Shown here: in pieces, positions 1 through 48,675 of the stretch
Layout: each line of letters opens with the position of its first letter
How positions within the stretch are numbered: the stretch's first letter is position 1
Source: an uncultured Gemmiger sp.
Lineage (GTDB): Bacteria; Bacillota; Clostridia; Oscillospirales; Ruminococcaceae
Length of the DNA: 48,675 nucleotides
Direction: 5' to 3'
NCBI GenBank assembly: GCA_944382835.1
Contig: CALWNP010000017.1
Location: 1-48,675 of the forward strand
Made by a program: the position numbers and the translations under genes
Notes under the pieces: model-generated
What the model was told of the DNA's origin: nothing
Databases searched by the model: none
The model's input: only the letters and a program-made list of their open reading frames with translations

Positions 1-612
1 CCGGTCCCCGCCGGTGGGGTTGGGGACGGCGGTGTCGGTGCGCAGCGGCCGGATTTTGGGAAAGCCCAGATCCGCCACGGCCTGCGGAACCTCCCCCGCT
101 TGGTCGGCATATTGCTTTGCCTGCTCTGCGGCCGCGTTGGCGGTATCCACAGACCCCTGAACGGCAGCAACAATTTCAGTCAGCGCCATGTACTCGTCGC
201 CGCTTTGGATGGTGTCGTCCTGGACCGGGTTCTTGCGCACCTCCACCACAAAGGGTGCACTGGCCTTGACGCCACTGTCCGCCTCCACCTCGATGGCTGC
301 TGAGGCCATGCCGTAGGCGGCGGTCATCTGCCGGGTGAAGGCAAAGTAGACGGTGCCGTCGGTGTCCATGCCCAGGGCATCGTTGAGGACACCTTTGTTG
401 TCCGGCTTGCCCATCCGCACCCGCAACACCGCCCCTTCGGGCGGCTTCCAGATCACCGAGGCACTGGTCAGGGTGACGGCCCCCACCGGCAGGGTATCGT
501 CGTACTGCATCACCGACATTTTGCCGGTGCTGGTCAGACCGTCCACCGAGGCGGTGGCTTTCTGGATCAGGCGCTCCTCCTGGATCTGGACACCGTTGGT
601 CAGTTCAATCAT
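1..612 (-). CDS. Phage baseplate/tail-fibre protein, BppU-like N-terminus (partial, runs off left edge)
   Basis: An open frame starts at ATG 612 after an AGGAGG ribosome binding site and stays open to base 1, so 204 residues of the N-terminal part are visible and the C-terminus is missing. The start MIELTNGVQIQEE, the phrase VGAVTLTSASVIWKPPEGAV and a following DGTVYFAFTRQMTAAYG segment resemble the N-terminal domain of Firmicutes phage baseplate upper proteins, which anchor receptor-binding proteins. An Ala-rich helical stretch (TANAAAEQAKQYADQAG) then leads towards a likely fibre part. It follows a small gene with an 8-base overlap and is the last visible gene of the tail-tip module. Family assignment is by recall of sequence style; that it is a tail-tip structural protein is more certain than the exact family. 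Confidence 0.65.
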   Translation of the reverse strand, partial: MIELTNGVQIQEERLIQKATASVDGLTSTGKMSVMQYDDTLPVGAVTLTSASVIWKPPEGAVLRVRMGKPDNKGVLNDALGMDTDGTVYFAFTRQMTAAYGMASAAIEVEADSGVKASAPFVVEVRKNPVQDDTIQSGDEYMALTEIVAAVQGSVDTANAAAEQAKQYADQAGEVPQAVADLGFPKIRPLRTDTAVPNPTGGDR

Positions 613-886
613 GGGGTTCTTCCTCCTGTTGCCGGGCGGCCTGTTTGCGCGCTGCCCGCTTTTTCTTTTTGGCCTCGGCCAGGGCAGCCGCCTGCTGGGC
701 AGCCTGCTGCTGTTGTTCCCGCGCCTCGGCCTGGGCTTCCAGCTGCAGGGCCCTGGCTTCCTGGTCCCGCAGCTGCGCGGCCAGGTCCTCCACCACCAGC
801 CGGGCGCAGATGGTCGGCAAGCCGCTTTGGTTGATGTCGGCGGCCAGACGCTCCTTCAGCCGCTGGGTTTCCAAATGGATTCTCAT
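605..886 (-). CDS. Small phage tail-module protein with Ala/Gln/Lys-rich helical C-terminus
   Basis: A 93-residue protein starting MRIHLETQRLKER. Residues 1-35 could be a small helical domain; residues 36-93 are almost only Ala, Gln, Glu, Lys and Arg and look like one long charged helix or coiled coil ending in an EEE tract. It lies between the tail-hub gene and the baseplate gene and overlaps the latter by 8 bases, so the two are probably translationally coupled. I do not recognise a family. Position suggests an accessory or chaperone role in tail-tip assembly; that is inference only. Confidence 0.6.
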   Translation of the reverse strand: MRIHLETQRLKERLAADINQSGLPTICARLVVEDLAAQLRDQEARALQLEAQAEAREQQQQAAQQAAALAEAKKKKRAARKQAARQQEEEPHD

Positions 887-902
887 TGTCCTTCCTTTCC
901 AA

Positions 903-3098
903 TCAGACCTGCACCACCTGCTTGCAGTAGATGGTGTCGAAGGGATGCTGCTGAGTGCCCAGCTGCAGATACCGGGCCGTGACCGGGGCCAGCGCCCAGG
1001 TGCCGTCCATGACCCCCAGCTTGAGGCCGTACTGCCGTTCGCCCGAGCCGTAGAAGATCAGCTGCTGGCCAGGGATTGACTGGTTATATCCCACAATGCC
1101 CGAGGTGATGCCCGCCCCGTTGCCGAAGCTCAGCATGGCGTACTTGTCGCCAAAGCCCACGCTGGCACCATCGCTGGAAACCTCCACGCCGTCGGTATAC
1201 AGCAGAGAGACGGCTGGCTTGTTGCTCTCGTCATAGCAGATCAGGTCCGAGACGCCGGAATTGTGAGAAGCCGCCGTCACCGCCCTGCGCCAGCTTCCGT
1301 TTCGCTTGCAGGCAATCTCAAAGACGCCGTTGGCGATGGTGGCCCGGCTGTAGGAATCGGCGGTCTGTACCCGCACGGTACCGTTGGCATCCACGCTGAA
1401 GTTGGTGGCCTCCACCCGGAAGGTATTGCCCTTGAAGGTGACCGCGCCGCTCTCCACCGTGACGCTGCTGGCATCCATGGCGAATTTGCTGCGGACCTCA
1501 TTGGTCTTGGTGTAACCGTTCAGGCTGTCCTTGGTGGCATAGCTGGCGCTGACCTCCGCCTTGATGGAGGTGGCACTCTGGTTGATGGAGCTCTTGGCGC
1601 TTTGCAGGGCGCTGTCGGCGGCGGTATCGGCATAAGACTTGGTGGCATAGCTGGCGCTGACCTCGTTGCGGATCTGGGTAGCAGTCTGGGAAATAGCGCT
1701 TTGGGCGCTGGCCAGGGCATCCGAGGCTGCGCTGGCCGCGTACTCCTGGGTGGCGTAGGTTGCCTTGACCTCTTTGCGGATCTGGGTGGCAGTTTGTGTG
1801 ATAGAGCTTTGGGCGGATTTCAGCACCTGGCCGGTCTGCTCGTCCACATAGCCCTGCAGGTCGGTAAAATCCTGCTCCACCCGGCTGGACAGCCCCTCCA
1901 CCGTCAGCTGCAGCTGGGCGAAGTCCCCGTCCAGCTGGGATGCCTTGATGTCCAGGCCGTCCACGCTGGTCTGGATCTCCAGCATCTTGCCGGTGAGGTT
2001 TTTGAGGATCTGGCGGTTGGTGGCGGCGTTGCCATCCCGCTTGGCGTTGCCGGTGCTGCGCAGGGTGCGCTTGCTTCCCGAGACAGTGGCTTCCATAACG
2101 TAGGTGGTAAAGCGATTGCCCCGGACATCCTCCAGCTCCACGATGCTTCCGGCTTCGATCTCCACCGAGGCCGGCACCGAGAAGCTGCAGGGGGTGTAGG
2201 CAATGCCCCGGAAGGCCTCGTACAGGGCCTGGGCCACCGGGCGCAGGTTGGCGTCGCTGTCGGTGGTCAGCAGCAGGTTGGACTGGATCACCCAGGCGCT
2301 GCTGCCCTGCTCCTCGGCTGGATAGATCACCCCCACGTCGCTGTCGCTCTGGCGGATCTGCACTTTGTCGATGGCCGGGGTGGTGTAGTCCTCATAGGTC
2401 AGGCTGCCGGACAGGTAGCCGTACTCCTCCACCCCTTGCCGGAAAACCCGGCCGTCGGGGCGGTAGATGGTGGGGATCAGGGTGGTGGCGGGGGTGATCC
2501 TGGGGCCAAAGGGCTGGTACCAGGAGAAGGCGATCTCCCCCGCCGGGGTGCAGTGGCAGAAGGTGGCGGTGGCCTCGGCCACCCAGGACAGCAGCTGCCG
2601 CCCGGTAAGGTCGTCGGCGTAGAAGGCCCGCACCAGGTAGTCCCCGTTGCGGGGCAGGCTGCCGGCCAGGGTCAGGCCGCACTTTTCCGCCACCCGCCGG
2701 GCAAAGGTCTCCAGCGGCATGGGGAACTCCCCCTGGATGGAGCGAAGCCAGGGGGAAAGGTTGCCGTCGGTCTTGGAGATGTTGTCGTAGGCGTAGACTT
2801 TGTAGGTATTGCGGCTGGCCCGGGTGGGCTTCACCGCGGTGAACATCCCGACCTGTTTGCGGCGGCCGGCCTCATCCTGACGGAAGAAGGTCATCCGGGT
2901 GCCGGAGGTGATCCGCAGCGATCCGCCGGGCTGCACCCAGAGGATCAGCTCGATCTTGTCCGAGCAGGTTGCCCCGGGCAGCAGGTTGGTCTCGCTGTTG
3001 ACGGTGGAGGTGTGGGTCAGGCTGAAAATGGCGTCGGTCCCCGCCTTGCCCGCCGACAGCTCGATGCCGTCGTCCAGGACAAGAATGTTTTTGAACAC
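903..3098 (-). CDS. Phage tail-tip hub / tail-associated protein (Tal-like)
   Basis: A 731-residue structural protein located after the tape measure and a small tail protein, the normal place for the tail hub of a siphophage. The N-terminal ~370 residues (MFKNILVLDDGIELSAG onward) are beta-rich, include a LysM-like or hub-like LETFARRVAEKCGLTL segment near residue 130, and resemble baseplate hub proteins of the gp27/Tal kind. Residues about 370-425 are a coiled coil; residues about 428-533 hold three 36-residue repeats of the type SAQSSITQTATQIRKEV; the rest is a beta-rich tip domain (FAMDASSVTVESGAVTFKG) typical of phage minor structural proteins. The hub should open the tail tip and carry receptor-binding proteins. 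No obvious peptidase active site was found by eye. Confidence 0.75.
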   Translation of the reverse strand: MFKNILVLDDGIELSAGKAGTDAIFSLTHTSTVNSETNLLPGATCSDKIELILWVQPGGSLRITSGTRMTFFRQDEAGRRKQVGMFTAVKPTRASRNTYKVYAYDNISKTDGNLSPWLRSIQGEFPMPLETFARRVAEKCGLTLAGSLPRNGDYLVRAFYADDLTGRQLLSWVAEATATFCHCTPAGEIAFSWYQPFGPRITPATTLIPTIYRPDGRVFRQGVEEYGYLSGSLTYEDYTTPAIDKVQIRQSDSDVGVIYPAEEQGSSAWVIQSNLLLTTDSDANLRPVAQALYEAFRGIAYTPCSFSVPASVEIEAGSIVELEDVRGNRFTTYVMEATVSGSKRTLRSTGNAKRDGNAATNRQILKNLTGKMLEIQTSVDGLDIKASQLDGDFAQLQLTVEGLSSRVEQDFTDLQGYVDEQTGQVLKSAQSSITQTATQIRKEVKATYATQEYAASAASDALASAQSAISQTATQIRNEVSASYATKSYADTAADSALQSAKSSINQSATSIKAEVSASYATKDSLNGYTKTNEVRSKFAMDASSVTVESGAVTFKGNTFRVEATNFSVDANGTVRVQTADSYSRATIANGVFEIACKRNGSWRRAVTAASHNSGVSDLICYDESNKPAVSLLYTDGVEVSSDGASVGFGDKYAMLSFGNGAGITSGIVGYNQSIPGQQLIFYGSGERQYGLKLGVMDGTWALAPVTARYLQLGTQQHPFDTIYCKQVVQV
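1500..1815 (-). repeat. Three tandem ~108-bp coding repeats in the tail-hub gene
   Basis: The hub protein repeats a 36-residue unit three times: SAQSSITQTATQIRKEV..TYATQEYA, SAQSAISQTATQIRNEV..SYATKSYA and SAKSSINQSATSIKAEV..SYATKDSL. The unit is amphipathic and Ala-rich, as in trimeric coiled-coil stalks. Repeat number in such stalks often varies between related phages. Confidence 0.75.
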
Positions 3099-3111
3099 CG
3101 GTCCACCTCCT

Positions 3112-3483
3112 TCAGCACTGGTAGATGTTCAGCTGCAGCCCCCGCCACCGCTCTTTTTTCGGATCGTTGAGAGAGATGTCGAAGGCCTCGGCATAACAGA
3201 TATCCTCCACCGTTTCCTGGCTGCTGCCGATCCGGGGATGGCGGAACCGGAAGGTCTCCTTGCCGGCGATGCGCTGGAGGATGTAGTCATAGGTCTCGTC
3301 ATTCAGCAGATCCCATGTCAGCTTGCAGGTCATCACATGGTAGCGCAGGACTTCCCGGTGCGTGACGCCGGCCTCGTCCCGCCCGCTGTCGCTGCTGACA
3401 ATGTCTTTATAGCTCAGTTCCATCTGTTGGGTGGGAACCGGCAGCGGGTAATCATCAATCTGCAAAAGTGTCGTGGTGCGCAT
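3112..3483 (-). CDS. Small tail-tip protein (distal-tail-like, family not recognised)
   Basis: A 123-residue protein. The start is placed at ATG 3483 (MRTTTLLQIDDYPLPVP), one base after the tape-measure stop and preceded by GGGGAGGT; the same frame reads further upstream but that part lies inside the tape-measure gene. The sequence is beta-rich with the phrase YHVMTCKLTWDLLNDETYD and a C-terminus LNDPKKERWRGLQLNIYQC. Its place between tape measure and hub is that of a distal tail protein in siphophages, which forms the ring on which the hub sits. The length is short for a classical Dit, so this is a positional guess. Confidence 0.6.
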   Translation of the reverse strand: MRTTTLLQIDDYPLPVPTQQMELSYKDIVSSDSGRDEAGVTHREVLRYHVMTCKLTWDLLNDETYDYILQRIAGKETFRFRHPRIGSSQETVEDICYAEAFDISLNDPKKERWRGLQLNIYQC

Positions 3484-3484
3484 C

Positions 3485-5881
3485 TTACCTCCCCAGCAGA
3501 ATTGCCTGCTGCTCGCTGTACCGGTCATAGCTGCGGCCGATCACATCGTCCCCGATGTAGAGGTCCCCACCGCTTTGCTGGACGGCGGTGACGATCATCT
3601 GGGCCGCTGTGCGGATGGCATCCAGCACCTCTCCCCTTGTGGATGTCTGGGCCGAGGCATACCGGGGTGTTCCGGCAGAAATCGTGCTTTTCAGCCGGGC
3701 CAGTTTTCCGGTGAAGCCGGACTGAATGGTATCGGACACAACACCAATGGCGGTTTTCAGGGGCGTCAAATTTTTCAGCATGCCCTGGGCAATGCCGGGC
3801 GTCAGGAACCAGCCGATCTTATCTTCCATGACTTTGGACGGCGAGTTGATGTCAAAATTGGCCTGGAAGCCATCCACAATGCCATCCACAAAACTGCCGA
3901 TCTTGTCTTGGAGCCATCCCCCTGCGCTGGTGACCCCGTTCCAGAGGCCTTCCACAATGCGTCTTCCGATCTCAACCACACGGTCCGGCAGCGAGGCCAG
4001 CCCATCCATGAGCCAGCGGCCGAACTCCGAAGCCGCTTCAGCGGCCTTCTGCCCCATGGAGGTCACCCATCCGGACACGTTAGAGAGAACAGCGGAAAGG
4101 AAGTTGGCAATGTTGCCCGGCAGCTGGGCAAAGAAGGACCCGACATTGGCCAGAAACTGGGTGCCCATCTGAACCGCAGACTGCGCCATCTGGGCCACCC
4201 ATGCGGTGACATTGGCCAGGGCAGCCGAAACAAAGTTCTGGATGTTGCCGGGCAGCTGGGAGAAAAAGGTCACGACGTTCTGCAAGAACTGTGTCCCCAT
4301 CTCGATGGCCTTATTGACCATGTTGATGGTCCAGCTGGCAACAGTGGCCAGCGCAGATCCCAGCAGATAGCCGAGATTGTAAGGGAGCTGGGTGAAGAAG
4401 GTCACCACATTCTGCAGAAACTGGGACCCCATCTCCGCCGCCTTTGCCACCATACTGGAGACCCAGATTCCCACACTGGTGACTGCCTGGGTCAGGAAGG
4501 CGGAAAGATTGGCCGGGAGCTGCTGGAACCAGGTGTTGGCCGTCGTAATGCCGTTGGGCAATGTGACGGTGAAGAAGTTTGCAATAGCCTGTCCCGCGCT
4601 GCTCACAAAGGCGGAGATGTTGGCCCCCAGGTCAAGCCAGAACTGCTTGAAGGGTTCGCATGTGTTCCAGAGATAAAGGAAACCGGCGGTCAATGCACCG
4701 ACAGCAGCAACCACAACGGTCACAGGATTGACAAAAGCAATCAGTGCCCCCTGCAGCAATGCAACCGGGCTGCTGGCAAAACTCGCAGCGGCAACAAACG
4801 CTTTCATAGCTGTGGCAATGGAGAGAATTCCGGATGCGATTGCTTGCCCAGCTGCAAGGGCTTTCAAAGCAACGAATGCGCCTGCAACTGTTGCCGTGAT
4901 TCCAGCCACTGCCGAGCCAAGGCCAGGCATTGCCTGGTTGATGCCGTCCACAAGCCCCCCTACGAGCTGCGGCCCCAGCGACTGCACAAAGGTAACCAGT
5001 GCGCCGGGCAGCGCCGACAGGATATTCCAGACAGCCGGCAGCAGATTCCCCACCAGGAAGGTGGTCACGGTTTCGGCCAGCGCATCGAGGCTGGGCCCGA
5101 TGTCCCGCCCCAGTGTCAGGTTGGCCAGCACGTTGGAAAACGCCGCCTGCACCGAAGCCATCGACCCCGACAGGGTGGTGGCCGCTTCCAGCGCCGTGGT
5201 GCCGGTGATTCCCAGCCGGTCCTGGATCACCCCGATGGCTTCGATGATTTTGTCAAACGGCACATCCCGGACCGTCTGGTCGGTCACCTGGATGGCATCC
5301 CCCAGCACGCCGGACTCGTTGACAAGCCGGGCCATCTCGGCCTGGGTGCCGCCATAGCCCAGTTTGAGGTTGTCCAGCATGGTGTAGTTGTCCCGGGCAA
5401 AGCCCTGGTAGGCATACTGGATCACCGACATCGAGGTGCCCATCTTGTTGGCGTTGTCCGACATCTGCACCAGTGCCTGGTCTGCAATCCTGGCAGCCGC
5501 CCTGGTGTCACCGCCGAGCCCCTGAAGCAGGGTGGCCGAGAAGCTGGTGACGGTCTCCATGTAGCTGTTGGCCGACACACCGGCGGTCTTGTAGGCCCTC
5601 TCGGCGTTGGCAATGACTTGGCCGGCGCTGTCCTTGAACAGGGTTTCCACGCCGCCCAGGCTCTGCTCCAGCGCGGCGCCCTCGGTCAGTGCCTTGCCCA
5701 GGGCCGCACCGATGCCGGCCGTGGCAAGGATGCCCTTGATCGAGCCCACCAGCTTGCTGCCAATGCTTGCCCCGGCCTCCGAAGCCGCAGCATCCCCGCC
5801 CAGTGCCTTGGCAATTCCACCCCCGATGCCCTGGGCCGACGGAATGATCTGTACATAGGCGGTTGCCACCTGCGACGCCAT
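3485..5881 (-). CDS. Phage tail tape measure protein
   Basis: A 798-residue protein starting MASQVATAYVQIIPSAQG, a very common opening of Firmicutes tape measure proteins. ATG 5881 is preferred over the GTG three codons upstream because GAGGTG lies in front of it. Residues ~1-300 carry the family's conserved part (GALEQSLGGVETLFKDSA-type segment, LSGSMASVQAAFSNVLANLTLG). The middle has hydrophobic, membrane-like stretches (residues ~330-420), followed by four 44-residue repeats and a C-terminal PSKVMEDKIGWFLTPGIAQGM segment. Tape measures set tail length and pass into the host envelope during DNA injection. It follows the tail chaperone genes, as expected, and slightly overlaps the upstream gene's end region. 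Confidence 0.93.
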   Translation of the reverse strand: MASQVATAYVQIIPSAQGIGGGIAKALGGDAAASEAGASIGSKLVGSIKGILATAGIGAALGKALTEGAALEQSLGGVETLFKDSAGQVIANAERAYKTAGVSANSYMETVTSFSATLLQGLGGDTRAAARIADQALVQMSDNANKMGTSMSVIQYAYQGFARDNYTMLDNLKLGYGGTQAEMARLVNESGVLGDAIQVTDQTVRDVPFDKIIEAIGVIQDRLGITGTTALEAATTLSGSMASVQAAFSNVLANLTLGRDIGPSLDALAETVTTFLVGNLLPAVWNILSALPGALVTFVQSLGPQLVGGLVDGINQAMPGLGSAVAGITATVAGAFVALKALAAGQAIASGILSIATAMKAFVAAASFASSPVALLQGALIAFVNPVTVVVAAVGALTAGFLYLWNTCEPFKQFWLDLGANISAFVSSAGQAIANFFTVTLPNGITTANTWFQQLPANLSAFLTQAVTSVGIWVSSMVAKAAEMGSQFLQNVVTFFTQLPYNLGYLLGSALATVASWTINMVNKAIEMGTQFLQNVVTFFSQLPGNIQNFVSAALANVTAWVAQMAQSAVQMGTQFLANVGSFFAQLPGNIANFLSAVLSNVSGWVTSMGQKAAEAASEFGRWLMDGLASLPDRVVEIGRRIVEGLWNGVTSAGGWLQDKIGSFVDGIVDGFQANFDINSPSKVMEDKIGWFLTPGIAQGMLKNLTPLKTAIGVVSDTIQSGFTGKLARLKSTISAGTPRYASAQTSTRGEVLDAIRTAAQMIVTAVQQSGGDLYIGDDVIGRSYDRYSEQQAILLGR
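4045..4540 (-). repeat. Four tandem 44-residue (132-bp) repeats in the tape measure gene
   Basis: The protein repeats a 44-residue unit built on WFQQLPANLSAFLTQA, FFTQLPYNLGYLLGSA, FFSQLPGNIQNFVSAA and FFAQLPGNIANFLSAV, each ending near MGTQFL. The spacing is regular. Tape measure length is proportional to tail length, so unit gain or loss should change the tail by a fixed step. Confidence 0.85.
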
Positions 5882-5886
5882 GCGCC

Positions 5887-6270
5887 TCACCTCGCTTTCG
5901 TTGTGATTTCGGCCCAGGTGCGGTGAAACGCCGCCGGGCTTTCAAAAGCGACCGGTTTGGCCGCCTGTCCGTTCTGTTTTCCGCTTTCCTTGCCGCTGAT
6001 GGCGTCCAGAACCGAGGGCGGGCGCTTGCGTCCGTGGGCGCCGTCCCTGGACTGCATCCAGCACAGGGTCGTGAGGCGATCCAGGGCGGCCGCCGCCATC
6101 ATCTCCCGGGCTGTGATGACCTCCCCCTCCATCCGCATCCGGATACGAGAATCGCCCCGCAATCCCGCTGCCAAAGTGGCCAGCAACGGGACCGGCAGGG
6201 CGGTCAGATCCAGTACATGATAGGTTTCGGCCAGATCGCAGACCAGGGCATCCCGGTCGGTGGCCAACAT
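5887..6270 (-). CDS. Tail assembly chaperone distal part, DUF5361-like (probably made by -1 frameshift)
   Basis: A 127-residue frame starting MLATDRDALVCDLAETYHV. The LPVPLLATLAAGLRGDSRIRMRMEG segment is typical of DUF5361 proteins, found between tail tube and tape measure in Firmicutes siphophages. It has only a weak ribosome binding site. The frame is open upstream through base 6288, where the preceding chaperone gene ends with the slippery heptamer A AAA AAC just before its stop; a -1 slip would fuse the two proteins in frame through KKLRTLAAM. This matches the G/GT arrangement of lambda-type tail chaperones. It ends 5 bases before the tape-measure start. Confidence 0.75.
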   Translation of the reverse strand: MLATDRDALVCDLAETYHVLDLTALPVPLLATLAAGLRGDSRIRMRMEGEVITAREMMAAAALDRLTTLCWMQSRDGAHGRKRPPSVLDAISGKESGKQNGQAAKPVAFESPAAFHRTWAEITTKAR

Positions 6271-6284
6271 GGCGGCAAGGGTCC

Positions 6285-6548
6285 TCAGTTTTTTGCGGGG
6301 GTCCCCAGGGCGCTCATGATTTCGGTCAGCTCCCGGTCAACATCCTCAGGGGGAACGCGGCCCGCCTCGTTGCGCAGATGGTCATACAGCCTTGCCCGGG
6401 TTTCCCTGCCCAGGATCAGCAGGCAGACGGTGGGGTAGGCCAGTTTGTTGCCGTTCTGGACCTCGGCCAGCGCATCCACCAGCTCCATATTGTTGAGGGT
6501 TTCGGGATCAATTTCACAGGTAAAACCGGATTTCGTGGTGATTTCCAT
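6285..6548 (-). CDS. Tail assembly chaperone (G-like)
   Basis: An 87-residue protein starting MEITTKSGFTCEIDPETL at ATG 6548, chosen because GAGGAGG stands 6 bases upstream; the frame extends further but only into the tail-tube gene. Small acidic proteins of this size right after the major tail protein act as chaperones that coat the tape measure before tail tube assembly. The last codons are GCA AAA AAC TGA, a classical -1 slippery site, and the downstream gene lies in the -1 frame. Confidence 0.75.
   Translation of the reverse strand: MEITTKSGFTCEIDPETLNNMELVDALAEVQNGNKLAYPTVCLLILGRETRARLYDHLRNEAGRVPPEDVDRELTEIMSALGTPAKN
6288..6294 (-). promoter_or_regulatory. Candidate -1 ribosomal frameshift site A AAA AAC
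   Basis: On the minus strand the chaperone gene ends GCA AAA AAC TGA. Slipping back one base on A AAA AAC gives AAA AAA CTG AGG ACC CTT GCC GCC ATG, with no stop, entering exactly the frame of the next gene. A 7-bp hairpin with one bulge (GACCGGG / CCCTGGTC) follows about 35 bases downstream; this is further away than the usual stimulator. Confidence 0.65.
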
Positions 6549-6558
6549 ATAAGCCTCC

Positions 6559-7134
6559 TCAGCCGGCGGCGCTGCCGCCAATGTATTCGTAATGGGTGTT
6601 GCCCTCCTCATCGGGCAGCGCGGCCAAGGTCATGCCCAGACCGGCGGCCTCGTTGTCCACATAGGTGATGTCCTCCAGCTCGCTGGGCTTGGCGTTGGGG
6701 ATCACAATGCGGTGGGGAATGTTGCCGGTGGCCACCATATCGACGACCCAGGCGGAAGCCTCCAGCTCCTTGGAGTTGCACTTGATGCTCAGGCCGGTCT
6801 GCAGGTCGGTCCCGGTCACATTGTCATTGCCGAAATATGCCTTGAGTGCTTCCACATTCAGGCTTTCGATCAGGGTCATCTGGAAGGTATCGGTCTTGCT
6901 GGTCTGGGGCTGGGCAACGGTGTCCCCGCCCCAGGCCTTGATCTCCTCGCTCTCGAGGGAGGTGGAGTTGGTGACGCCGTCCTCCGAGATGTAGCCGAGG
7001 TTCTTGAATGCCGCGTCCAGTTCACTTTTTGCGTCCTTGGGCAGGGTGGTGCCAAAGGGGGCGCGAAAGACCGCGCCGCCGATTTTGGGTTTTCCGGTGG
7101 TGACATTGGCCGCCGAATTCTTGTTGGTTGCCAT
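6559..7134 (-). CDS. Phage major tail (tube) protein
   Basis: A 191-residue protein starting MATNKNSAANVTTGKPK. The segment GGAVFRAPFGTTLPKDA followed by YISEDGVTNSTSLESEEIKAWGGD is the standard N-terminal part of Firmicutes phage tail tube proteins, and the later ...SKTDTFQMTLIESLNVEALKAYFG is also typical. It forms the stacked hexamer rings of the tail tube. It sits between the head-tail joining genes and the chaperones, the conserved siphophage order, and has a good ribosome binding site. Confidence 0.92.
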   Translation of the reverse strand: MATNKNSAANVTTGKPKIGGAVFRAPFGTTLPKDAKSELDAAFKNLGYISEDGVTNSTSLESEEIKAWGGDTVAQPQTSKTDTFQMTLIESLNVEALKAYFGNDNVTGTDLQTGLSIKCNSKELEASAWVVDMVATGNIPHRIVIPNAKPSELEDITYVDNEAAGLGMTLAALPDEEGNTHYEYIGGSAAG

Positions 7135-7145
7135 GGTGTCTCCTT

Positions 7146-7484
7146 TCAGTCGTAGTAGGTCACATCAAACACCGCCTGGTAGCGGTAGCGCTTGGTGTCT
7201 GTGTCGGTAAAGTTGTAGTCGCTGTTCAGCCGCACCGCCGCGATCTCCGGCAGAGCCTGTGCCGAAAACATGGCAGCCTTGACATCCTCATTCAGGCAGG
7301 CGGCCTCATAGAGGGTGGCGCCGTAGGACTGTACGGCCAGGATGGCCGTGTTGATCCGGTTGGTCCGGCTTTCCCCGGTCTTCTCCACCACAACAAAGGA
7401 GGCCGGCGCGTTGGCCGGCCGCTCCATCCCGCAGGAGACCTGCAGTGTGGCAGAGATGTGGTCCAGAATCGTCTTTTCGATCAT
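7146..7484 (-). CDS. Tail terminator / tail-completion-like protein
   Basis: A 112-residue protein starting MIEKTILDHISATLQVSCG. It is a small alpha/beta protein with a C-terminal phrase RYRYQAVFDVTYYD, typical of minor tail proteins that cap the tail tube where it meets the head. It overlaps the preceding gp10-like gene by 4 bases and directly precedes the tail tube gene, which is the place of the tail terminator in HK97-like phages. Assignment rests mainly on gene order, size and the C-terminal strand pattern. Confidence 0.75.
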   Translation of the reverse strand: MIEKTILDHISATLQVSCGMERPANAPASFVVVEKTGESRTNRINTAILAVQSYGATLYEAACLNEDVKAAMFSAQALPEIAAVRLNSDYNFTDTDTKRYRYQAVFDVTYYD

Positions 7485-7744
7485 TCCTTTTTCACCTTCA
7501 ATCCCGTGCCGAACACCTTCAGCAGGGTGTTGTTCCGGTAGTTGTCCCGCCGGGCGGCGGCCGAAGAGGGAAAGACCATGGCCGAGGCGCGGGTTTTGCC
7601 CACATAGCCGTCGTCGGCCTCATAGCCCTCCCCCGCCTGGGCCGCCTTTTCCTTGGCCACCTGGACGCAGGCTTCCATGATTTCCCGGCTCTGGAGCAGG
7701 TTCCGGACCCCTTTCCGGTTGAGTTTGATCCGGATCTTAGCCAT
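7481..7744 (-). CDS. HK97 gp10-like head-tail joining protein
   Basis: An 87-residue protein starting MAKIRIKLNRKGVRNLLQSREIM. Small basic proteins beginning with this Lys-rich strand and a helix with 'LLQS..IM' are typical of the gp10 family of minor head-tail proteins; the following GYEADDGYVGKTRASAMVF segment is also common there. It overlaps both neighbours by 4-8 bases, so the genes are translationally coupled. Confidence 0.8.
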   Translation of the reverse strand: MAKIRIKLNRKGVRNLLQSREIMEACVQVAKEKAAQAGEGYEADDGYVGKTRASAMVFPSSAAARRDNYRNNTLLKVFGTGLKVKKE

Positions 7745-8069
7745 AGCGTTCCACCTTGACCTTTTTGTTCCAGCAAAGGGGGATCAGATCCTCGATGCCC
7801 TGGGTGACATCGCCATAGGCGCGGAACTTGCAGCCGAAAAATTCCACCGTGGCATCGGTCCAATCATGGGTGTCCCCCTTGGGGATGCCCAGGGTATAGG
7901 CAAGCCGCTTTCCGTTCAGCTGCAGTTCGTTGACCAGGTCCTCGGCCGTGGGTTCCCCGATCAGCACATTGGGAACTTCAACGGGGATTTCCTCATACAC
8001 CGGCGCATGGAATGGATCGGTCCCGGCTTGCCGCTTCTCGTACAGAAGGACGGTGATTCCGTGAATCAT
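7737..8069 (-). CDS. Head-tail closure / minor capsid protein
   Basis: A 110-residue protein starting MIHGITVLLYEKRQAGTDPF. The phrase VEVPNVLIGEPTAEDLVNELQLNGKRLAYTLGIPKGD is typical of a small head completion protein in Firmicutes siphophages that follows the connector. It overlaps the connector gene by 4 bases and the gp10-like gene by 8. The protein probably acts as the stopper between portal and tail. Confidence 0.75.
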   Translation of the reverse strand: MIHGITVLLYEKRQAGTDPFHAPVYEEIPVEVPNVLIGEPTAEDLVNELQLNGKRLAYTLGIPKGDTHDWTDATVEFFGCKFRAYGDVTQGIEDLIPLCWNKKVKVERYG

Positions 8070-8446
8070 ACGATCAGATCCTCCACAGGGCTTCGGGTGC
8101 CGATCCGGTTGCCCAGCCCCAGCAGATGTTTTTCCGTCTTGGTGAGATACAGCTCCCCCACCGAGCCGCCTGTCATGGTCCAGCTCTGGGTGTACCCCAG
8201 CGCGGAGGCAGACCCCTGGGAGGCGCCGGTGGGATAGGTCACCGCCCCGGGCCCCGCCATGCCGGAATCCAGCTGCCGGCGCACCATGCGGCAGGATACC
8301 AGCCGTTTGACCGCGTCATCCGCCTGGCGATTGTACCCATCGATCACCACCGCCGCCTCTTCCAGCAGCGAATCGCAGAGCTTCTGCTCCTCCGACGTCA
8401 TGGTGCGGAAGCCGGCTTCCACATCCTCCACCTCGGCATATTTCAT
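8066..8446 (-). CDS. Head-tail connector (Gp15/Gp19-type adaptor)
   Basis: A 126-residue protein starting MKYAEVEDVEAGFRTMTSEEQKL, helical in the first 70 residues (CDSLLEEAAVVIDGYN). This opening is characteristic of the Gp19/Gp15/Gp42 family, the adaptor ring that binds the portal. A C-terminal beta segment ends SPVEDLIV. It follows the capsid and a small linker gene, as in HK97-type head modules. Confidence 0.85.
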   Translation of the reverse strand: MKYAEVEDVEAGFRTMTSEEQKLCDSLLEEAAVVIDGYNRQADDAVKRLVSCRMVRRQLDSGMAGPGAVTYPTGASQGSASALGYTQSWTMTGGSVGELYLTKTEKHLLGLGNRIGTRSPVEDLIV

Positions 8447-8457
8447 GGGGCATCACC

Positions 8458-8727
8458 TCATTTTTTTTCAGCTGCTGCGGTCTTTTTGGCCGCAGAGTGG
8501 GACGTTTTGGCGGCTTTGGGTGCGGCGCCACTCTTCTCTTCCGGCTCTTTGGCAGCGTCAGGGGCCTTTTCCCCTTCCTGGGCTTCGGCGCCCTCCTCAC
8601 CGGGCGGGTCCTGATCCTTCGGCTCCTCCGATCCCGCAAGCCGGTGCCCGGCCGCCAGATATTCCTGCTCCCGGTCATCCGCGACCCACATCCTGGTCCC
8701 GGTCAGGCTGTGAATGAATTCTTTCAT
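8458..8727 (-). CDS. Small capsid-adjacent protein with charged Ala/Lys-rich tail
   Basis: An 89-residue protein. Residues 1-32 (MKEFIHSLTGTRMWVADDRE, then YLAAGHRLAG) form a short folded motif seen in small proteins next to phage capsid genes; residues 33-89 are low-complexity Glu/Pro/Lys/Ala with the run KTSHSAAKKTAAAEKK. It starts 2 bases from the capsid stop. It may decorate or stabilise the capsid, but no function is shown by the sequence. Confidence 0.65.
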   Translation of the reverse strand: MKEFIHSLTGTRMWVADDREQEYLAAGHRLAGSEEPKDQDPPGEEGAEAQEGEKAPDAAKEPEEKSGAAPKAAKTSHSAAKKTAAAEKK

Positions 8728-8729
8728 GC

Positions 8730-9611
8730 TCAGCCTCCCGTCTTGGTCTTGCCGGTGAGCTTGTTGAAGACGGTGGTGTCGCAGCGGAAGCCCACTTCGA
8801 TCTCGGCGCGGACAGCGAACATGTTCTGCTCAAACAGGTTGATGGTAGTGCCGCCGTCGGTCAGGGTTGCCTGGTCGGAAATGGCCACCTGCACCCCTTC
8901 CACCGTGCCGTAGACAGCCTGGGTCCAGTCGCCGGCCACACCCACAACGGCATCCGCCGAAGAGGTCTCGGCGATATAGGCGCCTTTGCTCTGCTTGACC
9001 GGCGCGCCCAGAATCATGGGGACGGCACCGTCGGCCACATTGTTGATGAAGAGCGGGCGGTTGTTCCCGTCCACGGCGTTCAGCAGAATGGACTTGCCCT
9101 TGGGGGACAGCACAAACCCGTTCAGGATGCCGTCGTGGCTGGCGATGTCCTCGTCCGCGGCCACCAGACCGCCGTAGGCATTGGTAAAGATGCTCTGCGC
9201 CGTGCAGTTCTTCAGGGTGTCAAAATTGGAACCGGGCGCATCCACAGCGCCGAACACCGTTGCATCAAACTTCTTGGCCAGGGCCCCGGGCAGACGCTGC
9301 ACCAGCTGCTGGTACAGTGCCTCGGCGTCCCGCCGGAACTGGTTGGAGAAGGGAACGATCACCGCCAGGGTGTAGGCGGACATCTGCTTGGTTTCCAGAG
9401 TGGCCCGCTTGACCGGCTTTTTCTCGGTCTCGCCCACCCAGCCGGCCTCCGGGTCCCCGGTGATGACGGGGATGGTCACCCCCAGGCCGGGCAGCGGGAT
9501 TTGCCGGGCCAGGCTCATGACCGCGGAGGCTTCCTGGGCCTTTTGCAGGATTTCGTTGGAAACGGAACCGGGCAGATTGAGGCTCGTGCGATTCATTTCG
9601 ATGGTTGCCAT
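8730..9611 (-). CDS. HK97-type major capsid protein
   Basis: A 293-residue protein starting MATIEMNRTSLNLPGSVS. The segment LPGLGVTIPVITGDPEAGWV and the later WVGETEKKPVKRATLETK region are hallmarks of HK97-fold capsid proteins (the E-loop and start of the P-domain), followed by VPFSNQFRRDAEALYQQL (spine helix). There is no N-terminal delta domain or protease gene; instead a separate scaffold gene lies directly upstream, so this phage uses a scaffold-type pathway. It has a good ribosome binding site. Confidence 0.95.
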   Translation of the reverse strand: MATIEMNRTSLNLPGSVSNEILQKAQEASAVMSLARQIPLPGLGVTIPVITGDPEAGWVGETEKKPVKRATLETKQMSAYTLAVIVPFSNQFRRDAEALYQQLVQRLPGALAKKFDATVFGAVDAPGSNFDTLKNCTAQSIFTNAYGGLVAADEDIASHDGILNGFVLSPKGKSILLNAVDGNNRPLFINNVADGAVPMILGAPVKQSKGAYIAETSSADAVVGVAGDWTQAVYGTVEGVQVAISDQATLTDGGTTINLFEQNMFAVRAEIEVGFRCDTTVFNKLTGKTKTGG

Positions 9612-9623
9612 ATGCTCTCTCCT

Positions 9624-10148
9624 TTACTTCATGACCTGGTTGAACCAGGCGGCAAACTGCTCGCTGGTGGAACCGGTCGGGTTGTTTTTGGGATCGCCGC
9701 CATCCTTCACATCGGGGTACCCTTCGGCGGCAAAGGACCCCGGATCGGCCTTTTTGTAGGACTGGAGATAATCGTCAAAGCCCAGCAGCGTCCCGTCCTC
9801 CTGTACCGGCAGATTCTTTTTGGCCAGATCGGCCAGAAACGCTTTGCGGGCGCCGGCGCTGGTGAAGGGAATTCCGGACACCGCATTGGCCTCTGCATAC
9901 CGGGATTTCATGGCCTGGACCTGCTGTTCGGCCTGCTGCTGTGCCTGCTTGGCCTTGGTTTTCCACTCGGGATCATATCCTTCCAGCTTGGCATTGGCCT
10001 GTCCCAGCTGGGCCCGGGCGGCGTCCCGCTCGGCGGTCAGGGTGGAAACCTGCTGCTTCAGGTCCTTCATGTCGGCGCCGTTCATGTCGAATACCTTCTG
10101 CACCTGCTCTTCGCTCAGGCCCAGAGCGTTGAGATCTTCGGTCTTCAT
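9624..10148 (-). CDS. Phage scaffolding protein (GP20-like)
   Basis: A 174-residue protein starting MKTEDLNALGLSEEQVQKVF at ATG 10148, with AAAGGAG in front. The frame reads further upstream but that part lies in a terminator region. Residues ~1-30 are a short helical motif; residues ~30-100 are a coiled coil (LKQQVSTLTAERDAARAQLG); the C-terminus is a predicted disordered and helical tail. This is the layout of the GP20 minor structural/scaffold family, which directs capsid assembly and then leaves the shell. It lies immediately before the capsid gene. Confidence 0.85.
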   Translation of the reverse strand: MKTEDLNALGLSEEQVQKVFDMNGADMKDLKQQVSTLTAERDAARAQLGQANAKLEGYDPEWKTKAKQAQQQAEQQVQAMKSRYAEANAVSGIPFTSAGARKAFLADLAKKNLPVQEDGTLLGFDDYLQSYKKADPGSFAAEGYPDVKDGGDPKNNPTGSTSEQFAAWFNQVMK

Positions 10149-10241
10149 CGTGTGTACTCCTTTCGGTTTCAGATAGACTTGGTAAGGCGGTCGTCTCCGC
10201 CTGTCTGTGCAGCGGATCAGTCCCGCTGCCGGGCAAGAAAA

Positions 10242-10277
10242 ATGCCCGTCCCGGCCTCCTGCGGCCAAGATGGGCAT
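10242..10277 (-). terminator. Intrinsic terminator 2 before scaffold gene
   Basis: On the minus strand ATGCCC.TC..GGCC pairs with GGCC..GA.GGGCAT around a 6-base loop, then TTTTTC follows. It lies 94 bases upstream of the scaffold start and 2 bases after another terminator. Confidence 0.7.
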
Positions 10278-10278
10278 G

Positions 10279-10310
10279 AAAAAAGCACGGTGCGGACTGC
10301 ATCGTGCTTT
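10279..10310 (-). terminator. Intrinsic terminator 1 after the MuF/acidic gene pair
   Basis: On the minus strand AAAGCACG pairs with CGTGCTTT (8 bp) across a 13-base loop and the stem ends in a six-T run. It lies 5 bases downstream of the 67-residue gene, so that gene closes a transcript unless read-through occurs. Confidence 0.75.
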
Positions 10311-10314
10311 GGCA

Positions 10315-10518
10315 TTAATTGCGTTTCAGTTCCTCGGGCAATGCTCCGAGAGATTCCAAGATATCATAAGCATTTCGGGCGTTCAGCTGCCGCAGAAAAA
10401 CCGGGTCGAGTGAATCGTCGAACTCTTCACATGCTTCGTCGTATGCCGGGTCGATTGGATTTTCCAACAGGAAATTTTGAAGTTCTTTAATTTCCTCCGA
10501 CGTAAAAGGTCGCGCCAT
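10315..10518 (-). CDS. Small acidic protein, candidate immunity protein for the MuF C-terminal domain
   Basis: A 67-residue acidic protein starting MARPFTSEEIKELQNFLLEN, with about a quarter Asp/Glu, mostly helical. Its start lies 32 bases inside the 3' end of the MuF gene and two tandem terminators follow its stop, so it is tied to MuF and separated from the capsid genes. The DNA is less G+C-rich than that of the capsid genes. Established: MuF polymorphic toxins of temperate phages commonly have an immunity gene directly downstream. Inference: this gene plays that role here. I do not recognise the sequence itself. Confidence 0.7.
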   Translation of the reverse strand: MARPFTSEEIKELQNFLLENPIDPAYDEACEEFDDSLDPVFLRQLNARNAYDILESLGALPEELKRN

Positions 10519-11752
10519 ATTGTTCGGCCTCCTTCAAAAGCTGCTGCATCGCGGCATTGACTTCCTGTTGATTCCGGAGCGTTGCAAGACGATTCTCCGC
10601 ATCATGGAACAGCGCGAGGAACCGGTTTCTGTCAAACTGCGGCGTTTTTTCGATCGCGTACACAGTCCCGTCGTTACCCACCGCCGTCAGCATCTGCATA
10701 TTCTTCCGGGTGGCAAACCCCCGGATGTCACCCGGGGAAAAGGTCAGCCCGCTGGGGTGGGTGTGTGCCGCTATGTAGGGCACGTCCTGGTCCGGGATGC
10801 GTACCAGCCCTTGCTGTCTGCCGACGATGGTTTCACCTAAAGGCTGCAGATCCAACCCATAGCAGCGGGCCACTTCGATTCCCACCGGGTGGGCGGCGGC
10901 TTCCTGCAAAAGCTCCCGATGCGCCCGGGCCAAGGCCCGCTGACCTGCCTCGTCCAGGGCTCGGCAGGTGAAAGGCTGCACAGCCTCGATGGATTTTGCG
11001 GTAATGGGCAGGTAACCGCCCTTTATTTCGTCCAGTATACCACGGGCCGCCTGTTCCCGCAACCGCCGGGCCGCATAGGCTGCGCGCTTCTGGGCATTGA
11101 TCCGGACCTTGTTTTTGCCGTACTGGGCCCGGCGCATGGCATTGATATTTCCACCGGCGGCATGGTACTGTTCCAGGTACTTGTCCGGGTCATAGCCGGC
11201 CACCGTGGTCCGGCTGTCGAACCGGATGGCATACTCGCAGTCGCAGTTGGCATGGATGTGCTGCGCGTGGTCCCCCTTCAGTGCCTTCTTGCCGGCCCGC
11301 TGCCAACCGCGGCTGGCCAGGGTGATGCAGAAGGGACAGGTATCCCCGTGGGGCACCCAGGCCCATTCCGCCCCGTCCCGGATGGCGTTCTTCAGGGTGG
11401 TATCTGCGCCGGCCCGCTTGACCAGCCGGCTCACGCCGCCCTGCAAAAGCGGCGGGCTCTGTTTTGTGGCATTGACCATCTGCGCCGTCTCGCTGTAATC
11501 CGCCGGGTCGGCCGGTTCTGCCGGCGGGACATCCGCCCCGGAAGCCTCGGCCACGGCGTCATACATCTGGCAGGCCAGCTCGGCGCTGCCCTCCCCGTAT
11601 TTCTGCACCAGGGCCTGGGCGTAGTCGATCAGCGCTTCTGTGTCCTGGGTTCCATGCTGCCGGATGTACTCTGCCATCTTGCTGCCGGCGGTCTCGTTCA
11701 GGCGGGACAGCCGGGTCACATACTCAACCCAGGTTTTCTCGGCGATCTTCAT
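10487..11752 (-). CDS. MuF-type minor head protein with C-terminal JAMM-like metalloprotease motif
   Basis: A 421-residue protein starting MKIAEKTWVEYVTRL at ATG 11752 (GAGGTGG upstream; the TTG four codons earlier is less likely). Residues ~120-180 carry the MuF head-morphogenesis signature with a metal-binding Cys/His set: DTCPFC at ~138-142 and HIHANCDC at ~165-172. Residues ~300-375 form a separate domain with a Glu at ~306 (GETIVG), then HTHPSGLTFSPGD at 330-342, which resembles the JAMM/MPN+ Zn motif (HxHP..S..D; one residue shorter than the standard spacing). In MuF polymorphic toxins such C-terminal domains are variable and are carried in the virion. A short acidic gene overlaps the 3' end. 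Head role is firm; toxin or processing role is inference. Confidence 0.85.
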   Translation of the reverse strand: MKIAEKTWVEYVTRLSRLNETAGSKMAEYIRQHGTQDTEALIDYAQALVQKYGEGSAELACQMYDAVAEASGADVPPAEPADPADYSETAQMVNATKQSPPLLQGGVSRLVKRAGADTTLKNAIRDGAEWAWVPHGDTCPFCITLASRGWQRAGKKALKGDHAQHIHANCDCEYAIRFDSRTTVAGYDPDKYLEQYHAAGGNINAMRRAQYGKNKVRINAQKRAAYAARRLREQAARGILDEIKGGYLPITAKSIEAVQPFTCRALDEAGQRALARAHRELLQEAAAHPVGIEVARCYGLDLQPLGETIVGRQQGLVRIPDQDVPYIAAHTHPSGLTFSPGDIRGFATRKNMQMLTAVGNDGTVYAIEKTPQFDRNRFLALFHDAENRLATLRNQQEVNAAMQQLLKEAEQYGATFYVGGN

Positions 11753-13133
11753 CTTCCACCTCAAGCAACAGCTTCTGCCCCCTCACCCGCTGCTCCTGGG
11801 CCTTGATCCGCCGGATATCGGCCTGGTCAAAGCCGATCATCTCCAGGAAGGTATCGGTGGAGGCAAATTCTTTCCGAGCAGATGCAATTTTGATGGCGGC
11901 ATCGGCCGTCACCGCCACACTGGGCATGGCCGGATTTTTGAAGTGAGCCATGATGTCACACTCCTCCTCGGTCAGCTCCTGCAGCGATACATTGCGGACG
12001 ATGGCCTGCGCCATCTGGATGATGGTTCTCAGCGCGTCGCCGTTGCCGGTGTTGAGCTGCTGGGCCATGAGCACCAGCGTCTGGCTCTGTGCCAGGATTG
12101 CGTCGCTGCTGGTGGGGTTGGCATCGTTGACGATGCCAACATCGGTGATGGTCAGCCCGGTGGCCGCCGAAAACTGGGTGGCCGTCATCCGCATCTTGTC
12201 CACATGGGGCTGCAGGCTTCCCTGGGCCAGCTGGCCGAAGACGGGGTTTTCACCCGTTTCGGGGTTTGTGGTGGCGGCCAGGATGTTCCCGATATACTGC
12301 TTGAATTTGTCGCAAACCACATTATCGTACTGTTCATCGGTAATGCCCAGCAGATATTTCTGGGGGGTGGTGTCAAATTCCAGGGCGATGGTGGCATTGG
12401 CCACAATGCGGATGTAGTCATCGATGAGGGACCGCACCGCCCGCTTGAGCCGGGAACGCCCGAAAGGCTTTCCCGAGGTGGCGTTCCAGATCATCGGCTC
12501 CATCAGAGGGCGCCCCATCTTGTGGGAATGCCGCCGCGCCGTCCAGACGCCGCCCTGCGCTGTCAGCACCCAGACCGCATCGTCGGTGTAAAAATTGACC
12601 AGGCGGGGTCGCCAGGTGGCATTGTCCTTTTCGTCCTGCACCGTGTCGATAATGGCAAGGCCGCAGTCGATGCGCCCCTTTTCCCCGCTCCACAACGCCG
12701 CCGCAGCCGCCGGGGAATGAAACCGGATGCGGCAGCCCAGCGCCCGATCGGCGGAAAGGGTGGCAAAGACACAGCCGTATTTCAGTTCATCCCGGCAGGC
12801 TTTTCCGTATTGCGCCAGCAGCCGGTTCCCCGCCGTCAGCGCGGCCACCGTCTCTGCTGCCTCGCCGCTGCCCACAAAGCCGTCGAACATGCTGCGGGAA
12901 GCCAGGGCATCCACCGCCTTCTGGCCCCAGTTGCAGCCCACCTCGATCCTTTTCAGGCCCTGCGGCAGCGCGATGCCCAGGTTGACATCGTCCAGGGTCA
13001 CATGGCCCTCATAGTATTTGTCCTTGACCGCGTTGTTTGCCTGATGATACTGGTAAACGCCGACCAGCTCCCGGAGCAGTTCCTGCTCCGCCTCCGGCAT
13101 GCCTTCCACCCTGCCAAAGTTCAAATTCGTCAT
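11724..13133 (-). CDS. Phage portal protein (SPP1 gp6-like)
   Basis: A 469-residue protein starting MTNLNFGRVEGMPEAEQEL. It has the portal family's order of elements: an N-terminal helical part with YYEGH, a wing region with NFYTDDAVWVLTA, the phrase HKMGRPLMEPMIWNATSGKPFGRSRL split over residues ~205-230 and IRIVANATIALEFDTTPQKY typical of gp6-type portals, and a C-terminal helical crown. The dodecameric portal forms the DNA entry vertex and works with the terminase. It overlaps the MuF gene by 29 bases. Confidence 0.92.
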   Translation of the reverse strand: MTNLNFGRVEGMPEAEQELLRELVGVYQYHQANNAVKDKYYEGHVTLDDVNLGIALPQGLKRIEVGCNWGQKAVDALASRSMFDGFVGSGEAAETVAALTAGNRLLAQYGKACRDELKYGCVFATLSADRALGCRIRFHSPAAAAALWSGEKGRIDCGLAIIDTVQDEKDNATWRPRLVNFYTDDAVWVLTAQGGVWTARRHSHKMGRPLMEPMIWNATSGKPFGRSRLKRAVRSLIDDYIRIVANATIALEFDTTPQKYLLGITDEQYDNVVCDKFKQYIGNILAATTNPETGENPVFGQLAQGSLQPHVDKMRMTATQFSAATGLTITDVGIVNDANPTSSDAILAQSQTLVLMAQQLNTGNGDALRTIIQMAQAIVRNVSLQELTEEECDIMAHFKNPAMPSVAVTADAAIKIASARKEFASTDTFLEMIGFDQADIRRIKAQEQRVRGQKLLLEVEDEDRRENLG

Positions 13134-13145
13134 GGGCTTGCTCCT

Positions 13146-14585
13146 TTATCCGATGCGCATTTTCCGGGTCGGGTCGCGGCGGCTGGTCTTTGCCCCCCAC
13201 AGGGCCAGGGCACAAGCCTCGATGGGAAGGCTGTTGTCGCCCCCGAATCCAAAGCCGCCCCCGATGGGGCGTTTTGTGGCATTGACGGCACTTTCCCGCA
13301 GGGCCAGCTGAGAGCGATACCAAGTCAGGCTCCGCTCGTCAACGCAGGTGGTCAACATGGCCGCCGCGGCCACCACATTGCCCGCCGAGGCGCGGACCAC
13401 AGAATTTTTTGCCTTCCAGGTATCTTGGATCCGGTCCACCAGCACATCGGCGCCCCCGCGCCCGTCGATGACCACGCAGCTGGCCTTGCCATACCGCGCA
13501 TTCAGCCAGTCGGCCAGCCAGGCGATGCCGCGCCCTCCGGGCTGCAGCTCTATGAGGGACACCCGGGCCGGTGATCCTTTGGGGATCACCGCGCCGCACA
13601 GGCAGACCGCGCTTCCGTCCGCCGCGAACTTGACACCGTATGCGGTTTTCCCCTCCGGCTTTGTCTCGTCGCTGGCACAGGCATCCCAGGCAGCCTTGTC
13701 CAGGGCATAGTCGATCTGCTCGGTCCGGACAGGGCTCCACCATCCCAGGCGTTCTCTGGCGAATGTGTCAGGTTCCATCTGCTCTGCCTCTCCCTCGATG
13801 GTGGAAAGCTGGATGCGCCGCCCCAGGGCGGGGTTGGTGGCCGCCCACCGCTTTTGATCGTGGATGTCCCCGATCTCCGGCACCGAAAACTCAAACCAGG
13901 CGGTGCGCTTGGATTCTCCCGCCAGCGCGCGGCGGCGCAGCTCCCGAAAGACGGTGCCGGTCACATCCGGACCGGGCGGCGTTCCCACATAGAGGGTCTG
14001 GGGGTTCAGACTGGCGGAAATGGCCGGCAGGAATGATCCCCGCGCCGTTTCGTCCAGTTCCTGGGCCTCGTCAAAGATCAGCAGGTCGCCGTGCTGGCCG
14101 CGTCCGCCGTTCCGGGTGCGGGCCAGGAACTTGATGCGCGCCCCACTGGTGAGGATGATCTCCTCCCTCCCCAGGGCGTTCTTGATGTCCTTCACATAGT
14201 GCCGCAGCTTCGGGTGCTCGAACAGATCCCGCATCTCGCAGAAGGTCTCGGTGGAGGTTTTCTGCAGGTGGGAGGTGTAGATCACCTTTTCGTTGAAGAG
14301 AATCATCCCGGCGCCGGCCCGGCCCTGGATCAGCGCGGTCTTGCCGTTCTGGCGCGGCACGCTGCCGCCGCCGGATGGTGCACTCCAACGGCCCGCGGCA
14401 TCCCGGCCCATCCAATCGCCCAGGACATCCGCCTGCCACGGGTCCAGCACCAGGCCGGCAATGCGGAGAATCCGGATGGCATCCTGGGCATCATTGCTGC
14501 TGCATGGCGGCGTGATTCTTTCGGACGGCTCCTGGCTTCCCATCAGCCTGCCGCTGCGCAAGGATCTCGCCGATTTCGTCGCCAT
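13146..14585 (-). CDS. Terminase large subunit
   Basis: The packaging motor ATPase/nuclease. Start is placed at ATG 14585 (MATKSARSLRSGRLM, GAGGGG upstream), giving 479 residues; ATG 14543 (MGSQEPSER) is also possible because the upstream gene runs to 14491. Visible motifs: adenine-binding LDPWQADVL, Walker A-like VPRQNGKT, Walker B LLIFDEAQE, coupling motif VGTPPG, and nuclease acidic residues in VKFAADGSAVCLCG and VVIDGRGGADVLVD. Together these show an intact motor and nuclease. It is followed by the portal gene after 12 bases. Confidence 0.92.
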   Translation of the reverse strand: MATKSARSLRSGRLMGSQEPSERITPPCSSNDAQDAIRILRIAGLVLDPWQADVLGDWMGRDAAGRWSAPSGGGSVPRQNGKTALIQGRAGAGMILFNEKVIYTSHLQKTSTETFCEMRDLFEHPKLRHYVKDIKNALGREEIILTSGARIKFLARTRNGGRGQHGDLLIFDEAQELDETARGSFLPAISASLNPQTLYVGTPPGPDVTGTVFRELRRRALAGESKRTAWFEFSVPEIGDIHDQKRWAATNPALGRRIQLSTIEGEAEQMEPDTFARERLGWWSPVRTEQIDYALDKAAWDACASDETKPEGKTAYGVKFAADGSAVCLCGAVIPKGSPARVSLIELQPGGRGIAWLADWLNARYGKASCVVIDGRGGADVLVDRIQDTWKAKNSVVRASAGNVVAAAAMLTTCVDERSLTWYRSQLALRESAVNATKRPIGGGFGFGGDNSLPIEACALALWGAKTSRRDPTRKMRIG

Positions 14586-14760
14586 TGTTTTCTGTCCCCT
14601 CGATCTCCTCAATTTCCCGGATGGTGTCCCTGTACTGCTTGGCCAGCTGAGGCAAAGCCCGCACATCCTGGCAATCGTCGATGTTCTGCGCCAGGACCCT
14701 GGCCAGGGTCTTGAGCTGGTCCAGCCGGTTGCCTTTGGAGGTGATGCTCTTCATTTTCAT
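14491..14760 (-). CDS. Terminase small-subunit candidate / small packaging-module protein
   Basis: An 89-residue protein starting MKMKSITSKGNRLDQLKTLA, with AGGGG in front. It is helical, with the phrase LPQLAKQYRDTIREIEEIEG, and a Gln/Lys-rich tail. Small proteins of this type stand directly before the large terminase gene in many Firmicutes and Actinobacteria phages and are often considered the small subunit. It lacks a clear helix-turn-helix. It overlaps the terminase gene by about 95 bases if the upstream large-subunit start is right, which is unusually long and makes ATG 14543 worth considering for the large subunit. Confidence 0.65.
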   Translation of the reverse strand: MKMKSITSKGNRLDQLKTLARVLAQNIDDCQDVRALPQLAKQYRDTIREIEEIEGTENNGDEIGEILAQRQADGKPGAVRKNHAAMQQQ

Positions 14761-14872
14761 GCCGGATCACCCCTTTGAAAAATCCCTGTGTGTAAATCGG
14801 CGCTGAACGTCCCCGAGGTCGCCGGCCCGCCGGGGGAGGGGTCCTCCCCCACCCCTTGCCCGGCCGGTGCCA

Positions 14873-15211
14873 TCACCAGCTGCCGTCCGCTGCGAAATAG
14901 GTGGATGCGGGATCGATTGCTTTTCCTTTCGTCCCATTTCCCTTTTTTGCATTGCAGTAGTAGTGCGCCGCCTGCAGGTTGGTCCAGTCCTCAGCGGCCG
15001 CCCGCGCCGATGGGTAGCCGAACTGTCTCCACAGGGAGACTGGACGGATCTCATCAATGACAAAGGAGAGCGGGTGCTGTGCATCCGATGGTTCGTCGTA
15101 ATGGATCGGCCCGAGCTTTCCCTTGCAGATGCCGCAGGGGCACTCCATCGCCCGGAACCGTGCACGGTACTTTCGCCTCAGGTTGCCATTGGCATAGCGC
15201 GGATTGCCCAT
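14873..15211 (-). CDS. Phage HNH endonuclease
   Basis: A 112-residue protein starting MGNPRYANGNLRRKYRARFR at ATG 15211, with GGAGGG upstream. It has the phage HNH layout: CPCGICKG (Zn-binding Cys pair), FVIDEIRPVSL (first catalytic segment, D-E instead of the usual D-H), then NLQAAHYYCNAKKGNG (H..N..K). HNH proteins next to terminase genes help the terminase cleave DNA at packaging in many HK97-type phages. Its location right before the terminase genes supports that role. The same frame is open further upstream but only over the methyltransferase gene. Confidence 0.85.
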   Translation of the reverse strand: MGNPRYANGNLRRKYRARFRAMECPCGICKGKLGPIHYDEPSDAQHPLSFVIDEIRPVSLWRQFGYPSARAAAEDWTNLQAAHYYCNAKKGNGTKGKAIDPASTYFAADGSW

Positions 15212-15317
15212 GTGTCTGTCCCTCCATCCGGAAAGGCGCCCAGTTGTTCTGCACGGAGGGCACCAGTGGGGAGAGGGTAATTGAATCGTGGAGTTGTTTT
15301 CCCCCTCCCCCCGGTAT

Positions 15318-16034
15318 TCATCGTGCCTGGGCTGTCTTAAAATAGAGCGGGTCCAGCTCAAAACCCACCCAGTCCCGGCCAGCATTGCGGCAGGCCACCT
15401 TGGTGGTGCCGCTTCCCATGCAGCAGTCCAGCACCAGCTGGCCGGGGTCGGTATAGGTCCGCACCAGGTACCCGAACAAGGCCACCGGCTTCTGGGTCGG
15501 GTGCAGCCCTTCCCGCTGGCACGGGATTGTGAGAACCTGGCGGGGGTAGTTGGTGTAATGCTGCAGCGTGGTGCGGGACAGGCCATCCCGGCGGTAGATG
15601 CTGCGATCGGTGTAGTGCTTTCCCCTGTTGCGCCTGGGATGTTCCAGCGCCACCAGCCCCTGCGGGTTGTAGGTGGGAGCTTTGCGGTAAAAGACTGCGA
15701 TCTCCTCCACGCAGCGCAGCGGCTGGAACTTGCAGAAAGGAAATCCGGTCACCTGGTTTTTGATCCAGTACCAGCAGTACCGGAATTCCTTGGGATTGCT
15801 TTGGATCAGGGTGGTGGTGAAGGGCTGCGCCGCCGTGAACACCATGGCGGCGTCCGGTTTGGCAACGCGGTGCAGCTCCTTCCAGAGCTGATCCAGCGGG
15901 AGAAGAACATCCCAGCAGCCGCTGGTGGTGCCATAAGGCAGGTCGGTCAGGACCAGATCCACACAGCGGTCGGGCAGCAGCTTCATCCCGGCAATGCAAT
16001 CCATGTTATAGATCCTGTTTCGGAAATTCTCCAT
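15318..16034 (-). CDS. Phage DNA methyltransferase (N6-adenine / N4-cytosine type)
   Basis: A 238-residue protein starting MENFRNRIYNMDCIAGMKLL at ATG 16034, with AAAGGAG upstream. Motif IV appears as VLTDLPYGTT (DLPY, a variant of DPPY) near residues 27-36, before motif I LDCCMGSGTT near the C-terminus, so the order is that of beta-class amino-methyltransferases. The HPTQKP segment (motif X side) is also classic. No restriction gene is next to it, so it is an orphan enzyme, probably protecting phage DNA from host restriction. It is the first gene of the late operon behind a structured leader. Confidence 0.9.
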   Translation of the reverse strand: MENFRNRIYNMDCIAGMKLLPDRCVDLVLTDLPYGTTSGCWDVLLPLDQLWKELHRVAKPDAAMVFTAAQPFTTTLIQSNPKEFRYCWYWIKNQVTGFPFCKFQPLRCVEEIAVFYRKAPTYNPQGLVALEHPRRNRGKHYTDRSIYRRDGLSRTTLQHYTNYPRQVLTIPCQREGLHPTQKPVALFGYLVRTYTDPGQLVLDCCMGSGTTKVACRNAGRDWVGFELDPLYFKTAQAR

Positions 16035-16124
16035 GGACCACTCCTTTCGATCAGAGCGGCCGGGAACCAAAACGGGGTGCGAAATTCCGCCGATCCCGCC
16101 TCCTGCAGCTGCGGACCGACACAG

Positions 16125-16192
16125 AAAAAGCCCGGCAGCGCGAGACGGAGGATGTTGGGCAATGATGTGTGAGCCTCTCCCGCCTGCCGGGC
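16125..16192 (-). terminator. Leader terminator-like hairpin B (before methyltransferase)
   Basis: On the minus strand GCCCGGCAG pairs with CTGCCGGGC across a 45-base interval and TTTTTC follows the stem. It is the second of two terminator-like hairpins between the presumed late promoter and the first gene. Confidence 0.55.
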
Positions 16193-16197
16193 AACAC

Positions 16198-16235
16198 AAA
16201 AGCCGCAAGGCGGTTTCCCGTTCCTTACGGCTTTT
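16198..16235 (-). terminator. Leader terminator-like hairpin A (before methyltransferase)
   Basis: AAAAGCCG.AAGG pairs with CCTT.CGGCTTTT (13 bp with one G.U on one strand) across a 12-base loop. On the minus strand TTTTG follows; the symmetric stem could also stop plus-strand transcripts. Confidence 0.6.
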
Positions 16236-16244
16236 GATGGTACT

Positions 16245-16273
16245 ATTATAACACTTAAGAGGAGGGCTTTCGA
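16245..16273 (-). promoter_or_regulatory. Candidate late promoter on minus strand
   Basis: TATAAT at 16250-16245 with an upstream TG (TGTTATAAT, extended -10) and a weak -35 TCGAAA at 17-base spacing. It would drive the methyltransferase-to-tail operon through the two leader hairpins and lies next to the divergent plus-strand promoter. Confidence 0.5.
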
Positions 16274-16283
16274 GGGTCGCCTC

Positions 16284-16312
16284 TTGACAAACGATGTTCT
16301 AGTCGATATAAT
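16284..16312 (+). promoter_or_regulatory. Consensus promoter of the XRE/ImmA cassette
   Basis: TTGACA at 16284-16289, 17 bases, TATAAT at 16307-16312: a perfect sigma-A-type match. Transcription would run into the XRE gene at 16371, whose start has AAAGGAGG upstream. Confidence 0.85.
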
Positions 16313-16321
16313 AAGCATGTA

Positions 16322-16343
16322 ACATCAACTAAATAGTTGATGT
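16322..16343. promoter_or_regulatory. Probable operator: 9-bp perfect inverted repeat
   Basis: ACATCAACT-AAAT-AGTTGATGT lies just downstream of the presumed transcription start and upstream of the XRE gene. Half-site-like GATGTT also occurs between the -35 and -10 boxes. Likely the autoregulatory site of the XRE protein. Confidence 0.6.
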
Positions 16344-16370
16344 GTTCGCACTAGAAAGGAGGTTTGCAGA

Positions 16371-16727
16371 ATGCTGACACCATTTGGGAAGGCACTCCGC
16401 GTGTTCCGCGTAAAAAACGGCGAACTGCTTAAGGACATGGCCACTCAACTAGATGTCACACCCGCCTATCTTTCCGCCGTGGAAAACGGAAAGAAGGATC
16501 CGACCGACGAGCTCATGGCACGTCTGTATAAGTCCTACAACTTTACCCCCGATCAAAAAGAGGAGCTCGAAGACGCAAGAGCCAAAACTCAAAAATTCAT
16601 CAAATTATCATTCGATACTGATGAAGACGGAGAATTGGGTCTTTTATTTGCTAGAAAGCTGGGTTCCCTCTCTGACACACAACGGCTAGACATCCGCCAG
16701 ATTTTGGATCAACTCAACAAAAAGTGA
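16371..16727 (+). CDS. XRE-family transcriptional regulator (ImmR/antitoxin-like)
   Basis: A 118-residue protein. Residues ~5-62 form an HTH_3 domain: FGKALRVFRVKNGELLKDMA, LDVTPAYLSAVENGKKDP, then a helix. A C-terminal helical arm follows (LGSLSDTQRLDIRQIL). It is transcribed opposite to the surrounding lytic genes and is followed after 13 bases by an ImmA/IrrE protease gene. XRE-protease pairs of this kind control ICEBs1 and many phages: the protease cleaves or inactivates the repressor upon a signal. Because a separate S24-type repressor sits at 24 kb, this pair is probably not the main immunity switch. The DNA is AT-rich compared with both sides, suggesting acquisition. Confidence 0.9.
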   Translation: MLTPFGKALRVFRVKNGELLKDMATQLDVTPAYLSAVENGKKDPTDELMARLYKSYNFTPDQKEELEDARAKTQKFIKLSFDTDEDGELGLLFARKLGSLSDTQRLDIRQILDQLNKK

Positions 16728-16740
16728 GGTGATTGTTTCG

Positions 16741-17280
16741 ATGCAGACCACTGCACCCGCAATTGCGGTTCCGCCCCTATCTCGAAAATCAATTCGTTCA
16801 TTCGCAAGATTGCTTCGCGAGCATTTTGGCATGGCGGACATTCCATATGTTCGCCTCGACATTCTCCTCGAAGTTCTTGCGTGCCCGCTTGGTAACATGG
16901 ACAGCCCACTCGTAGAAGTTGAAATCGTTGAAGATTATAAGCTTCCTGGGAAATATGCTGCCTACTATCCACGCTCCAACCTACTTAAAATCCGCCAAAG
17001 CGTTTATCTTGGAGCTTGTCGTGGAAATGGCCGCGATAGGTTTACTATCGCGCATGAATTGGGTCATTTCTTTCTACACCAAGATGCTGAGTTAACTCTA
17101 GCACGGCCCAATTCATACGAACAGAAAATTCCCGCTTATCGCGATCCAGAATGGCAAGCGAATACTTTTGCCAGTGAGTTCTTAATCCCGCACGACCTTG
17201 TTAAAGGAATGACTCCTGAGGAGGTTTCAGTAAAATGCGGGACATCTTTGGAGGCAGCACGGATTGCCTTAAAACAGTAA
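16741..17280 (+). CDS. ImmA/IrrE-family metalloprotease
   Basis: A 179-residue protein starting MQTTAPAIAVPPLSRKSI at ATG 16741 (GAGGTG upstream; a GTG four codons earlier overlaps the XRE stop region and is less likely). It carries the zincin motif FTIAHELGHFFLH (HExxH) around residue 105 and the downstream EWQANTFASEFLIP with the third metal ligand Glu, both hallmarks of the COG2856/ImmA/IrrE family. Family knowledge: these proteases cut a partner XRE repressor. The partner is presumably the gene just upstream. A terminator follows directly. Confidence 0.92.
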   Translation: MQTTAPAIAVPPLSRKSIRSFARLLREHFGMADIPYVRLDILLEVLACPLGNMDSPLVEVEIVEDYKLPGKYAAYYPRSNLLKIRQSVYLGACRGNGRDRFTIAHELGHFFLHQDAELTLARPNSYEQKIPAYRDPEWQANTFASEFLIPHDLVKGMTPEEVSVKCGTSLEAARIALKQ

Positions 17281-17315
17281 AAAAGCCGAACTGTTACCAG
17301 CAGTTCAGCCTTTTT
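17281..17315 (+). terminator. Intrinsic terminator of the XRE-ImmA pair
   Basis: GAACTG pairs with CAGTTC around TTACCAG; flanking AAAAAG.. and ..CTTTTT extend the stem and give the T run. It begins at the ImmA stop codon. Confidence 0.7.
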
Positions 17316-17437
17316 AGCCATCAGCACAGGAAGATTTTCCATAGCCAACGGCATACTTATGTAAGCATCTTAAGTATAACATGGAGGGTCTTCTTTTTGC
17401 AAGTGGCATTCTTGCAAAAGAAAGGAGGTCCAAAACC

Positions 17438-17560
17438 ATGTGGATTTATACAAAGCGCATTACCCTTAAGAACGGCAAAATTCTCTACGCTAGTCAGTAT
17501 GGTCTGAATGCTTTCCATATTTGGGTTAAAGATCGTAAACAGGAAAACCATTCTGCTTAA
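17438..17560 (+). CDS. 40-residue basic peptide of the XRE-ImmA cassette
   Basis: A short frame ATG 17438 to TAA 17560, preceded by a very good AAAGGAGG site 8-9 bases upstream. The product starts MWIYTKRITLKNGKILYASQ and ends HSA; it is basic and beta-like, with no membrane segment. It lies 160 bases after the ImmA gene, with its own leader that holds a TTGCAAG/CTTGCAA inverted repeat and a possible -10 (TATAAC near 17375). It ends 6 bases before the convergent ArpU-like gene. Function unknown; strong ribosome binding site and AT-rich composition argue that it is real. Confidence 0.65.
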   Translation: MWIYTKRITLKNGKILYASQYGLNAFHIWVKDRKQENHSA

Positions 17561-17566
17561 TCAACC

Positions 17567-18013
17567 TTAACCATCGGCAGGTCCCTTGTTGGCAGGGATC
17601 TGCTTTTTTATTTCCAGATTTACCACTACCTTATAATGCAGTCTGCGTATCCATCTACAATCCAGATTTAATGCACATGCAATATCCTCAAATCGCTGTC
17701 CTAAGATGTACCGTCTTCTCAATATTTCATGTTCACGTTGTCCGCTTACCATTTCTATTTTTGATATAATCTCCCGTCTAATTTCCAGGCAGATTGAAAT
17801 CTGCTTTTCTAAATTCTTTTTTTCTTCATTGATCCGCTCCACAGCCCGAGGCACCTTCTGGCCATCTCCCGGCCCGCCGGGCATACCGGACAAAAGTGGC
17901 GTAATCCGGGTGGCCTCCGACTGCAGGCGTTCCACTTCTTCGGCCAGCTCCTGCTCCCGGCGCAGACTGTCCTGGTACCGCCGCAGCCAGCGGACTTTTT
18001 CTTCATAGGTCAT
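17567..18013 (-). CDS. ArpU-like / DUF1492 phage late transcription regulator
   Basis: A 148-residue protein starting MTYEEKVRWLRRYQDSLRRE at ATG 18013 with AAGGAGG upstream. Residues ~1-85 form a long coiled coil; residues ~90-140 hold a sigma-70 region 4-like helix-turn-helix (REHEILRRRYILGQRFEDIA, then DCRWIRRLHYKVV). This is the layout of DUF1492 / ArpU-type proteins, which lie before the packaging genes of Firmicutes phages and are thought to switch on late genes. Position between early genes and the late operon supports this. Confidence 0.8.
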   Translation of the reverse strand: MTYEEKVRWLRRYQDSLRREQELAEEVERLQSEATRITPLLSGMPGGPGDGQKVPRAVERINEEKKNLEKQISICLEIRREIISKIEMVSGQREHEILRRRYILGQRFEDIACALNLDCRWIRRLHYKVVVNLEIKKQIPANKGPADG

Positions 18014-18185
18014 GGGTATCCCTCCTTTGTAAGCGACCCATAGGGATTGGTCCGTTATAATTTTTACATTGCTTGTGCATCGCCTCCCATCGGCGGCCGT
18101 CTTTCCAGCCTGCACGGTAAGCGGAATAGAAGCTTCTCAACAGGATCACGATGAAGATCAGGTCAACCATCACATCGGGAATCAT
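18003..18185 (-). CDS. Small membrane protein, unknown
   Basis: A 60-residue protein starting MIPDVMVDLIFIVILLRSFY, with AAGGAGGG upstream. Residues ~5-25 form one hydrophobic helix; the rest is basic (YRAGWKDGRRWEAMH). It overlaps the next gene by 11 bases. I recognise no family. Confidence 0.6.
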   Translation of the reverse strand: MIPDVMVDLIFIVILLRSFYSAYRAGWKDGRRWEAMHKQCKNYNGPIPMGRLQRRDTHDL

Positions 18186-18405
18186 TGTCTTTTCCCTCCT
18201 TCGGTTCCACCACCGCCACGATCCGGCTCATCCGGCGCAGCACCGCGCAGCCCTTGGTCCCGCAGTCCTGTTCAAATCCGCATTCCAGACAGGCGCCGGG
18301 TCGGCCCTCCTGGGCCACCCGCAGCAGCTGGCGGATCATGCCGGGCGGCGGGGATTCGGTGGCAATGCAGCGGCTGTTGGCGGCGTCAAAGGTCAAGTTT
18401 TTCAT
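18163..18405 (-). CDS. Small Cys-rich phage protein, unknown
   Basis: An 80-residue protein starting MKNLTFDAANSRCIATES at ATG 18405, AAAGGG upstream. It contains CLECGFEQDCGTKGC, four Cys in a spacing that could bind zinc. It overlaps both neighbours by about 20 bases. Similar small Cys-rich proteins occur in early regions of gut phages, but I can give no role. Confidence 0.6.
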   Translation of the reverse strand: MKNLTFDAANSRCIATESPPPGMIRQLLRVAQEGRPGACLECGFEQDCGTKGCAVLRRMSRIVAVVEPKEGKDNDSRCDG

Positions 18406-18562
18406 GGTCCAGCCCTTTCTGCACATATTTTGCATAGCTGATGCCCAGGGCATCGGCCTCCCGCGCACACTGGTCCAGGCTCTTGATCCCCTTCCAGGCT
18501 TTCCCGGTCCGAACTTTTTCGAGTTCCATTCCGCCGGGACAGACTTTATTCTTTTTATCCAT
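18386..18562 (-). CDS. Small hypothetical phage protein
   Basis: A 58-residue protein starting MDKKNKVCPGGMELEKVRTG at ATG 18562 with an excellent AAGGAGG site. It is rich in Lys and Glu and ends YVQKGLDHEKLDL. The C-terminal half (AREADALGISYAKYVQKG) looks like a single DNA-binding-type helix pair, a weak indication only. It overlaps the next gene by 20 bases. Confidence 0.6.
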   Translation of the reverse strand: MDKKNKVCPGGMELEKVRTGKAWKGIKSLDQCAREADALGISYAKYVQKGLDHEKLDL

Positions 18563-18579
18563 GATATGGTTCCTCCTTC

Positions 18580-18873
18580 TCAGATAGGCCGCCGGGTCAT
18601 CGGCAGCGTAACGCCTTGTTCCTCCAGGGTCTGTTGGCAAAACAGATCTCCCAGTTTCTCGGTTTGGTATTCCCGGTACTTTTCCTTCACCGCCGGAAGC
18701 ATCTTGATCACACGGCGCACCGTGCGCGGGGCCAGTCCGGCCTGGAGCATTGCCAATCCCCACTGGTACTGCGCCCGAAGGGCCACATCCCGCTGGACCT
18801 CTTCGATTTCCTGTACCACCGTCTCGTGAATGAGCTTCTTCTGCTTGTAGCTCAAAGGGACTCTTGCTTTCAT
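18580..18873 (-). CDS. Hypothetical helical phage protein
   Basis: A 97-residue protein starting MKARVPLSYKQKKLIHETVV. It is almost wholly helical, with basic surface (APRTVRRVIKMLPAVKEKYREY). Its start overlaps the stop of the PAPS-reductase-like gene by 4 bases (ATGA), so the two are coupled. No family recognised. Confidence 0.65.
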   Translation of the reverse strand: MKARVPLSYKQKKLIHETVVQEIEEVQRDVALRAQYQWGLAMLQAGLAPRTVRRVIKMLPAVKEKYREYQTEKLGDLFCQQTLEEQGVTLPMTRRPI

Positions 18874-20117
18874 TGCGGATCCACCTCCTGTTCGTCAAAA
18901 GAGAGCTGGCCCAGCACCTGGCCCGGTGCGTTGCGCCATTCCACTCCGATATAATCCAACACCCTGCCCCAGCCGTACCAGCTGCCGTCTGCATCCTGGC
19001 AGACATGGGTCATCCAGAATTCCCACTCCCGCGGATTCTGCTCCCGCAGCCGATCAAAACGGTTGGGGCGTTTTTCCATCTGAATTCCAAAACCGCACAT
19101 GGTACAGCCGGTGCGCTGCGCCAGGGTGGTGCGCAGAACCCCGCCGGGCCCGCGGCGGATCTCGCCATACTCCGCCGGGACCGGCACCTTGAGATCCAGA
19201 GCCAGCTGCAGCAGGTCCTGCCGGTTGAAGATGGCAAAGGGCGCACTGCGGATGGTGCTTTTGCCCCAATAGTTGCAGCCGTGCATCATCAGGCTTTTCT
19301 GCCGTCTGCCGCCCTCGCTGGCCATCAACCCCAGGTAGGGCACGCTGTTATGCCGCTTGGCCCAGTCATCGCAGGGCTTTTCCTTCAGGTAGTAGCAACA
19401 CCGATCAGACACCCGGAAGGGCGCCGCCGCGTAACCCTGGGCTGCCCCCTCTGTATCGGCCCCGCCAAAGAGGGACAGCCACCGCCGGGACAGCTGCATC
19501 CGGCTTTCGCTTTTCCATCCGCCGTATTCTCCCGTTTCTCCGGTGAGGATGGCGTGGCGCACCGTGGCGTTGTCCGGTGTGGGGTTCTGGAGCAGCGCGA
19601 TCTTGCCCGCAATCTCCTTGGAGAGCACCGGCCAGCCGAATTCCCGGATCACCTGCACCTTGGGCTTGAGGGGTTGCAAAAAGACCATCCGGGGTTTGGC
19701 CGGAACGGCATCCAGAACTTCCTGCTCCCGGATCCGCTCTGCGGCATCTGGGAGGTTGTCGATCTCGACCTGGGTCAGGGCACCGTGGTCGTGTTCCCAT
19801 TCGGCATAGCGCCGATCCATTTCTTCTGCGATCTTCCGATGCACGGCCTGTACTCCCTTCTGTTCCAGGGTGGAACAGCTGATGCAGGGCAGGTGCAGGC
19901 CAATCTCTTCCAGAAAATAGTGCAGGGTAATGGAATCCAGCCCGCCCACCGAGAGATGGGTGTTTCGCCCTTCCCTGCTGTTGCGCTGGTAAAAGGCTTT
20001 GGCCACCTGTTCGGCATGGTAGACCTTGCGGTCATAGGGCCATGCCATCATCTGTTTCATCAGGGCGATGTTCTCCTCCGCTCCGGTCTCGGCCATGATC
20101 TGCCGAACGGTTTTCAT
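18870..20117 (-). CDS. Phosphoadenosine phosphosulfate reductase-family protein (phage)
   Basis: A 415-residue protein starting MKTVRQIMAETGAEENIAL. Residues ~55-62 contain the PP-loop variant SVGGLDS (SGGxDS) for ATP/PAPS binding; Cys residues are present in CISCSTLEQKG, RCCYYLKEKPC and GCTMCGFGIQ, the latter three typical of the [4Fe-4S]-carrying PAPS-reductase-like proteins of phages. These are common in Firmicutes phages and related to DndC. The real reaction is unknown; sulfur chemistry on DNA, or redox or nucleotide metabolism, has been suggested for relatives. It forms a coupled group with the DUF1064 gene. Confidence 0.85.
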   Translation of the reverse strand: MKTVRQIMAETGAEENIALMKQMMAWPYDRKVYHAEQVAKAFYQRNSREGRNTHLSVGGLDSITLHYFLEEIGLHLPCISCSTLEQKGVQAVHRKIAEEMDRRYAEWEHDHGALTQVEIDNLPDAAERIREQEVLDAVPAKPRMVFLQPLKPKVQVIREFGWPVLSKEIAGKIALLQNPTPDNATVRHAILTGETGEYGGWKSESRMQLSRRWLSLFGGADTEGAAQGYAAAPFRVSDRCCYYLKEKPCDDWAKRHNSVPYLGLMASEGGRRQKSLMMHGCNYWGKSTIRSAPFAIFNRQDLLQLALDLKVPVPAEYGEIRRGPGGVLRTTLAQRTGCTMCGFGIQMEKRPNRFDRLREQNPREWEFWMTHVCQDADGSWYGWGRVLDYIGVEWRNAPGQVLGQLSFDEQEVDPQ

Positions 20118-20120
20118 TCC

Positions 20121-20582
20121 TCATTCCTCCTGTATGTACTCGGTGAACTTCCAGCCGTTGGGGCGGGCGTAGAGTTCGATAAACAGCCGGCGGCGGTAGA
20201 TGTAATCCCGCTGCAGGCGCCGGATGACCGTGTGCTTCACCTCGATGGCTTCAACCAGACCATTGGCATAGGTCACAAAAAAGTCTGGGGTATAATGGGC
20301 GGCGGACAGGCGGATGCCGCAGTATTCCCCCGCCGGGTAGAGGGTGAAACGGCGCTGCATCTCGCAGCTGACCACCTGACCGGCAAGCATTTTGGGCCAG
20401 ATCACTTCGGTATAATACTGCTGTTCCAGCTTGCTGCCCGGCTGCGGCATCTTCGGCCCGGCCAAGGCGCTTTCCTTTACCCGGCGGGCCTTTTGCTCGG
20501 CATCCCGCCGGGCCAGCTCCTGTTGGATCTGCGCCCGGGCGGCCGGCCCCAGGCGCTGCAGGTCCTTTTTGGTGAGAGCCAT
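20121..20582 (-). CDS. DUF1064 nuclease-like protein
   Basis: A 153-residue protein. The C-terminal half shows the DUF1064 / PD-(D/E)XK-like signature: SKLEQQYYTEVIWPKM, YTPDFFVTYANGLVEAIEVKH (D..EVK), a basic region RRLQRDYIYRRR. Such proteins are small phage nucleases, possibly Holliday-junction-type. The start directly follows the stop of the upstream gene (TAAATG) with no strong ribosome binding site of its own, so translation is coupled. Confidence 0.8.
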   Translation of the reverse strand: MALTKKDLQRLGPAARAQIQQELARRDAEQKARRVKESALAGPKMPQPGSKLEQQYYTEVIWPKMLAGQVVSCEMQRRFTLYPAGEYCGIRLSAAHYTPDFFVTYANGLVEAIEVKHTVIRRLQRDYIYRRRLFIELYARPNGWKFTEYIQEE

Positions 20583-20720
20583 TTACTGTTTTCTGCCGAA
20601 GATGCGCTCCAATTCAAAAATTGCCCAGCGCAAATCCGTAGCGGCTTCCTCATGCCCTGCTCTTTCTTCCCGTCTCATCAATTCGTACAGACGTTCCAGC
20701 TTTTTCTGTTCCAATGTCAT
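20583..20720 (-). CDS. Small helical protein, unknown
   Basis: A 45-residue protein starting MTLEQKKLERLYELMRREER at ATG 20720, with GAAGGGAG upstream. It is one or two charged helices ending ELERIFGRKQ. It overlaps the Rep gene by 4 bases (ATGA) and abuts the DUF1064 gene. Coupling on both sides supports that it is real; function unknown. Confidence 0.6.
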   Translation of the reverse strand: MTLEQKKLERLYELMRREERAGHEEAATDLRWAIFELERIFGRKQ

Positions 20721-21565
20721 TTTTCTGTTTCTCCCTTCCCGCCTCGTCGGCGATACAGTTTCAGGCTGATGGACCAGCCCAGGTAATCGTTGTACTGAGC
20801 GGTGGCCTCGTTGAGTTCCCAGCCGGGGTACTTGCGGGCCCAGTATTCGGCGCTGTGCAGCAGCGCGCTGTCGGTGGCCAGCCTGGTGATCTGCCGGCGG
20901 GAATAGCGGTTGTCCCGCGGCGGAGGCATCACCGGATTGACAATGCCCCGGCTGCGGTAATAGCGGTGCTTGCGCTTGGGGTATTTCATCATGTAATTGG
21001 CCAGGGCTTCCAGGCTGCCCTTGTCCAGTTGGAGCCGGTCGGCATTGGCCCGGCCCAGTCGAACCCCTTTGCGGTGCCAGCATCCTTCGATAACATCCCG
21101 GGGCAGCCTGCAGCGCAGCAGCAGATGGAAATGGGGTGCCACAGCCTTTTGTCCAGTGTCCGGATCCGCGTCCTGCCACTCCATCACCGCCAGACATTCC
21201 GGCTTTTCCAGCCCGGCGGCGCGGCAGGCGTCCCGCAGATGCCGCATAAAGTTGCGGAAATCCCGCCAGGCAGCCTCGGGGGAATCCGGACGGTTCTCCG
21301 CAGCATAGGTCAGAGTGATGTGGGTGTCCTGGTCGGTGAAGTTGCTCACCGCCAGCCGGTGAAACCATCGCCGGGCGTTTTTGGCGTTGTGATTGGCCTG
21401 GGCTTTGGGTGTGCCCCGGAAGGATGGTGGTTTGGCGTTTTCCCGGTCCAGCTCCCTACCGCGTCCGTCCCGTGTGGGCAGTGGGTAGATCTCCACCTCC
21501 TGGTACTGGGCGTCCCTTCTGTTCCTGCCACAGATATATCTCCGTTCACGCTGATAGGTGCGCAT
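20717..21565 (-). CDS. Rolling-circle-type replication initiator (HUH Rep, G2P/ORF2-like)
   Basis: A 282-residue protein starting MRTYQRERRYICGRNRRDAQ at ATG 21565, with GAGAGGAG upstream. Features of Rep_ORF2/G2P-type HUH endonucleases are visible: HITLTYAAENRPDS (motif 1 strand), WRDFRNFMRHLRDACR, PHFHLLLRCRLP (HUH metal-binding motif near residue 140) and LANYMMKYPKRKHRYYRSRG (catalytic Tyr region). These enzymes nick one strand at an origin and start rolling-circle replication. No helicase, primase or polymerase is seen in this phage, so this protein probably launches replication with host machinery. A structured intergenic region with a small-RNA candidate lies just upstream. Confidence 0.85.
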   Translation of the reverse strand: MRTYQRERRYICGRNRRDAQYQEVEIYPLPTRDGRGRELDRENAKPPSFRGTPKAQANHNAKNARRWFHRLAVSNFTDQDTHITLTYAAENRPDSPEAAWRDFRNFMRHLRDACRAAGLEKPECLAVMEWQDADPDTGQKAVAPHFHLLLRCRLPRDVIEGCWHRKGVRLGRANADRLQLDKGSLEALANYMMKYPKRKHRYYRSRGIVNPVMPPPRDNRYSRRQITRLATDSALLHSAEYWARKYPGWELNEATAQYNDYLGWSISLKLYRRRGGKGETEK

Positions 21566-21678
21566 GATCTCCTCTCTTTTCTTCTTCGGGCAGATGGGGA
21601 GGGATGCGGACAGGAAAGACCGTCCCGAATTTATTACCCCATACAAGCCCGGAAAGCGGCTCTCGCCGCCTGGGTCAT

Positions 21679-21707
21679 TTGACAGGACACAGCGCGCATT
21701 CTATACT
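21679..21707 (+). promoter_or_regulatory. Strong promoter antisense to the rep leader
   Basis: TTGACA at 21679-21684, 17 bases, TATACT at 21702-21707. It points away from rep, opposite to every neighbouring gene, and is followed 37 bases later by an intrinsic terminator. Confidence 0.8.
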
Positions 21708-21713
21708 ATTGGT

Positions 21714-21776
21714 GTGAGTTGGTGAGCGTTCGCGCTTGCCCCAGCCGGTTCCGCATGGTAGCGGGACCGGCTTTTT
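21714..21776 (+). ncRNA. Candidate small antisense RNA (~62 nt) in the rep leader
   Basis: From the predicted start (~21714) the RNA would fold into a small AGCG-UUCG-CGCT hairpin and then a strong terminator: GCCGGTTCCGC (21744-21754) pairs with GCGGGACCGGC (21761-21771), one G.U, followed by TTTTT. No good reading frame fits. The RNA would be complementary to the rep mRNA leader, if the minus-strand early operon runs through, much like the countertranscribed RNAs of rolling-circle plasmids. Confidence 0.6.
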
Positions 21777-21801
21777 GTTTGTGATGGCGGGACTTCCCGG
21801 T

Positions 21802-22155
21802 TCACAGTTTGCCGAACACCAGGAAGTCGCTGGCCATATCGCGGAAGTACCGCTCCCGCAGAAACAGTGTGGTGGCGGAAAGCTCCTCCGGTGCCGTGTA
21901 ACCGCCATCTTTCCCGCCCGCTTCGGGCGCGTGGAAGCCCCGCCGGGCGTCCTCCTGGTCAAATTCATACATGGCATCCGCGATGGCACACTGGGCCATT
22001 TCTTCGGCGCGGTTTACATATTTCTGGGGCCGGAGGCCATAAATCACCCGGTAGTCTTCCAGCTTTTTCTCCGCCCGCCGGGCATAGTAAGGGAACTGCG
22101 CTTCGGGTATGTAGTCTCCCATGTATTGCCTTGTGTAAAATTCAAATGTGGTCAT
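21802..22155 (-). CDS. Head-tail-connector-like phage protein in the early region
   Basis: A 117-residue protein starting MTTFEFYTRQYMGDYIPEAQ. The opening 'FY...Y.GD.IPE..FPYYARRAE' followed by AEEMAQCAIADAMYEFD strongly recalls a family of Firmicutes phage head-tail connector/gp6-like proteins. It is out of place among early genes; the head module has its own adaptor (8066-8446). The C-terminus YFRDMASDFLVFGKL looks complete. It could be a displaced structural gene or an early protein of the same fold with another job. Confidence 0.6.
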   Translation of the reverse strand: MTTFEFYTRQYMGDYIPEAQFPYYARRAEKKLEDYRVIYGLRPQKYVNRAEEMAQCAIADAMYEFDQEDARRGFHAPEAGGKDGGYTAPEELSATTLFLRERYFRDMASDFLVFGKL

Positions 22156-22177
22156 CTTGTCTCCTTCTGCCGATCAG

Positions 22178-22483
22178 TTACAGCTTGCCCTGTGCTCGGT
22201 ACTCTTCGGCCAGCTGCCGCAGCACTGCCGGGTGCAGCATGGCCAATTCAAACTTCACCCGATCCAGATCCCCCAGCGGTGCCACCAGCGGCGTGCCGTC
22301 AAAGGATTGCCGGATATAGCGCAGGTACAGCCGATGGATGACCGGGTGGGTGATGTTCAAAAAATACCAGGGTGGGCGCTCCCGGCTGTGGCGTTCAATG
22401 CAGCGCGCCGCTTCCGCCTGGCGTTCCTGCCAGACCAGCGGCGCAAGTTGCTCGATGAGGTCCTGGCATTCTCTTTTTGTCAT
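22178..22483 (-). CDS. Hypothetical early phage protein
   Basis: A 101-residue helical protein starting MTKRECQDLIEQLAPLVWQE; it overlaps the upstream gene by 4 bases (ATGA). The phrase RPPWYFLNITHPVIHRLYLR is distinctive but I do not recognise the family. Codon use and spacing match its neighbours. Confidence 0.6.
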   Translation of the reverse strand: MTKRECQDLIEQLAPLVWQERQAEAARCIERHSRERPPWYFLNITHPVIHRLYLRYIRQSFDGTPLVAPLGDLDRVKFELAMLHPAVLRQLAEEYRAQGKL

Positions 22484-22704
22484 GGGGTCGCCCCCGAGGT
22501 GCTCAGATCATCAGCCAGATCCAGAGCCTGCATCCGGTCCTCCCGACCTTCCTCCATGGCGGCCAGCAGGCAGCGCACCTGCCGGACGCTATTGCGGCTG
22601 TTGCCGCCCTGGACGGCAATGCGGATCAGGCCCAGCAGGTCCTCCCCCGCCGCCGGGTTGCCTGTAGCAAAGGAGGTGCGCACCGCGTCATAGTCCATCT
22701 TCAT
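22480..22704 (-). CDS. Hypothetical early phage protein
   Basis: A 74-residue protein starting MKMDYDAVRTSFATGNPAAG at ATG 22704 with GAGGAGG 10 bases upstream; the frame reads further upstream into the neighbouring gene. It is helical and acidic at the C-terminus (MQALDLADDLSTSGATP). It overlaps both neighbours by 4 bases. Function unknown. Confidence 0.55.
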   Translation of the reverse strand: MKMDYDAVRTSFATGNPAAGEDLLGLIRIAVQGGNSRNSVRQVRCLLAAMEEGREDRMQALDLADDLSTSGATP

Positions 22705-22970
22705 CCCCTGCGCACCTCCTCCCGGACCCCCAGCAGTACCAGAGCCAGACCGGTGAGCAGAGGCCAAGGCTGCCAGGGAGCCATCCTCAACAGGGCCGGC
22801 AGCGCGCAGCCGATGGTCAGCCCGCAGCCCACTGCGCCGAGGCCCACAAAAATGCTGTGGACAAGGGGCTCGGTTTCCTGTACAATGAGGGTGCGATCAT
22901 GTACGATGCTCGCGTTTTTGGGGCCGTTCCGGTGTGCCAGCACCGGGCGGCTCTTTTTGTTTTGGAACAT
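22701..22970 (-). CDS. Small two-helix membrane protein, unknown
   Basis: An 89-residue protein starting MFQNKKSRPVLAHRNGPKNA, AAAGGAG upstream. The N-terminal 35 residues are basic; residues ~37-60 and ~68-82 are hydrophobic (IFVGLGAVGCGLTIGCALPA and WPLLTGLALVLLG), giving two membrane segments with a basic end REEVRRG. Holin-like in size, but far from any lysis cassette, so a different membrane role is more likely. Confidence 0.55.
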   Translation of the reverse strand: MFQNKKSRPVLAHRNGPKNASIVHDRTLIVQETEPLVHSIFVGLGAVGCGLTIGCALPALLRMAPWQPWPLLTGLALVLLGVREEVRRG

Positions 22971-22982
22971 ACGGTTCTCCTT

Positions 22983-23141
22983 TCAGATGTTAGGGCTTTC
23001 TTCTTTGGCCAGCACCTCTCGGAACAGCTGCACCAGGAAGGGTGCAACCAAGTTGATTCCCGCTTGGGTCAGGTGTCCGTCGGTGATCAGGGATTTTTCC
23101 GGCGTCACGGTGCTGGTGATGATGACGGTTCTTGTGTTCAT
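22983..23141 (-). CDS. Small hypothetical protein
   Basis: A 52-residue protein starting MNTRTVIITSTVTPEKSLIT at ATG 23141 with AAAGGAGG upstream. It contains LTQAGINLVAPFLVQLFREVL, an amphipathic helix. The gene directly follows the lipoprotein gene. No family recognised. Confidence 0.55.
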   Translation of the reverse strand: MNTRTVIITSTVTPEKSLITDGHLTQAGINLVAPFLVQLFREVLAKEESPNI

Positions 23142-23164
23142 GGGTGCCTCCTTTGGCGAGGGTT

Positions 23165-23554
23165 TTACTCGATGGTTGCCACCTCGGGCAGCCACATCTT
23201 GGGGTTGAAGTTCAGCGTGTACTTGTACTGGTTCACGTCGCCGGTGGTCACATCCTCGACCACATAGGTCACGTTGTCACTGAGACCGATGAAGTGCTTT
23301 TTGTACTCACCGTTCTCATCCTCGACAACAATCTCCAGCTGATTGTCAGCCGGGTCAGCTGTGATGCTCATCTTGCCGGTCATCTGAAACAGGACATCGC
23401 CCTGCAGGCAATTGATGACGGTGATCTGGCGAACGTCGTTGAAGTTGTCCGCCTGTTGGGACAGGTTATAAGAGACTCTGTCAGCTTCGGTGGAGCAGCC
23501 GGTCAGCATCATAGCAGCCAGCGTCACCGCCGGGATGGTAAGTGCTTTTTTCAT
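23165..23554 (-). CDS. Phage lipoprotein (beta-sandwich, superinfection-exclusion-like)
   Basis: A 129-residue protein with a clear lipoprotein signal: MKK, hydrophobic stretch, then lipobox MLTGC with the acylated Cys near residue 20. The mature part starts STEADRVSYNLSQQADNFND, a sequence very common in gut siphophage lipoproteins described as beta-sandwich lipoproteins. It lies in the early region close to the repressor. Phage lipoproteins in this setting can block DNA injection by related phages; that is known for other lipoproteins (e.g. Ltp of TP-J34) and inferred here. Confidence 0.8.
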   Translation of the reverse strand: MKKALTIPAVTLAAMMLTGCSTEADRVSYNLSQQADNFNDVRQITVINCLQGDVLFQMTGKMSITADPADNQLEIVVEDENGEYKKHFIGLSDNVTYVVEDVTTGDVNQYKYTLNFNPKMWLPEVATIE

Positions 23555-23608
23555 GCGTTATCCTCCTTAAAGCGATAATGGTCTCACAATTCCAGCCGAA
23601 TGGATTGG

Positions 23609-23809
23609 TCATGTAGTAACATCGGTCTTAAGCAAATAGTCTGCCGAGCAGTGAAACATTTCCGACATGAGCTTCAGTTTGCTCTGAGGAATCTTTCCAT
23701 GGGCCATCCAGTTATAGATGGTCTTTCTGGTCACACCCAGGCGGGCAGCCATATCCTCCATGGTCAGACCATTCCGCACTCTCTCTGCATTGATGTTCGG
23801 ATAGGGCAA
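23609..23809 (-). CDS. Cro-like small HTH regulator
   Basis: A 66-residue protein, start taken at TTG 23809 because AAGGAGGTGA stands right in front of it; the longer frame begins at another TTG inside the promoter. Sequence: LPYPNINAERVRNGLTMEDM, then MAARLGVTRKTIYNWMAHGKI, a standard HTH of the phage XRE type, and CSADYLLKTDVTT at the end. It is the first gene of the leftward lytic operon and faces the S24 repressor, the position of Cro. Confidence 0.8.
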   Translation of the reverse strand: MPYPNINAERVRNGLTMEDMAARLGVTRKTIYNWMAHGKIPQSKLKLMSEMFHCSADYLLKTDVTT

Positions 23810-23853
23810 CGATATCACCTCCTTGAAATACTCATATCGAGTACCGTAACAAT

Positions 23854-23882
23854 ATGATATACTCAAATTGGGTAACTGTAAA
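23854..23882 (-). promoter_or_regulatory. Early lytic promoter with embedded operator
   Basis: On the minus strand TTTACA (23882-23877), 17 bases, TATCAT (23859-23854). The 15-mer ACTCAAATTGGGTAA at 23861-23875 lies in the spacer and matches 13 of 15 bases of the operator near the repressor promoter. Confidence 0.65.
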
Positions 23883-23891
23883 GCAGAAAAA

Positions 23892-23938
23892 TACCCAAAA
23901 CGAGAATCTTCTTTTTGTGAAAGATTCCCATTTCGGGT
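23892..23938 (-). terminator. Long hairpin/terminator between the divergent regulator genes
   Basis: A 19-bp stem pairs fully on the minus-strand RNA (three G.U pairs) across a 9-base loop and is followed by TATTTTT. On the plus-strand RNA three mismatches appear, so the structure favours leftward transcripts that start within or beyond the repressor gene. Confidence 0.55.
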
Positions 23939-23945
23939 AAATCTG

Positions 23946-23974
23946 TTGACATATTACTCAATTTGTGTAATTCT
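23946..23974 (+). promoter_or_regulatory. Repressor promoter with embedded operator
   Basis: TTGACA at 23946-23951; the best -10 is TAATTC/AATTCT at 16-17 bases. The 15-mer ACTCAATTTGTGTAA (23956-23970) lies in the spacer and is nearly the same as the operator in the lytic promoter, suggesting autoregulation. Confidence 0.6.
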
Positions 23975-23998
23975 AAAACAGAAAGAAGGTGTGTATTT

Positions 23999-24595
23999 GT
24001 GTCTCGGATCAGCGAGCTTAGATCCCAAATGGGGATTACAATGAAAGAAGCGGCCCAACAGCTCGACATGCCCTATACCACTTATGTCAACTATGAAAAA
24101 GGCACCAGAGAACCCAACTCTGAAACACTGATAAAATTGTCCAAATTCTTTGGAACCACCATTGATGATCTGCTGGGCAGCGGCAATATTCCTTCTGGCT
24201 TTTCTCCCCTTCCTGAGATGAAAGCCATCCCCTTGGTGGGGGATATTGCTTGTGGCACTCCGATTACCGCTGAAGAAAACATTATTGCCCGTGTCGGTGT
24301 TCCCGCAGCATGGCGAGCGGATTTTGCCTTAACCTGCCATGGCGACAGTATGGCGCCTAAAATTCAAGATGGGGATATCGTCTGCATTCGCAAACAGCCC
24401 ACTGTAGAAAATGGTGAGGTTGCTGTAGTGCGAATCGACGGTGAAGCGACGTTAAAACATTTTTACAGAACTGGTGACACCGTTACCCTGATGCCTGATA
24501 ATCCTACCGCTTGTGCTCCACTGGTCTATAGCGGCATTGAAATCAACCAACTCGTTATTGAAGGCAAAGCTGTCGGCATCTGCCGCGGATTATAA
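23999..24595 (+). CDS. CI/LexA-like phage repressor (XRE HTH + S24 peptidase)
   Basis: A 198-residue protein, start taken at GTG 23999 (VSRISELRSQMGITMKEAAQ) with GAAGGTG 8 bases upstream. Residues ~1-60 are an HTH_3 domain (LDMPYTTYVNYEKGTREPN). The C-terminal S24 domain shows the cleavage-region CGTPITAEE, catalytic Ser in LTCHGDSMAPKIQDGDIV and catalytic Lys in EATLKHF. Such repressors keep the prophage silent and self-cleave when RecA filaments form during DNA damage. It faces the Cro-like gene across an operator region and is the main immunity repressor here. Confidence 0.93.
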   Translation: MSRISELRSQMGITMKEAAQQLDMPYTTYVNYEKGTREPNSETLIKLSKFFGTTIDDLLGSGNIPSGFSPLPEMKAIPLVGDIACGTPITAEENIIARVGVPAAWRADFALTCHGDSMAPKIQDGDIVCIRKQPTVENGEVAVVRIDGEATLKHFYRTGDTVTLMPDNPTACAPLVYSGIEINQLVIEGKAVGICRGL

Positions 24596-24630
24596 AGCTA
24601 TAAACTTACGACAAAGGGTGATGTATTGGT

Positions 24631-25824
24631 ATGAAGAAGCAGTACCCCCCTATTGTGTGGAAACTATGCTCCGTTGCAATGTATATCCTTGGCGGTTTTT
24701 TCGTTTTGATGGCAATCGCATGTTTTGCCGCAACCATTTTCCTTTCCATCCCATTTATACTTCTTGCAATATTTTCTTTTGCCTGTGCCAAGAGCTTTGC
24801 AAGAGAAGCAAAAACCGCCAAATCGAAAAAAGATATTTCTCGCAATTATGTGCGGATGAACAGTCCTGGGCGCGATCTTTCGGAGTCCGCTGCATGCAAC
24901 AAAATCACCACGAAAGCCCGCCCCATCCAAACGGTAAAGGATTTGGCTTCCATCCGTTCCTATGTTGTGTTGGATACCGAGACCACCGGCCTCAGCCGCC
25001 GGAATGATAGAATTATAGAAATTGCTCTGATCTGCTACGATAGCGGACAGGAAGTCAACCGCTTTTCGTCTCTTATCAATCCAGGAATGCCCATCCCTGC
25101 TGCCGCCACCCGTATCAACCATATCCGTAACTCCGATGTGGCAAATGCCCCGTCCATTGCTGATGTAATGCCTACCATTTTGCAGCTGATTGACGGTCGG
25201 ATCATTATTGGCCACAACATTACATTTGATCTTGGTTTTTTGGGATACGCCATGCCCAAAGAAAGCAGTTCGATCGCCGTCGAATATATCGACACCCTCG
25301 CTTTGGCACGACGGGCTTTCCCAGGCCGTTCCAGCTATAAGTTGGCGGACCTTGTTTCCGAACTCGGCATCTCCGATACACAGGAGCATCGGGCCCTGGG
25401 AGATGTCGAACTCACTGCAAAACTTTTTACTTTCTGCTGTCAGGAGCTTGCAGAGAAACATGCAAAAGAGCTTGCAGCCCGCCGGGCGCAACGGGAACAA
25501 GCCAAGGCAGAGAAACTCGCCCGTTTCGGATGGTCTCCCATGATCAACAAAAATTTCGTTTTTACCGGTGATTTTCAGCATGATCGTAACCAGCTCGAAG
25601 AATTTCTCGACCAGATCGGTGCCAATCTGCGGGATAAGGTCAACGGCAACACCGACTATCTTGTTAAGGGAGATGTGACGAATCTCCCGACTTGGGCCTT
25701 GGAACGCAAATACCAGAAAGCGGTTTCCCTGATGCAAGACGGGAAAAAGATTAAAATCATCACCGAAAGAGAGTACCTTGCTTTGGTTCAAGATACGATA
25801 AAATCTTCACCCGGAAATTTGTGA
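24631..25824 (+). CDS. Membrane-anchored DnaQ-type 3'-5' exonuclease with C-terminal BRCT domain
   Basis: A 397-residue protein. Residues ~8-30 and ~33-53 are two hydrophobic segments, then a basic linker. Residues ~108-270 are a DEDDh exonuclease: VLDTETTGLS (D115, E117), HNITFDLGFL (D200) and EHRALGDVE (H253, D258) give the complete catalytic set. Residues ~275-300 are a charged helix; residues ~305-385 form a BRCT domain (FVFTGDF...LEEFLDQIGA..TDYLVKGD). DnaQ-BRCT proteins occur in Firmicutes, but anchoring to the membrane and placement between a phage repressor and integrase are unusual. The gene is followed by a DUF898 gene after 26 bases. Likely lysogenic cargo; a defence or DNA-surveillance role is inference. 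Confidence 0.88.
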   Translation: MKKQYPPIVWKLCSVAMYILGGFFVLMAIACFAATIFLSIPFILLAIFSFACAKSFAREAKTAKSKKDISRNYVRMNSPGRDLSESAACNKITTKARPIQTVKDLASIRSYVVLDTETTGLSRRNDRIIEIALICYDSGQEVNRFSSLINPGMPIPAAATRINHIRNSDVANAPSIADVMPTILQLIDGRIIIGHNITFDLGFLGYAMPKESSSIAVEYIDTLALARRAFPGRSSYKLADLVSELGISDTQEHRALGDVELTAKLFTFCCQELAEKHAKELAARRAQREQAKAEKLARFGWSPMINKNFVFTGDFQHDRNQLEEFLDQIGANLRDKVNGNTDYLVKGDVTNLPTWALERKYQKAVSLMQDGKKIKIITEREYLALVQDTIKSSPGNL

Positions 25825-25850
25825 GGACGGATCGAAAAGGAGTTGTTTCT

Positions 25851-26156
25851 ATGGGCAATTCATACTTTGATGGTGGCCTTCTGCAACTGATCTGCTGGAG
25901 GATCCTCGGTATCTTGATCACCGTCTGTACCTTCGGAATCTGCTATCCCTGGGCTTTTTGCATGGTGTATGGCTGGGAGGCCAAGCACACGGTGGTGGAC
26001 GGTCACCGTCTTTATTTTGACGGGACCGCCTTGCAGCTGTTTGGCAATTGGATCAAGTGGCTGCTGTTGACCATCATCACCCTGGGCATTTACAGCTTCT
26101 GGCTCGGGATTGCTCTGCGGAAATGGAAAACTAAGCACACCCATTTTGCCAATTAA
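25851..26156 (+). CDS. DUF898-like small membrane protein
   Basis: A 101-residue protein starting MGNSYFDGGLLQLICWRILG at ATG 25851, with AAAAGGAG upstream. The repeated pattern 'YFDG.LLQL..W.I' and 'LYFDGTALQLFGNWIKW' with two hydrophobic segments and the end ALRKWKTKHTHF is the DUF898 signature seen in many Firmicutes. The function of DUF898 is unknown. It sits between the DnaQ-BRCT and Mrr-type genes on the same strand. Confidence 0.8.
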   Translation: MGNSYFDGGLLQLICWRILGILITVCTFGICYPWAFCMVYGWEAKHTVVDGHRLYFDGTALQLFGNWIKWLLLTIITLGIYSFWLGIALRKWKTKHTHFAN

Positions 26157-26229
26157 CAAAGGATGTGCCAAGCGCAGTTTTCCATAGTTTGGAATGTATC
26201 TATCAGCGTTACCATTACAAGGAGAATCT

Positions 26230-27558
26230 ATGAAAGCCCCAACAGATTCAAAAAAGTCTGATCATAGTGTCGATACCATCCATAGCTCAAATCGTGATTT
26301 TTCCATGAGTGAACAGTCCCATGCCGAAAAGGAAGAAATCAAGGAACTGGCTATGCAGTACTACGATGCTGCTGTACAATGTGTATCGGATGCGGGTGCT
26401 GCCAAGACCGCACTCCTACAGCGCCGACTGAATTTGAGTTATCCCGTAGCCGCCACAATAATGGACATGATGGAAGCGAATGGTGTAATTGGGCCATATT
26501 GTGGACCACATCCCAGAGCAGTTTTGATTCCTTCGTCGAACAGTGAAAAAAGTTCTTTTGAAGTTTCCCTTCAGCCATCACTTCCCGAAGAGCCCCAGTT
26601 TCACTCCTCTTCTCATTTTGTTTCCTGTATGGACTTGATTACCCAAAAGGGTACGGCTTCGGCAGATTTGTTAACCAATTCCTTGGGACTAAATAAAGAT
26701 CTAGCAGAAGCGCTTATTCATATTTACGAAAATGATGGTTTAATTGGGCCAGACTTGGGAAATGGCGTTCATCATGTATATTTACCATTAGAAAAATGGA
26801 AGCAGATGCGTCCCCAATATGCACAGTCTCCCGAATCCACTACAACTGTTCCAACATCTTCCCCACAATCTACCGCTCGCCTTTCATCCCCAAAGCCCGC
26901 TGCTCGCCCATCTGCTGCAAAGCCTACCGCTCTTCGTTCCACTGATCGCCTTACGCTAGCGGATTTAGACAGGATGGAAGGTCACAAATTTGAACACGCG
27001 TGCGCAGCAATCCTGATTGCCAATGGATACTCCCATGTGAAGGTTACTCGGGCAAGCGGCGACTATGGAATTGATGTGTTGGCCAACAGGGATGGTCACC
27101 ATTACGCCATTCAATGCAAATGCTATAATTCTCCTGTAGGCAATCACGCAATTCAGGAAGCCTTTTCAGGGGCAGCCTACTATGGTGGTCGAATTCCGGT
27201 GGTTATGACAAACCAGAGTTTTACCGGAGCAGCCAAACGGATGGCAAAAAAATTAAATGTACACCTATGGGGCCGTAATGTACTATCTAAATTGCTGATT
27301 ACCTACAACAATATCCCCCTATATCAGCAAATTCTTCATGCCATATTTAGGTTTTTATTGGGAACGCCTTCCTCTGTAATGGCGAGTTTGGCGTTTTTGT
27401 TTGCCCTGTATGAGACATTCAATACCACCGAGACAAGGGATCCTTTCATTAATCTAATAGTCTGTATCCTAGTGTGGGCTATTACAAAGATTGTTCTTAT
27501 TTATTGGAGAAAAAAGCTTTTGAGAAAAAGGTTTTGGAGAAAAATATTTCTGAAATAA
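26230..27558 (+). CDS. FtsK-gamma-like winged helices fused to an Mrr-type endonuclease and C-terminal membrane segments
   Basis: A 442-residue protein starting MKAPTDSKKSDHSVDT at ATG 26230 (AAGGAG upstream). Residues ~35-100 and ~125-187 look like two FtsK-gamma winged helices: LLQRRLNLSYPVAATIMDMM..NGVIGP and LLTNSLGLNKDLAEALIHIY..DGLIGP. A Ser/Thr/Pro/Ala-rich linker (~195-240) follows. Residues ~243-352 form an Mrr-catalytic (PD-(D/E)XK) domain: GHKFEHACA (E255), SGDYGIDVLA (D282) and YAIQCKCYN (Q295, K297). Residues ~380-400 and ~405-426 are membrane segments. FtsK-gamma recognises KOPS-like sequences, Mrr cuts foreign or modified DNA. An intact active site, AT-rich DNA and the cargo position suggest a membrane-tethered restriction effector; this is inference. 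Confidence 0.85.
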   Translation: MKAPTDSKKSDHSVDTIHSSNRDFSMSEQSHAEKEEIKELAMQYYDAAVQCVSDAGAAKTALLQRRLNLSYPVAATIMDMMEANGVIGPYCGPHPRAVLIPSSNSEKSSFEVSLQPSLPEEPQFHSSSHFVSCMDLITQKGTASADLLTNSLGLNKDLAEALIHIYENDGLIGPDLGNGVHHVYLPLEKWKQMRPQYAQSPESTTTVPTSSPQSTARLSSPKPAARPSAAKPTALRSTDRLTLADLDRMEGHKFEHACAAILIANGYSHVKVTRASGDYGIDVLANRDGHHYAIQCKCYNSPVGNHAIQEAFSGAAYYGGRIPVVMTNQSFTGAAKRMAKKLNVHLWGRNVLSKLLITYNNIPLYQQILHAIFRFLLGTPSSVMASLAFLFALYETFNTTETRDPFINLIVCILVWAITKIVLIYWRKKLLRKRFWRKIFLK

Positions 27559-27560
27559 AC

Positions 27561-27594
27561 AAAAACGCCCCACCGGCGGCAACCGGCAGGGCGT
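27561..27594 (-). terminator. Minus-strand terminator between the Mrr-type and recombinase genes
   Basis: ACGCCC..CCGG pairs with CCGG..GGGCGT; the run of T follows on the minus strand only. It would stop leftward transcription from entering the cargo genes antisense. Confidence 0.6.
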
Positions 27595-27697
27595 CAAGAT
27601 AGATCAGCTTGCCCGAAGGCAGAATCCGACCCACTTCAAAACGGATTATACCACCTCCGGACAGGCTTTGACAAGTGTACCCTGGAGGTGTTTTTCT

Positions 27698-30097
27698 ATG
27701 GCGAAAAAGAACTACAATTACGATGCTCCGGTTGCCTACGGGTATTGCCGCAAATCGACCACCGAGCAGCGGGAGGAATCCATCGAAGCCCAGCAGCGCG
27801 CCATTGTGGCCTATGCTGCGGCCTGCGGATACAACCTGGTCAAGATCTACAAAGACCACGGGAACAGCGGCCGCAATGGCGAGCGGCCACAGTTTGCCCA
27901 GATGGTGCAGGATGCCTCCGCCGGCGGGGCCCAGTTCATCATCGTGCACAAGCTGGACCGTTTTTTCCGCAACGCGGAGCGCCAGACCCTGGTGGAAGCC
28001 CAGCTGCGCCGGCACGGGGTCCGGGTGCTCTCGGCGTCGGAGCACTTCGACGACAGCCCCCAGGGCCAGTTCATGCGCAACATCACCAAGGCCATCAACC
28101 AGTGGTACAGCGCCAACCTGGCCCAGGAAGTCATGAAGGGGCTCCGGGAAAACGCCATTGCCTGCCGCAACACCGGCGGTCCGCCGCCGTTGGGCTATGC
28201 GGTGGACAAGGCCACCGGGAAGTTTGTCCTGGAACCGAAGGAGGCTGAGGCGGTGCGGATCATCTTTCGGATGTATCTGCAGGACGCCGGGTACACCGCC
28301 ATCATCGAGGAGCTGAACCGCGGCGGCTATCTGACCCGCCGGGGCCGTCCTTTCGGGAAAAACAGCATTTACGAGATCCTGCGCAACGAAAAGTACACCG
28401 GAGTTTATGTGTGGAACCGTCTGGCCCCCGCCGATCCCGACGGCCATGTGAGCCGCCGGCGGCTGAAGCCCCGGTCCGAGTGGGTCTATGTGGAGAACGG
28501 GATGCCCCGGATCATCGAGCCGGAGGACTTCCGCCGGGCGCAGAAGGAGATGGAAAAGCGCCGCCACAAAAGCGGCCGACAGCGTGCCAAGGTGTTCTAC
28601 CTGCTTTCGGGGCTGGTCTACTGCGGTGGCTGCGGCGGGCCGATGTCCGGCGAGGTGCGGCGGTACAAGAGCCACCACAAGGACCCTGTGGAGTATCGCT
28701 ATTATGCCTGCACCACCAAAAAGCGGATGCACTCCGCCGGGGACCATGTGCGGTCGATTCCGGCCGACAAGCTGGAAAGCGCCGTGCTCCAGTATCTGCA
28801 GAACATCGTCCTCCACCCTGACACCATGGAGGCCCTGTGCACTGCCGTCCTGGCCAGCATGCAGCAGGAGGACAGCCCGGCCGACAAGGCAGCCAGCCGG
28901 CGCAAGCAGGCCGCCGCCCTGGAACCGAAGATCAACCGGCTGTACACCGCCATCGAGAACGGACTGGACGGCCCGGACACCATCCAGCGGATCAAGGAGC
29001 TGCAAGCACAGCGCGGGGCGTTGCTGGAGGAGGCCGAGGCCCTGGAGCGGGAGGCGGGCGTCACCACCGCCACGGTGGAAAAGCTGTGCCATGCCTGGGC
29101 CGGGATCCGCCTGGACCACCTGCCGTCCGAGCAGCTGCGCATGCTGATCCGGGAGCTGGTGGAGAAGATTATCGTCTACGACGACGGCACCGATGCCCAC
29201 CGGGTCCGGATTGTGCTGAACCCTGCCAAACGCGATCCTGAAGAGCTGCCGCCCGACCTGGCAGTGGCCTCATTGGGGGATCTGGGAACACCTGTGGGTG
29301 GATGTGTTGGCAGTCTACCCCTGCCAGAAGTACCATCGGATGGGTTGTTGCCCGGTCCGGTGGTTTTTCTTTTTGTCCTGTGGGACAGCCGTATGGTTCG
29401 GCTGTCCCCTTTTTGTTGGCAAAACGGTATCTGCAAAAAAGCCCCTCCCCCGACGATGGCCGGAAAGGGGCGGCAAGAGATAGCGTTACAGAATCTTCTC
29501 CATCCCGATCTTCTGGGGCTTCAGGCCGCAAGCCTGGTAGAAAGCCATGGCCTTGTCGTTGCCGTTCCAGACGTTCAGGGTCACGTTGTAGCAGTCGTGG
29601 GCACGGGCGTAGTCCAGCACCGCCTCGTAGAGGGTTTTGCCCACATGCTGGCCGCGGCAGGCCTCGTCCACGCAGAGATCGTCGATGTACAGGCTGCGCA
29701 CCGGGGTGAGGATGTTGTCATCGGGATGCTGCTGGAAGATGCAGAAGGCATAGCCCAGCAGGCGGTCGTCCTCGTCGGCGGCGGCCAGGATGGGGCGCTG
29801 GTCGTCGTGCAGAATCTCCAGCAGCTGCTCATCGGTGTATTTGCGGCCGCCGCACTTGAAGAGGTCGGGCCGGGCCTGATGGTGGATCAGCTCCACCTGC
29901 ATCAGCAGCTCGTGGATGCGGGGCAGATCCTTTTCCATTGCCATACGAATTTTCATTGGTTGCGCTTCCTTTCCTCCATTTTGGACAGTTGTTGTTCCCG
30001 ATTATTGTACCACAATCCGAACCACAGCAAAAGCCCCCGGCGGGGGTCCTTGCGGGCCATTCGCCGGGGGCTCAAAAAGGGAGAGACGGTTACTTGA
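27698..30097 (+). CDS. Large serine recombinase (prophage integrase), 3' end uncertain
   Basis: Start at ATG 27698 (MAKKNYNYDAPVAYGYCRKS) with CTGGAGGTG upstream. The resolvase domain (~10-155) has the catalytic Ser in GYCRKSTTEQREESIEAQ and the usual FIIVHKLDRFFRN motif; a recombinase domain (~165-270) has PPPLGYAVDKATG; a zinc-ribbon (~315-365) has CGGCGGPM with two Cys pairs; a coiled coil (~400-470) follows. Recognisable protein ends near residue 510-520 (about base 29250). The frame nevertheless stays open to TGA at 30097, through an intrinsic terminator at 29382-29414 and antisense across the whole GNAT gene. The functional protein probably ends near the terminator; a frameshift, or an attachment site inside the 3' end, may have removed the true stop. 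Confidence 0.8.
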   Translation: MAKKNYNYDAPVAYGYCRKSTTEQREESIEAQQRAIVAYAAACGYNLVKIYKDHGNSGRNGERPQFAQMVQDASAGGAQFIIVHKLDRFFRNAERQTLVEAQLRRHGVRVLSASEHFDDSPQGQFMRNITKAINQWYSANLAQEVMKGLRENAIACRNTGGPPPLGYAVDKATGKFVLEPKEAEAVRIIFRMYLQDAGYTAIIEELNRGGYLTRRGRPFGKNSIYEILRNEKYTGVYVWNRLAPADPDGHVSRRRLKPRSEWVYVENGMPRIIEPEDFRRAQKEMEKRRHKSGRQRAKVFYLLSGLVYCGGCGGPMSGEVRRYKSHHKDPVEYRYYACTTKKRMHSAGDHVRSIPADKLESAVLQYLQNIVLHPDTMEALCTAVLASMQQEDSPADKAASRRKQAAALEPKINRLYTAIENGLDGPDTIQRIKELQAQRGALLEEAEALEREAGVTTATVEKLCHAWAGIRLDHLPSEQLRMLIRELVEKIIVYDDGTDAHRVRIVLNPAKRDPEELPPDLAVASLGDLGTPVGGCVGSLPLPEVPSDGLLPGPVVFLFVLWDSRMVRLSPFCWQNGICKKAPPPTMAGKGRQEIALQNLLHPDLLGLQAASLVESHGLVVAVPDVQGHVVAVVGTGVVQHRLVEGFAHMLAAAGLVHAEIVDVQAAHRGEDVVIGMLLEDAEGIAQQAVVLVGGGQDGALVVVQNLQQLLIGVFAAAALEEVGPGLMVDQLHLHQQLVDAGQILFHCHTNFHWLRFLSSILDSCCSRLLYHNPNHSKSPRRGSLRAIRRGLKKGETVT
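29382..29414 (+). terminator. Intrinsic terminator of the recombinase gene
   Basis: GGGACAGCC pairs perfectly with GGCTGTCCC around a 9-base loop, then CTTTTTG. It lies inside the open frame of the recombinase, so transcripts ending here would have no stop codon in that frame. Confidence 0.85.
29435..29471 (-). terminator. Terminator of the GNAT gene
   Basis: On the minus strand GCCCCT..CC pairs with GG..AGGGGC followed by TTTTTT, 15 bases after the GNAT stop. It is convergent with the recombinase terminator; the prophage-chromosome junction is probably near here. Confidence 0.75.
29486..29956 (-). CDS. GNAT family N-acetyltransferase
   Basis: A 156-residue protein starting MKIRMAMEKDLPRIHELLMQ with AAAGGAAG upstream. 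The GNAT fold is clear: the N-terminal helix pair, LLGYAFCIFQ strand, LYIDDLCVDEACRGQHVGKTL (motif A with R/Q-x-x-G-x-G/K acetyl-CoA loop), NVTLNVWNGNDKAMAFYQACG (motif B) and the C-terminal strand. The substrate cannot be told. The gene is probably chromosomal and lies at the prophage border; a TACAAT-type promoter with extended -10 stands about 60 bases upstream. Confidence 0.9.
   Translation of the reverse strand: MKIRMAMEKDLPRIHELLMQVELIHHQARPDLFKCGGRKYTDEQLLEILHDDQRPILAAADEDDRLLGYAFCIFQQHPDDNILTPVRSLYIDDLCVDEACRGQHVGKTLYEAVLDYARAHDCYNVTLNVWNGNDKAMAFYQACGLKPQKIGMEKIL
30032..30072 (-). terminator. Terminator after lacZ-type gene
   Basis: AGCCCCCGGCG pairs perfectly with CGCCGGGGGCT (11 bp) across a 19-base loop; TTTTG follows on the minus strand. 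It closes the glycoside operon. Confidence 0.8.
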
Positions 30098-33000
30098 CAG
30101 AGGGCTTGAGGTGGATGGAGAAGACAAACTGGTCCTGATCCACCCGGTATTCCTTCTTCAGTTCGGGGCCGCAGCTGTTGGAGCCCACGCCGCTCTGCCG
30201 CCAATCCAGGCAGAGAACGGTATCCGGGCAGGGTTCCAGCTCATAGTTATGGCCCTTGTTGGTCATTTCCTCCTGGGTGTAGCGGGCTGCCTGGAAGGCA
30301 AAGGGTTCGGCGGCGGCCACCTGCAGGGCAGCGAGATCGCTGTGGAGCACCAGGAAGTCACAATCGTGGTGAGCGCCGTTCTCCTGGGGACGGATGTAAT
30401 CCTCCCACAGGCCGTCCAGGTCGTTTTCAAACAGACCATGGTAGCTGGCGCGGCACTTGTCGGGATAGTTTTCGCCGGGGCCCATACCGAAGTAGGTCAC
30501 CTGCTCCATCTCCCGGGGCAGGAACAGCCGCAGGCCAAACCGCGGCAGGAAGGGGAACTCCGGTGCACGGGTCACGTTGAGCTTCACATCCACGCTGCCG
30601 TCGGGCCAAACGGTCCAGACCGCCGCCATATGCAGCACCGGCTGCACCGCCACGGCGCTCAGGGAGACCTGGCTTTCCACCACAACAGCCTGGCCTTCCT
30701 GCCGGACTTCGGTGGAATAGGCCCGGGGCTGGACCTGGTCGAAGCCGGCGCGCAGCCACTGCTGTTTGATGTTGCGGTCGTTGTCGGTGGGGGCGCGCCA
30801 GATGTTGTACTCCAGCGGGCGCTTGAGCAGGGTGCGGTTGCCATAGACCATCCGGGAGAAGACGCCGCGGCGCTTGTCGTAGGTGTAGCACCACTGGCCG
30901 TTCTCCAGCACAATCTCGGGATCTTTGTCGGTCCAGCGGATCTCCGGCCCTGCCTGGACCTGGAGGATCTGCTTGGCGGTCTGGTTCACCGGTTCGGCGG
31001 TGGCCACCGGCATCTCATCAAAGCCCAGCAGGAAGCCGGGTTCCAGGCAGCCCTTCTGCTGTTTCTGGTGGTATTCCAGTTTGAGGAAGGCTTTGCCCTG
31101 CTGCGGCACTTCCAGGTTCAGGCTGATCTTGCCCTCCTGGTGGGCCGGGATGGAAGGCAGATCTTCCAGCTGACCCGAGGCCACCGTCTTGCCGTCACAG
31201 CTGAGGGTGTAGGACAGGGTCACTTCCTGCTGCAGATCGCAGAAGTCCATATAGTTGTGCAGGGTGATCTCACCGCTGGCCTGGTCAAACGCCACCACAC
31301 GGGCGGGACGGTAGACATTCTTGAACTCCTTCAGGCCGGTGTGCACACGGCGGTCGGGATAGACCAGGCCGTCCATGCAGAAGTTGCCGTCATGGGGGTA
31401 TTCGTCGTGGTCGCCGCCGTAGGCGTACTGAACCTTGCCCTCCTTGGTGCGACCCATGTCGATGGCGTGGTCACACCACTCCCAGACAAAGCCGCCGCAG
31501 ATGCCGTCGCTGGACTGGAAGGTCTGGAAATATTCCTCCAGGTCGCCGGGGCCGTTGCCCATAGCGTGGCAGTATTCGCAGAGGATGTAGGGCTTGCGGC
31601 CGTCCTCCTTGAGATACTGCCGGATCTCGTCGGTGCTGGGGTACATCCGGCTGTACAGATCCAGGTCGTCAAAGTTGTAGGTCTTGTCCTTGGGCACATG
31701 GAGAGCACTTTCAAAGTGGGTCAGGCGGGTGTCATCAAAGGACTTGGTCCAGGCCAGGGCCGCCTCGAAGGTGCAGCCGTAGGCGCACTCGTTGCCCATG
31801 GACCAGATGACCACGCTGGGACGGTTCTTGTCCCGCTCCACGCAGCGGCGCACACGGTCCACCGTGGCCGGGGTGTAGGCGGGGTTGTCCGAGATCAGCT
31901 CGTTCCAGGTCTGGCACATCTGCAGCCAGTCCGGATTCTGGGTGAAGCGGAGCATGGCGCCGTGGCTCTCGTCGTCGGCCTCGTCGATGATGTAGAAGCC
32001 CATGGCATCGTAGAGGGCGTAGAAGTGCGGAGCGTTGGGATAGTGGCTGGTGCGGATGGCGTTGACGTTGTGGGCCTTCATCAGCTCCAGATCCCGGCGG
32101 ATCTGCGCCTCCGAAATCACAAAGCCGGTCTCGGGGTCACTGTCGTGGCGGTTAACGCCGTGGAACTTGATCTTCTGCCCGTTGAGGTAGACGACATTGC
32201 CTTCCTTGTGGATTTCCCGCACGCCGATGGTATCCGAGATTACCTCGCCGGGGGTGGTGTAGGTGACCTTGTAGAGGTAGGGCTGCTCGGCGTTCCAGAG
32301 GTGAACCTGGTCCAGATGGATGGCCAGATGGCCGTCCTCGGTGGTCTGTTCCGCCACCGTGTTGCCCTCGGCGTCGGCGATGCGGCAGGTCACCGGCACC
32401 GTCTGATCCAGGAAGGTGAAGTCTGCCCGGATGTCCGCGCCCTGGTAGTCGGCGGTGGGCACCGCCTTGACAAAGTAGTCAAAGATGGCCTGTTCCGGGC
32501 GCAGCAGCAGGTAGACATCCCGGAAGATGCCGCTCATACGGAATTTGTCCTGATCCTCCATGTAGCTGCCGTCGCACCATTTGAGCACCAGCACCGCCAG
32601 GTGGTTCTCCCCTTCCCGCAGCAGCGCGGTCACATCGAACTCGCTGGTGGAGTGGGAAACCTGGCTGTACCCCACAAACTGGCCGTTGAGCCAGAGGTAG
32701 AAGCAGGAGTCCACCCCTTCAAAGTTGAGGTAGGCCCGGGGTGCATCGGGGTTGCGGTGGTAGACAAAGGTGTGGCGGTAGGCGCCGCAGGGGTTGTCCT
32801 GGGGCACATAGGGCGGGTCCAGGGGGAAGGGATAGCGCAGGTTGGTGTACTGGTGCCGGTCGTAGCCGTAGTTCTGCCAGACGCTGGGCACCGGCAGGTC
32901 CGCGAAGCCTTCGTCGGAGGCATCCTCCCGGTAGAATTCTTCTTTCAGATCATAGATGCTGGAATAGTAGCGGAATTTCCAGGTGCCGTTGAGCAGCACA

Positions 33001-33131
33001 AAACGATCCGATGCGGTACGCTTTTCCCCGGTGGTATCCATGGCGGTGCTGGCCGGGACATAGTAGGCCCGGTTGGGCATGGTGTTCAGGTGCAGCGTAT
33101 TGAGATCCTCGTAATAGCGTGGTATCTGCAT
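30090..33131 (-). CDS. lacZ: Beta-galactosidase, LacZ-type (GH2)
   Basis: A 1013-residue cytosolic enzyme, close in length to E. coli LacZ (1024). It starts MQIPRYYEDLNTLHLN, GAGAAAGGA upstream. The full LacZ layout is visible: sugar-binding domain (DLPVPSVWQNYGY...), immunoglobulin-like domain, TIM barrel with KFHGVNRHDSDPETG, acid/base Glu448 in WSMGNECAYG, nucleophile Glu519 in ILCEYCHAMGNGPG, and the C-terminal beta-small-chain domain (ending ...DQDQFVFSIHLKPS). It splits lactose and other beta-galactosides into galactose and an aglycone. It is the last gene of the operon, with its own leader after the transporter gene. Confidence 0.95.
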   Translation of the reverse strand: MQIPRYYEDLNTLHLNTMPNRAYYVPASTAMDTTGEKRTASDRFVLLNGTWKFRYYSSIYDLKEEFYREDASDEGFADLPVPSVWQNYGYDRHQYTNLRYPFPLDPPYVPQDNPCGAYRHTFVYHRNPDAPRAYLNFEGVDSCFYLWLNGQFVGYSQVSHSTSEFDVTALLREGENHLAVLVLKWCDGSYMEDQDKFRMSGIFRDVYLLLRPEQAIFDYFVKAVPTADYQGADIRADFTFLDQTVPVTCRIADAEGNTVAEQTTEDGHLAIHLDQVHLWNAEQPYLYKVTYTTPGEVISDTIGVREIHKEGNVVYLNGQKIKFHGVNRHDSDPETGFVISEAQIRRDLELMKAHNVNAIRTSHYPNAPHFYALYDAMGFYIIDEADDESHGAMLRFTQNPDWLQMCQTWNELISDNPAYTPATVDRVRRCVERDKNRPSVVIWSMGNECAYGCTFEAALAWTKSFDDTRLTHFESALHVPKDKTYNFDDLDLYSRMYPSTDEIRQYLKEDGRKPYILCEYCHAMGNGPGDLEEYFQTFQSSDGICGGFVWEWCDHAIDMGRTKEGKVQYAYGGDHDEYPHDGNFCMDGLVYPDRRVHTGLKEFKNVYRPARVVAFDQASGEITLHNYMDFCDLQQEVTLSYTLSCDGKTVASGQLEDLPSIPAHQEGKISLNLEVPQQGKAFLKLEYHQKQQKGCLEPGFLLGFDEMPVATAEPVNQTAKQILQVQAGPEIRWTDKDPEIVLENGQWCYTYDKRRGVFSRMVYGNRTLLKRPLEYNIWRAPTDNDRNIKQQWLRAGFDQVQPRAYSTEVRQEGQAVVVESQVSLSAVAVQPVLHMAAVWTVWPDGSVDVKLNVTRAPEFPFLPRFGLRLFLPREMEQVTYFGMGPGENYPDKCRASYHGLFENDLDGLWEDYIRPQENGAHHDCDFLVLHSDLAALQVAAAEPFAFQAARYTQEEMTNKGHNYELEPCPDTVLCLDWRQSGVGSNSCGPELKKEYRVDQDQFVFSIHLKPSVK

Positions 33132-33179
33132 AACGTTTGTCCTTTCTCGGAATCAATGGGTTTGGAACCTCCCAACTTG

Positions 33180-33217
33180 CCGAAACAGAGGTCATGCGGG
33201 CATGGCCTCTGTTTCGG
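33180..33217 (-). promoter_or_regulatory. 12-bp perfect hairpin in the transporter-lacZ intergenic leader
   Basis: CCGAAACAGAGG pairs perfectly with CCTCTGTTTCGG around a 14-base loop. No T run follows, so it is more likely an RNA processing/stability element or regulator site than a terminator. Confidence 0.55.
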
Positions 33218-33255
33218 TGAGGGGGGTATGAATCAAGCAGGATCAGAAGCCGCCA

Positions 33256-34620
33256 TCAGTGCTTGGCATGGGCAGCATCCCAATCGGCGTTGGCTTTCTC
33301 CACCTTCAGCTGGGAGAGCAGGACCACCACCAGGATGACGGTAATCAGCGGGTACCACAGGTAGAGGAAGTTGAGCATGTTGATGCAGGAAGCGGACTGC
33401 TCGGCTGCGTTGGCCACATAGCCGCCCAGGGAGAGCAGCACGCCGGAGAGCGCGGTGCCGACGCCGCCGCCGACCTTGATGCCCAGGGAGGAGCAGGAGA
33501 ACATGGCGCCGTCCACCCGTTTGCCGGTGACGCGGTAGGTGTAGTCCGAAGCAGCAGCGATGAGGGCGTTCAGGTCACCGGTCAGCGGGCTGGTGCCCAG
33601 GCCGGCACCAACGAGGGTGACCAGCATGAAGGGAATGTTGCCCATGTAGCCGGCAATGATAAAGAGAATACGGAAGAACACAGCGATGAAGTAGCCGTAG
33701 AGGTTGACTTTGTACATGCCCTTCATCTTCTTGACCAGGGCGGGGGTAAAGGCCAGGCCGATGATCATGGGCAGCATCTGTGCAGTGGAGAAGGTGCCCA
33801 GCAGGGCGGGGTTGCCAAGGACATAGGTCATGTAGTAGATGCCGATGCCGGCGATACCGGTCTGCATGTAGGTGAGGATGTAGATGCCGCAGATCAGCAG
33901 GTAGTACTTGTTGTGGACCAACAGGCCGATGGACTTGAGAAGGTTGATTTCGTCCTTCTGGTCGCCGCTGGCGTTCTGGGCTGCGTTTTCATCGGGCAGT
34001 TCCTTGACAGACAGGGCCGAGATGGTGTTGACCACCAAGCCGATGATGGCGTAAACCAGGGCCACATTGCGCCAACCAACAGCGCCGCCGCCCATGGCCG
34101 CCACAGCGTTGACGGTGATGGAAGCAACAATCAGGTTGGTTGCCAGGGAGAACATGAAGCGGATGGAGCCCAGCTGCACACGCTCGTTGCCATTGCGGGT
34201 GATCAGCGAGGTCAGGGTGGCGTAAGCGATGTTGTTGGCGGTGTAGAAGATCGCGTTCAACAGGGTGTAGGTGATGAAGAAGTAGGCGTACTGGACCGCG
34301 TCGCCCCAGTTGAGGGGAATGGAGAAGATGGCCACCAGCATCACAGCGTTGCCGATGTAGGACCACAGCATCCAGGGACGGGCCTTGCCCATCTTGCTCT
34401 TGGTCTTGTCGATCACGGTGCCGAACAGAACGTCGGTGACGCCGTCAGCGAACTTGGAGAACATCATCAGGGTGCCTACGATACCGGAGTTCAAGCCCAC
34501 CGTATCGGTCAGGTAGATCATGACGAAGCTGGTCAGCAGGCCGTAGACCATGTTGGCAGCCAAGTCGCCCGATCCGTAGCCGAGTTTGTTGTACCATTTC
34601 AAGTATTTTCTTTCTTCCAT
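33256..34620 (-). CDS. GPH-family sugar:cation symporter (LacS/MelB type without IIA domain)
   Basis: A 454-residue membrane protein starting MEERKYLKWYNKLGYGSGDL at ATG 34620, GGGAG upstream; the frame extends upstream but without a suitable start. The GYGSGDLAANMVYG opening, followed by TDTVGLNSGIVGTLMMFSKFADGVTDVLFG (the GPH family's DxxxD cation-binding region, split here) and KSKMGKARPWMLW, is the galactoside-pentose-hexuronide symporter signature. About 12 membrane segments are predicted. No C-terminal EIIA domain. Placed between GH3 and LacZ genes it probably imports beta-galactosides or beta-glucosides. Confidence 0.93.
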   Translation of the reverse strand: MEERKYLKWYNKLGYGSGDLAANMVYGLLTSFVMIYLTDTVGLNSGIVGTLMMFSKFADGVTDVLFGTVIDKTKSKMGKARPWMLWSYIGNAVMLVAIFSIPLNWGDAVQYAYFFITYTLLNAIFYTANNIAYATLTSLITRNGNERVQLGSIRFMFSLATNLIVASITVNAVAAMGGGAVGWRNVALVYAIIGLVVNTISALSVKELPDENAAQNASGDQKDEINLLKSIGLLVHNKYYLLICGIYILTYMQTGIAGIGIYYMTYVLGNPALLGTFSTAQMLPMIIGLAFTPALVKKMKGMYKVNLYGYFIAVFFRILFIIAGYMGNIPFMLVTLVGAGLGTSPLTGDLNALIAAASDYTYRVTGKRVDGAMFSCSSLGIKVGGGVGTALSGVLLSLGGYVANAAEQSASCINMLNFLYLWYPLITVILVVVLLSQLKVEKANADWDAAHAKH

Positions 34621-34701
34621 AAAGCCGTATCTCCCTTTTTTATTATTTCCCCGGCCAAGCCGCAATGGTTGGCCTTGAACCGGTCGGGGATGAATCCAAC
34701 A

Positions 34702-36783
34702 TTACAGGGTCACAGAGGTGGCCACCAGGTCCTTGGGATCTGCGCTGGAGCCCACATAGACGTTGTACTCCATCTGTTCCAGTCTCCAGACGCGGTACGG
34801 AGGATCGTACCACTTGAGTTTTTCCAGCGGCACGGTGATCTCCACCGTCTTCTCCTCCCCTGCCTTGAGGCTGACGCGCTGGAAGCCGCGCAGCTGTTTG
34901 ACGGGACGGTCCACCGCCGAGTTCTCGAACCCGATGTAAACCTGGACCACTTCGTCGCCGTCCCGGTCACCGGTGTTGCGGACCTTGGCCGTAACCACCA
35001 GGCTGTCCTCGGTCTTGCGGACTGCGGGATCGGTGATGGCGAAGGTGGTGTAGCTCAGGCCGAAGCCGTAGGGCACCAGGGGCTTGACGCCGTTCTTTTC
35101 CAGCCGGGTGTAGCCGTGGTAATACTCGTAGTACTGATCGGTGGCTTCCCAATCCACATAGGGCAGATCGGATTCCTTGTAGGGAACCACGTAGGGCAGC
35201 TTGCCGGAGGGGTTCACATCGCCGTAGAGGATCTCGGCCAGGGCGGTGCCGCCCTCCATGCCGGGATAGTAGGCCATCAGAACCGCATTGACGCAATCGT
35301 ACCACTCGGTCATCATGATCATGTTGCCGCCCACCAGGACTGCTGCCGACTTCTTGTTCAGCGGGCCGACCTGTTTCAGCAGCTCGACCTCGTCGGCGTG
35401 CAGGCCCAGACCATTCTTGCGGTCGCCGCCGATGGAGCCGATGTAGTTGCTGACCTCGTCCTCCGAGACGTACTCGCCTTCGTCGTCGTAGTTGTAGCCC
35501 ACCACAAAGATCACCGCATCGGCTTCCTTGGCCAGCTTCTTGGCGCTTTCCAGATCCGAACCGTCGTTGAAGATGACCTCGCAGTCGGGATTGGCCTTCT
35601 TGAGGCCTTCCTCGGGGGTGACGACGTAGGGAGGCCGCACCCAGCTGGAGCCGTGGTCGCCGATGATGGCGGTGTTGGCCAGCTTGCCGATGAGGGCCAG
35701 CTTCTTGGTCTCGCTGCGCTTGAGGGGCAGGACATCCTCGTTCTTGATCAGGGTGATGGCCTCCTCGGCGACCTTCTTGGCCACCGCGATGTGCTCGGGG
35801 CAGCCCACCACCGACATGTCGTATTCCTTGTGATCCTTGTCGAAGGCGATGAGAGTACGGACGATCCGCAGCGCGGCCTCGTTGATCCGCTCCTCGGGGA
35901 CGAAGCCGTCCTGCACCGCCTTGACGAGACGGTCACCGAACCACTGGGTCCACATCATCTCCATGTCCTGGCCGCCGTTGGCCGCTTCCACGGTGTCCCG
36001 GACGCCCCAGCAGAAGTCCGACATGACGAAGCCGTCGAAGTCCCACTCTTTTTTCAACACCTGGCGCAGCAGGTAGTTGTGGTGGCCGCACTGGACGCCG
36101 TTGTAGCGGTTGTAGGAGCTCATGATGCTGGCGGCGCCGGCATCCACGCAGTCCTTGAAGTGGGGCAGGAAAACCTCCTGCTCGGTGCGCTGGTCGCAGG
36201 TGACACTGCACTTGAAGCGGGCGTTCTCCATATCGTTGAAGGCGTAGTGCTTGACGCAGGCGATGATGTCCTCATCCTGGACACCGCGGACCAGCGCCGC
36301 GCCCATCTTGCCGATCTGGAAGGTTTCCTCGCCGTAGGTTTCCTGACTGCGGCCCCAACCGGGGTTGTAGGGCATGTTGATGCAGACGCCGGCGAAGAGG
36401 TTGCCGCCGTAGGCCCGGACCTCCTGGCCGATGCAGTGGCCGACCTTTTCCTCCAGATCGGGGTCAAAGGTGGCGCCGCGGGCCATGGAAACCGGGAAGC
36501 AGGTGCTCTTCCAGTTGCCGCAAACCACACCGCGGGGGCCATCGGCAAACAGCATGGGAGGTACGCCGTACTCTTCCAGGCCACCAGCCGCATAGGGGGT
36601 GACGTTGTAGTGGTTTTCGTCCTTGGACATCTCCTCGGTCATTTTCGCAATCATATCGGGGGTCATCTTGGACATATCAATGTTGCCGCTCATCAGCCAG
36701 ACCTTTTGCTCCAGCGTGAGCTTGTCCACGATCTTCTGCGCCTCTTCGGTGCAGGCCAACCGATACTCCTTGGTTGCTCGCAT
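34702..36783 (-). CDS. GH3 beta-glucosidase-like glycosidase
   Basis: A 693-residue cytosolic enzyme starting MRATKEYRLACTEEAQKIVD, AAGGA upstream. The family 3 barrel domain has LFADGPRGVV, PYNPGWGRSQETYGEE, KHYAFNDMEN and the nucleophile Asp256 in GFVMSDFCWG. The second (alpha/beta) domain has IGDHGSSWVRPPYVVTP, VILVGGN-type and NAVLMAYYPGMEGGTALAEILYGDVNPSGKLP; a fibronectin III-like domain ends it. No signal peptide. Activity is likely beta-glucosidase or beta-xylosidase on imported disaccharides. A clear paralog lies two genes upstream. Confidence 0.93.
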   Translation of the reverse strand: MRATKEYRLACTEEAQKIVDKLTLEQKVWLMSGNIDMSKMTPDMIAKMTEEMSKDENHYNVTPYAAGGLEEYGVPPMLFADGPRGVVCGNWKSTCFPVSMARGATFDPDLEEKVGHCIGQEVRAYGGNLFAGVCINMPYNPGWGRSQETYGEETFQIGKMGAALVRGVQDEDIIACVKHYAFNDMENARFKCSVTCDQRTEQEVFLPHFKDCVDAGAASIMSSYNRYNGVQCGHHNYLLRQVLKKEWDFDGFVMSDFCWGVRDTVEAANGGQDMEMMWTQWFGDRLVKAVQDGFVPEERINEAALRIVRTLIAFDKDHKEYDMSVVGCPEHIAVAKKVAEEAITLIKNEDVLPLKRSETKKLALIGKLANTAIIGDHGSSWVRPPYVVTPEEGLKKANPDCEVIFNDGSDLESAKKLAKEADAVIFVVGYNYDDEGEYVSEDEVSNYIGSIGGDRKNGLGLHADEVELLKQVGPLNKKSAAVLVGGNMIMMTEWYDCVNAVLMAYYPGMEGGTALAEILYGDVNPSGKLPYVVPYKESDLPYVDWEATDQYYEYYHGYTRLEKNGVKPLVPYGFGLSYTTFAITDPAVRKTEDSLVVTAKVRNTGDRDGDEVVQVYIGFENSAVDRPVKQLRGFQRVSLKAGEEKTVEITVPLEKLKWYDPPYRVWRLEQMEYNVYVGSSADPKDLVATSVTL

Positions 36784-36854
36784 GATTTTTCCTTCTTTCT
36801 ATCTTAAGATTTTATGCGCATCGTATCATTGTTGGATACGTTGGGGAACCAGGT

Positions 36855-39308
36855 TCAGACGGATTCCATCGTCACGCTGACCGCCTCGCAGTCGGGAGAA
36901 GTGAGGCGAATGGTGATCTGGCCCGGGGTTCCGGTGCCGCGGATGGCAGCCCGCAGACGGCCTTCGTAGGCGACGGCGGCGGTATCGAAGTAGTTCTCCT
37001 CCGATTCGGGATCGGCACTGCCGAAGCCCAGAAGCTGACCGGCGCCTTCCAGCGCGATCTCCACCTTGGGAGTGGCCTGCAGGTTGCGGACCCCCGCCTT
37101 GTCGGTGACCTCGATCTCCAGGTAGGCGATGTCGCTGCCGTCGGCCGGGATGGATGCTTCATCCGGCACCGCCCGCAGCACCAGCTCGTCGCCGGCGGTC
37201 ACGATCTGGTCACGGCCCACCTCGGTGCCGTCCTGGTAGACCACCGCCTCCAGGGTGCCGGGCTGGTAGACTGTCTCGAAGAGGGTGCGGCCCTTCTTCT
37301 CGGTGCCCACCGGCTTCTTCTCCAGCAGGGTGCCGTTGAGATAGAGCGCCACTTCGGTGCCCAAGCCGTAGACTTCCACCGTGACCGGGCGGCCTTCAAA
37401 GCCCTTCCAGGTCCAGCTGCGCACCGCGTCGGTCATACTCCAGCTGGTCATCTGGTGCTTTTCGCCGTGGTGGGCGGGCAGCTGCACCGCCATGTAAGGC
37501 TTGGTGCGCAGGCCCCAGATGATCTCCCGCCAGTAGGAAACGGGGCGGCGGTCGCCCAGCAGGTTCAGATCACCGCAGTAAGCTGCCTTGCTGGGATAGG
37601 GGGCATAGAAGCTGATTCCTGCCCCCTCCTCGCCGTAGGAGATTTTGCCGATGCCGGCCTCGCCCAGGTAATCCCAAGCGGTCCAGTCAAAGTCGCCGAT
37701 CAGGTAGGGCAGTTTTTCCACCAGCGCCCAGTTCACATCCAGGTCCTGGGGATAGGTCTCCGAACCCATCATGATGCGGTTGGGGTACTGTTTGCCGTCG
37801 CTCTCGTAGCGGCAGGCCGCGTAGTTGTAACCGGCCACATCCACCTGGGCAAAGGCTTCCTCGGTGGCCTTGCCTGCCATCTCGCTGGAAACAAGCTGGT
37901 TCATCATCTCGCCCAGGTTGGTCATCATGCTGTTGATCTCGGTGTTCTGGGGCTCATCGGACTGCTGGCCCGCCTGGTCCTTCATCTCCATCAGCTTGTC
38001 CATGATGCTGAGCATCAGGTTCAGGCTGTTGGCCACAAAGCGGGAATCATCCAGGCTGCGGATCAGGTCCGCCAGCTTTTTGCCCCACTGGACATCAAAC
38101 TTGTTGCCGGTTTCGGGGATCTCGTTGCCGATGGAGTAGAGAATCACACAGGGGTGATTGTAGTCCTTGTTGACCAGGTTGGTGGCATCCTGCTTCCAGT
38201 TGTCGGCCATCCGGGTGCCGTAGTCGAAGTCCACCTTGGTGGTGGTCCAGACATCGGCAAACTCGTCCATCACCAGCATGCCCTGACGATCGCAGGCTTC
38301 CAGCAGCCGGCGGCTCATGGGATAGTGGGAGCTGCGCAGGGCGTTGAAGCCCGCCTCCTTGAGGCGGCGCACCCGGAACTCCTCGGCGTGGGCAAACTCG
38401 GCAGTGCCGATGACCCCGTTGTCGTGGTGGAGGCAGCCGCCCCGCAGCTTGACCGTCTTGCCGTTGATCCGCAGACCGTGGGTCCGGTCCAGCTTGAGTT
38501 CCCGTACACCGAAGGTGCCGGTCTCGGCATCCAGCTCCTGACCGTTCTCGCTGACAAAGGCCCGGTAGCGGTAGAGCTGGGGGTCATCGGGATCCCACAG
38601 ACGAGGCTTGGGCAGGCAGAAAGTCTGGCGGTAGGTCTGGCTGGTGTGCTCCAGGATGGTGATGGGCATGGTGTCCTGAGCGGCCACCGTGCCGTCCTCC
38701 TCCAGCAGCTGCACCGTCAGGGTCACATCCCGCACGCCGGTGCCGGTGTATTCCAGGGTGGATTCGGCCCGGATCACCGCCTGGTCTTCCTCCAGGTCCA
38801 TGGTGCGCAGGTGGATGCCGTCGGGGATCAGATGCAGACGGTCGGCCACCATCAGGTTCACATCCCGGTAGATGCCGCCGCCGGTGTACCACCGGCCGCT
38901 GGCCCCGGCGTTTTTGACGACGACCTGGATGCGGTTGGGCTTGTCGAAGGTCACCAGCGGGGTGCAGTCAATGTAGTAGTTGCCGTAGCCGTAGGGGCAT
39001 TTGCCGGCAAAGGAACCGTTGACGTAGACAAAAGCGTTCTGATAAATGCCCTCAAATTCCAGCCAGACGTTCTTGTCCTGGTCCTTGGGGTCCAGGGAGA
39101 AGGTCTTGGTGTAGTTGTAATTTTCCTCCCGGAAGAAGCCGTTGCCGCTGCCGTTGGGCTCCTGAGGATTGCGAGGACGGCGGATGGAGGCATCGTGGGG
39201 CAGGGTCACCGGATAGCTTTCTTCCTTGCTGCCGCCCACCAGCGCCTGCAGCGAGCCGCCGGCGCCCAGATGATACACCCAATCTTGATTGAACCGTTGT
39301 TTGAGCAT
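36855..39308 (-). CDS. GH2 beta-galactosidase-family enzyme with DUF4982-type C-terminus
   Basis: An 817-residue enzyme starting MLKQRFNQDWVYHLGAGGSL, with AAAAGGGG upstream. Sugar-binding domain (~1-170, GRWYTGGGIYRDVNL), Ig-like domain, TIM barrel with LRGGCLHHDNGVIG and RSSHYPMSRRLLEACD, acid/base Glu in YSIGNEIPETG and nucleophile Glu in IMMGSETYPQD. Towards the end a DUF4982-like domain and a BIG/Ig-like domain (SIPADGSDIAYLEIEVTDKA) follow. No signal peptide. This GH2 subgroup splits beta-galactosides or related glycosides and is common in gut Firmicutes. It sits between two GH3 genes in one operon. Confidence 0.9.
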   Translation of the reverse strand: MLKQRFNQDWVYHLGAGGSLQALVGGSKEESYPVTLPHDASIRRPRNPQEPNGSGNGFFREENYNYTKTFSLDPKDQDKNVWLEFEGIYQNAFVYVNGSFAGKCPYGYGNYYIDCTPLVTFDKPNRIQVVVKNAGASGRWYTGGGIYRDVNLMVADRLHLIPDGIHLRTMDLEEDQAVIRAESTLEYTGTGVRDVTLTVQLLEEDGTVAAQDTMPITILEHTSQTYRQTFCLPKPRLWDPDDPQLYRYRAFVSENGQELDAETGTFGVRELKLDRTHGLRINGKTVKLRGGCLHHDNGVIGTAEFAHAEEFRVRRLKEAGFNALRSSHYPMSRRLLEACDRQGMLVMDEFADVWTTTKVDFDYGTRMADNWKQDATNLVNKDYNHPCVILYSIGNEIPETGNKFDVQWGKKLADLIRSLDDSRFVANSLNLMLSIMDKLMEMKDQAGQQSDEPQNTEINSMMTNLGEMMNQLVSSEMAGKATEEAFAQVDVAGYNYAACRYESDGKQYPNRIMMGSETYPQDLDVNWALVEKLPYLIGDFDWTAWDYLGEAGIGKISYGEEGAGISFYAPYPSKAAYCGDLNLLGDRRPVSYWREIIWGLRTKPYMAVQLPAHHGEKHQMTSWSMTDAVRSWTWKGFEGRPVTVEVYGLGTEVALYLNGTLLEKKPVGTEKKGRTLFETVYQPGTLEAVVYQDGTEVGRDQIVTAGDELVLRAVPDEASIPADGSDIAYLEIEVTDKAGVRNLQATPKVEIALEGAGQLLGFGSADPESEENYFDTAAVAYEGRLRAAIRGTGTPGQITIRLTSPDCEAVSVTMESV

Positions 39309-39340
39309 TGTAGAACCCCTTTTGTGTGATTGTGGATGGT

Positions 39341-41401
39341 TTACAGCACGCAGCTGCCCCAGAGCAGATCCCGGTCGGCACTGCTGGCGCCGATATACAA
39401 TTCATATTCCATGTGTTCCAGCTCCATCTGCCGGGTTTCGGGGTTGAACCATTGCAGTTCCTCCACCGGGCAGCGGATTTCCAGATGGCGGGTTTCCCCT
39501 GCCTTGAGGAAGGTGCGGGTGAACCCCCGCAGCAGCTTCACCGGCCGGTCCACCGCCGAGTGGGAGAACCCCACATAGAGCTGGCTGACCTCGGCGCCAT
39601 CCCGGGTGCCGGTATTGGTCAGATCGCATTCTGCCACCACGCTGTCCCCTTCCCGCCGGAACACCGGATTGCGGTAGGCGAAGGTGGTGTAGGAAAGGCC
39701 GAAACCGTAGGGCAAGGAGGGGGCAATCCCCTGCTTTTCCAGCCGGGCGTAGCCGTGGTAGTATTCGTAATGCTGGTGGGTGGTGCGCCACTGGATGGGG
39801 GGAAGATCCTCCGCCCGGACCGGCACCACATAGGGCAGCTTGCCGCTGGGGTTCACATCCCCGAAGAGGATCTCTCCCATGGCGGTGCCCCCTTCCATGC
39901 CGGGATAGTAGGCCATCAGGATGGCGGAAACGCTGTCCTTCCAGTCCTCCATCAGGATCATGTTGCCGCCGATCAGAAACACCGTCGACTGGGGGTTAAG
40001 CGGCCCCACCTCCTGGATCATCCGGACATCCTTGGGGTGCAGCCCCAGCGATTCAGTCCGATCCCCGCCGGGGTATTCCCCGTCCAGATCGGACATGTCC
40101 TCGCTGACGAACTCGCCCTCATCTGTGCAGCGGTATCCCACCACAAAGATGACGGCGTCGGCCTGGCGGGCAAGGTCTTTGGCGTGGCCGATGTTCTCCC
40201 CCGAGTAGTAGATCACATCCACCCCGGGCGCCGCATTGGCGATGCCCTGCAGCGGGGTGACCACATAGGGCGGGAAAACCTGGCTGGAGCCGTGGTCCCC
40301 GATGACCTGTTCCTCGGCCAGCGCCCCCAGAACCACCAGCTTTTTGATCTTGCGGCGGTTCAGCGGAAGGACGCCGTCCCGGTTTTTCAGCAGAGTGATG
40401 CCCTCCCGGGCCGCCTGCAGGGCCAGCCGGATGTGCTCCTTGCACCCCAGCACGCTTTCCCGGGCAGGCGGACGGTCCTGCGCAAAGGTCAGCAGGGTCC
40501 GTACCACCCGCAGGGCAGCTTCGTCAATGGCCGACTCCGGCACGCTGCCGTTGCGCACCGCCTGCAGCAGATGTTCTCCGAAGAGGACGGTGCTGGGCAT
40601 TTCCACATCCATGCCGCCGTTGGCAGCCTTGGCGGTATCCGAGATGCCCCAGCCGAAATCGCTGATGACAAAGCCATCGAACCCCCATTCCTGTTTGAGA
40701 ATCCGGCGCAGCAGATAGGCGTTTTCGCCGCAGTGGTCGCCCTGGTAGCAGTTGTAGGAAGCCATGACGCAGGCCGCGCCCCGGTCCACACATTTTTTGA
40801 AGTGGGGCAGGAATACCTCCCGCTCGGTGCGGATGTCGCAGTCGATGTCCACCTGGAACCGGGAAATTTCCATCTGGTTGAAGGCGAAGTGCTTGACGCA
40901 GGCGATGACCTGTTCGTCCTGCACCCCCTCCATCAGGGCGCTGCCCATCTCCCCCAGGTGGAAGGATTCTTCCCCGTAGGTTTCCTGGCTGCGTCCCCAG
41001 CCGGGATGGTAGGGCAGGTTGATGCAGACCCCGGCGAAAAGATTGCCGCCGCTGGCCTTCACCTCCCGGGCCATGGCCCGGCCGATTTCCCGCTCCAGTG
41101 CGGTGTCAAAGGTGGCGCCTCGCAGCATGGTGACCGGGAAGCAGGTGCTTTTGCCAGTGCCACAGACCACCCCACGGGGACCGTCGCAGAACCGGAGGTC
41201 TTCCACCCCCAGCCGCTGGCATCCCCCCGCCGGATAGGGCAGATGGTTGTAATGCCGCCCCGGAAGGGTGCAGTCGTCACAGAGTTCCTGAAAGTCCTGG
41301 TTGCCCGACATCAGATAAACTTTTTCTTCCAAGGTCATCTGATTCACAATCTGTCTGGCCCGCTGGGTGTTGGCAAGACGCTGTTCTCTGGTGCATTTCA
41401 T
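39341..41401 (-). CDS. GH3 beta-glucosidase-like glycosidase (paralog)
   Basis: A 686-residue enzyme; start set at ATG 41401 (MKCTREQRLANTQRARQIVN) with GCGGAGG upstream, not at the GTG six codons earlier. It shows the same layout as the enzyme at 34702: FCDGPRGVVCGTGKSTCFPV, YHPGWGRSQETYGEE, KHFAFNQMEIS, nucleophile Asp248 in GFVISDFGWG, GDHGSSQVFPPYVVTPL, YYPGMEGGTAMGEILFGDVNPSGKLPY split over the second domain, and a C-terminal FnIII-like domain. The two GH3 proteins are close paralogs over their whole length. Two versions in one operon suggest different substrates. Confidence 0.93.
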   Translation of the reverse strand: MKCTREQRLANTQRARQIVNQMTLEEKVYLMSGNQDFQELCDDCTLPGRHYNHLPYPAGGCQRLGVEDLRFCDGPRGVVCGTGKSTCFPVTMLRGATFDTALEREIGRAMAREVKASGGNLFAGVCINLPYHPGWGRSQETYGEESFHLGEMGSALMEGVQDEQVIACVKHFAFNQMEISRFQVDIDCDIRTEREVFLPHFKKCVDRGAACVMASYNCYQGDHCGENAYLLRRILKQEWGFDGFVISDFGWGISDTAKAANGGMDVEMPSTVLFGEHLLQAVRNGSVPESAIDEAALRVVRTLLTFAQDRPPARESVLGCKEHIRLALQAAREGITLLKNRDGVLPLNRRKIKKLVVLGALAEEQVIGDHGSSQVFPPYVVTPLQGIANAAPGVDVIYYSGENIGHAKDLARQADAVIFVVGYRCTDEGEFVSEDMSDLDGEYPGGDRTESLGLHPKDVRMIQEVGPLNPQSTVFLIGGNMILMEDWKDSVSAILMAYYPGMEGGTAMGEILFGDVNPSGKLPYVVPVRAEDLPPIQWRTTHQHYEYYHGYARLEKQGIAPSLPYGFGLSYTTFAYRNPVFRREGDSVVAECDLTNTGTRDGAEVSQLYVGFSHSAVDRPVKLLRGFTRTFLKAGETRHLEIRCPVEELQWFNPETRQMELEHMEYELYIGASSADRDLLWGSCVL

Positions 41402-42338
41402 CGTTGTTGTCCTCCGCACAGAGCTTTTTGAGCAGCATCACCGCCTCGCTGGTGCTGTATTGGAGATACCCTTTGATCTCGGAGCGCCCCGAGGTCGGAC
41501 CGCCGCGTTTGCGGTATTCCAACGGGGTAAGGCCGGTGCTCTTTTTGAAGACGCGGTAAAAGGTGTTTTCGCCCCCCACGCCGCTCACATCCACCACAAA
41601 GGAGATGGGCTTATCGGTAAACTGCAAAAGGTACTTGGCCTTTTCCAGCCGGCATTCCAAAAGCAGCTCCCGGGCCGAAAGCCCGATGTTGTCCTTCAGA
41701 AACCGATAGACGGTTTTTTCGCTCATCCCAAAGTGTTTGTACAGCTGTTCCAGCACCGTCTCCTCCTGGCTGTTTTCCCGGATGTAGTCGATGATGTTCA
41801 GCAGTGTCGTGGCATCCTGCTGCAGGTCTCTGCCCGCTGCGCTCTGATGGATGTCATAGACACCAAATTCGAACAGATCGGCCAGCAGACCATAGAGTTT
41901 GGACTGCAGACGGTAAGGATTGGGATTGGGGTTGGTGCTGGTGGAGAGCAGCCCGATGGCCGCGGCCTGACGGATAAAAGGCCGGTAGCCGATGGCGGGC
42001 ATGTTGGATTCGCTCTGGCTGTTGAGGTAAAACTGGAACCGCCGGTTCCCCTCCGATTTGCCCCGGAACAGCGCCGATGTGATCTGGATGAACAGGCAGA
42101 TGTTGTCTTCCTCGGTCTTGCGCAACTCGTGCACCTGGGTCGAGTTGAAGAGGTAAATCTGCCCGGCTTTGAGCACAAAAGGAGCCGGTAGGGTGTTGAC
42201 CGCCACACTTCCCTTGAGCACCAGCATCAGTTCGTAGTCATAGTGCCAATGGAAGCGGGAGATCTCGATGGAGGTGATAAAGACATTGACAGGGCACCGT
42301 TCGCCGTGCTCGATTGCTTCGTATACGTAAGATTCCAT
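41277..42338 (-). CDS. AraC-family transcriptional regulator of the glycoside operon
   Basis: Start at ATG 42338 (MESYVYEAIEHGERCPVNVF), AAGGGTG 6 bases upstream; 353 residues if read to its stop at 41277. Residues ~15-110 form a cupin sensor domain (HWHYDYELMLVLKGSV, YLFNSTQVHELR). A C-terminal AraC HTH pair follows: LYKHFGMSEKTVYRFLKDNI and DVSGVGGENTFYRVFKKSTGLTPLEYRKR. After the HTH come ~75 residues, the last ~40 of which overlap the GH3 gene out of frame (125 bp), so the natural end may have been lost. It is the first gene of the operon and probably activates it on binding a sugar. Confidence 0.88.
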   Translation of the reverse strand: MESYVYEAIEHGERCPVNVFITSIEISRFHWHYDYELMLVLKGSVAVNTLPAPFVLKAGQIYLFNSTQVHELRKTEEDNICLFIQITSALFRGKSEGNRRFQFYLNSQSESNMPAIGYRPFIRQAAAIGLLSTSTNPNPNPYRLQSKLYGLLADLFEFGVYDIHQSAAGRDLQQDATTLLNIIDYIRENSQEETVLEQLYKHFGMSEKTVYRFLKDNIGLSARELLLECRLEKAKYLLQFTDKPISFVVDVSGVGGENTFYRVFKKSTGLTPLEYRKRGGPTSGRSEIKGYLQYSTSEAVMLLKKLCAEDNNDEMHQRTASCQHPAGQTDCESDDLGRKSLSDVGQPGLSGTL

Positions 42339-42554
42339 ATCAAGCACCCTTACAACGCCGTCGCTATCTTTTCGCGGTTTCCACATCCGTTTCGGGATTG
42401 CCGCCGGGCATCCGGCGTCAACCGTGTTGATTCAGTTCCTCGTTTGAATCTATCCAAATTATATCCCCACTTTCCGATTTCTTTTGTCATATTCGTTCAA
42501 GTATGTTCCTGTTTCCGGACAATATTACCCAAAAAAATACATCTAGTGCCGAAT

Positions 42555-42583
42555 ATTATACCACATTTTGCCAAACTCAACAA
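42555..42583 (-). promoter_or_regulatory. Candidate promoter of the glycoside operon
   Basis: On the minus strand an extended -10, TGTGGTATAAT, with a poor -35 (TTGTTG) at 17 bases. A second TATAAT near 42459 has no good -35 either. Weak -35 boxes fit a promoter that needs an activator. Confidence 0.45.
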
Positions 42584-42613
42584 TTTAAACCGACAAATTT
42601 CACAATCCTGCAC

Positions 42614-42658
42614 AAAAAGGCAGAGCCGGGAAATCCCCAGTGATTTCCCGGCTCTGCC
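42614..42658 (-). terminator. Strong terminator after metK
   Basis: A perfect 17-bp stem (GGCAGAGCCGGGAAATC and its complement) with a 6-base loop, followed by TTTTTG on the minus strand, 44 bases after the metK stop. Confidence 0.92.
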
Positions 42659-42701
42659 GATGTGAAACAAAAGGTTCACAGAAATATTTTTGTTTTAAGA
42701 C

Positions 42702-43847
<1,146 letters not shown>

Positions 43848-43899
43848 AACGAAATTGCCTCCTTATAAATGTGGGTCAGAAAGGCAACTGTTGAGAAAC

Positions 43900-43931
43900 A
43901 AAAAACGCACCGGAGGCGAACCCCCGGCGCG
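43900..43931 (-). terminator. Riboswitch expression-platform terminator (metK)
   Basis: On the minus strand CGCGCCGG pairs with CCGGTGCG, with GGGTTCGCC..forming the top, and TTTTTTG follows. It lies 8 bases downstream of the SAM-I aptamer, so SAM binding should stop transcription. Confidence 0.85.
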
Positions 43932-43939
43932 CGAAAACG

Positions 43940-44034
43940 CTTATCTTTCGGTTCCCCGCAGGATTTGGCACCTTACGCAGACGCGCAGGTTGTCGGGCTT
44001 CACAGGGCCTGTTCCCTCAGCCACTCTTGATAAG
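43940..44034 (-). promoter_or_regulatory. SAM-I (S-box) riboswitch
   Basis: All conserved parts are visible on the minus strand: CTTATCAAGAGTGGCTGAGG, then GAAGCCCGACAACC, GGTGCCAAATCC and GAACCGAAAGATAAG, whose ends pair as P1. It precedes metK with a terminator between. Confidence 0.96.
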
Positions 44035-44058
44035 TTGCTATTCTGATGTACGGTTGCT

Positions 44059-44087
44059 ATGATACCATGCCCCCTGGCAAAAGTCAA
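44059..44087 (-). promoter_or_regulatory. metK promoter
   Basis: TTGACT (44087-44082), 17 bases, TATCAT (44064-44059) on the minus strand, ending about 25 bases before the SAM-I aptamer. Confidence 0.75.
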
Positions 44088-44127
44088 CAATCCGATCCTG
44101 TGCAAATCATCTTGTTTGCACAAAAAT

Positions 44128-44715
44128 TCAGTGCCGGCCGTGGAGGATGGGCGAAAGGGGCTTGTAGACCGCAAAGGTCAGCGCCGCGTCGATGAGCCCT
44201 TTGACAAAGGTAAAGGGCAGGTTGAAAACCACCAGGCATTGCAGCAGGCCGTCCACCCCGGGGAAGATGGCCTGGTACATCCCGATGATGGCTTCCAGCG
44301 GCATGAAGTTGGCATAGACCGGGTAGGTGATGAAGTAGTTCACCGGCACGCTGAGCACTGCCATGCAGGCGGCCCCCACCAGTGCCCCCACGGCAGCGGT
44401 GACCCGGCTTTTTTTGTGGCGGTAGATCAGGCCGGCGGGCAGCACAAAGCAGACCCCCAGCATGAAGTTGCACAGCTCCCCCACCCCGGCAGTGGAGGTG
44501 CGCAGCAGGTTGAGCAGGTTTTTGATCAGGCAGACCACCACCCCGCCCAGCGGCCCGTAGGCGAAGGCGGCAATCAGGGCGGGCAGCTCCGACACATCCA
44601 TCTTGATGAAGGAGGGCATAATGGGTACGCTGAAATCAATGAACATCAGCACGGCGGCCACCGCCCCCAACATGGCGGTACCTGTCAGTTTGCGCAGTCT
44701 TGTGGTTGTTTGCAT
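44128..44715 (-). CDS. ribU: Riboflavin ECF transporter S component
   Basis: A 195-residue membrane protein starting MQTTTRLRKLTGTAMLGAVA at ATG 44715, with GGGAGG upstream. Six membrane segments can be seen. Motifs typical of RibU: FSVPIMPSFIKMDVSELPAL, FAYGPLGGVVVCLIKNLLN and GELCNFMLG. It binds riboflavin outside the cell and works with the shared EcfAA'T module, encoded elsewhere. The FMN riboswitch in its leader confirms the substrate. Confidence 0.95.
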   Translation of the reverse strand: MQTTTRLRKLTGTAMLGAVAAVLMFIDFSVPIMPSFIKMDVSELPALIAAFAYGPLGGVVVCLIKNLLNLLRTSTAGVGELCNFMLGVCFVLPAGLIYRHKKSRVTAAVGALVGAACMAVLSVPVNYFITYPVYANFMPLEAIIGMYQAIFPGVDGLLQCLVVFNLPFTFVKGLIDAALTFAVYKPLSPILHGRH

Positions 44716-44798
44716 AAAAATTACCTCCCGGGGGCTGGCCCCCAATCTGAATTTGGAAAGCCGGTCACGGTGAGGGAAAGAATCTGCTTGCCTCAACA

Positions 44799-44840
44799 CA
44801 AAAACGCCCCGCTGCCGTATGGGTACACGGCAACAGGGCG
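44799..44840 (-). terminator. Terminator of the FMN riboswitch (ribU)
   Basis: CGCCC.GTTGCCGT pairs with ACGGCA.CGGGGCG, then TTTTTG on the minus strand. It follows the aptamer by about 25 bases and precedes ribU by about 85. Confidence 0.85.
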
Positions 44841-44865
44841 CAGGTAGAGCAAAGCAAAGTGCTTC

Positions 44866-44981
44866 CGTTTCTTTCATCCGGACTATACCGTCGGCTTCGG
44901 AGTTTCACCGAATCAGCGGCTGCATGGCAGCCGGTCGCGGGCTTTACCGCCGGTGGGGAATTGCACCCCGCCCTGAAACAG
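44866..44981 (-). promoter_or_regulatory. FMN riboswitch (RFN element)
   Basis: On the minus strand the conserved parts appear in order: TTCAGGGCGGGGTGCAATTC, CCACCGGCGGTAAAGCCCGC, GATTCGGTGAAACTCCG, AAGCCGACGGTATAGTC and CCGGATGAAAGAA. FMN binding should favour the downstream terminator and shut off riboflavin import. Confidence 0.97.
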
Positions 44982-44994
44982 ACTTTCTGAAGGT

Positions 44995-45022
44995 ATTATA
45001 CCAGAGGTTTTGAAAAAAGCAA
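44995..45022 (-). promoter_or_regulatory. ribU promoter
   Basis: TTGCTT (45022-45017), 16 bases, TATAAT (45000-44995) with upstream TG (TGGTATAAT). It overlaps the divergent mscS promoter. Confidence 0.7.
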
Positions 45023-45038
45023 GGGGATATGCTATAAT
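45010..45038 (+). promoter_or_regulatory. mscS promoter
   Basis: TTGAAA (45010-45015), 17 bases, TATAAT (45033-45038). Its -35 lies within the spacer of the ribU promoter on the other strand. Confidence 0.75.
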
Positions 45039-45124
45039 GGCGGTGTTCTTTCCCGCTGTGCGCGGTCTTTTTTCCCTTGCAGCGAGAAAAAAATTGACAA
45101 GAATTTGCCAAGGAGGAGCCTTTC

Positions 45125-46216
45125 ATGCTTCCCAGAGAGATCATGGCCAACTTTTTCCTCTTTATCTACACCCACGGCGTCCTGCTGCGGGGCATTCTCG
45201 CCGCCGTGCTGGTGCTGTTCGGGGTGTTCGGCACCCGGCTGCTGCGCAAACTGCTGGTCTTCATCCGCCGCCACACCAGCCGCTTTGCCCCCGAATGGCT
45301 GCAGATCCTCAACGACGGATTCGAGCTGCCGGTGCTGCTGGTTCTGCGGGCGGTGCTGCTGTTTTTTGCCGTCATCGCCTTTCCCCTGCCCTTCCCGGCC
45401 GGGCAGGTGTGGCGGGTGTCCTCCACCCTGCTCACCGCCCTGATCACCGCCTTTGTCGCCTGGGGGCTGTGGCGGTCGGCCAGTTTGTGCGGACTGCTCT
45501 TCCGCAGCGCCGAAAACAAGCTGGACCTGGACAGCAACAAGACGATGATCCGCTTTTTTGAAAAGATCTATCGCGCCCTCATCGTGCTGTTTGCGGCCCT
45601 CATCATCCTGGACCTCTTCGGGGTCCCGGTCACCGGGCTGCTCACCGGCGCCGGCATCGCCGGCCTGGCCATCTCGCTGGCAGCCCAGTCCACCCTGTCC
45701 AATTTGATTGCCGGCATCACCCTGGTGCTGGAACGGCCCTTCGGCATCGGGGACTATGTGGTGCTGGGCGCCATGGAGGGCACGGTGGAGGAGATTTCCT
45801 TCCGCTCCACCCGGCTGCGCACCCCCGACAAGGTGCTGATCACAGTGGAGAATTCCAAGGTCTGCGCCGAGTACATCCAGAACATGACCGGCCGCACCAA
45901 CCGGCTGTGGGCCTTTACCATCGGGGTGACCTACGACACCCCCCGGGCCAAGATCGAGCAGCTGACCGCCGATCTGACCGCCCTGCTCCAGTCCGATCCC
46001 ATGGTACAGCCCGGTTCCGCCCAGGTGGTTCTGTCCAACTTTTCCGCCTCCAGCATCGACCTGGATGTGCGGGTCTATGTGACGGCGCTGGGTCTGGACG
46101 AGTTCCGGCAGCTGAAAAACCGGATGAATCTGGCCATCATGGATCTGATGGCCCGGGACGGCTGCGAGTTTGCCTTCCCCTCCACCACCGTCTATCTGGA
46201 AAAAACCCAGGAATAA
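45125..46216 (+). CDS. MscS-family mechanosensitive ion channel
   Basis: A 363-residue membrane protein starting MLPREIMANFFLFIYTHGVL, AAGGAGGAG upstream. Four or five membrane segments in the first 190 residues; the pore helix is GVPVTGLLTGAGIAGLAISLAAQ (Gly/Ala-rich TM3), followed by the MscS signature NLIAGITLVLERPFGIGDYV and the beta domain. The cytosolic vestibule follows. Such channels open under membrane tension and release solutes after osmotic downshift. Confidence 0.93.
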   Translation: MLPREIMANFFLFIYTHGVLLRGILAAVLVLFGVFGTRLLRKLLVFIRRHTSRFAPEWLQILNDGFELPVLLVLRAVLLFFAVIAFPLPFPAGQVWRVSSTLLTALITAFVAWGLWRSASLCGLLFRSAENKLDLDSNKTMIRFFEKIYRALIVLFAALIILDLFGVPVTGLLTGAGIAGLAISLAAQSTLSNLIAGITLVLERPFGIGDYVVLGAMEGTVEEISFRSTRLRTPDKVLITVENSKVCAEYIQNMTGRTNRLWAFTIGVTYDTPRAKIEQLTADLTALLQSDPMVQPGSAQVVLSNFSASSIDLDVRVYVTALGLDEFRQLKNRMNLAIMDLMARDGCEFAFPSTTVYLEKTQE

Positions 46217-46219
46217 CCA

Positions 46220-46255
46220 CAGCGGGCCTCCCACACCGGGACGCCCGCTGTTTTT
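46220..46255 (+). terminator. Terminator of mscS
   Basis: CAGCGGGC pairs with GCCCGCTG across a 15-base loop, followed by TTTTTG, right after the mscS stop. Confidence 0.85.
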
Positions 46256-46267
46256 GTCTGATGCAGT

Positions 46268-46765
46268 TTACAAGGCCAGCTCTGCCACCGCACGGCCCAG
46301 CGCCGCCAGGTCGGTCTCGTCGGGATGGGAGAGCGCCCGGTCAAAGTTGTCGATCATGGGCTGCCACTTTGCCGGGTCCTGGGCGGCCATGGCCTGGTAG
46401 CGCGCCCGCACCGGCGCCGGCATCCGGCCCTGGCACATATACCGCCCCACCACCCGGTTGGAGGGGTCCAGCGCCGCCTGGACCCGGTCCAGAATCTGGT
46501 CAAAGTAGGGCTGGCTGCCGCCAAAGCCGGCAGTGCCGAAGAGAAAGACCCGTTTGCCCCGCAATCCCTTCAGAAAGGCGGTGAGCTCCTCGTCGGCCTG
46601 GCCCTTGTCGGTCCAGAACCCCACAAAGAGCAGGCCGGCTTCGGCGGCGGCCGGGTCGGGCGCCCCAAAGTAGAGGCAGTCTTTTTCGCCCAGGGTGTCC
46701 CGGATGGTCTGGGCAAGACGGGCGGTGTTGCCGGTTTTGCTGCTGTATACAATGGCGTAGTTCAT
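46268..46765 (-). CDS. bilS: Flavodoxin-family protein, BilS-like
   Basis: A 165-residue protein starting MNYAIVYSSKTGNTARLAQT: the FMN-phosphate loop SSKTGNT is the flavodoxin signature, then FVGFWTDKGQADEEL and FLFGTAGFGGSQPYFDQIL (flavin-contact loops), ending in a helical part. It overlaps the reductase gene by 4 bases and closes the three-gene operon. In the published gut bilirubin-reduction locus a flavodoxin-like protein, BilS, is encoded beside BilR, presumably to deliver electrons. Assignment rests on sequence type and the exact gene order. Confidence 0.82.
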   Translation of the reverse strand: MNYAIVYSSKTGNTARLAQTIRDTLGEKDCLYFGAPDPAAAEAGLLFVGFWTDKGQADEELTAFLKGLRGKRVFLFGTAGFGGSQPYFDQILDRVQAALDPSNRVVGRYMCQGRMPAPVRARYQAMAAQDPAKWQPMIDNFDRALSHPDETDLAALGRAVAELAL

Positions 46766-47871
46766 CCTTGGTTCTCCTTTTCATAGATACAGTGAACGCC
46801 CTGGTGCTGCTGCAGCCCGCCCAGGCAGGCGCGGTTGCAGCGCAGACAGCGGTGGATTTCGGAAACCTGGCCCTGACGGACCTTCTGGGACCAGTCGGGG
46901 TCGGCAATGAGCTGGCGGGACATGGCGGCGCAGTCGATCCGGCCAGAAGCCAGCTGCGCCTCGATGAAATCGGGGTCGGACAGCCCGCCCACCCCGCACA
47001 GGGGCCGCTTTGTGTACTGCCGCACCCGGTCACAGAAGGGCAAAAAGCAGCCCTGGCCCCCGAAATCGGGGTGGTTCCGGGGCGGGATGGTGTCGGTGAG
47101 GCTGCCGTGGTTGGCCAGCGTCACATGGAAGCTGGTGACCCCTGCCGCCTCCAGCCGCGGGACAAAGACTTCCAGCTCCTCCAGCAGTACCCCGGCGTTG
47201 CCGTAATGGGGGTTCTCCTGCCGGACGGCCAGCTTGAAATCGATGGGGATGTCCGGCAGGGCCCGGCGCACCGCGGCCACCGCTTCCACCGCAAACCGGC
47301 TGCGCTTTTCGGGGCTGCCGCCGTAGAGGTCCTGGCGGTGGTTGAGCAGCGCGGAGGAAAAGCTGCCGCACATCCGGTCACCGTGCACCTGGATGGCGTC
47401 AAACCCGGCCTCTCGGGCCAGCTTGGCCGCCGGCCCGAAGGAGGTGGTGATCCTGGTCACCTTGCGGGCGGGCAGCCCGGTAATATAAGGCCCCGCCTGG
47501 CGGTTGAGCCGGCTGCGCAGTTCCTCCGGCTTGATCCGGCCCAGCAGCACCCCGGGGGCCTGGCCCAACAGCCACAGCAGGTCGGTGTCCGACTGGTGCA
47601 GCTGGGCGCAGGCCAGGGCGCCGCCTGCATGGATGGCCGCGCAGAGCCGCCGGTAGTAGGCCATGCCCTTGCGGTGGTAGAGCGAATGAGGGCCGTGTCG
47701 ACCCACCGGCACATCCCCCACAATCACCATGGCACAGCCGCCCGCGGCGATCCGCCCCAGCAGCTGTTCCTCCTGTTCCGGCGAAAGGCCCAGGGTGGTG
47801 GGGGCAAAGATAATCCGGTTTTTTAGGGTCAGTCCGCCCCATTCAAGGGGCTGAAAAATGGTTTGGTACAT
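46762..47871 (-). CDS. bilR: OYE-family flavin reductase with HGDR motif: bilirubin reductase BilR candidate
   Basis: A 369-residue enzyme starting MYQTIFQPLEWGGLTLKNRI with CAGGAGGGG upstream. It has an OYE/2,4-dienoyl-CoA reductase TIM barrel: ALACAQLHQSDTD, FDAIQVHGDRMCGSFSSALL, RQDLYGGSPEKRSRF (FMN loop), and at the C-terminus CLRCNRACLGGLQQHQGVHC, four Cys in the [4Fe-4S] arrangement. Instead of the usual HGAHGYL, the active site reads HGDR, with Asp165 and Arg166. To my knowledge HGDR is the diagnostic motif of bilirubin reductase (BilR), described with Asp and Arg at nearly the same positions in Clostridium symbiosum. It would turn bilirubin into urobilinogen in the gut. It is the short form, without a fused BilS domain. 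Confidence 0.87.
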   Translation of the reverse strand: MYQTIFQPLEWGGLTLKNRIIFAPTTLGLSPEQEEQLLGRIAAGGCAMVIVGDVPVGRHGPHSLYHRKGMAYYRRLCAAIHAGGALACAQLHQSDTDLLWLLGQAPGVLLGRIKPEELRSRLNRQAGPYITGLPARKVTRITTSFGPAAKLAREAGFDAIQVHGDRMCGSFSSALLNHRQDLYGGSPEKRSRFAVEAVAAVRRALPDIPIDFKLAVRQENPHYGNAGVLLEELEVFVPRLEAAGVTSFHVTLANHGSLTDTIPPRNHPDFGGQGCFLPFCDRVRQYTKRPLCGVGGLSDPDFIEAQLASGRIDCAAMSRQLIADPDWSQKVRQGQVSEIHRCLRCNRACLGGLQQHQGVHCIYEKENQG

Positions 47872-48292
47872 GGGAATCCCCTCCTGTTCGGAGCATCAGT
47901 TTTTGAAGCAAGGCCAGCAGTTGCTGCCGTTCCCCGGGGTCCAACCCCTGCAGCCGGGTTTCGTCCCACTGGCGGAACAGATCCCGGCACAGGGCAAAGG
48001 CCTGCTCCCCCTGCGGGGTCAGCCGCAGCAAATGGGCGCGGCGATCCCGGGGATTGGGCATCTGCTGTAAAAAGCCGCCCTGCTCCAGCTTGGTCAAACT
48101 ACGCGCCGTGTGTCCCCCATCCATCCGCAGTGCCTGGGCCAGCGCGCCGGGGGTACAGCCGGGGTGTTTGCCCACGTAGATCAGAAAGAACATCAGCCCC
48201 TGGGAAAGTCCGATCTCCCCCAGACGTTGGGTGCAGTATTCCTGAAACTCCCGCCGCAGCAGGGTGATGACAAGGGAAAAGGATGAGAACAT
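47843..48292 (-). CDS. bilQ: MarR-family regulator, BilQ-like
   Basis: A 149-residue protein starting MFSSFSLVITLLRREFQEYC, with AAAGGAGG upstream. The winged helix is clear: LAQALRMDGGHTARSLTKLEQGGFL (HTH) and NPRDRRAHLLRLTPQGEQAF (wing). It overlaps the reductase start by 29 bases, so all three genes form one tightly coupled operon. MarR proteins usually bind a small ligand and release their own promoter. Two TTGAC..GTCAA palindromes flank the -10 box. In the bil locus a MarR regulator (BilQ) stands in this position. Confidence 0.85.
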   Translation of the reverse strand: MFSSFSLVITLLRREFQEYCTQRLGEIGLSQGLMFFLIYVGKHPGCTPGALAQALRMDGGHTARSLTKLEQGGFLQQMPNPRDRRAHLLRLTPQGEQAFALCRDLFRQWDETRLQGLDPGERQQLLALLQKLMLRTGGDSHVPNHFSAP

Positions 48293-48308
48293 CGGCGGCC
48301 TCCTTTAT

Positions 48309-48348
48309 TTGACTAAGTCAAGTATATTCCATTGTATGACTTTGTCAA
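48309..48348 (-). promoter_or_regulatory. Promoter and MarR operators of the bil-like operon
   Basis: On the minus strand TTGACA (48348-48343), 16 bases, TATACT (48326-48321). A palindrome TTGACTTAGTCAA (48321-48309) lies just after the -10 and a related TTGACAAAGTCA (48348-48337) covers the -35, centres 27-28 bases apart. Confidence 0.75.
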
Positions 48349-48364
48349 GTAATTTCAGCCCTGT

Positions 48365-48675
48365 TCACAGAATGTTTGCACCTGTGCCGGGCACATGGAT
48401 ACAAAAAAGGCCCCCCCCGGAAAGTCCTTCCGTGAACCGAACCAGTAAAAACGGACAATAGACAAAATGCCCCCTGATGTAGGAAAATATAAGCTGCCGG
48501 ATGGACTTCATTAGACTGTTGGCGGCTCTGATTTCCCGGTTCAGGTTGCCGATATTCGTCTGGATACCACGCTTTTCCATCTGCCGGACAGCAGCCCCCT
48601 CATGGACAGTAGGGACAACATCAAGCCCCTGTCTGGCATAGGAACGCAAGTCCACACGCTCCGGGCGGTCATTGG
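48365..48675 (-). pseudogene. MobA/MobL relaxase remnant (runs off right edge)
   Basis: From the right edge the minus strand reads NDRPERVDLRSYARQGLDVV, then PTVHEGAAVRQMEKRGIQTN, NLNREIRAANSLMKSIRQLI: the RSY.RQG...PT.HLG....EKRGI..NREI pattern of MobA/MobL relaxases next to the catalytic core. About 62 residues are relaxase-like; after base ~48485 the frame continues with unrelated sequence (FSYIRGHFVYCPF) to a stop at 48365, far too early for this family. The remainder of the gene lies outside the window. It is a fragment of an integrative or mobilizable element. Confidence 0.75.

Follow-up and report, generated by a model that had tools for sequence, protein, structure and literature searches.

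Several described systems resemble parts of the prophage locus reported here. According to passages of PMC11087260, the HEPN protein Tha of the Staphylococcus aureus phage 80alpha is encoded in the cI operon, is expressed in the lysogen, confers immunity, and comes with an inhibitor gene, ith. Passages of PMC8190038 describe an FtsK_gamma domain in the small terminase of Bacillus phages Sam46 and Sam112, as well as lone gamma genes in phages with no assigned role. In FtsK itself the gamma domain uses one region for both KOPS DNA and XerD, with R1289 as the XerD salt-bridge residue (sections of PMC5052618). Mrr nucleases and FtsK-gamma domains are each known in their own right, and the new part of the locus appears to be their fusion in one protein, P3. 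In line with the original remark that this pairing was not a familiar one from described defense systems, literature searches, mostly at listing level, gave no description of it, and the FtsK-related passages of PMC11318856 and PMC5883640 make no mention of a gamma-Mrr protein.

The lysogeny module and its cargo

The window analyzed is a stretch of 48,675 nt from the forward strand of contig CALWNP010000017.1 of an uncultured Gemmiger sp. (GCA_944382835.1). Within a prophage lysogeny module, three plus-strand cargo genes (P1, P2, and P3) lie between a phage repressor and a serine integrase, and the structural genes of the prophage are on the strand opposite to repressor and cargo. The repressor, first gene of the module (23963..24595, +), combines HTH and S24 peptidase domains (Pfam HTH_3, 1.2e-13; Peptidase_S24, 5.9e-27). 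The recognized domains of the integrase (Pfam Resolvase, Recombinase, and Zn_ribbon_recom) cover 27698..28798 (+), in a reading frame open as far as 30097.

P1 (24631..25824, +; 397 aa) is a membrane-anchored DEDDh 3'-5' exonuclease with a C-terminal BRCT domain, as judged by Pfam (RNase_T, 1.2e-34; BRCT, 7.5e-4), by a PHROG 192 match across both domains (6.4e-61, residues 88-388), and by a hydrophobic window at residues 25-43. P2 (25851..26156, +; 101 aa) is a small DUF898-like membrane protein (Pfam, 2.2e-10) with two hydrophobic windows, starting at the ATG at 25851 behind a ribosome site, in an ORF that begins at GTG 25821. P3 (26230..27558, +; 442 aa) starts at the ATG at 26230 in a 454-aa ORF beginning at 26194, and Pfam, a structure model, and fold matches resolve it into tandem FtsK-gamma domains, an Mrr nuclease domain, and C-terminal membrane helices. 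Gamma copy 1 (26359..26529, +) was matched by both the gamma profile and fold, and the divergent copy 2 (26617..26787, +) only as a second Pfam stretch; our own gamma HMM, the seed of which includes copy 2, matches it at residues 142-198. The Mrr catalytic domain (26965..27294, +; Pfam Mrr_cat, 7.1e-26) scores 91.0 bits against a curated cut-off of 21, which places P3 among Mrr-like proteins (PF04471). Two hydrophobic segments follow (27352..27501, +; hydropathy windows 387-405 and 418-436 in the numbering of the 454-aa ORF), modeled as long helices.

These Pfam matches to FtsK-gamma, Mrr, and BRCT confirm the block as it had first been described. Two nuclease genes with complete active sites and membrane segments of their own had also been predicted, and residue checks and hydrophobic windows agree: all five DEDDh residues of P1 are present (D115, E117, D200, H253, and D258), as are E255, D282, Q295, and K297 of P3, which we take to be catalytic and which form an intact PD-(D/E)xK-type site. 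The Mrr residues E, D, D, Q, and K are invariant in all 68 aligned rows, P3 included.

Comparison with described systems

PADLOC gave no full-length match for P1, P2, or P3. Its matches to P1 (PDC-S48 and CRISPR-associated DEDDh models) cover the exonuclease domain only, those to P3 (ZorD, PDC-S02, and LmuA) the Mrr domain only, and P2 had not one. The Mrr-like C-terminal part of Zorya ZorD matches P3 residues 248-372 (1.9e-21), but the helicase part of ZorD was not matched in P3, and in the four proteins scanned PADLOC detected nothing else of Zorya. By alignment, the Mrr-family protein of Roseburia phage Jekyll (VUE37434.1, PF04471) has the same catalytic domain as P3 but a different N-terminal part, and is absent from the gamma HMM matches; its gene comes after a predicted toxin-antitoxin pair and ahead of an integrase, with two annotated genes in between.

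The terminases of Sam46 and Sam112, as presented in the passages cited above, share with P3 the fusion of a phage protein to gamma, but are not nuclease fusions in a lysogeny module; that of Sam46 was also a fold match in the structure search. As Tha is presented in passages of PMC11087260, its gene, like that of P3, is a prophage gene grouped with the repressor, but P3 is an Mrr nuclease rather than a HEPN protein, and no counterpart of ith was noticed at the P3 locus. PdpSau (PMC10127798) was dropped as support for the slot, as its gene sits in the lysis module.

Three probably independent passengers of one slot

The proposal that P1, P2, and P3 form a unit was not borne out, and we reject a three-gene system: among 230 records scanned (the window and L001-L229), two or more of P1, P2, and Mrr are found together in none apart from the window and its copy, L001 (0 of 228 other loci, by phmmer at 1e-3 for P1 and P2 and by HMM at 1e-6 for Mrr, in flanks of at most 10 kb and often 1.5 kb, from which a distant partner could escape). 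In G019, homologues of P1 (L267) and Mrr (L032) lie on different contigs. Relatives of each gene recur singly, often in the repressor-integrase slot of other prophages, as expected of the lysogenic-conversion site that had been predicted, and P1 and P2 each most likely function alone there.

A total of 245 phage records contain sequences similar to P1; a single-protein scan of viral contigs with P1 found zero relatives. Among DEDDh-BRCT exonucleases (PHROG 192), those of Streptococcus and Staphylococcus phages are related to P1 across roughly 70% of its length, although identity is 23.7-26.5% in the listed S. pneumoniae and Staphylococcus rows. Three of five named phage records examined have the P1 relative near an integrase, in the same slot as P1 (IPP62, vB_SauS_I73, and satellite Javan542, i.e., L230, L231, and L233; not L232 or L234). 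A P1 relative also sits between repressor and serine integrase in G019 and G130, and is followed by a tyrosine integrase in G022. P2 relatives, common in prophages, were found in 38 viral loci, with an integrase within 1.5 kb in 14 by similarity search and in neither of two named phage records (L235 and L236) within the stretch fetched.

Gamma-Mrr fusions in other phages and bacteria

FtsK-gamma/Mrr fusion nucleases recur in phages and bacteria, mostly in gut Clostridia where the host is known. Besides P3, twelve proteins exceed both Pfam cut-offs (FtsK_gamma and Mrr_cat): ten of ten from one Pfam set, plus L039 and L329 from another set of seven, with L332 left out because its 408 encoded residues are those of L183. 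The order is gamma-Mrr in ten and Mrr-gamma in L113 and L329. The FtsK motor (PF01580), for which Pfam gave no match in P3, is above cut-off in the P3 relatives L089 and L106. L089, the closest whole-length relative (33% over P3 residues 9-428, C-terminal helices included), is encoded directly ahead of a serine integrase; a single-protein scan of viral contigs with P3 found zero relatives. Three candidates were rejected as fusions: L115 and L217, with gamma scores of 24.4 and 14.8 bits against a cut-off of 30.6, and L043, which has no Pfam gamma match and an FtsK motor below cut-off (17.0 against 24 bits). Between the membrane helices and Mrr, no gamma-like domain rose above chance in the Gemmiger relatives L003 and L004 (HMM and hhalign), and Pfam found no gamma in L032, the G019 protein; the L151 model has three helices there, with no gamma chain among the 50 matches listed by a search that barely probed this middle part.

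In 13 loci read by eye, including L115 and L217, an HTH or CI-like repressor lies at most four genes upstream in 10 (at most two in 8) and an integrase at most three genes downstream in 7. Both are absent nearby at the fusion loci L112, L117, and L183, and L106 is without an integrase. By similarity, viral gamma-Mrr ORFs have an integrase within 1.5 kb in 5 of 8 cases, against 14 of 55 for the remaining viral Mrr ORFs and 79 of 842 for control ORFs, with a bias in favor of the fusion loci, from which the integrase and repressor queries were partly drawn. Gamma is not required for the slot, as few Mrr loci carry it (8/61 viral and 2/80 genome), and most genomic Mrr relatives are outside such a slot, since only 2 of 78 gamma-less genome ORFs have an integrase within 1.5 kb.

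Proposed role of P3

The reading that we favor, to which we give about an even chance, is that P3 is a membrane-tethered restriction nuclease expressed in the lysogen. The lysogeny cassette of repressor, cargo, and integrase would carry three unrelated passenger genes, probably co-transcribed with the repressor; we infer transcription of P3 in the lysogen because spacing and strand fit such co-transcription. Its winged helices, even as altered gammas, may hold P3 on DNA, and the Mrr domain, through its D-QxK site, would then cut DNA arriving or handled at the membrane. The main target would presumably be the DNA of a second phage, with protection of the host as the putative outcome, for which the lysogen-expressed Tha of phage 80alpha is a precedent.

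That the genes are ordinary passengers with no selected defense function, and gamma merely a handy DNA-binding domain, seems unlikely to us. The wide spread of P2 and P1-like sequences fits such passengers, as do the terminase and lone gamma genes of other phages in passages of PMC8190038, but the invariant Mrr active site and the integrase-slot enrichment of viral gamma-Mrr ORFs argue against them. So do the existence of both domain orders and the Mrr tree (98 rows, 13 of them with gamma), on which gamma was repeatedly gained or lost: there are 11 gamma changes, at least 4 of them forced by starred branches, and 0% of the 200 bootstrap trees have a single gamma origin.

FtsK-gamma winged helices had been described at the outset as sequence-directed DNA readers in the FtsK translocase. 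R1300 of FtsK contacts KOPS, and arginines 1297 and 1300 are both retained in FtsK of Escherichia coli, Pseudomonas aeruginosa, and Gemmiger. P3 does have FtsK-gamma domains, but these differ from FtsK/SpoIIIE gamma in being tandem, motorless, and devoid of the recognition-helix arginines, which are replaced by V and T in copy 1 and by L and A in copy 2. Reading of host KOPS by P3 is therefore not supported, which weakens the reader role for this protein; six sister gammas retain both arginines and therefore could read host KOPS.

A broader proposal, which we put forward tentatively and consider improbable as it stands, is that gamma-Mrr proteins form a distinct phage-borne restriction class built from the host chromosome pump, in which sequence polarity, not methylation, marks self. 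Gamma, together with the motor in L089-like forms, would meet DNA at the membrane, and cutting of DNA without the right polarity signals would fall to the Mrr domain fused to it; P3 would then represent a branch that has no motor and a changed specificity, and a new antisense RNA would shut its slot off from the integrase. If the pairing is functional, phages have reused a domain that reads bacterial chromosome direction as the part of a nuclease that contacts DNA, which would suggest methylation-free discrimination of self from non-self. The fusions provide a set for comparison, with motor, motor remnant, or no motor, and with the reader intact or altered.

We think it quite unlikely that the gammas bring the nuclease to the host segregation machinery (XerD, FtsK/SpoIIIE, or the division site), aiding the prophage or killing cured cells. 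The binding of XerD and KOPS by one FtsK-gamma region (sections of PMC5052618) would allow it, the R1289 position is retained in P3 copy 1 in our alignment though arginines 1297 and 1300 are gone, and a division site would suit the membrane helices; against this, P3 differs at most of the remaining positions of the 1289-1297 surface, and no antidote gene is obvious among P1, P2, and P3. Serine-integrase phages are not known to need dif, which also speaks against this alternative. That P3 serves lytic takeover of the host, as a nuclease degrading or tethering its chromosome, is very unlikely, for although the six sister gammas could read host KOPS, spread over the chromosome, the gammas of P3 are altered, and P1-P3 follow the repressor on its own strand, with the structural genes on the opposite one.

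An RNA-like element beside the integrase

A conserved two-hairpin RNA-like element (27557..27637, -) lies beside the integrase and ends in an intrinsic terminator (27595-27564, terminator scan). A promoter-like site, TTGTCA-18-TATAAT, stands at 27645..27674 (-) in a sequence scan, with similar sites in the 14 aligned loci. The element shows covariation, and in 24 of 26 loci it runs antisense to an integrase leader, the integrases themselves being diverse. Rfam gave nothing above gathering for it, and its exact DNA pattern had zero matches in viral contigs. If transcribed, it would be an RNA family tied to gut prophage integrases and might explain how cargo is expressed in the lysogen without triggering excision. 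The R1 model scores the window copy, one of the 14 rows from which it was built, at 86.3 bits; up to E 0.1 it gives 51 matches, many of them probably chance and some within the window, and these include weaker ones of 32.8 to 34.7 bits in the viral loci L051, L061, and L113.

Prophage setting of the three-gene block

The window carries a prophage, recognizable by genes for head, portal, terminase and tape-measure proteins, which lie left of a plus-strand block of three genes and on the minus strand. As the original prediction had placed it, this block has an S24 repressor (23963-24595) on its left and a serine integrase (from 27698) on its right, and an RDF-like gene is found at 23165-23554. 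P1 (24631-25824) encodes an exonuclease, and ribosome sites suggest that translation of the small membrane protein P2 starts at ATG 25851 (ending at 26156) and that of the nuclease P3 at ATG 26230 (ending at 27558). The block is AT-rich as first described, but not peculiarly so, since the repressor region and the stretch at 16-18 kb are AT-rich as well. The prophage also has a phosphoadenosine phosphosulfate reductase-like gene at 18870-20117 on the minus strand (PHROG 424, 1.9e-22). The integrase frame (27698-30097) is open for 799 aa; a close relative (L267, 4756-6405) in G019, which like G030 is a genome of the same genus as the source genome, stops after roughly 549 aa. A GNAT-like ORF on the opposite strand overlaps the final stretch of the window's integrase frame, which carries no domain; perhaps the stop codon was lost at the prophage-host junction.

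FtsK-gamma/Mrr fusions recur in viral and genome loci

P3 combines tandem FtsK-gamma domains (copies 1 and 2), an Mrr nuclease and C-terminal membrane helices. Searches of the open-access literature found no description of a gamma-Mrr pairing, in agreement with the earlier remark that it was not familiar from described defence systems, and we rate P3 as a new form of Mrr-type membrane nuclease, itself a known kind. Mrr relatives were sampled from 61 viral-contig loci and the best 80 of 385 genome loci, where a purpose-built gamma HMM (i-E < 1e-3) identified gamma within the Mrr protein in 8 of the 61 and 2 of the 80, respectively; all 10 fusions had both domains above the Pfam cut-off. Further Pfam-valid fusions were found in a fecal phage record (L039) and among 13 extra Mrr loci scanned (L329), bringing to 12 the proteins besides P3 with both Pfam domains above cut-off; the same scan found gamma in L332, a copy of L183. 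Gamma precedes Mrr in 10 of the 12 and follows it in L113 and L329, the latter (688-2103) being a membrane protein from a genome of the same taxonomic order. In L089 the protein matches FtsK_SpoIIIE and contains a Walker A-like GASGSGKS, though by eye its Walker B stretch looks altered, and L106 matches the FtsK motor with the Walker A motif absent. FtsK-motor-like parts look degenerate in the Mrr proteins of L106 (4645-6348, 52.4 bits) and L043 (3534-5372, 17.0 bits, below cut-off), as if the motor were decaying while the nuclease persists.

P3 and L089 share 33% identity across residues 9-428, C-terminal helices included, and in the Mrr tree they form a supported set (100/98) with L116, an Mrr protein without gamma. 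On this 98-row tree, which draws on few columns and leaves 41 of 95 inner branches open, the gamma label changes 11 times, with at least 4 changes forced by well-supported branches, against an average of 12.5 for shuffled labels, hence the label is barely clustered. Mrr has therefore gained or lost gamma several times.

Fusions in the repressor-integrase slot

Neighborhoods were judged by eye in 13 loci, including L115 and L217 (gamma below cut-off). Upstream, 10 of these loci have an HTH or CI-like repressor no more than four genes away, and 8 have it no more than two genes away; several also carry an ImmA/IrrE-like peptidase, so named by eye, between the repressor and the fusion gene. An integrase followed within three genes in 7 of the 13, the sequences of L039 and L217 ending shortly past the fusion gene, and neither repressor nor integrase was seen by eye near the fusion in L112, L117 or L183. 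By similarity, an integrase lay within 1.5 kb of 5/8 viral gamma-Mrr ORFs, a count favored by the part of the integrase and repressor queries taken from fusion loci, compared to 79/842 controls (Fisher p 4e-4), which were six-frame ORFs of at least 150 aa from viral loci L051-L149 and partly spurious. Viral Mrr ORFs without gamma were also enriched against these controls (14/55; Fisher p 8e-4), with p 0.047 between the two Mrr groups, and among genome Mrr ORFs lacking gamma, 2 of 78 had an integrase within the same distance. Two Gemmiger relatives (L032 and L033) have the order repressor, ImmA-like peptidase, membrane Mrr protein and integrase, with at least one gene ahead of the integrase; in L033 an ORF judged DUF3800-like by eye (7320-8168) separates the membrane Mrr gene from the integrase, a further passenger in the slot.

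Repressor and cargo are co-directional with short gaps, and the cargo, P3 included, is therefore likely to be expressed in the lysogen, judging from gene layout. For Staphylococcus aureus phage 80alpha, transcription in lysogens is described for the lysogeny module from cI onward, including the immunity gene tha-1 (PMC11087260). Given this precedent, the co-directional genes, an intact active site and hydrophobic helices, we infer that P3 may be a membrane-tethered restriction nuclease made in the lysogen.

DNA reading by the gamma domains

Gamma domains of 11 of the 12 fusions (L329 left out) were aligned with both P3 copies and read in E. coli FtsK numbering, in which R1300 is presumably a contact to KOPS, the DNA motif bound by FtsK gamma. 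Residues 1289-1297 of E. coli FtsK are RQFRIGYNR, and KOPS and XerD are bound by the same region (PMC5052618). Arginines 1297 and 1300 are both retained in six fusions (L089, L092, L101, L106, L117 and L150); L113 and L183 retain the first of these and have K and H, respectively, in place of the second, and L039 retains that at 1300. Both are gone in L104, L112 and P3 copies 1 and 2. This pattern makes reading of host KOPS plausible for some sister fusions, but lends no support to such reading by the P3 gammas.

P1 and P2 as probably separate passengers

P1 is an exonuclease of the DEDDh type that has a hydrophobic stretch in its N-terminal part and a BRCT domain at its C terminus. The BRCT domain scores slightly below the Pfam cut-off and is backed by PHROG 192 and by a DNA-ligase BRCT. 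Matches occur in 245 phage records, so P1 is not peculiar to this phage. Among five records examined, the relative lies near the integrase, on the repressor side, in three (S. pneumoniae phage IPP62, S. aureus phage vB_SauS_I73 and satellite Javan542) and not near it in two C. difficile phages. The three closest genome relatives (G019, 56% identity; G022, 51%; G130, 38%) are each followed by an integrase, in the order repressor, exonuclease and serine integrase in G019 and G130, and exonuclease and tyrosine integrase in G022.

P2, a small DUF898-type membrane protein, has relatives at 52-85% identity in 38 viral loci, 14 of which have an integrase within 1.5 kb, compared to the same 79 of 842 control ORFs (Fisher p 1e-5). 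No annotated integrase was present near the P2 relative in the stretches examined of two named phage records. In L061 the relative (2371-3579, 402 aa) has a long C-terminal extension, with an HTH gene before it and an RNA-like element and serine integrase directly after. The reading of the three genes as one system found no support.

A structured RNA-like element beside the integrase

Directly 5' of the integrase and antisense to it lies a conserved RNA-like element with two hairpins (27557-27674, minus strand), in which a promoter-like site (27674-27645) and a terminator between P3 and the integrase (27595-27564), both on the minus strand, bound about 80 nt. Of 150 genomes, 21 contain related DNA, the source genome among them. 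R1, a model of the element (27557-27637) built from 14 sequences, matched 43 of the 150 genomes at E <=0.001, and 24 (own included) at 50 bits or more, in 30 places. Covariation was assessed on 30 matches (26 genome places at 50 bits or more, 1 weak and 3 viral), the rows being related and fitted to the structure, and supported two helices: helix 2, which corresponds to the terminator, shows two-sided changes at 12 of its 13 pairs, and helix 1 at 4 of its 8. The values were reached by 0 of 500 shuffles, and slid structures scored far lower.

Of the 30 genome places, 26 were tested, and in 24 of these the element is directly followed by a recombinase ORF (tyrosine or serine type, by similarity) to which it is antisense; at the remaining two an integrase-like ORF likewise occupies this position (L310, 1e-136; L315, 1.5e-4). 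Viral loci L051 and L061 share the order repressor or HTH, P2 relative, element and integrase, with the P2 relative and the element separated by one more ORF in L051, and L113 has HTH, gamma/Mrr protein, element and integrase. Rfam gave no match above gathering score (best ctRNA_pGA1 and sar, both below), and literature searches found no description of the element. If transcribed, it could damp integrase expression from a lysogenic transcript running through the cargo. The integrase ribosome site GGAGGTG could pair with an upstream CACCTCC in the leader, at the promoter spacer on the mRNA (27652-27690, plus strand; z -1.7, weak against shuffles), and this inverted repeat is kept, in some cases with changes, in most of the 14 aligned loci.
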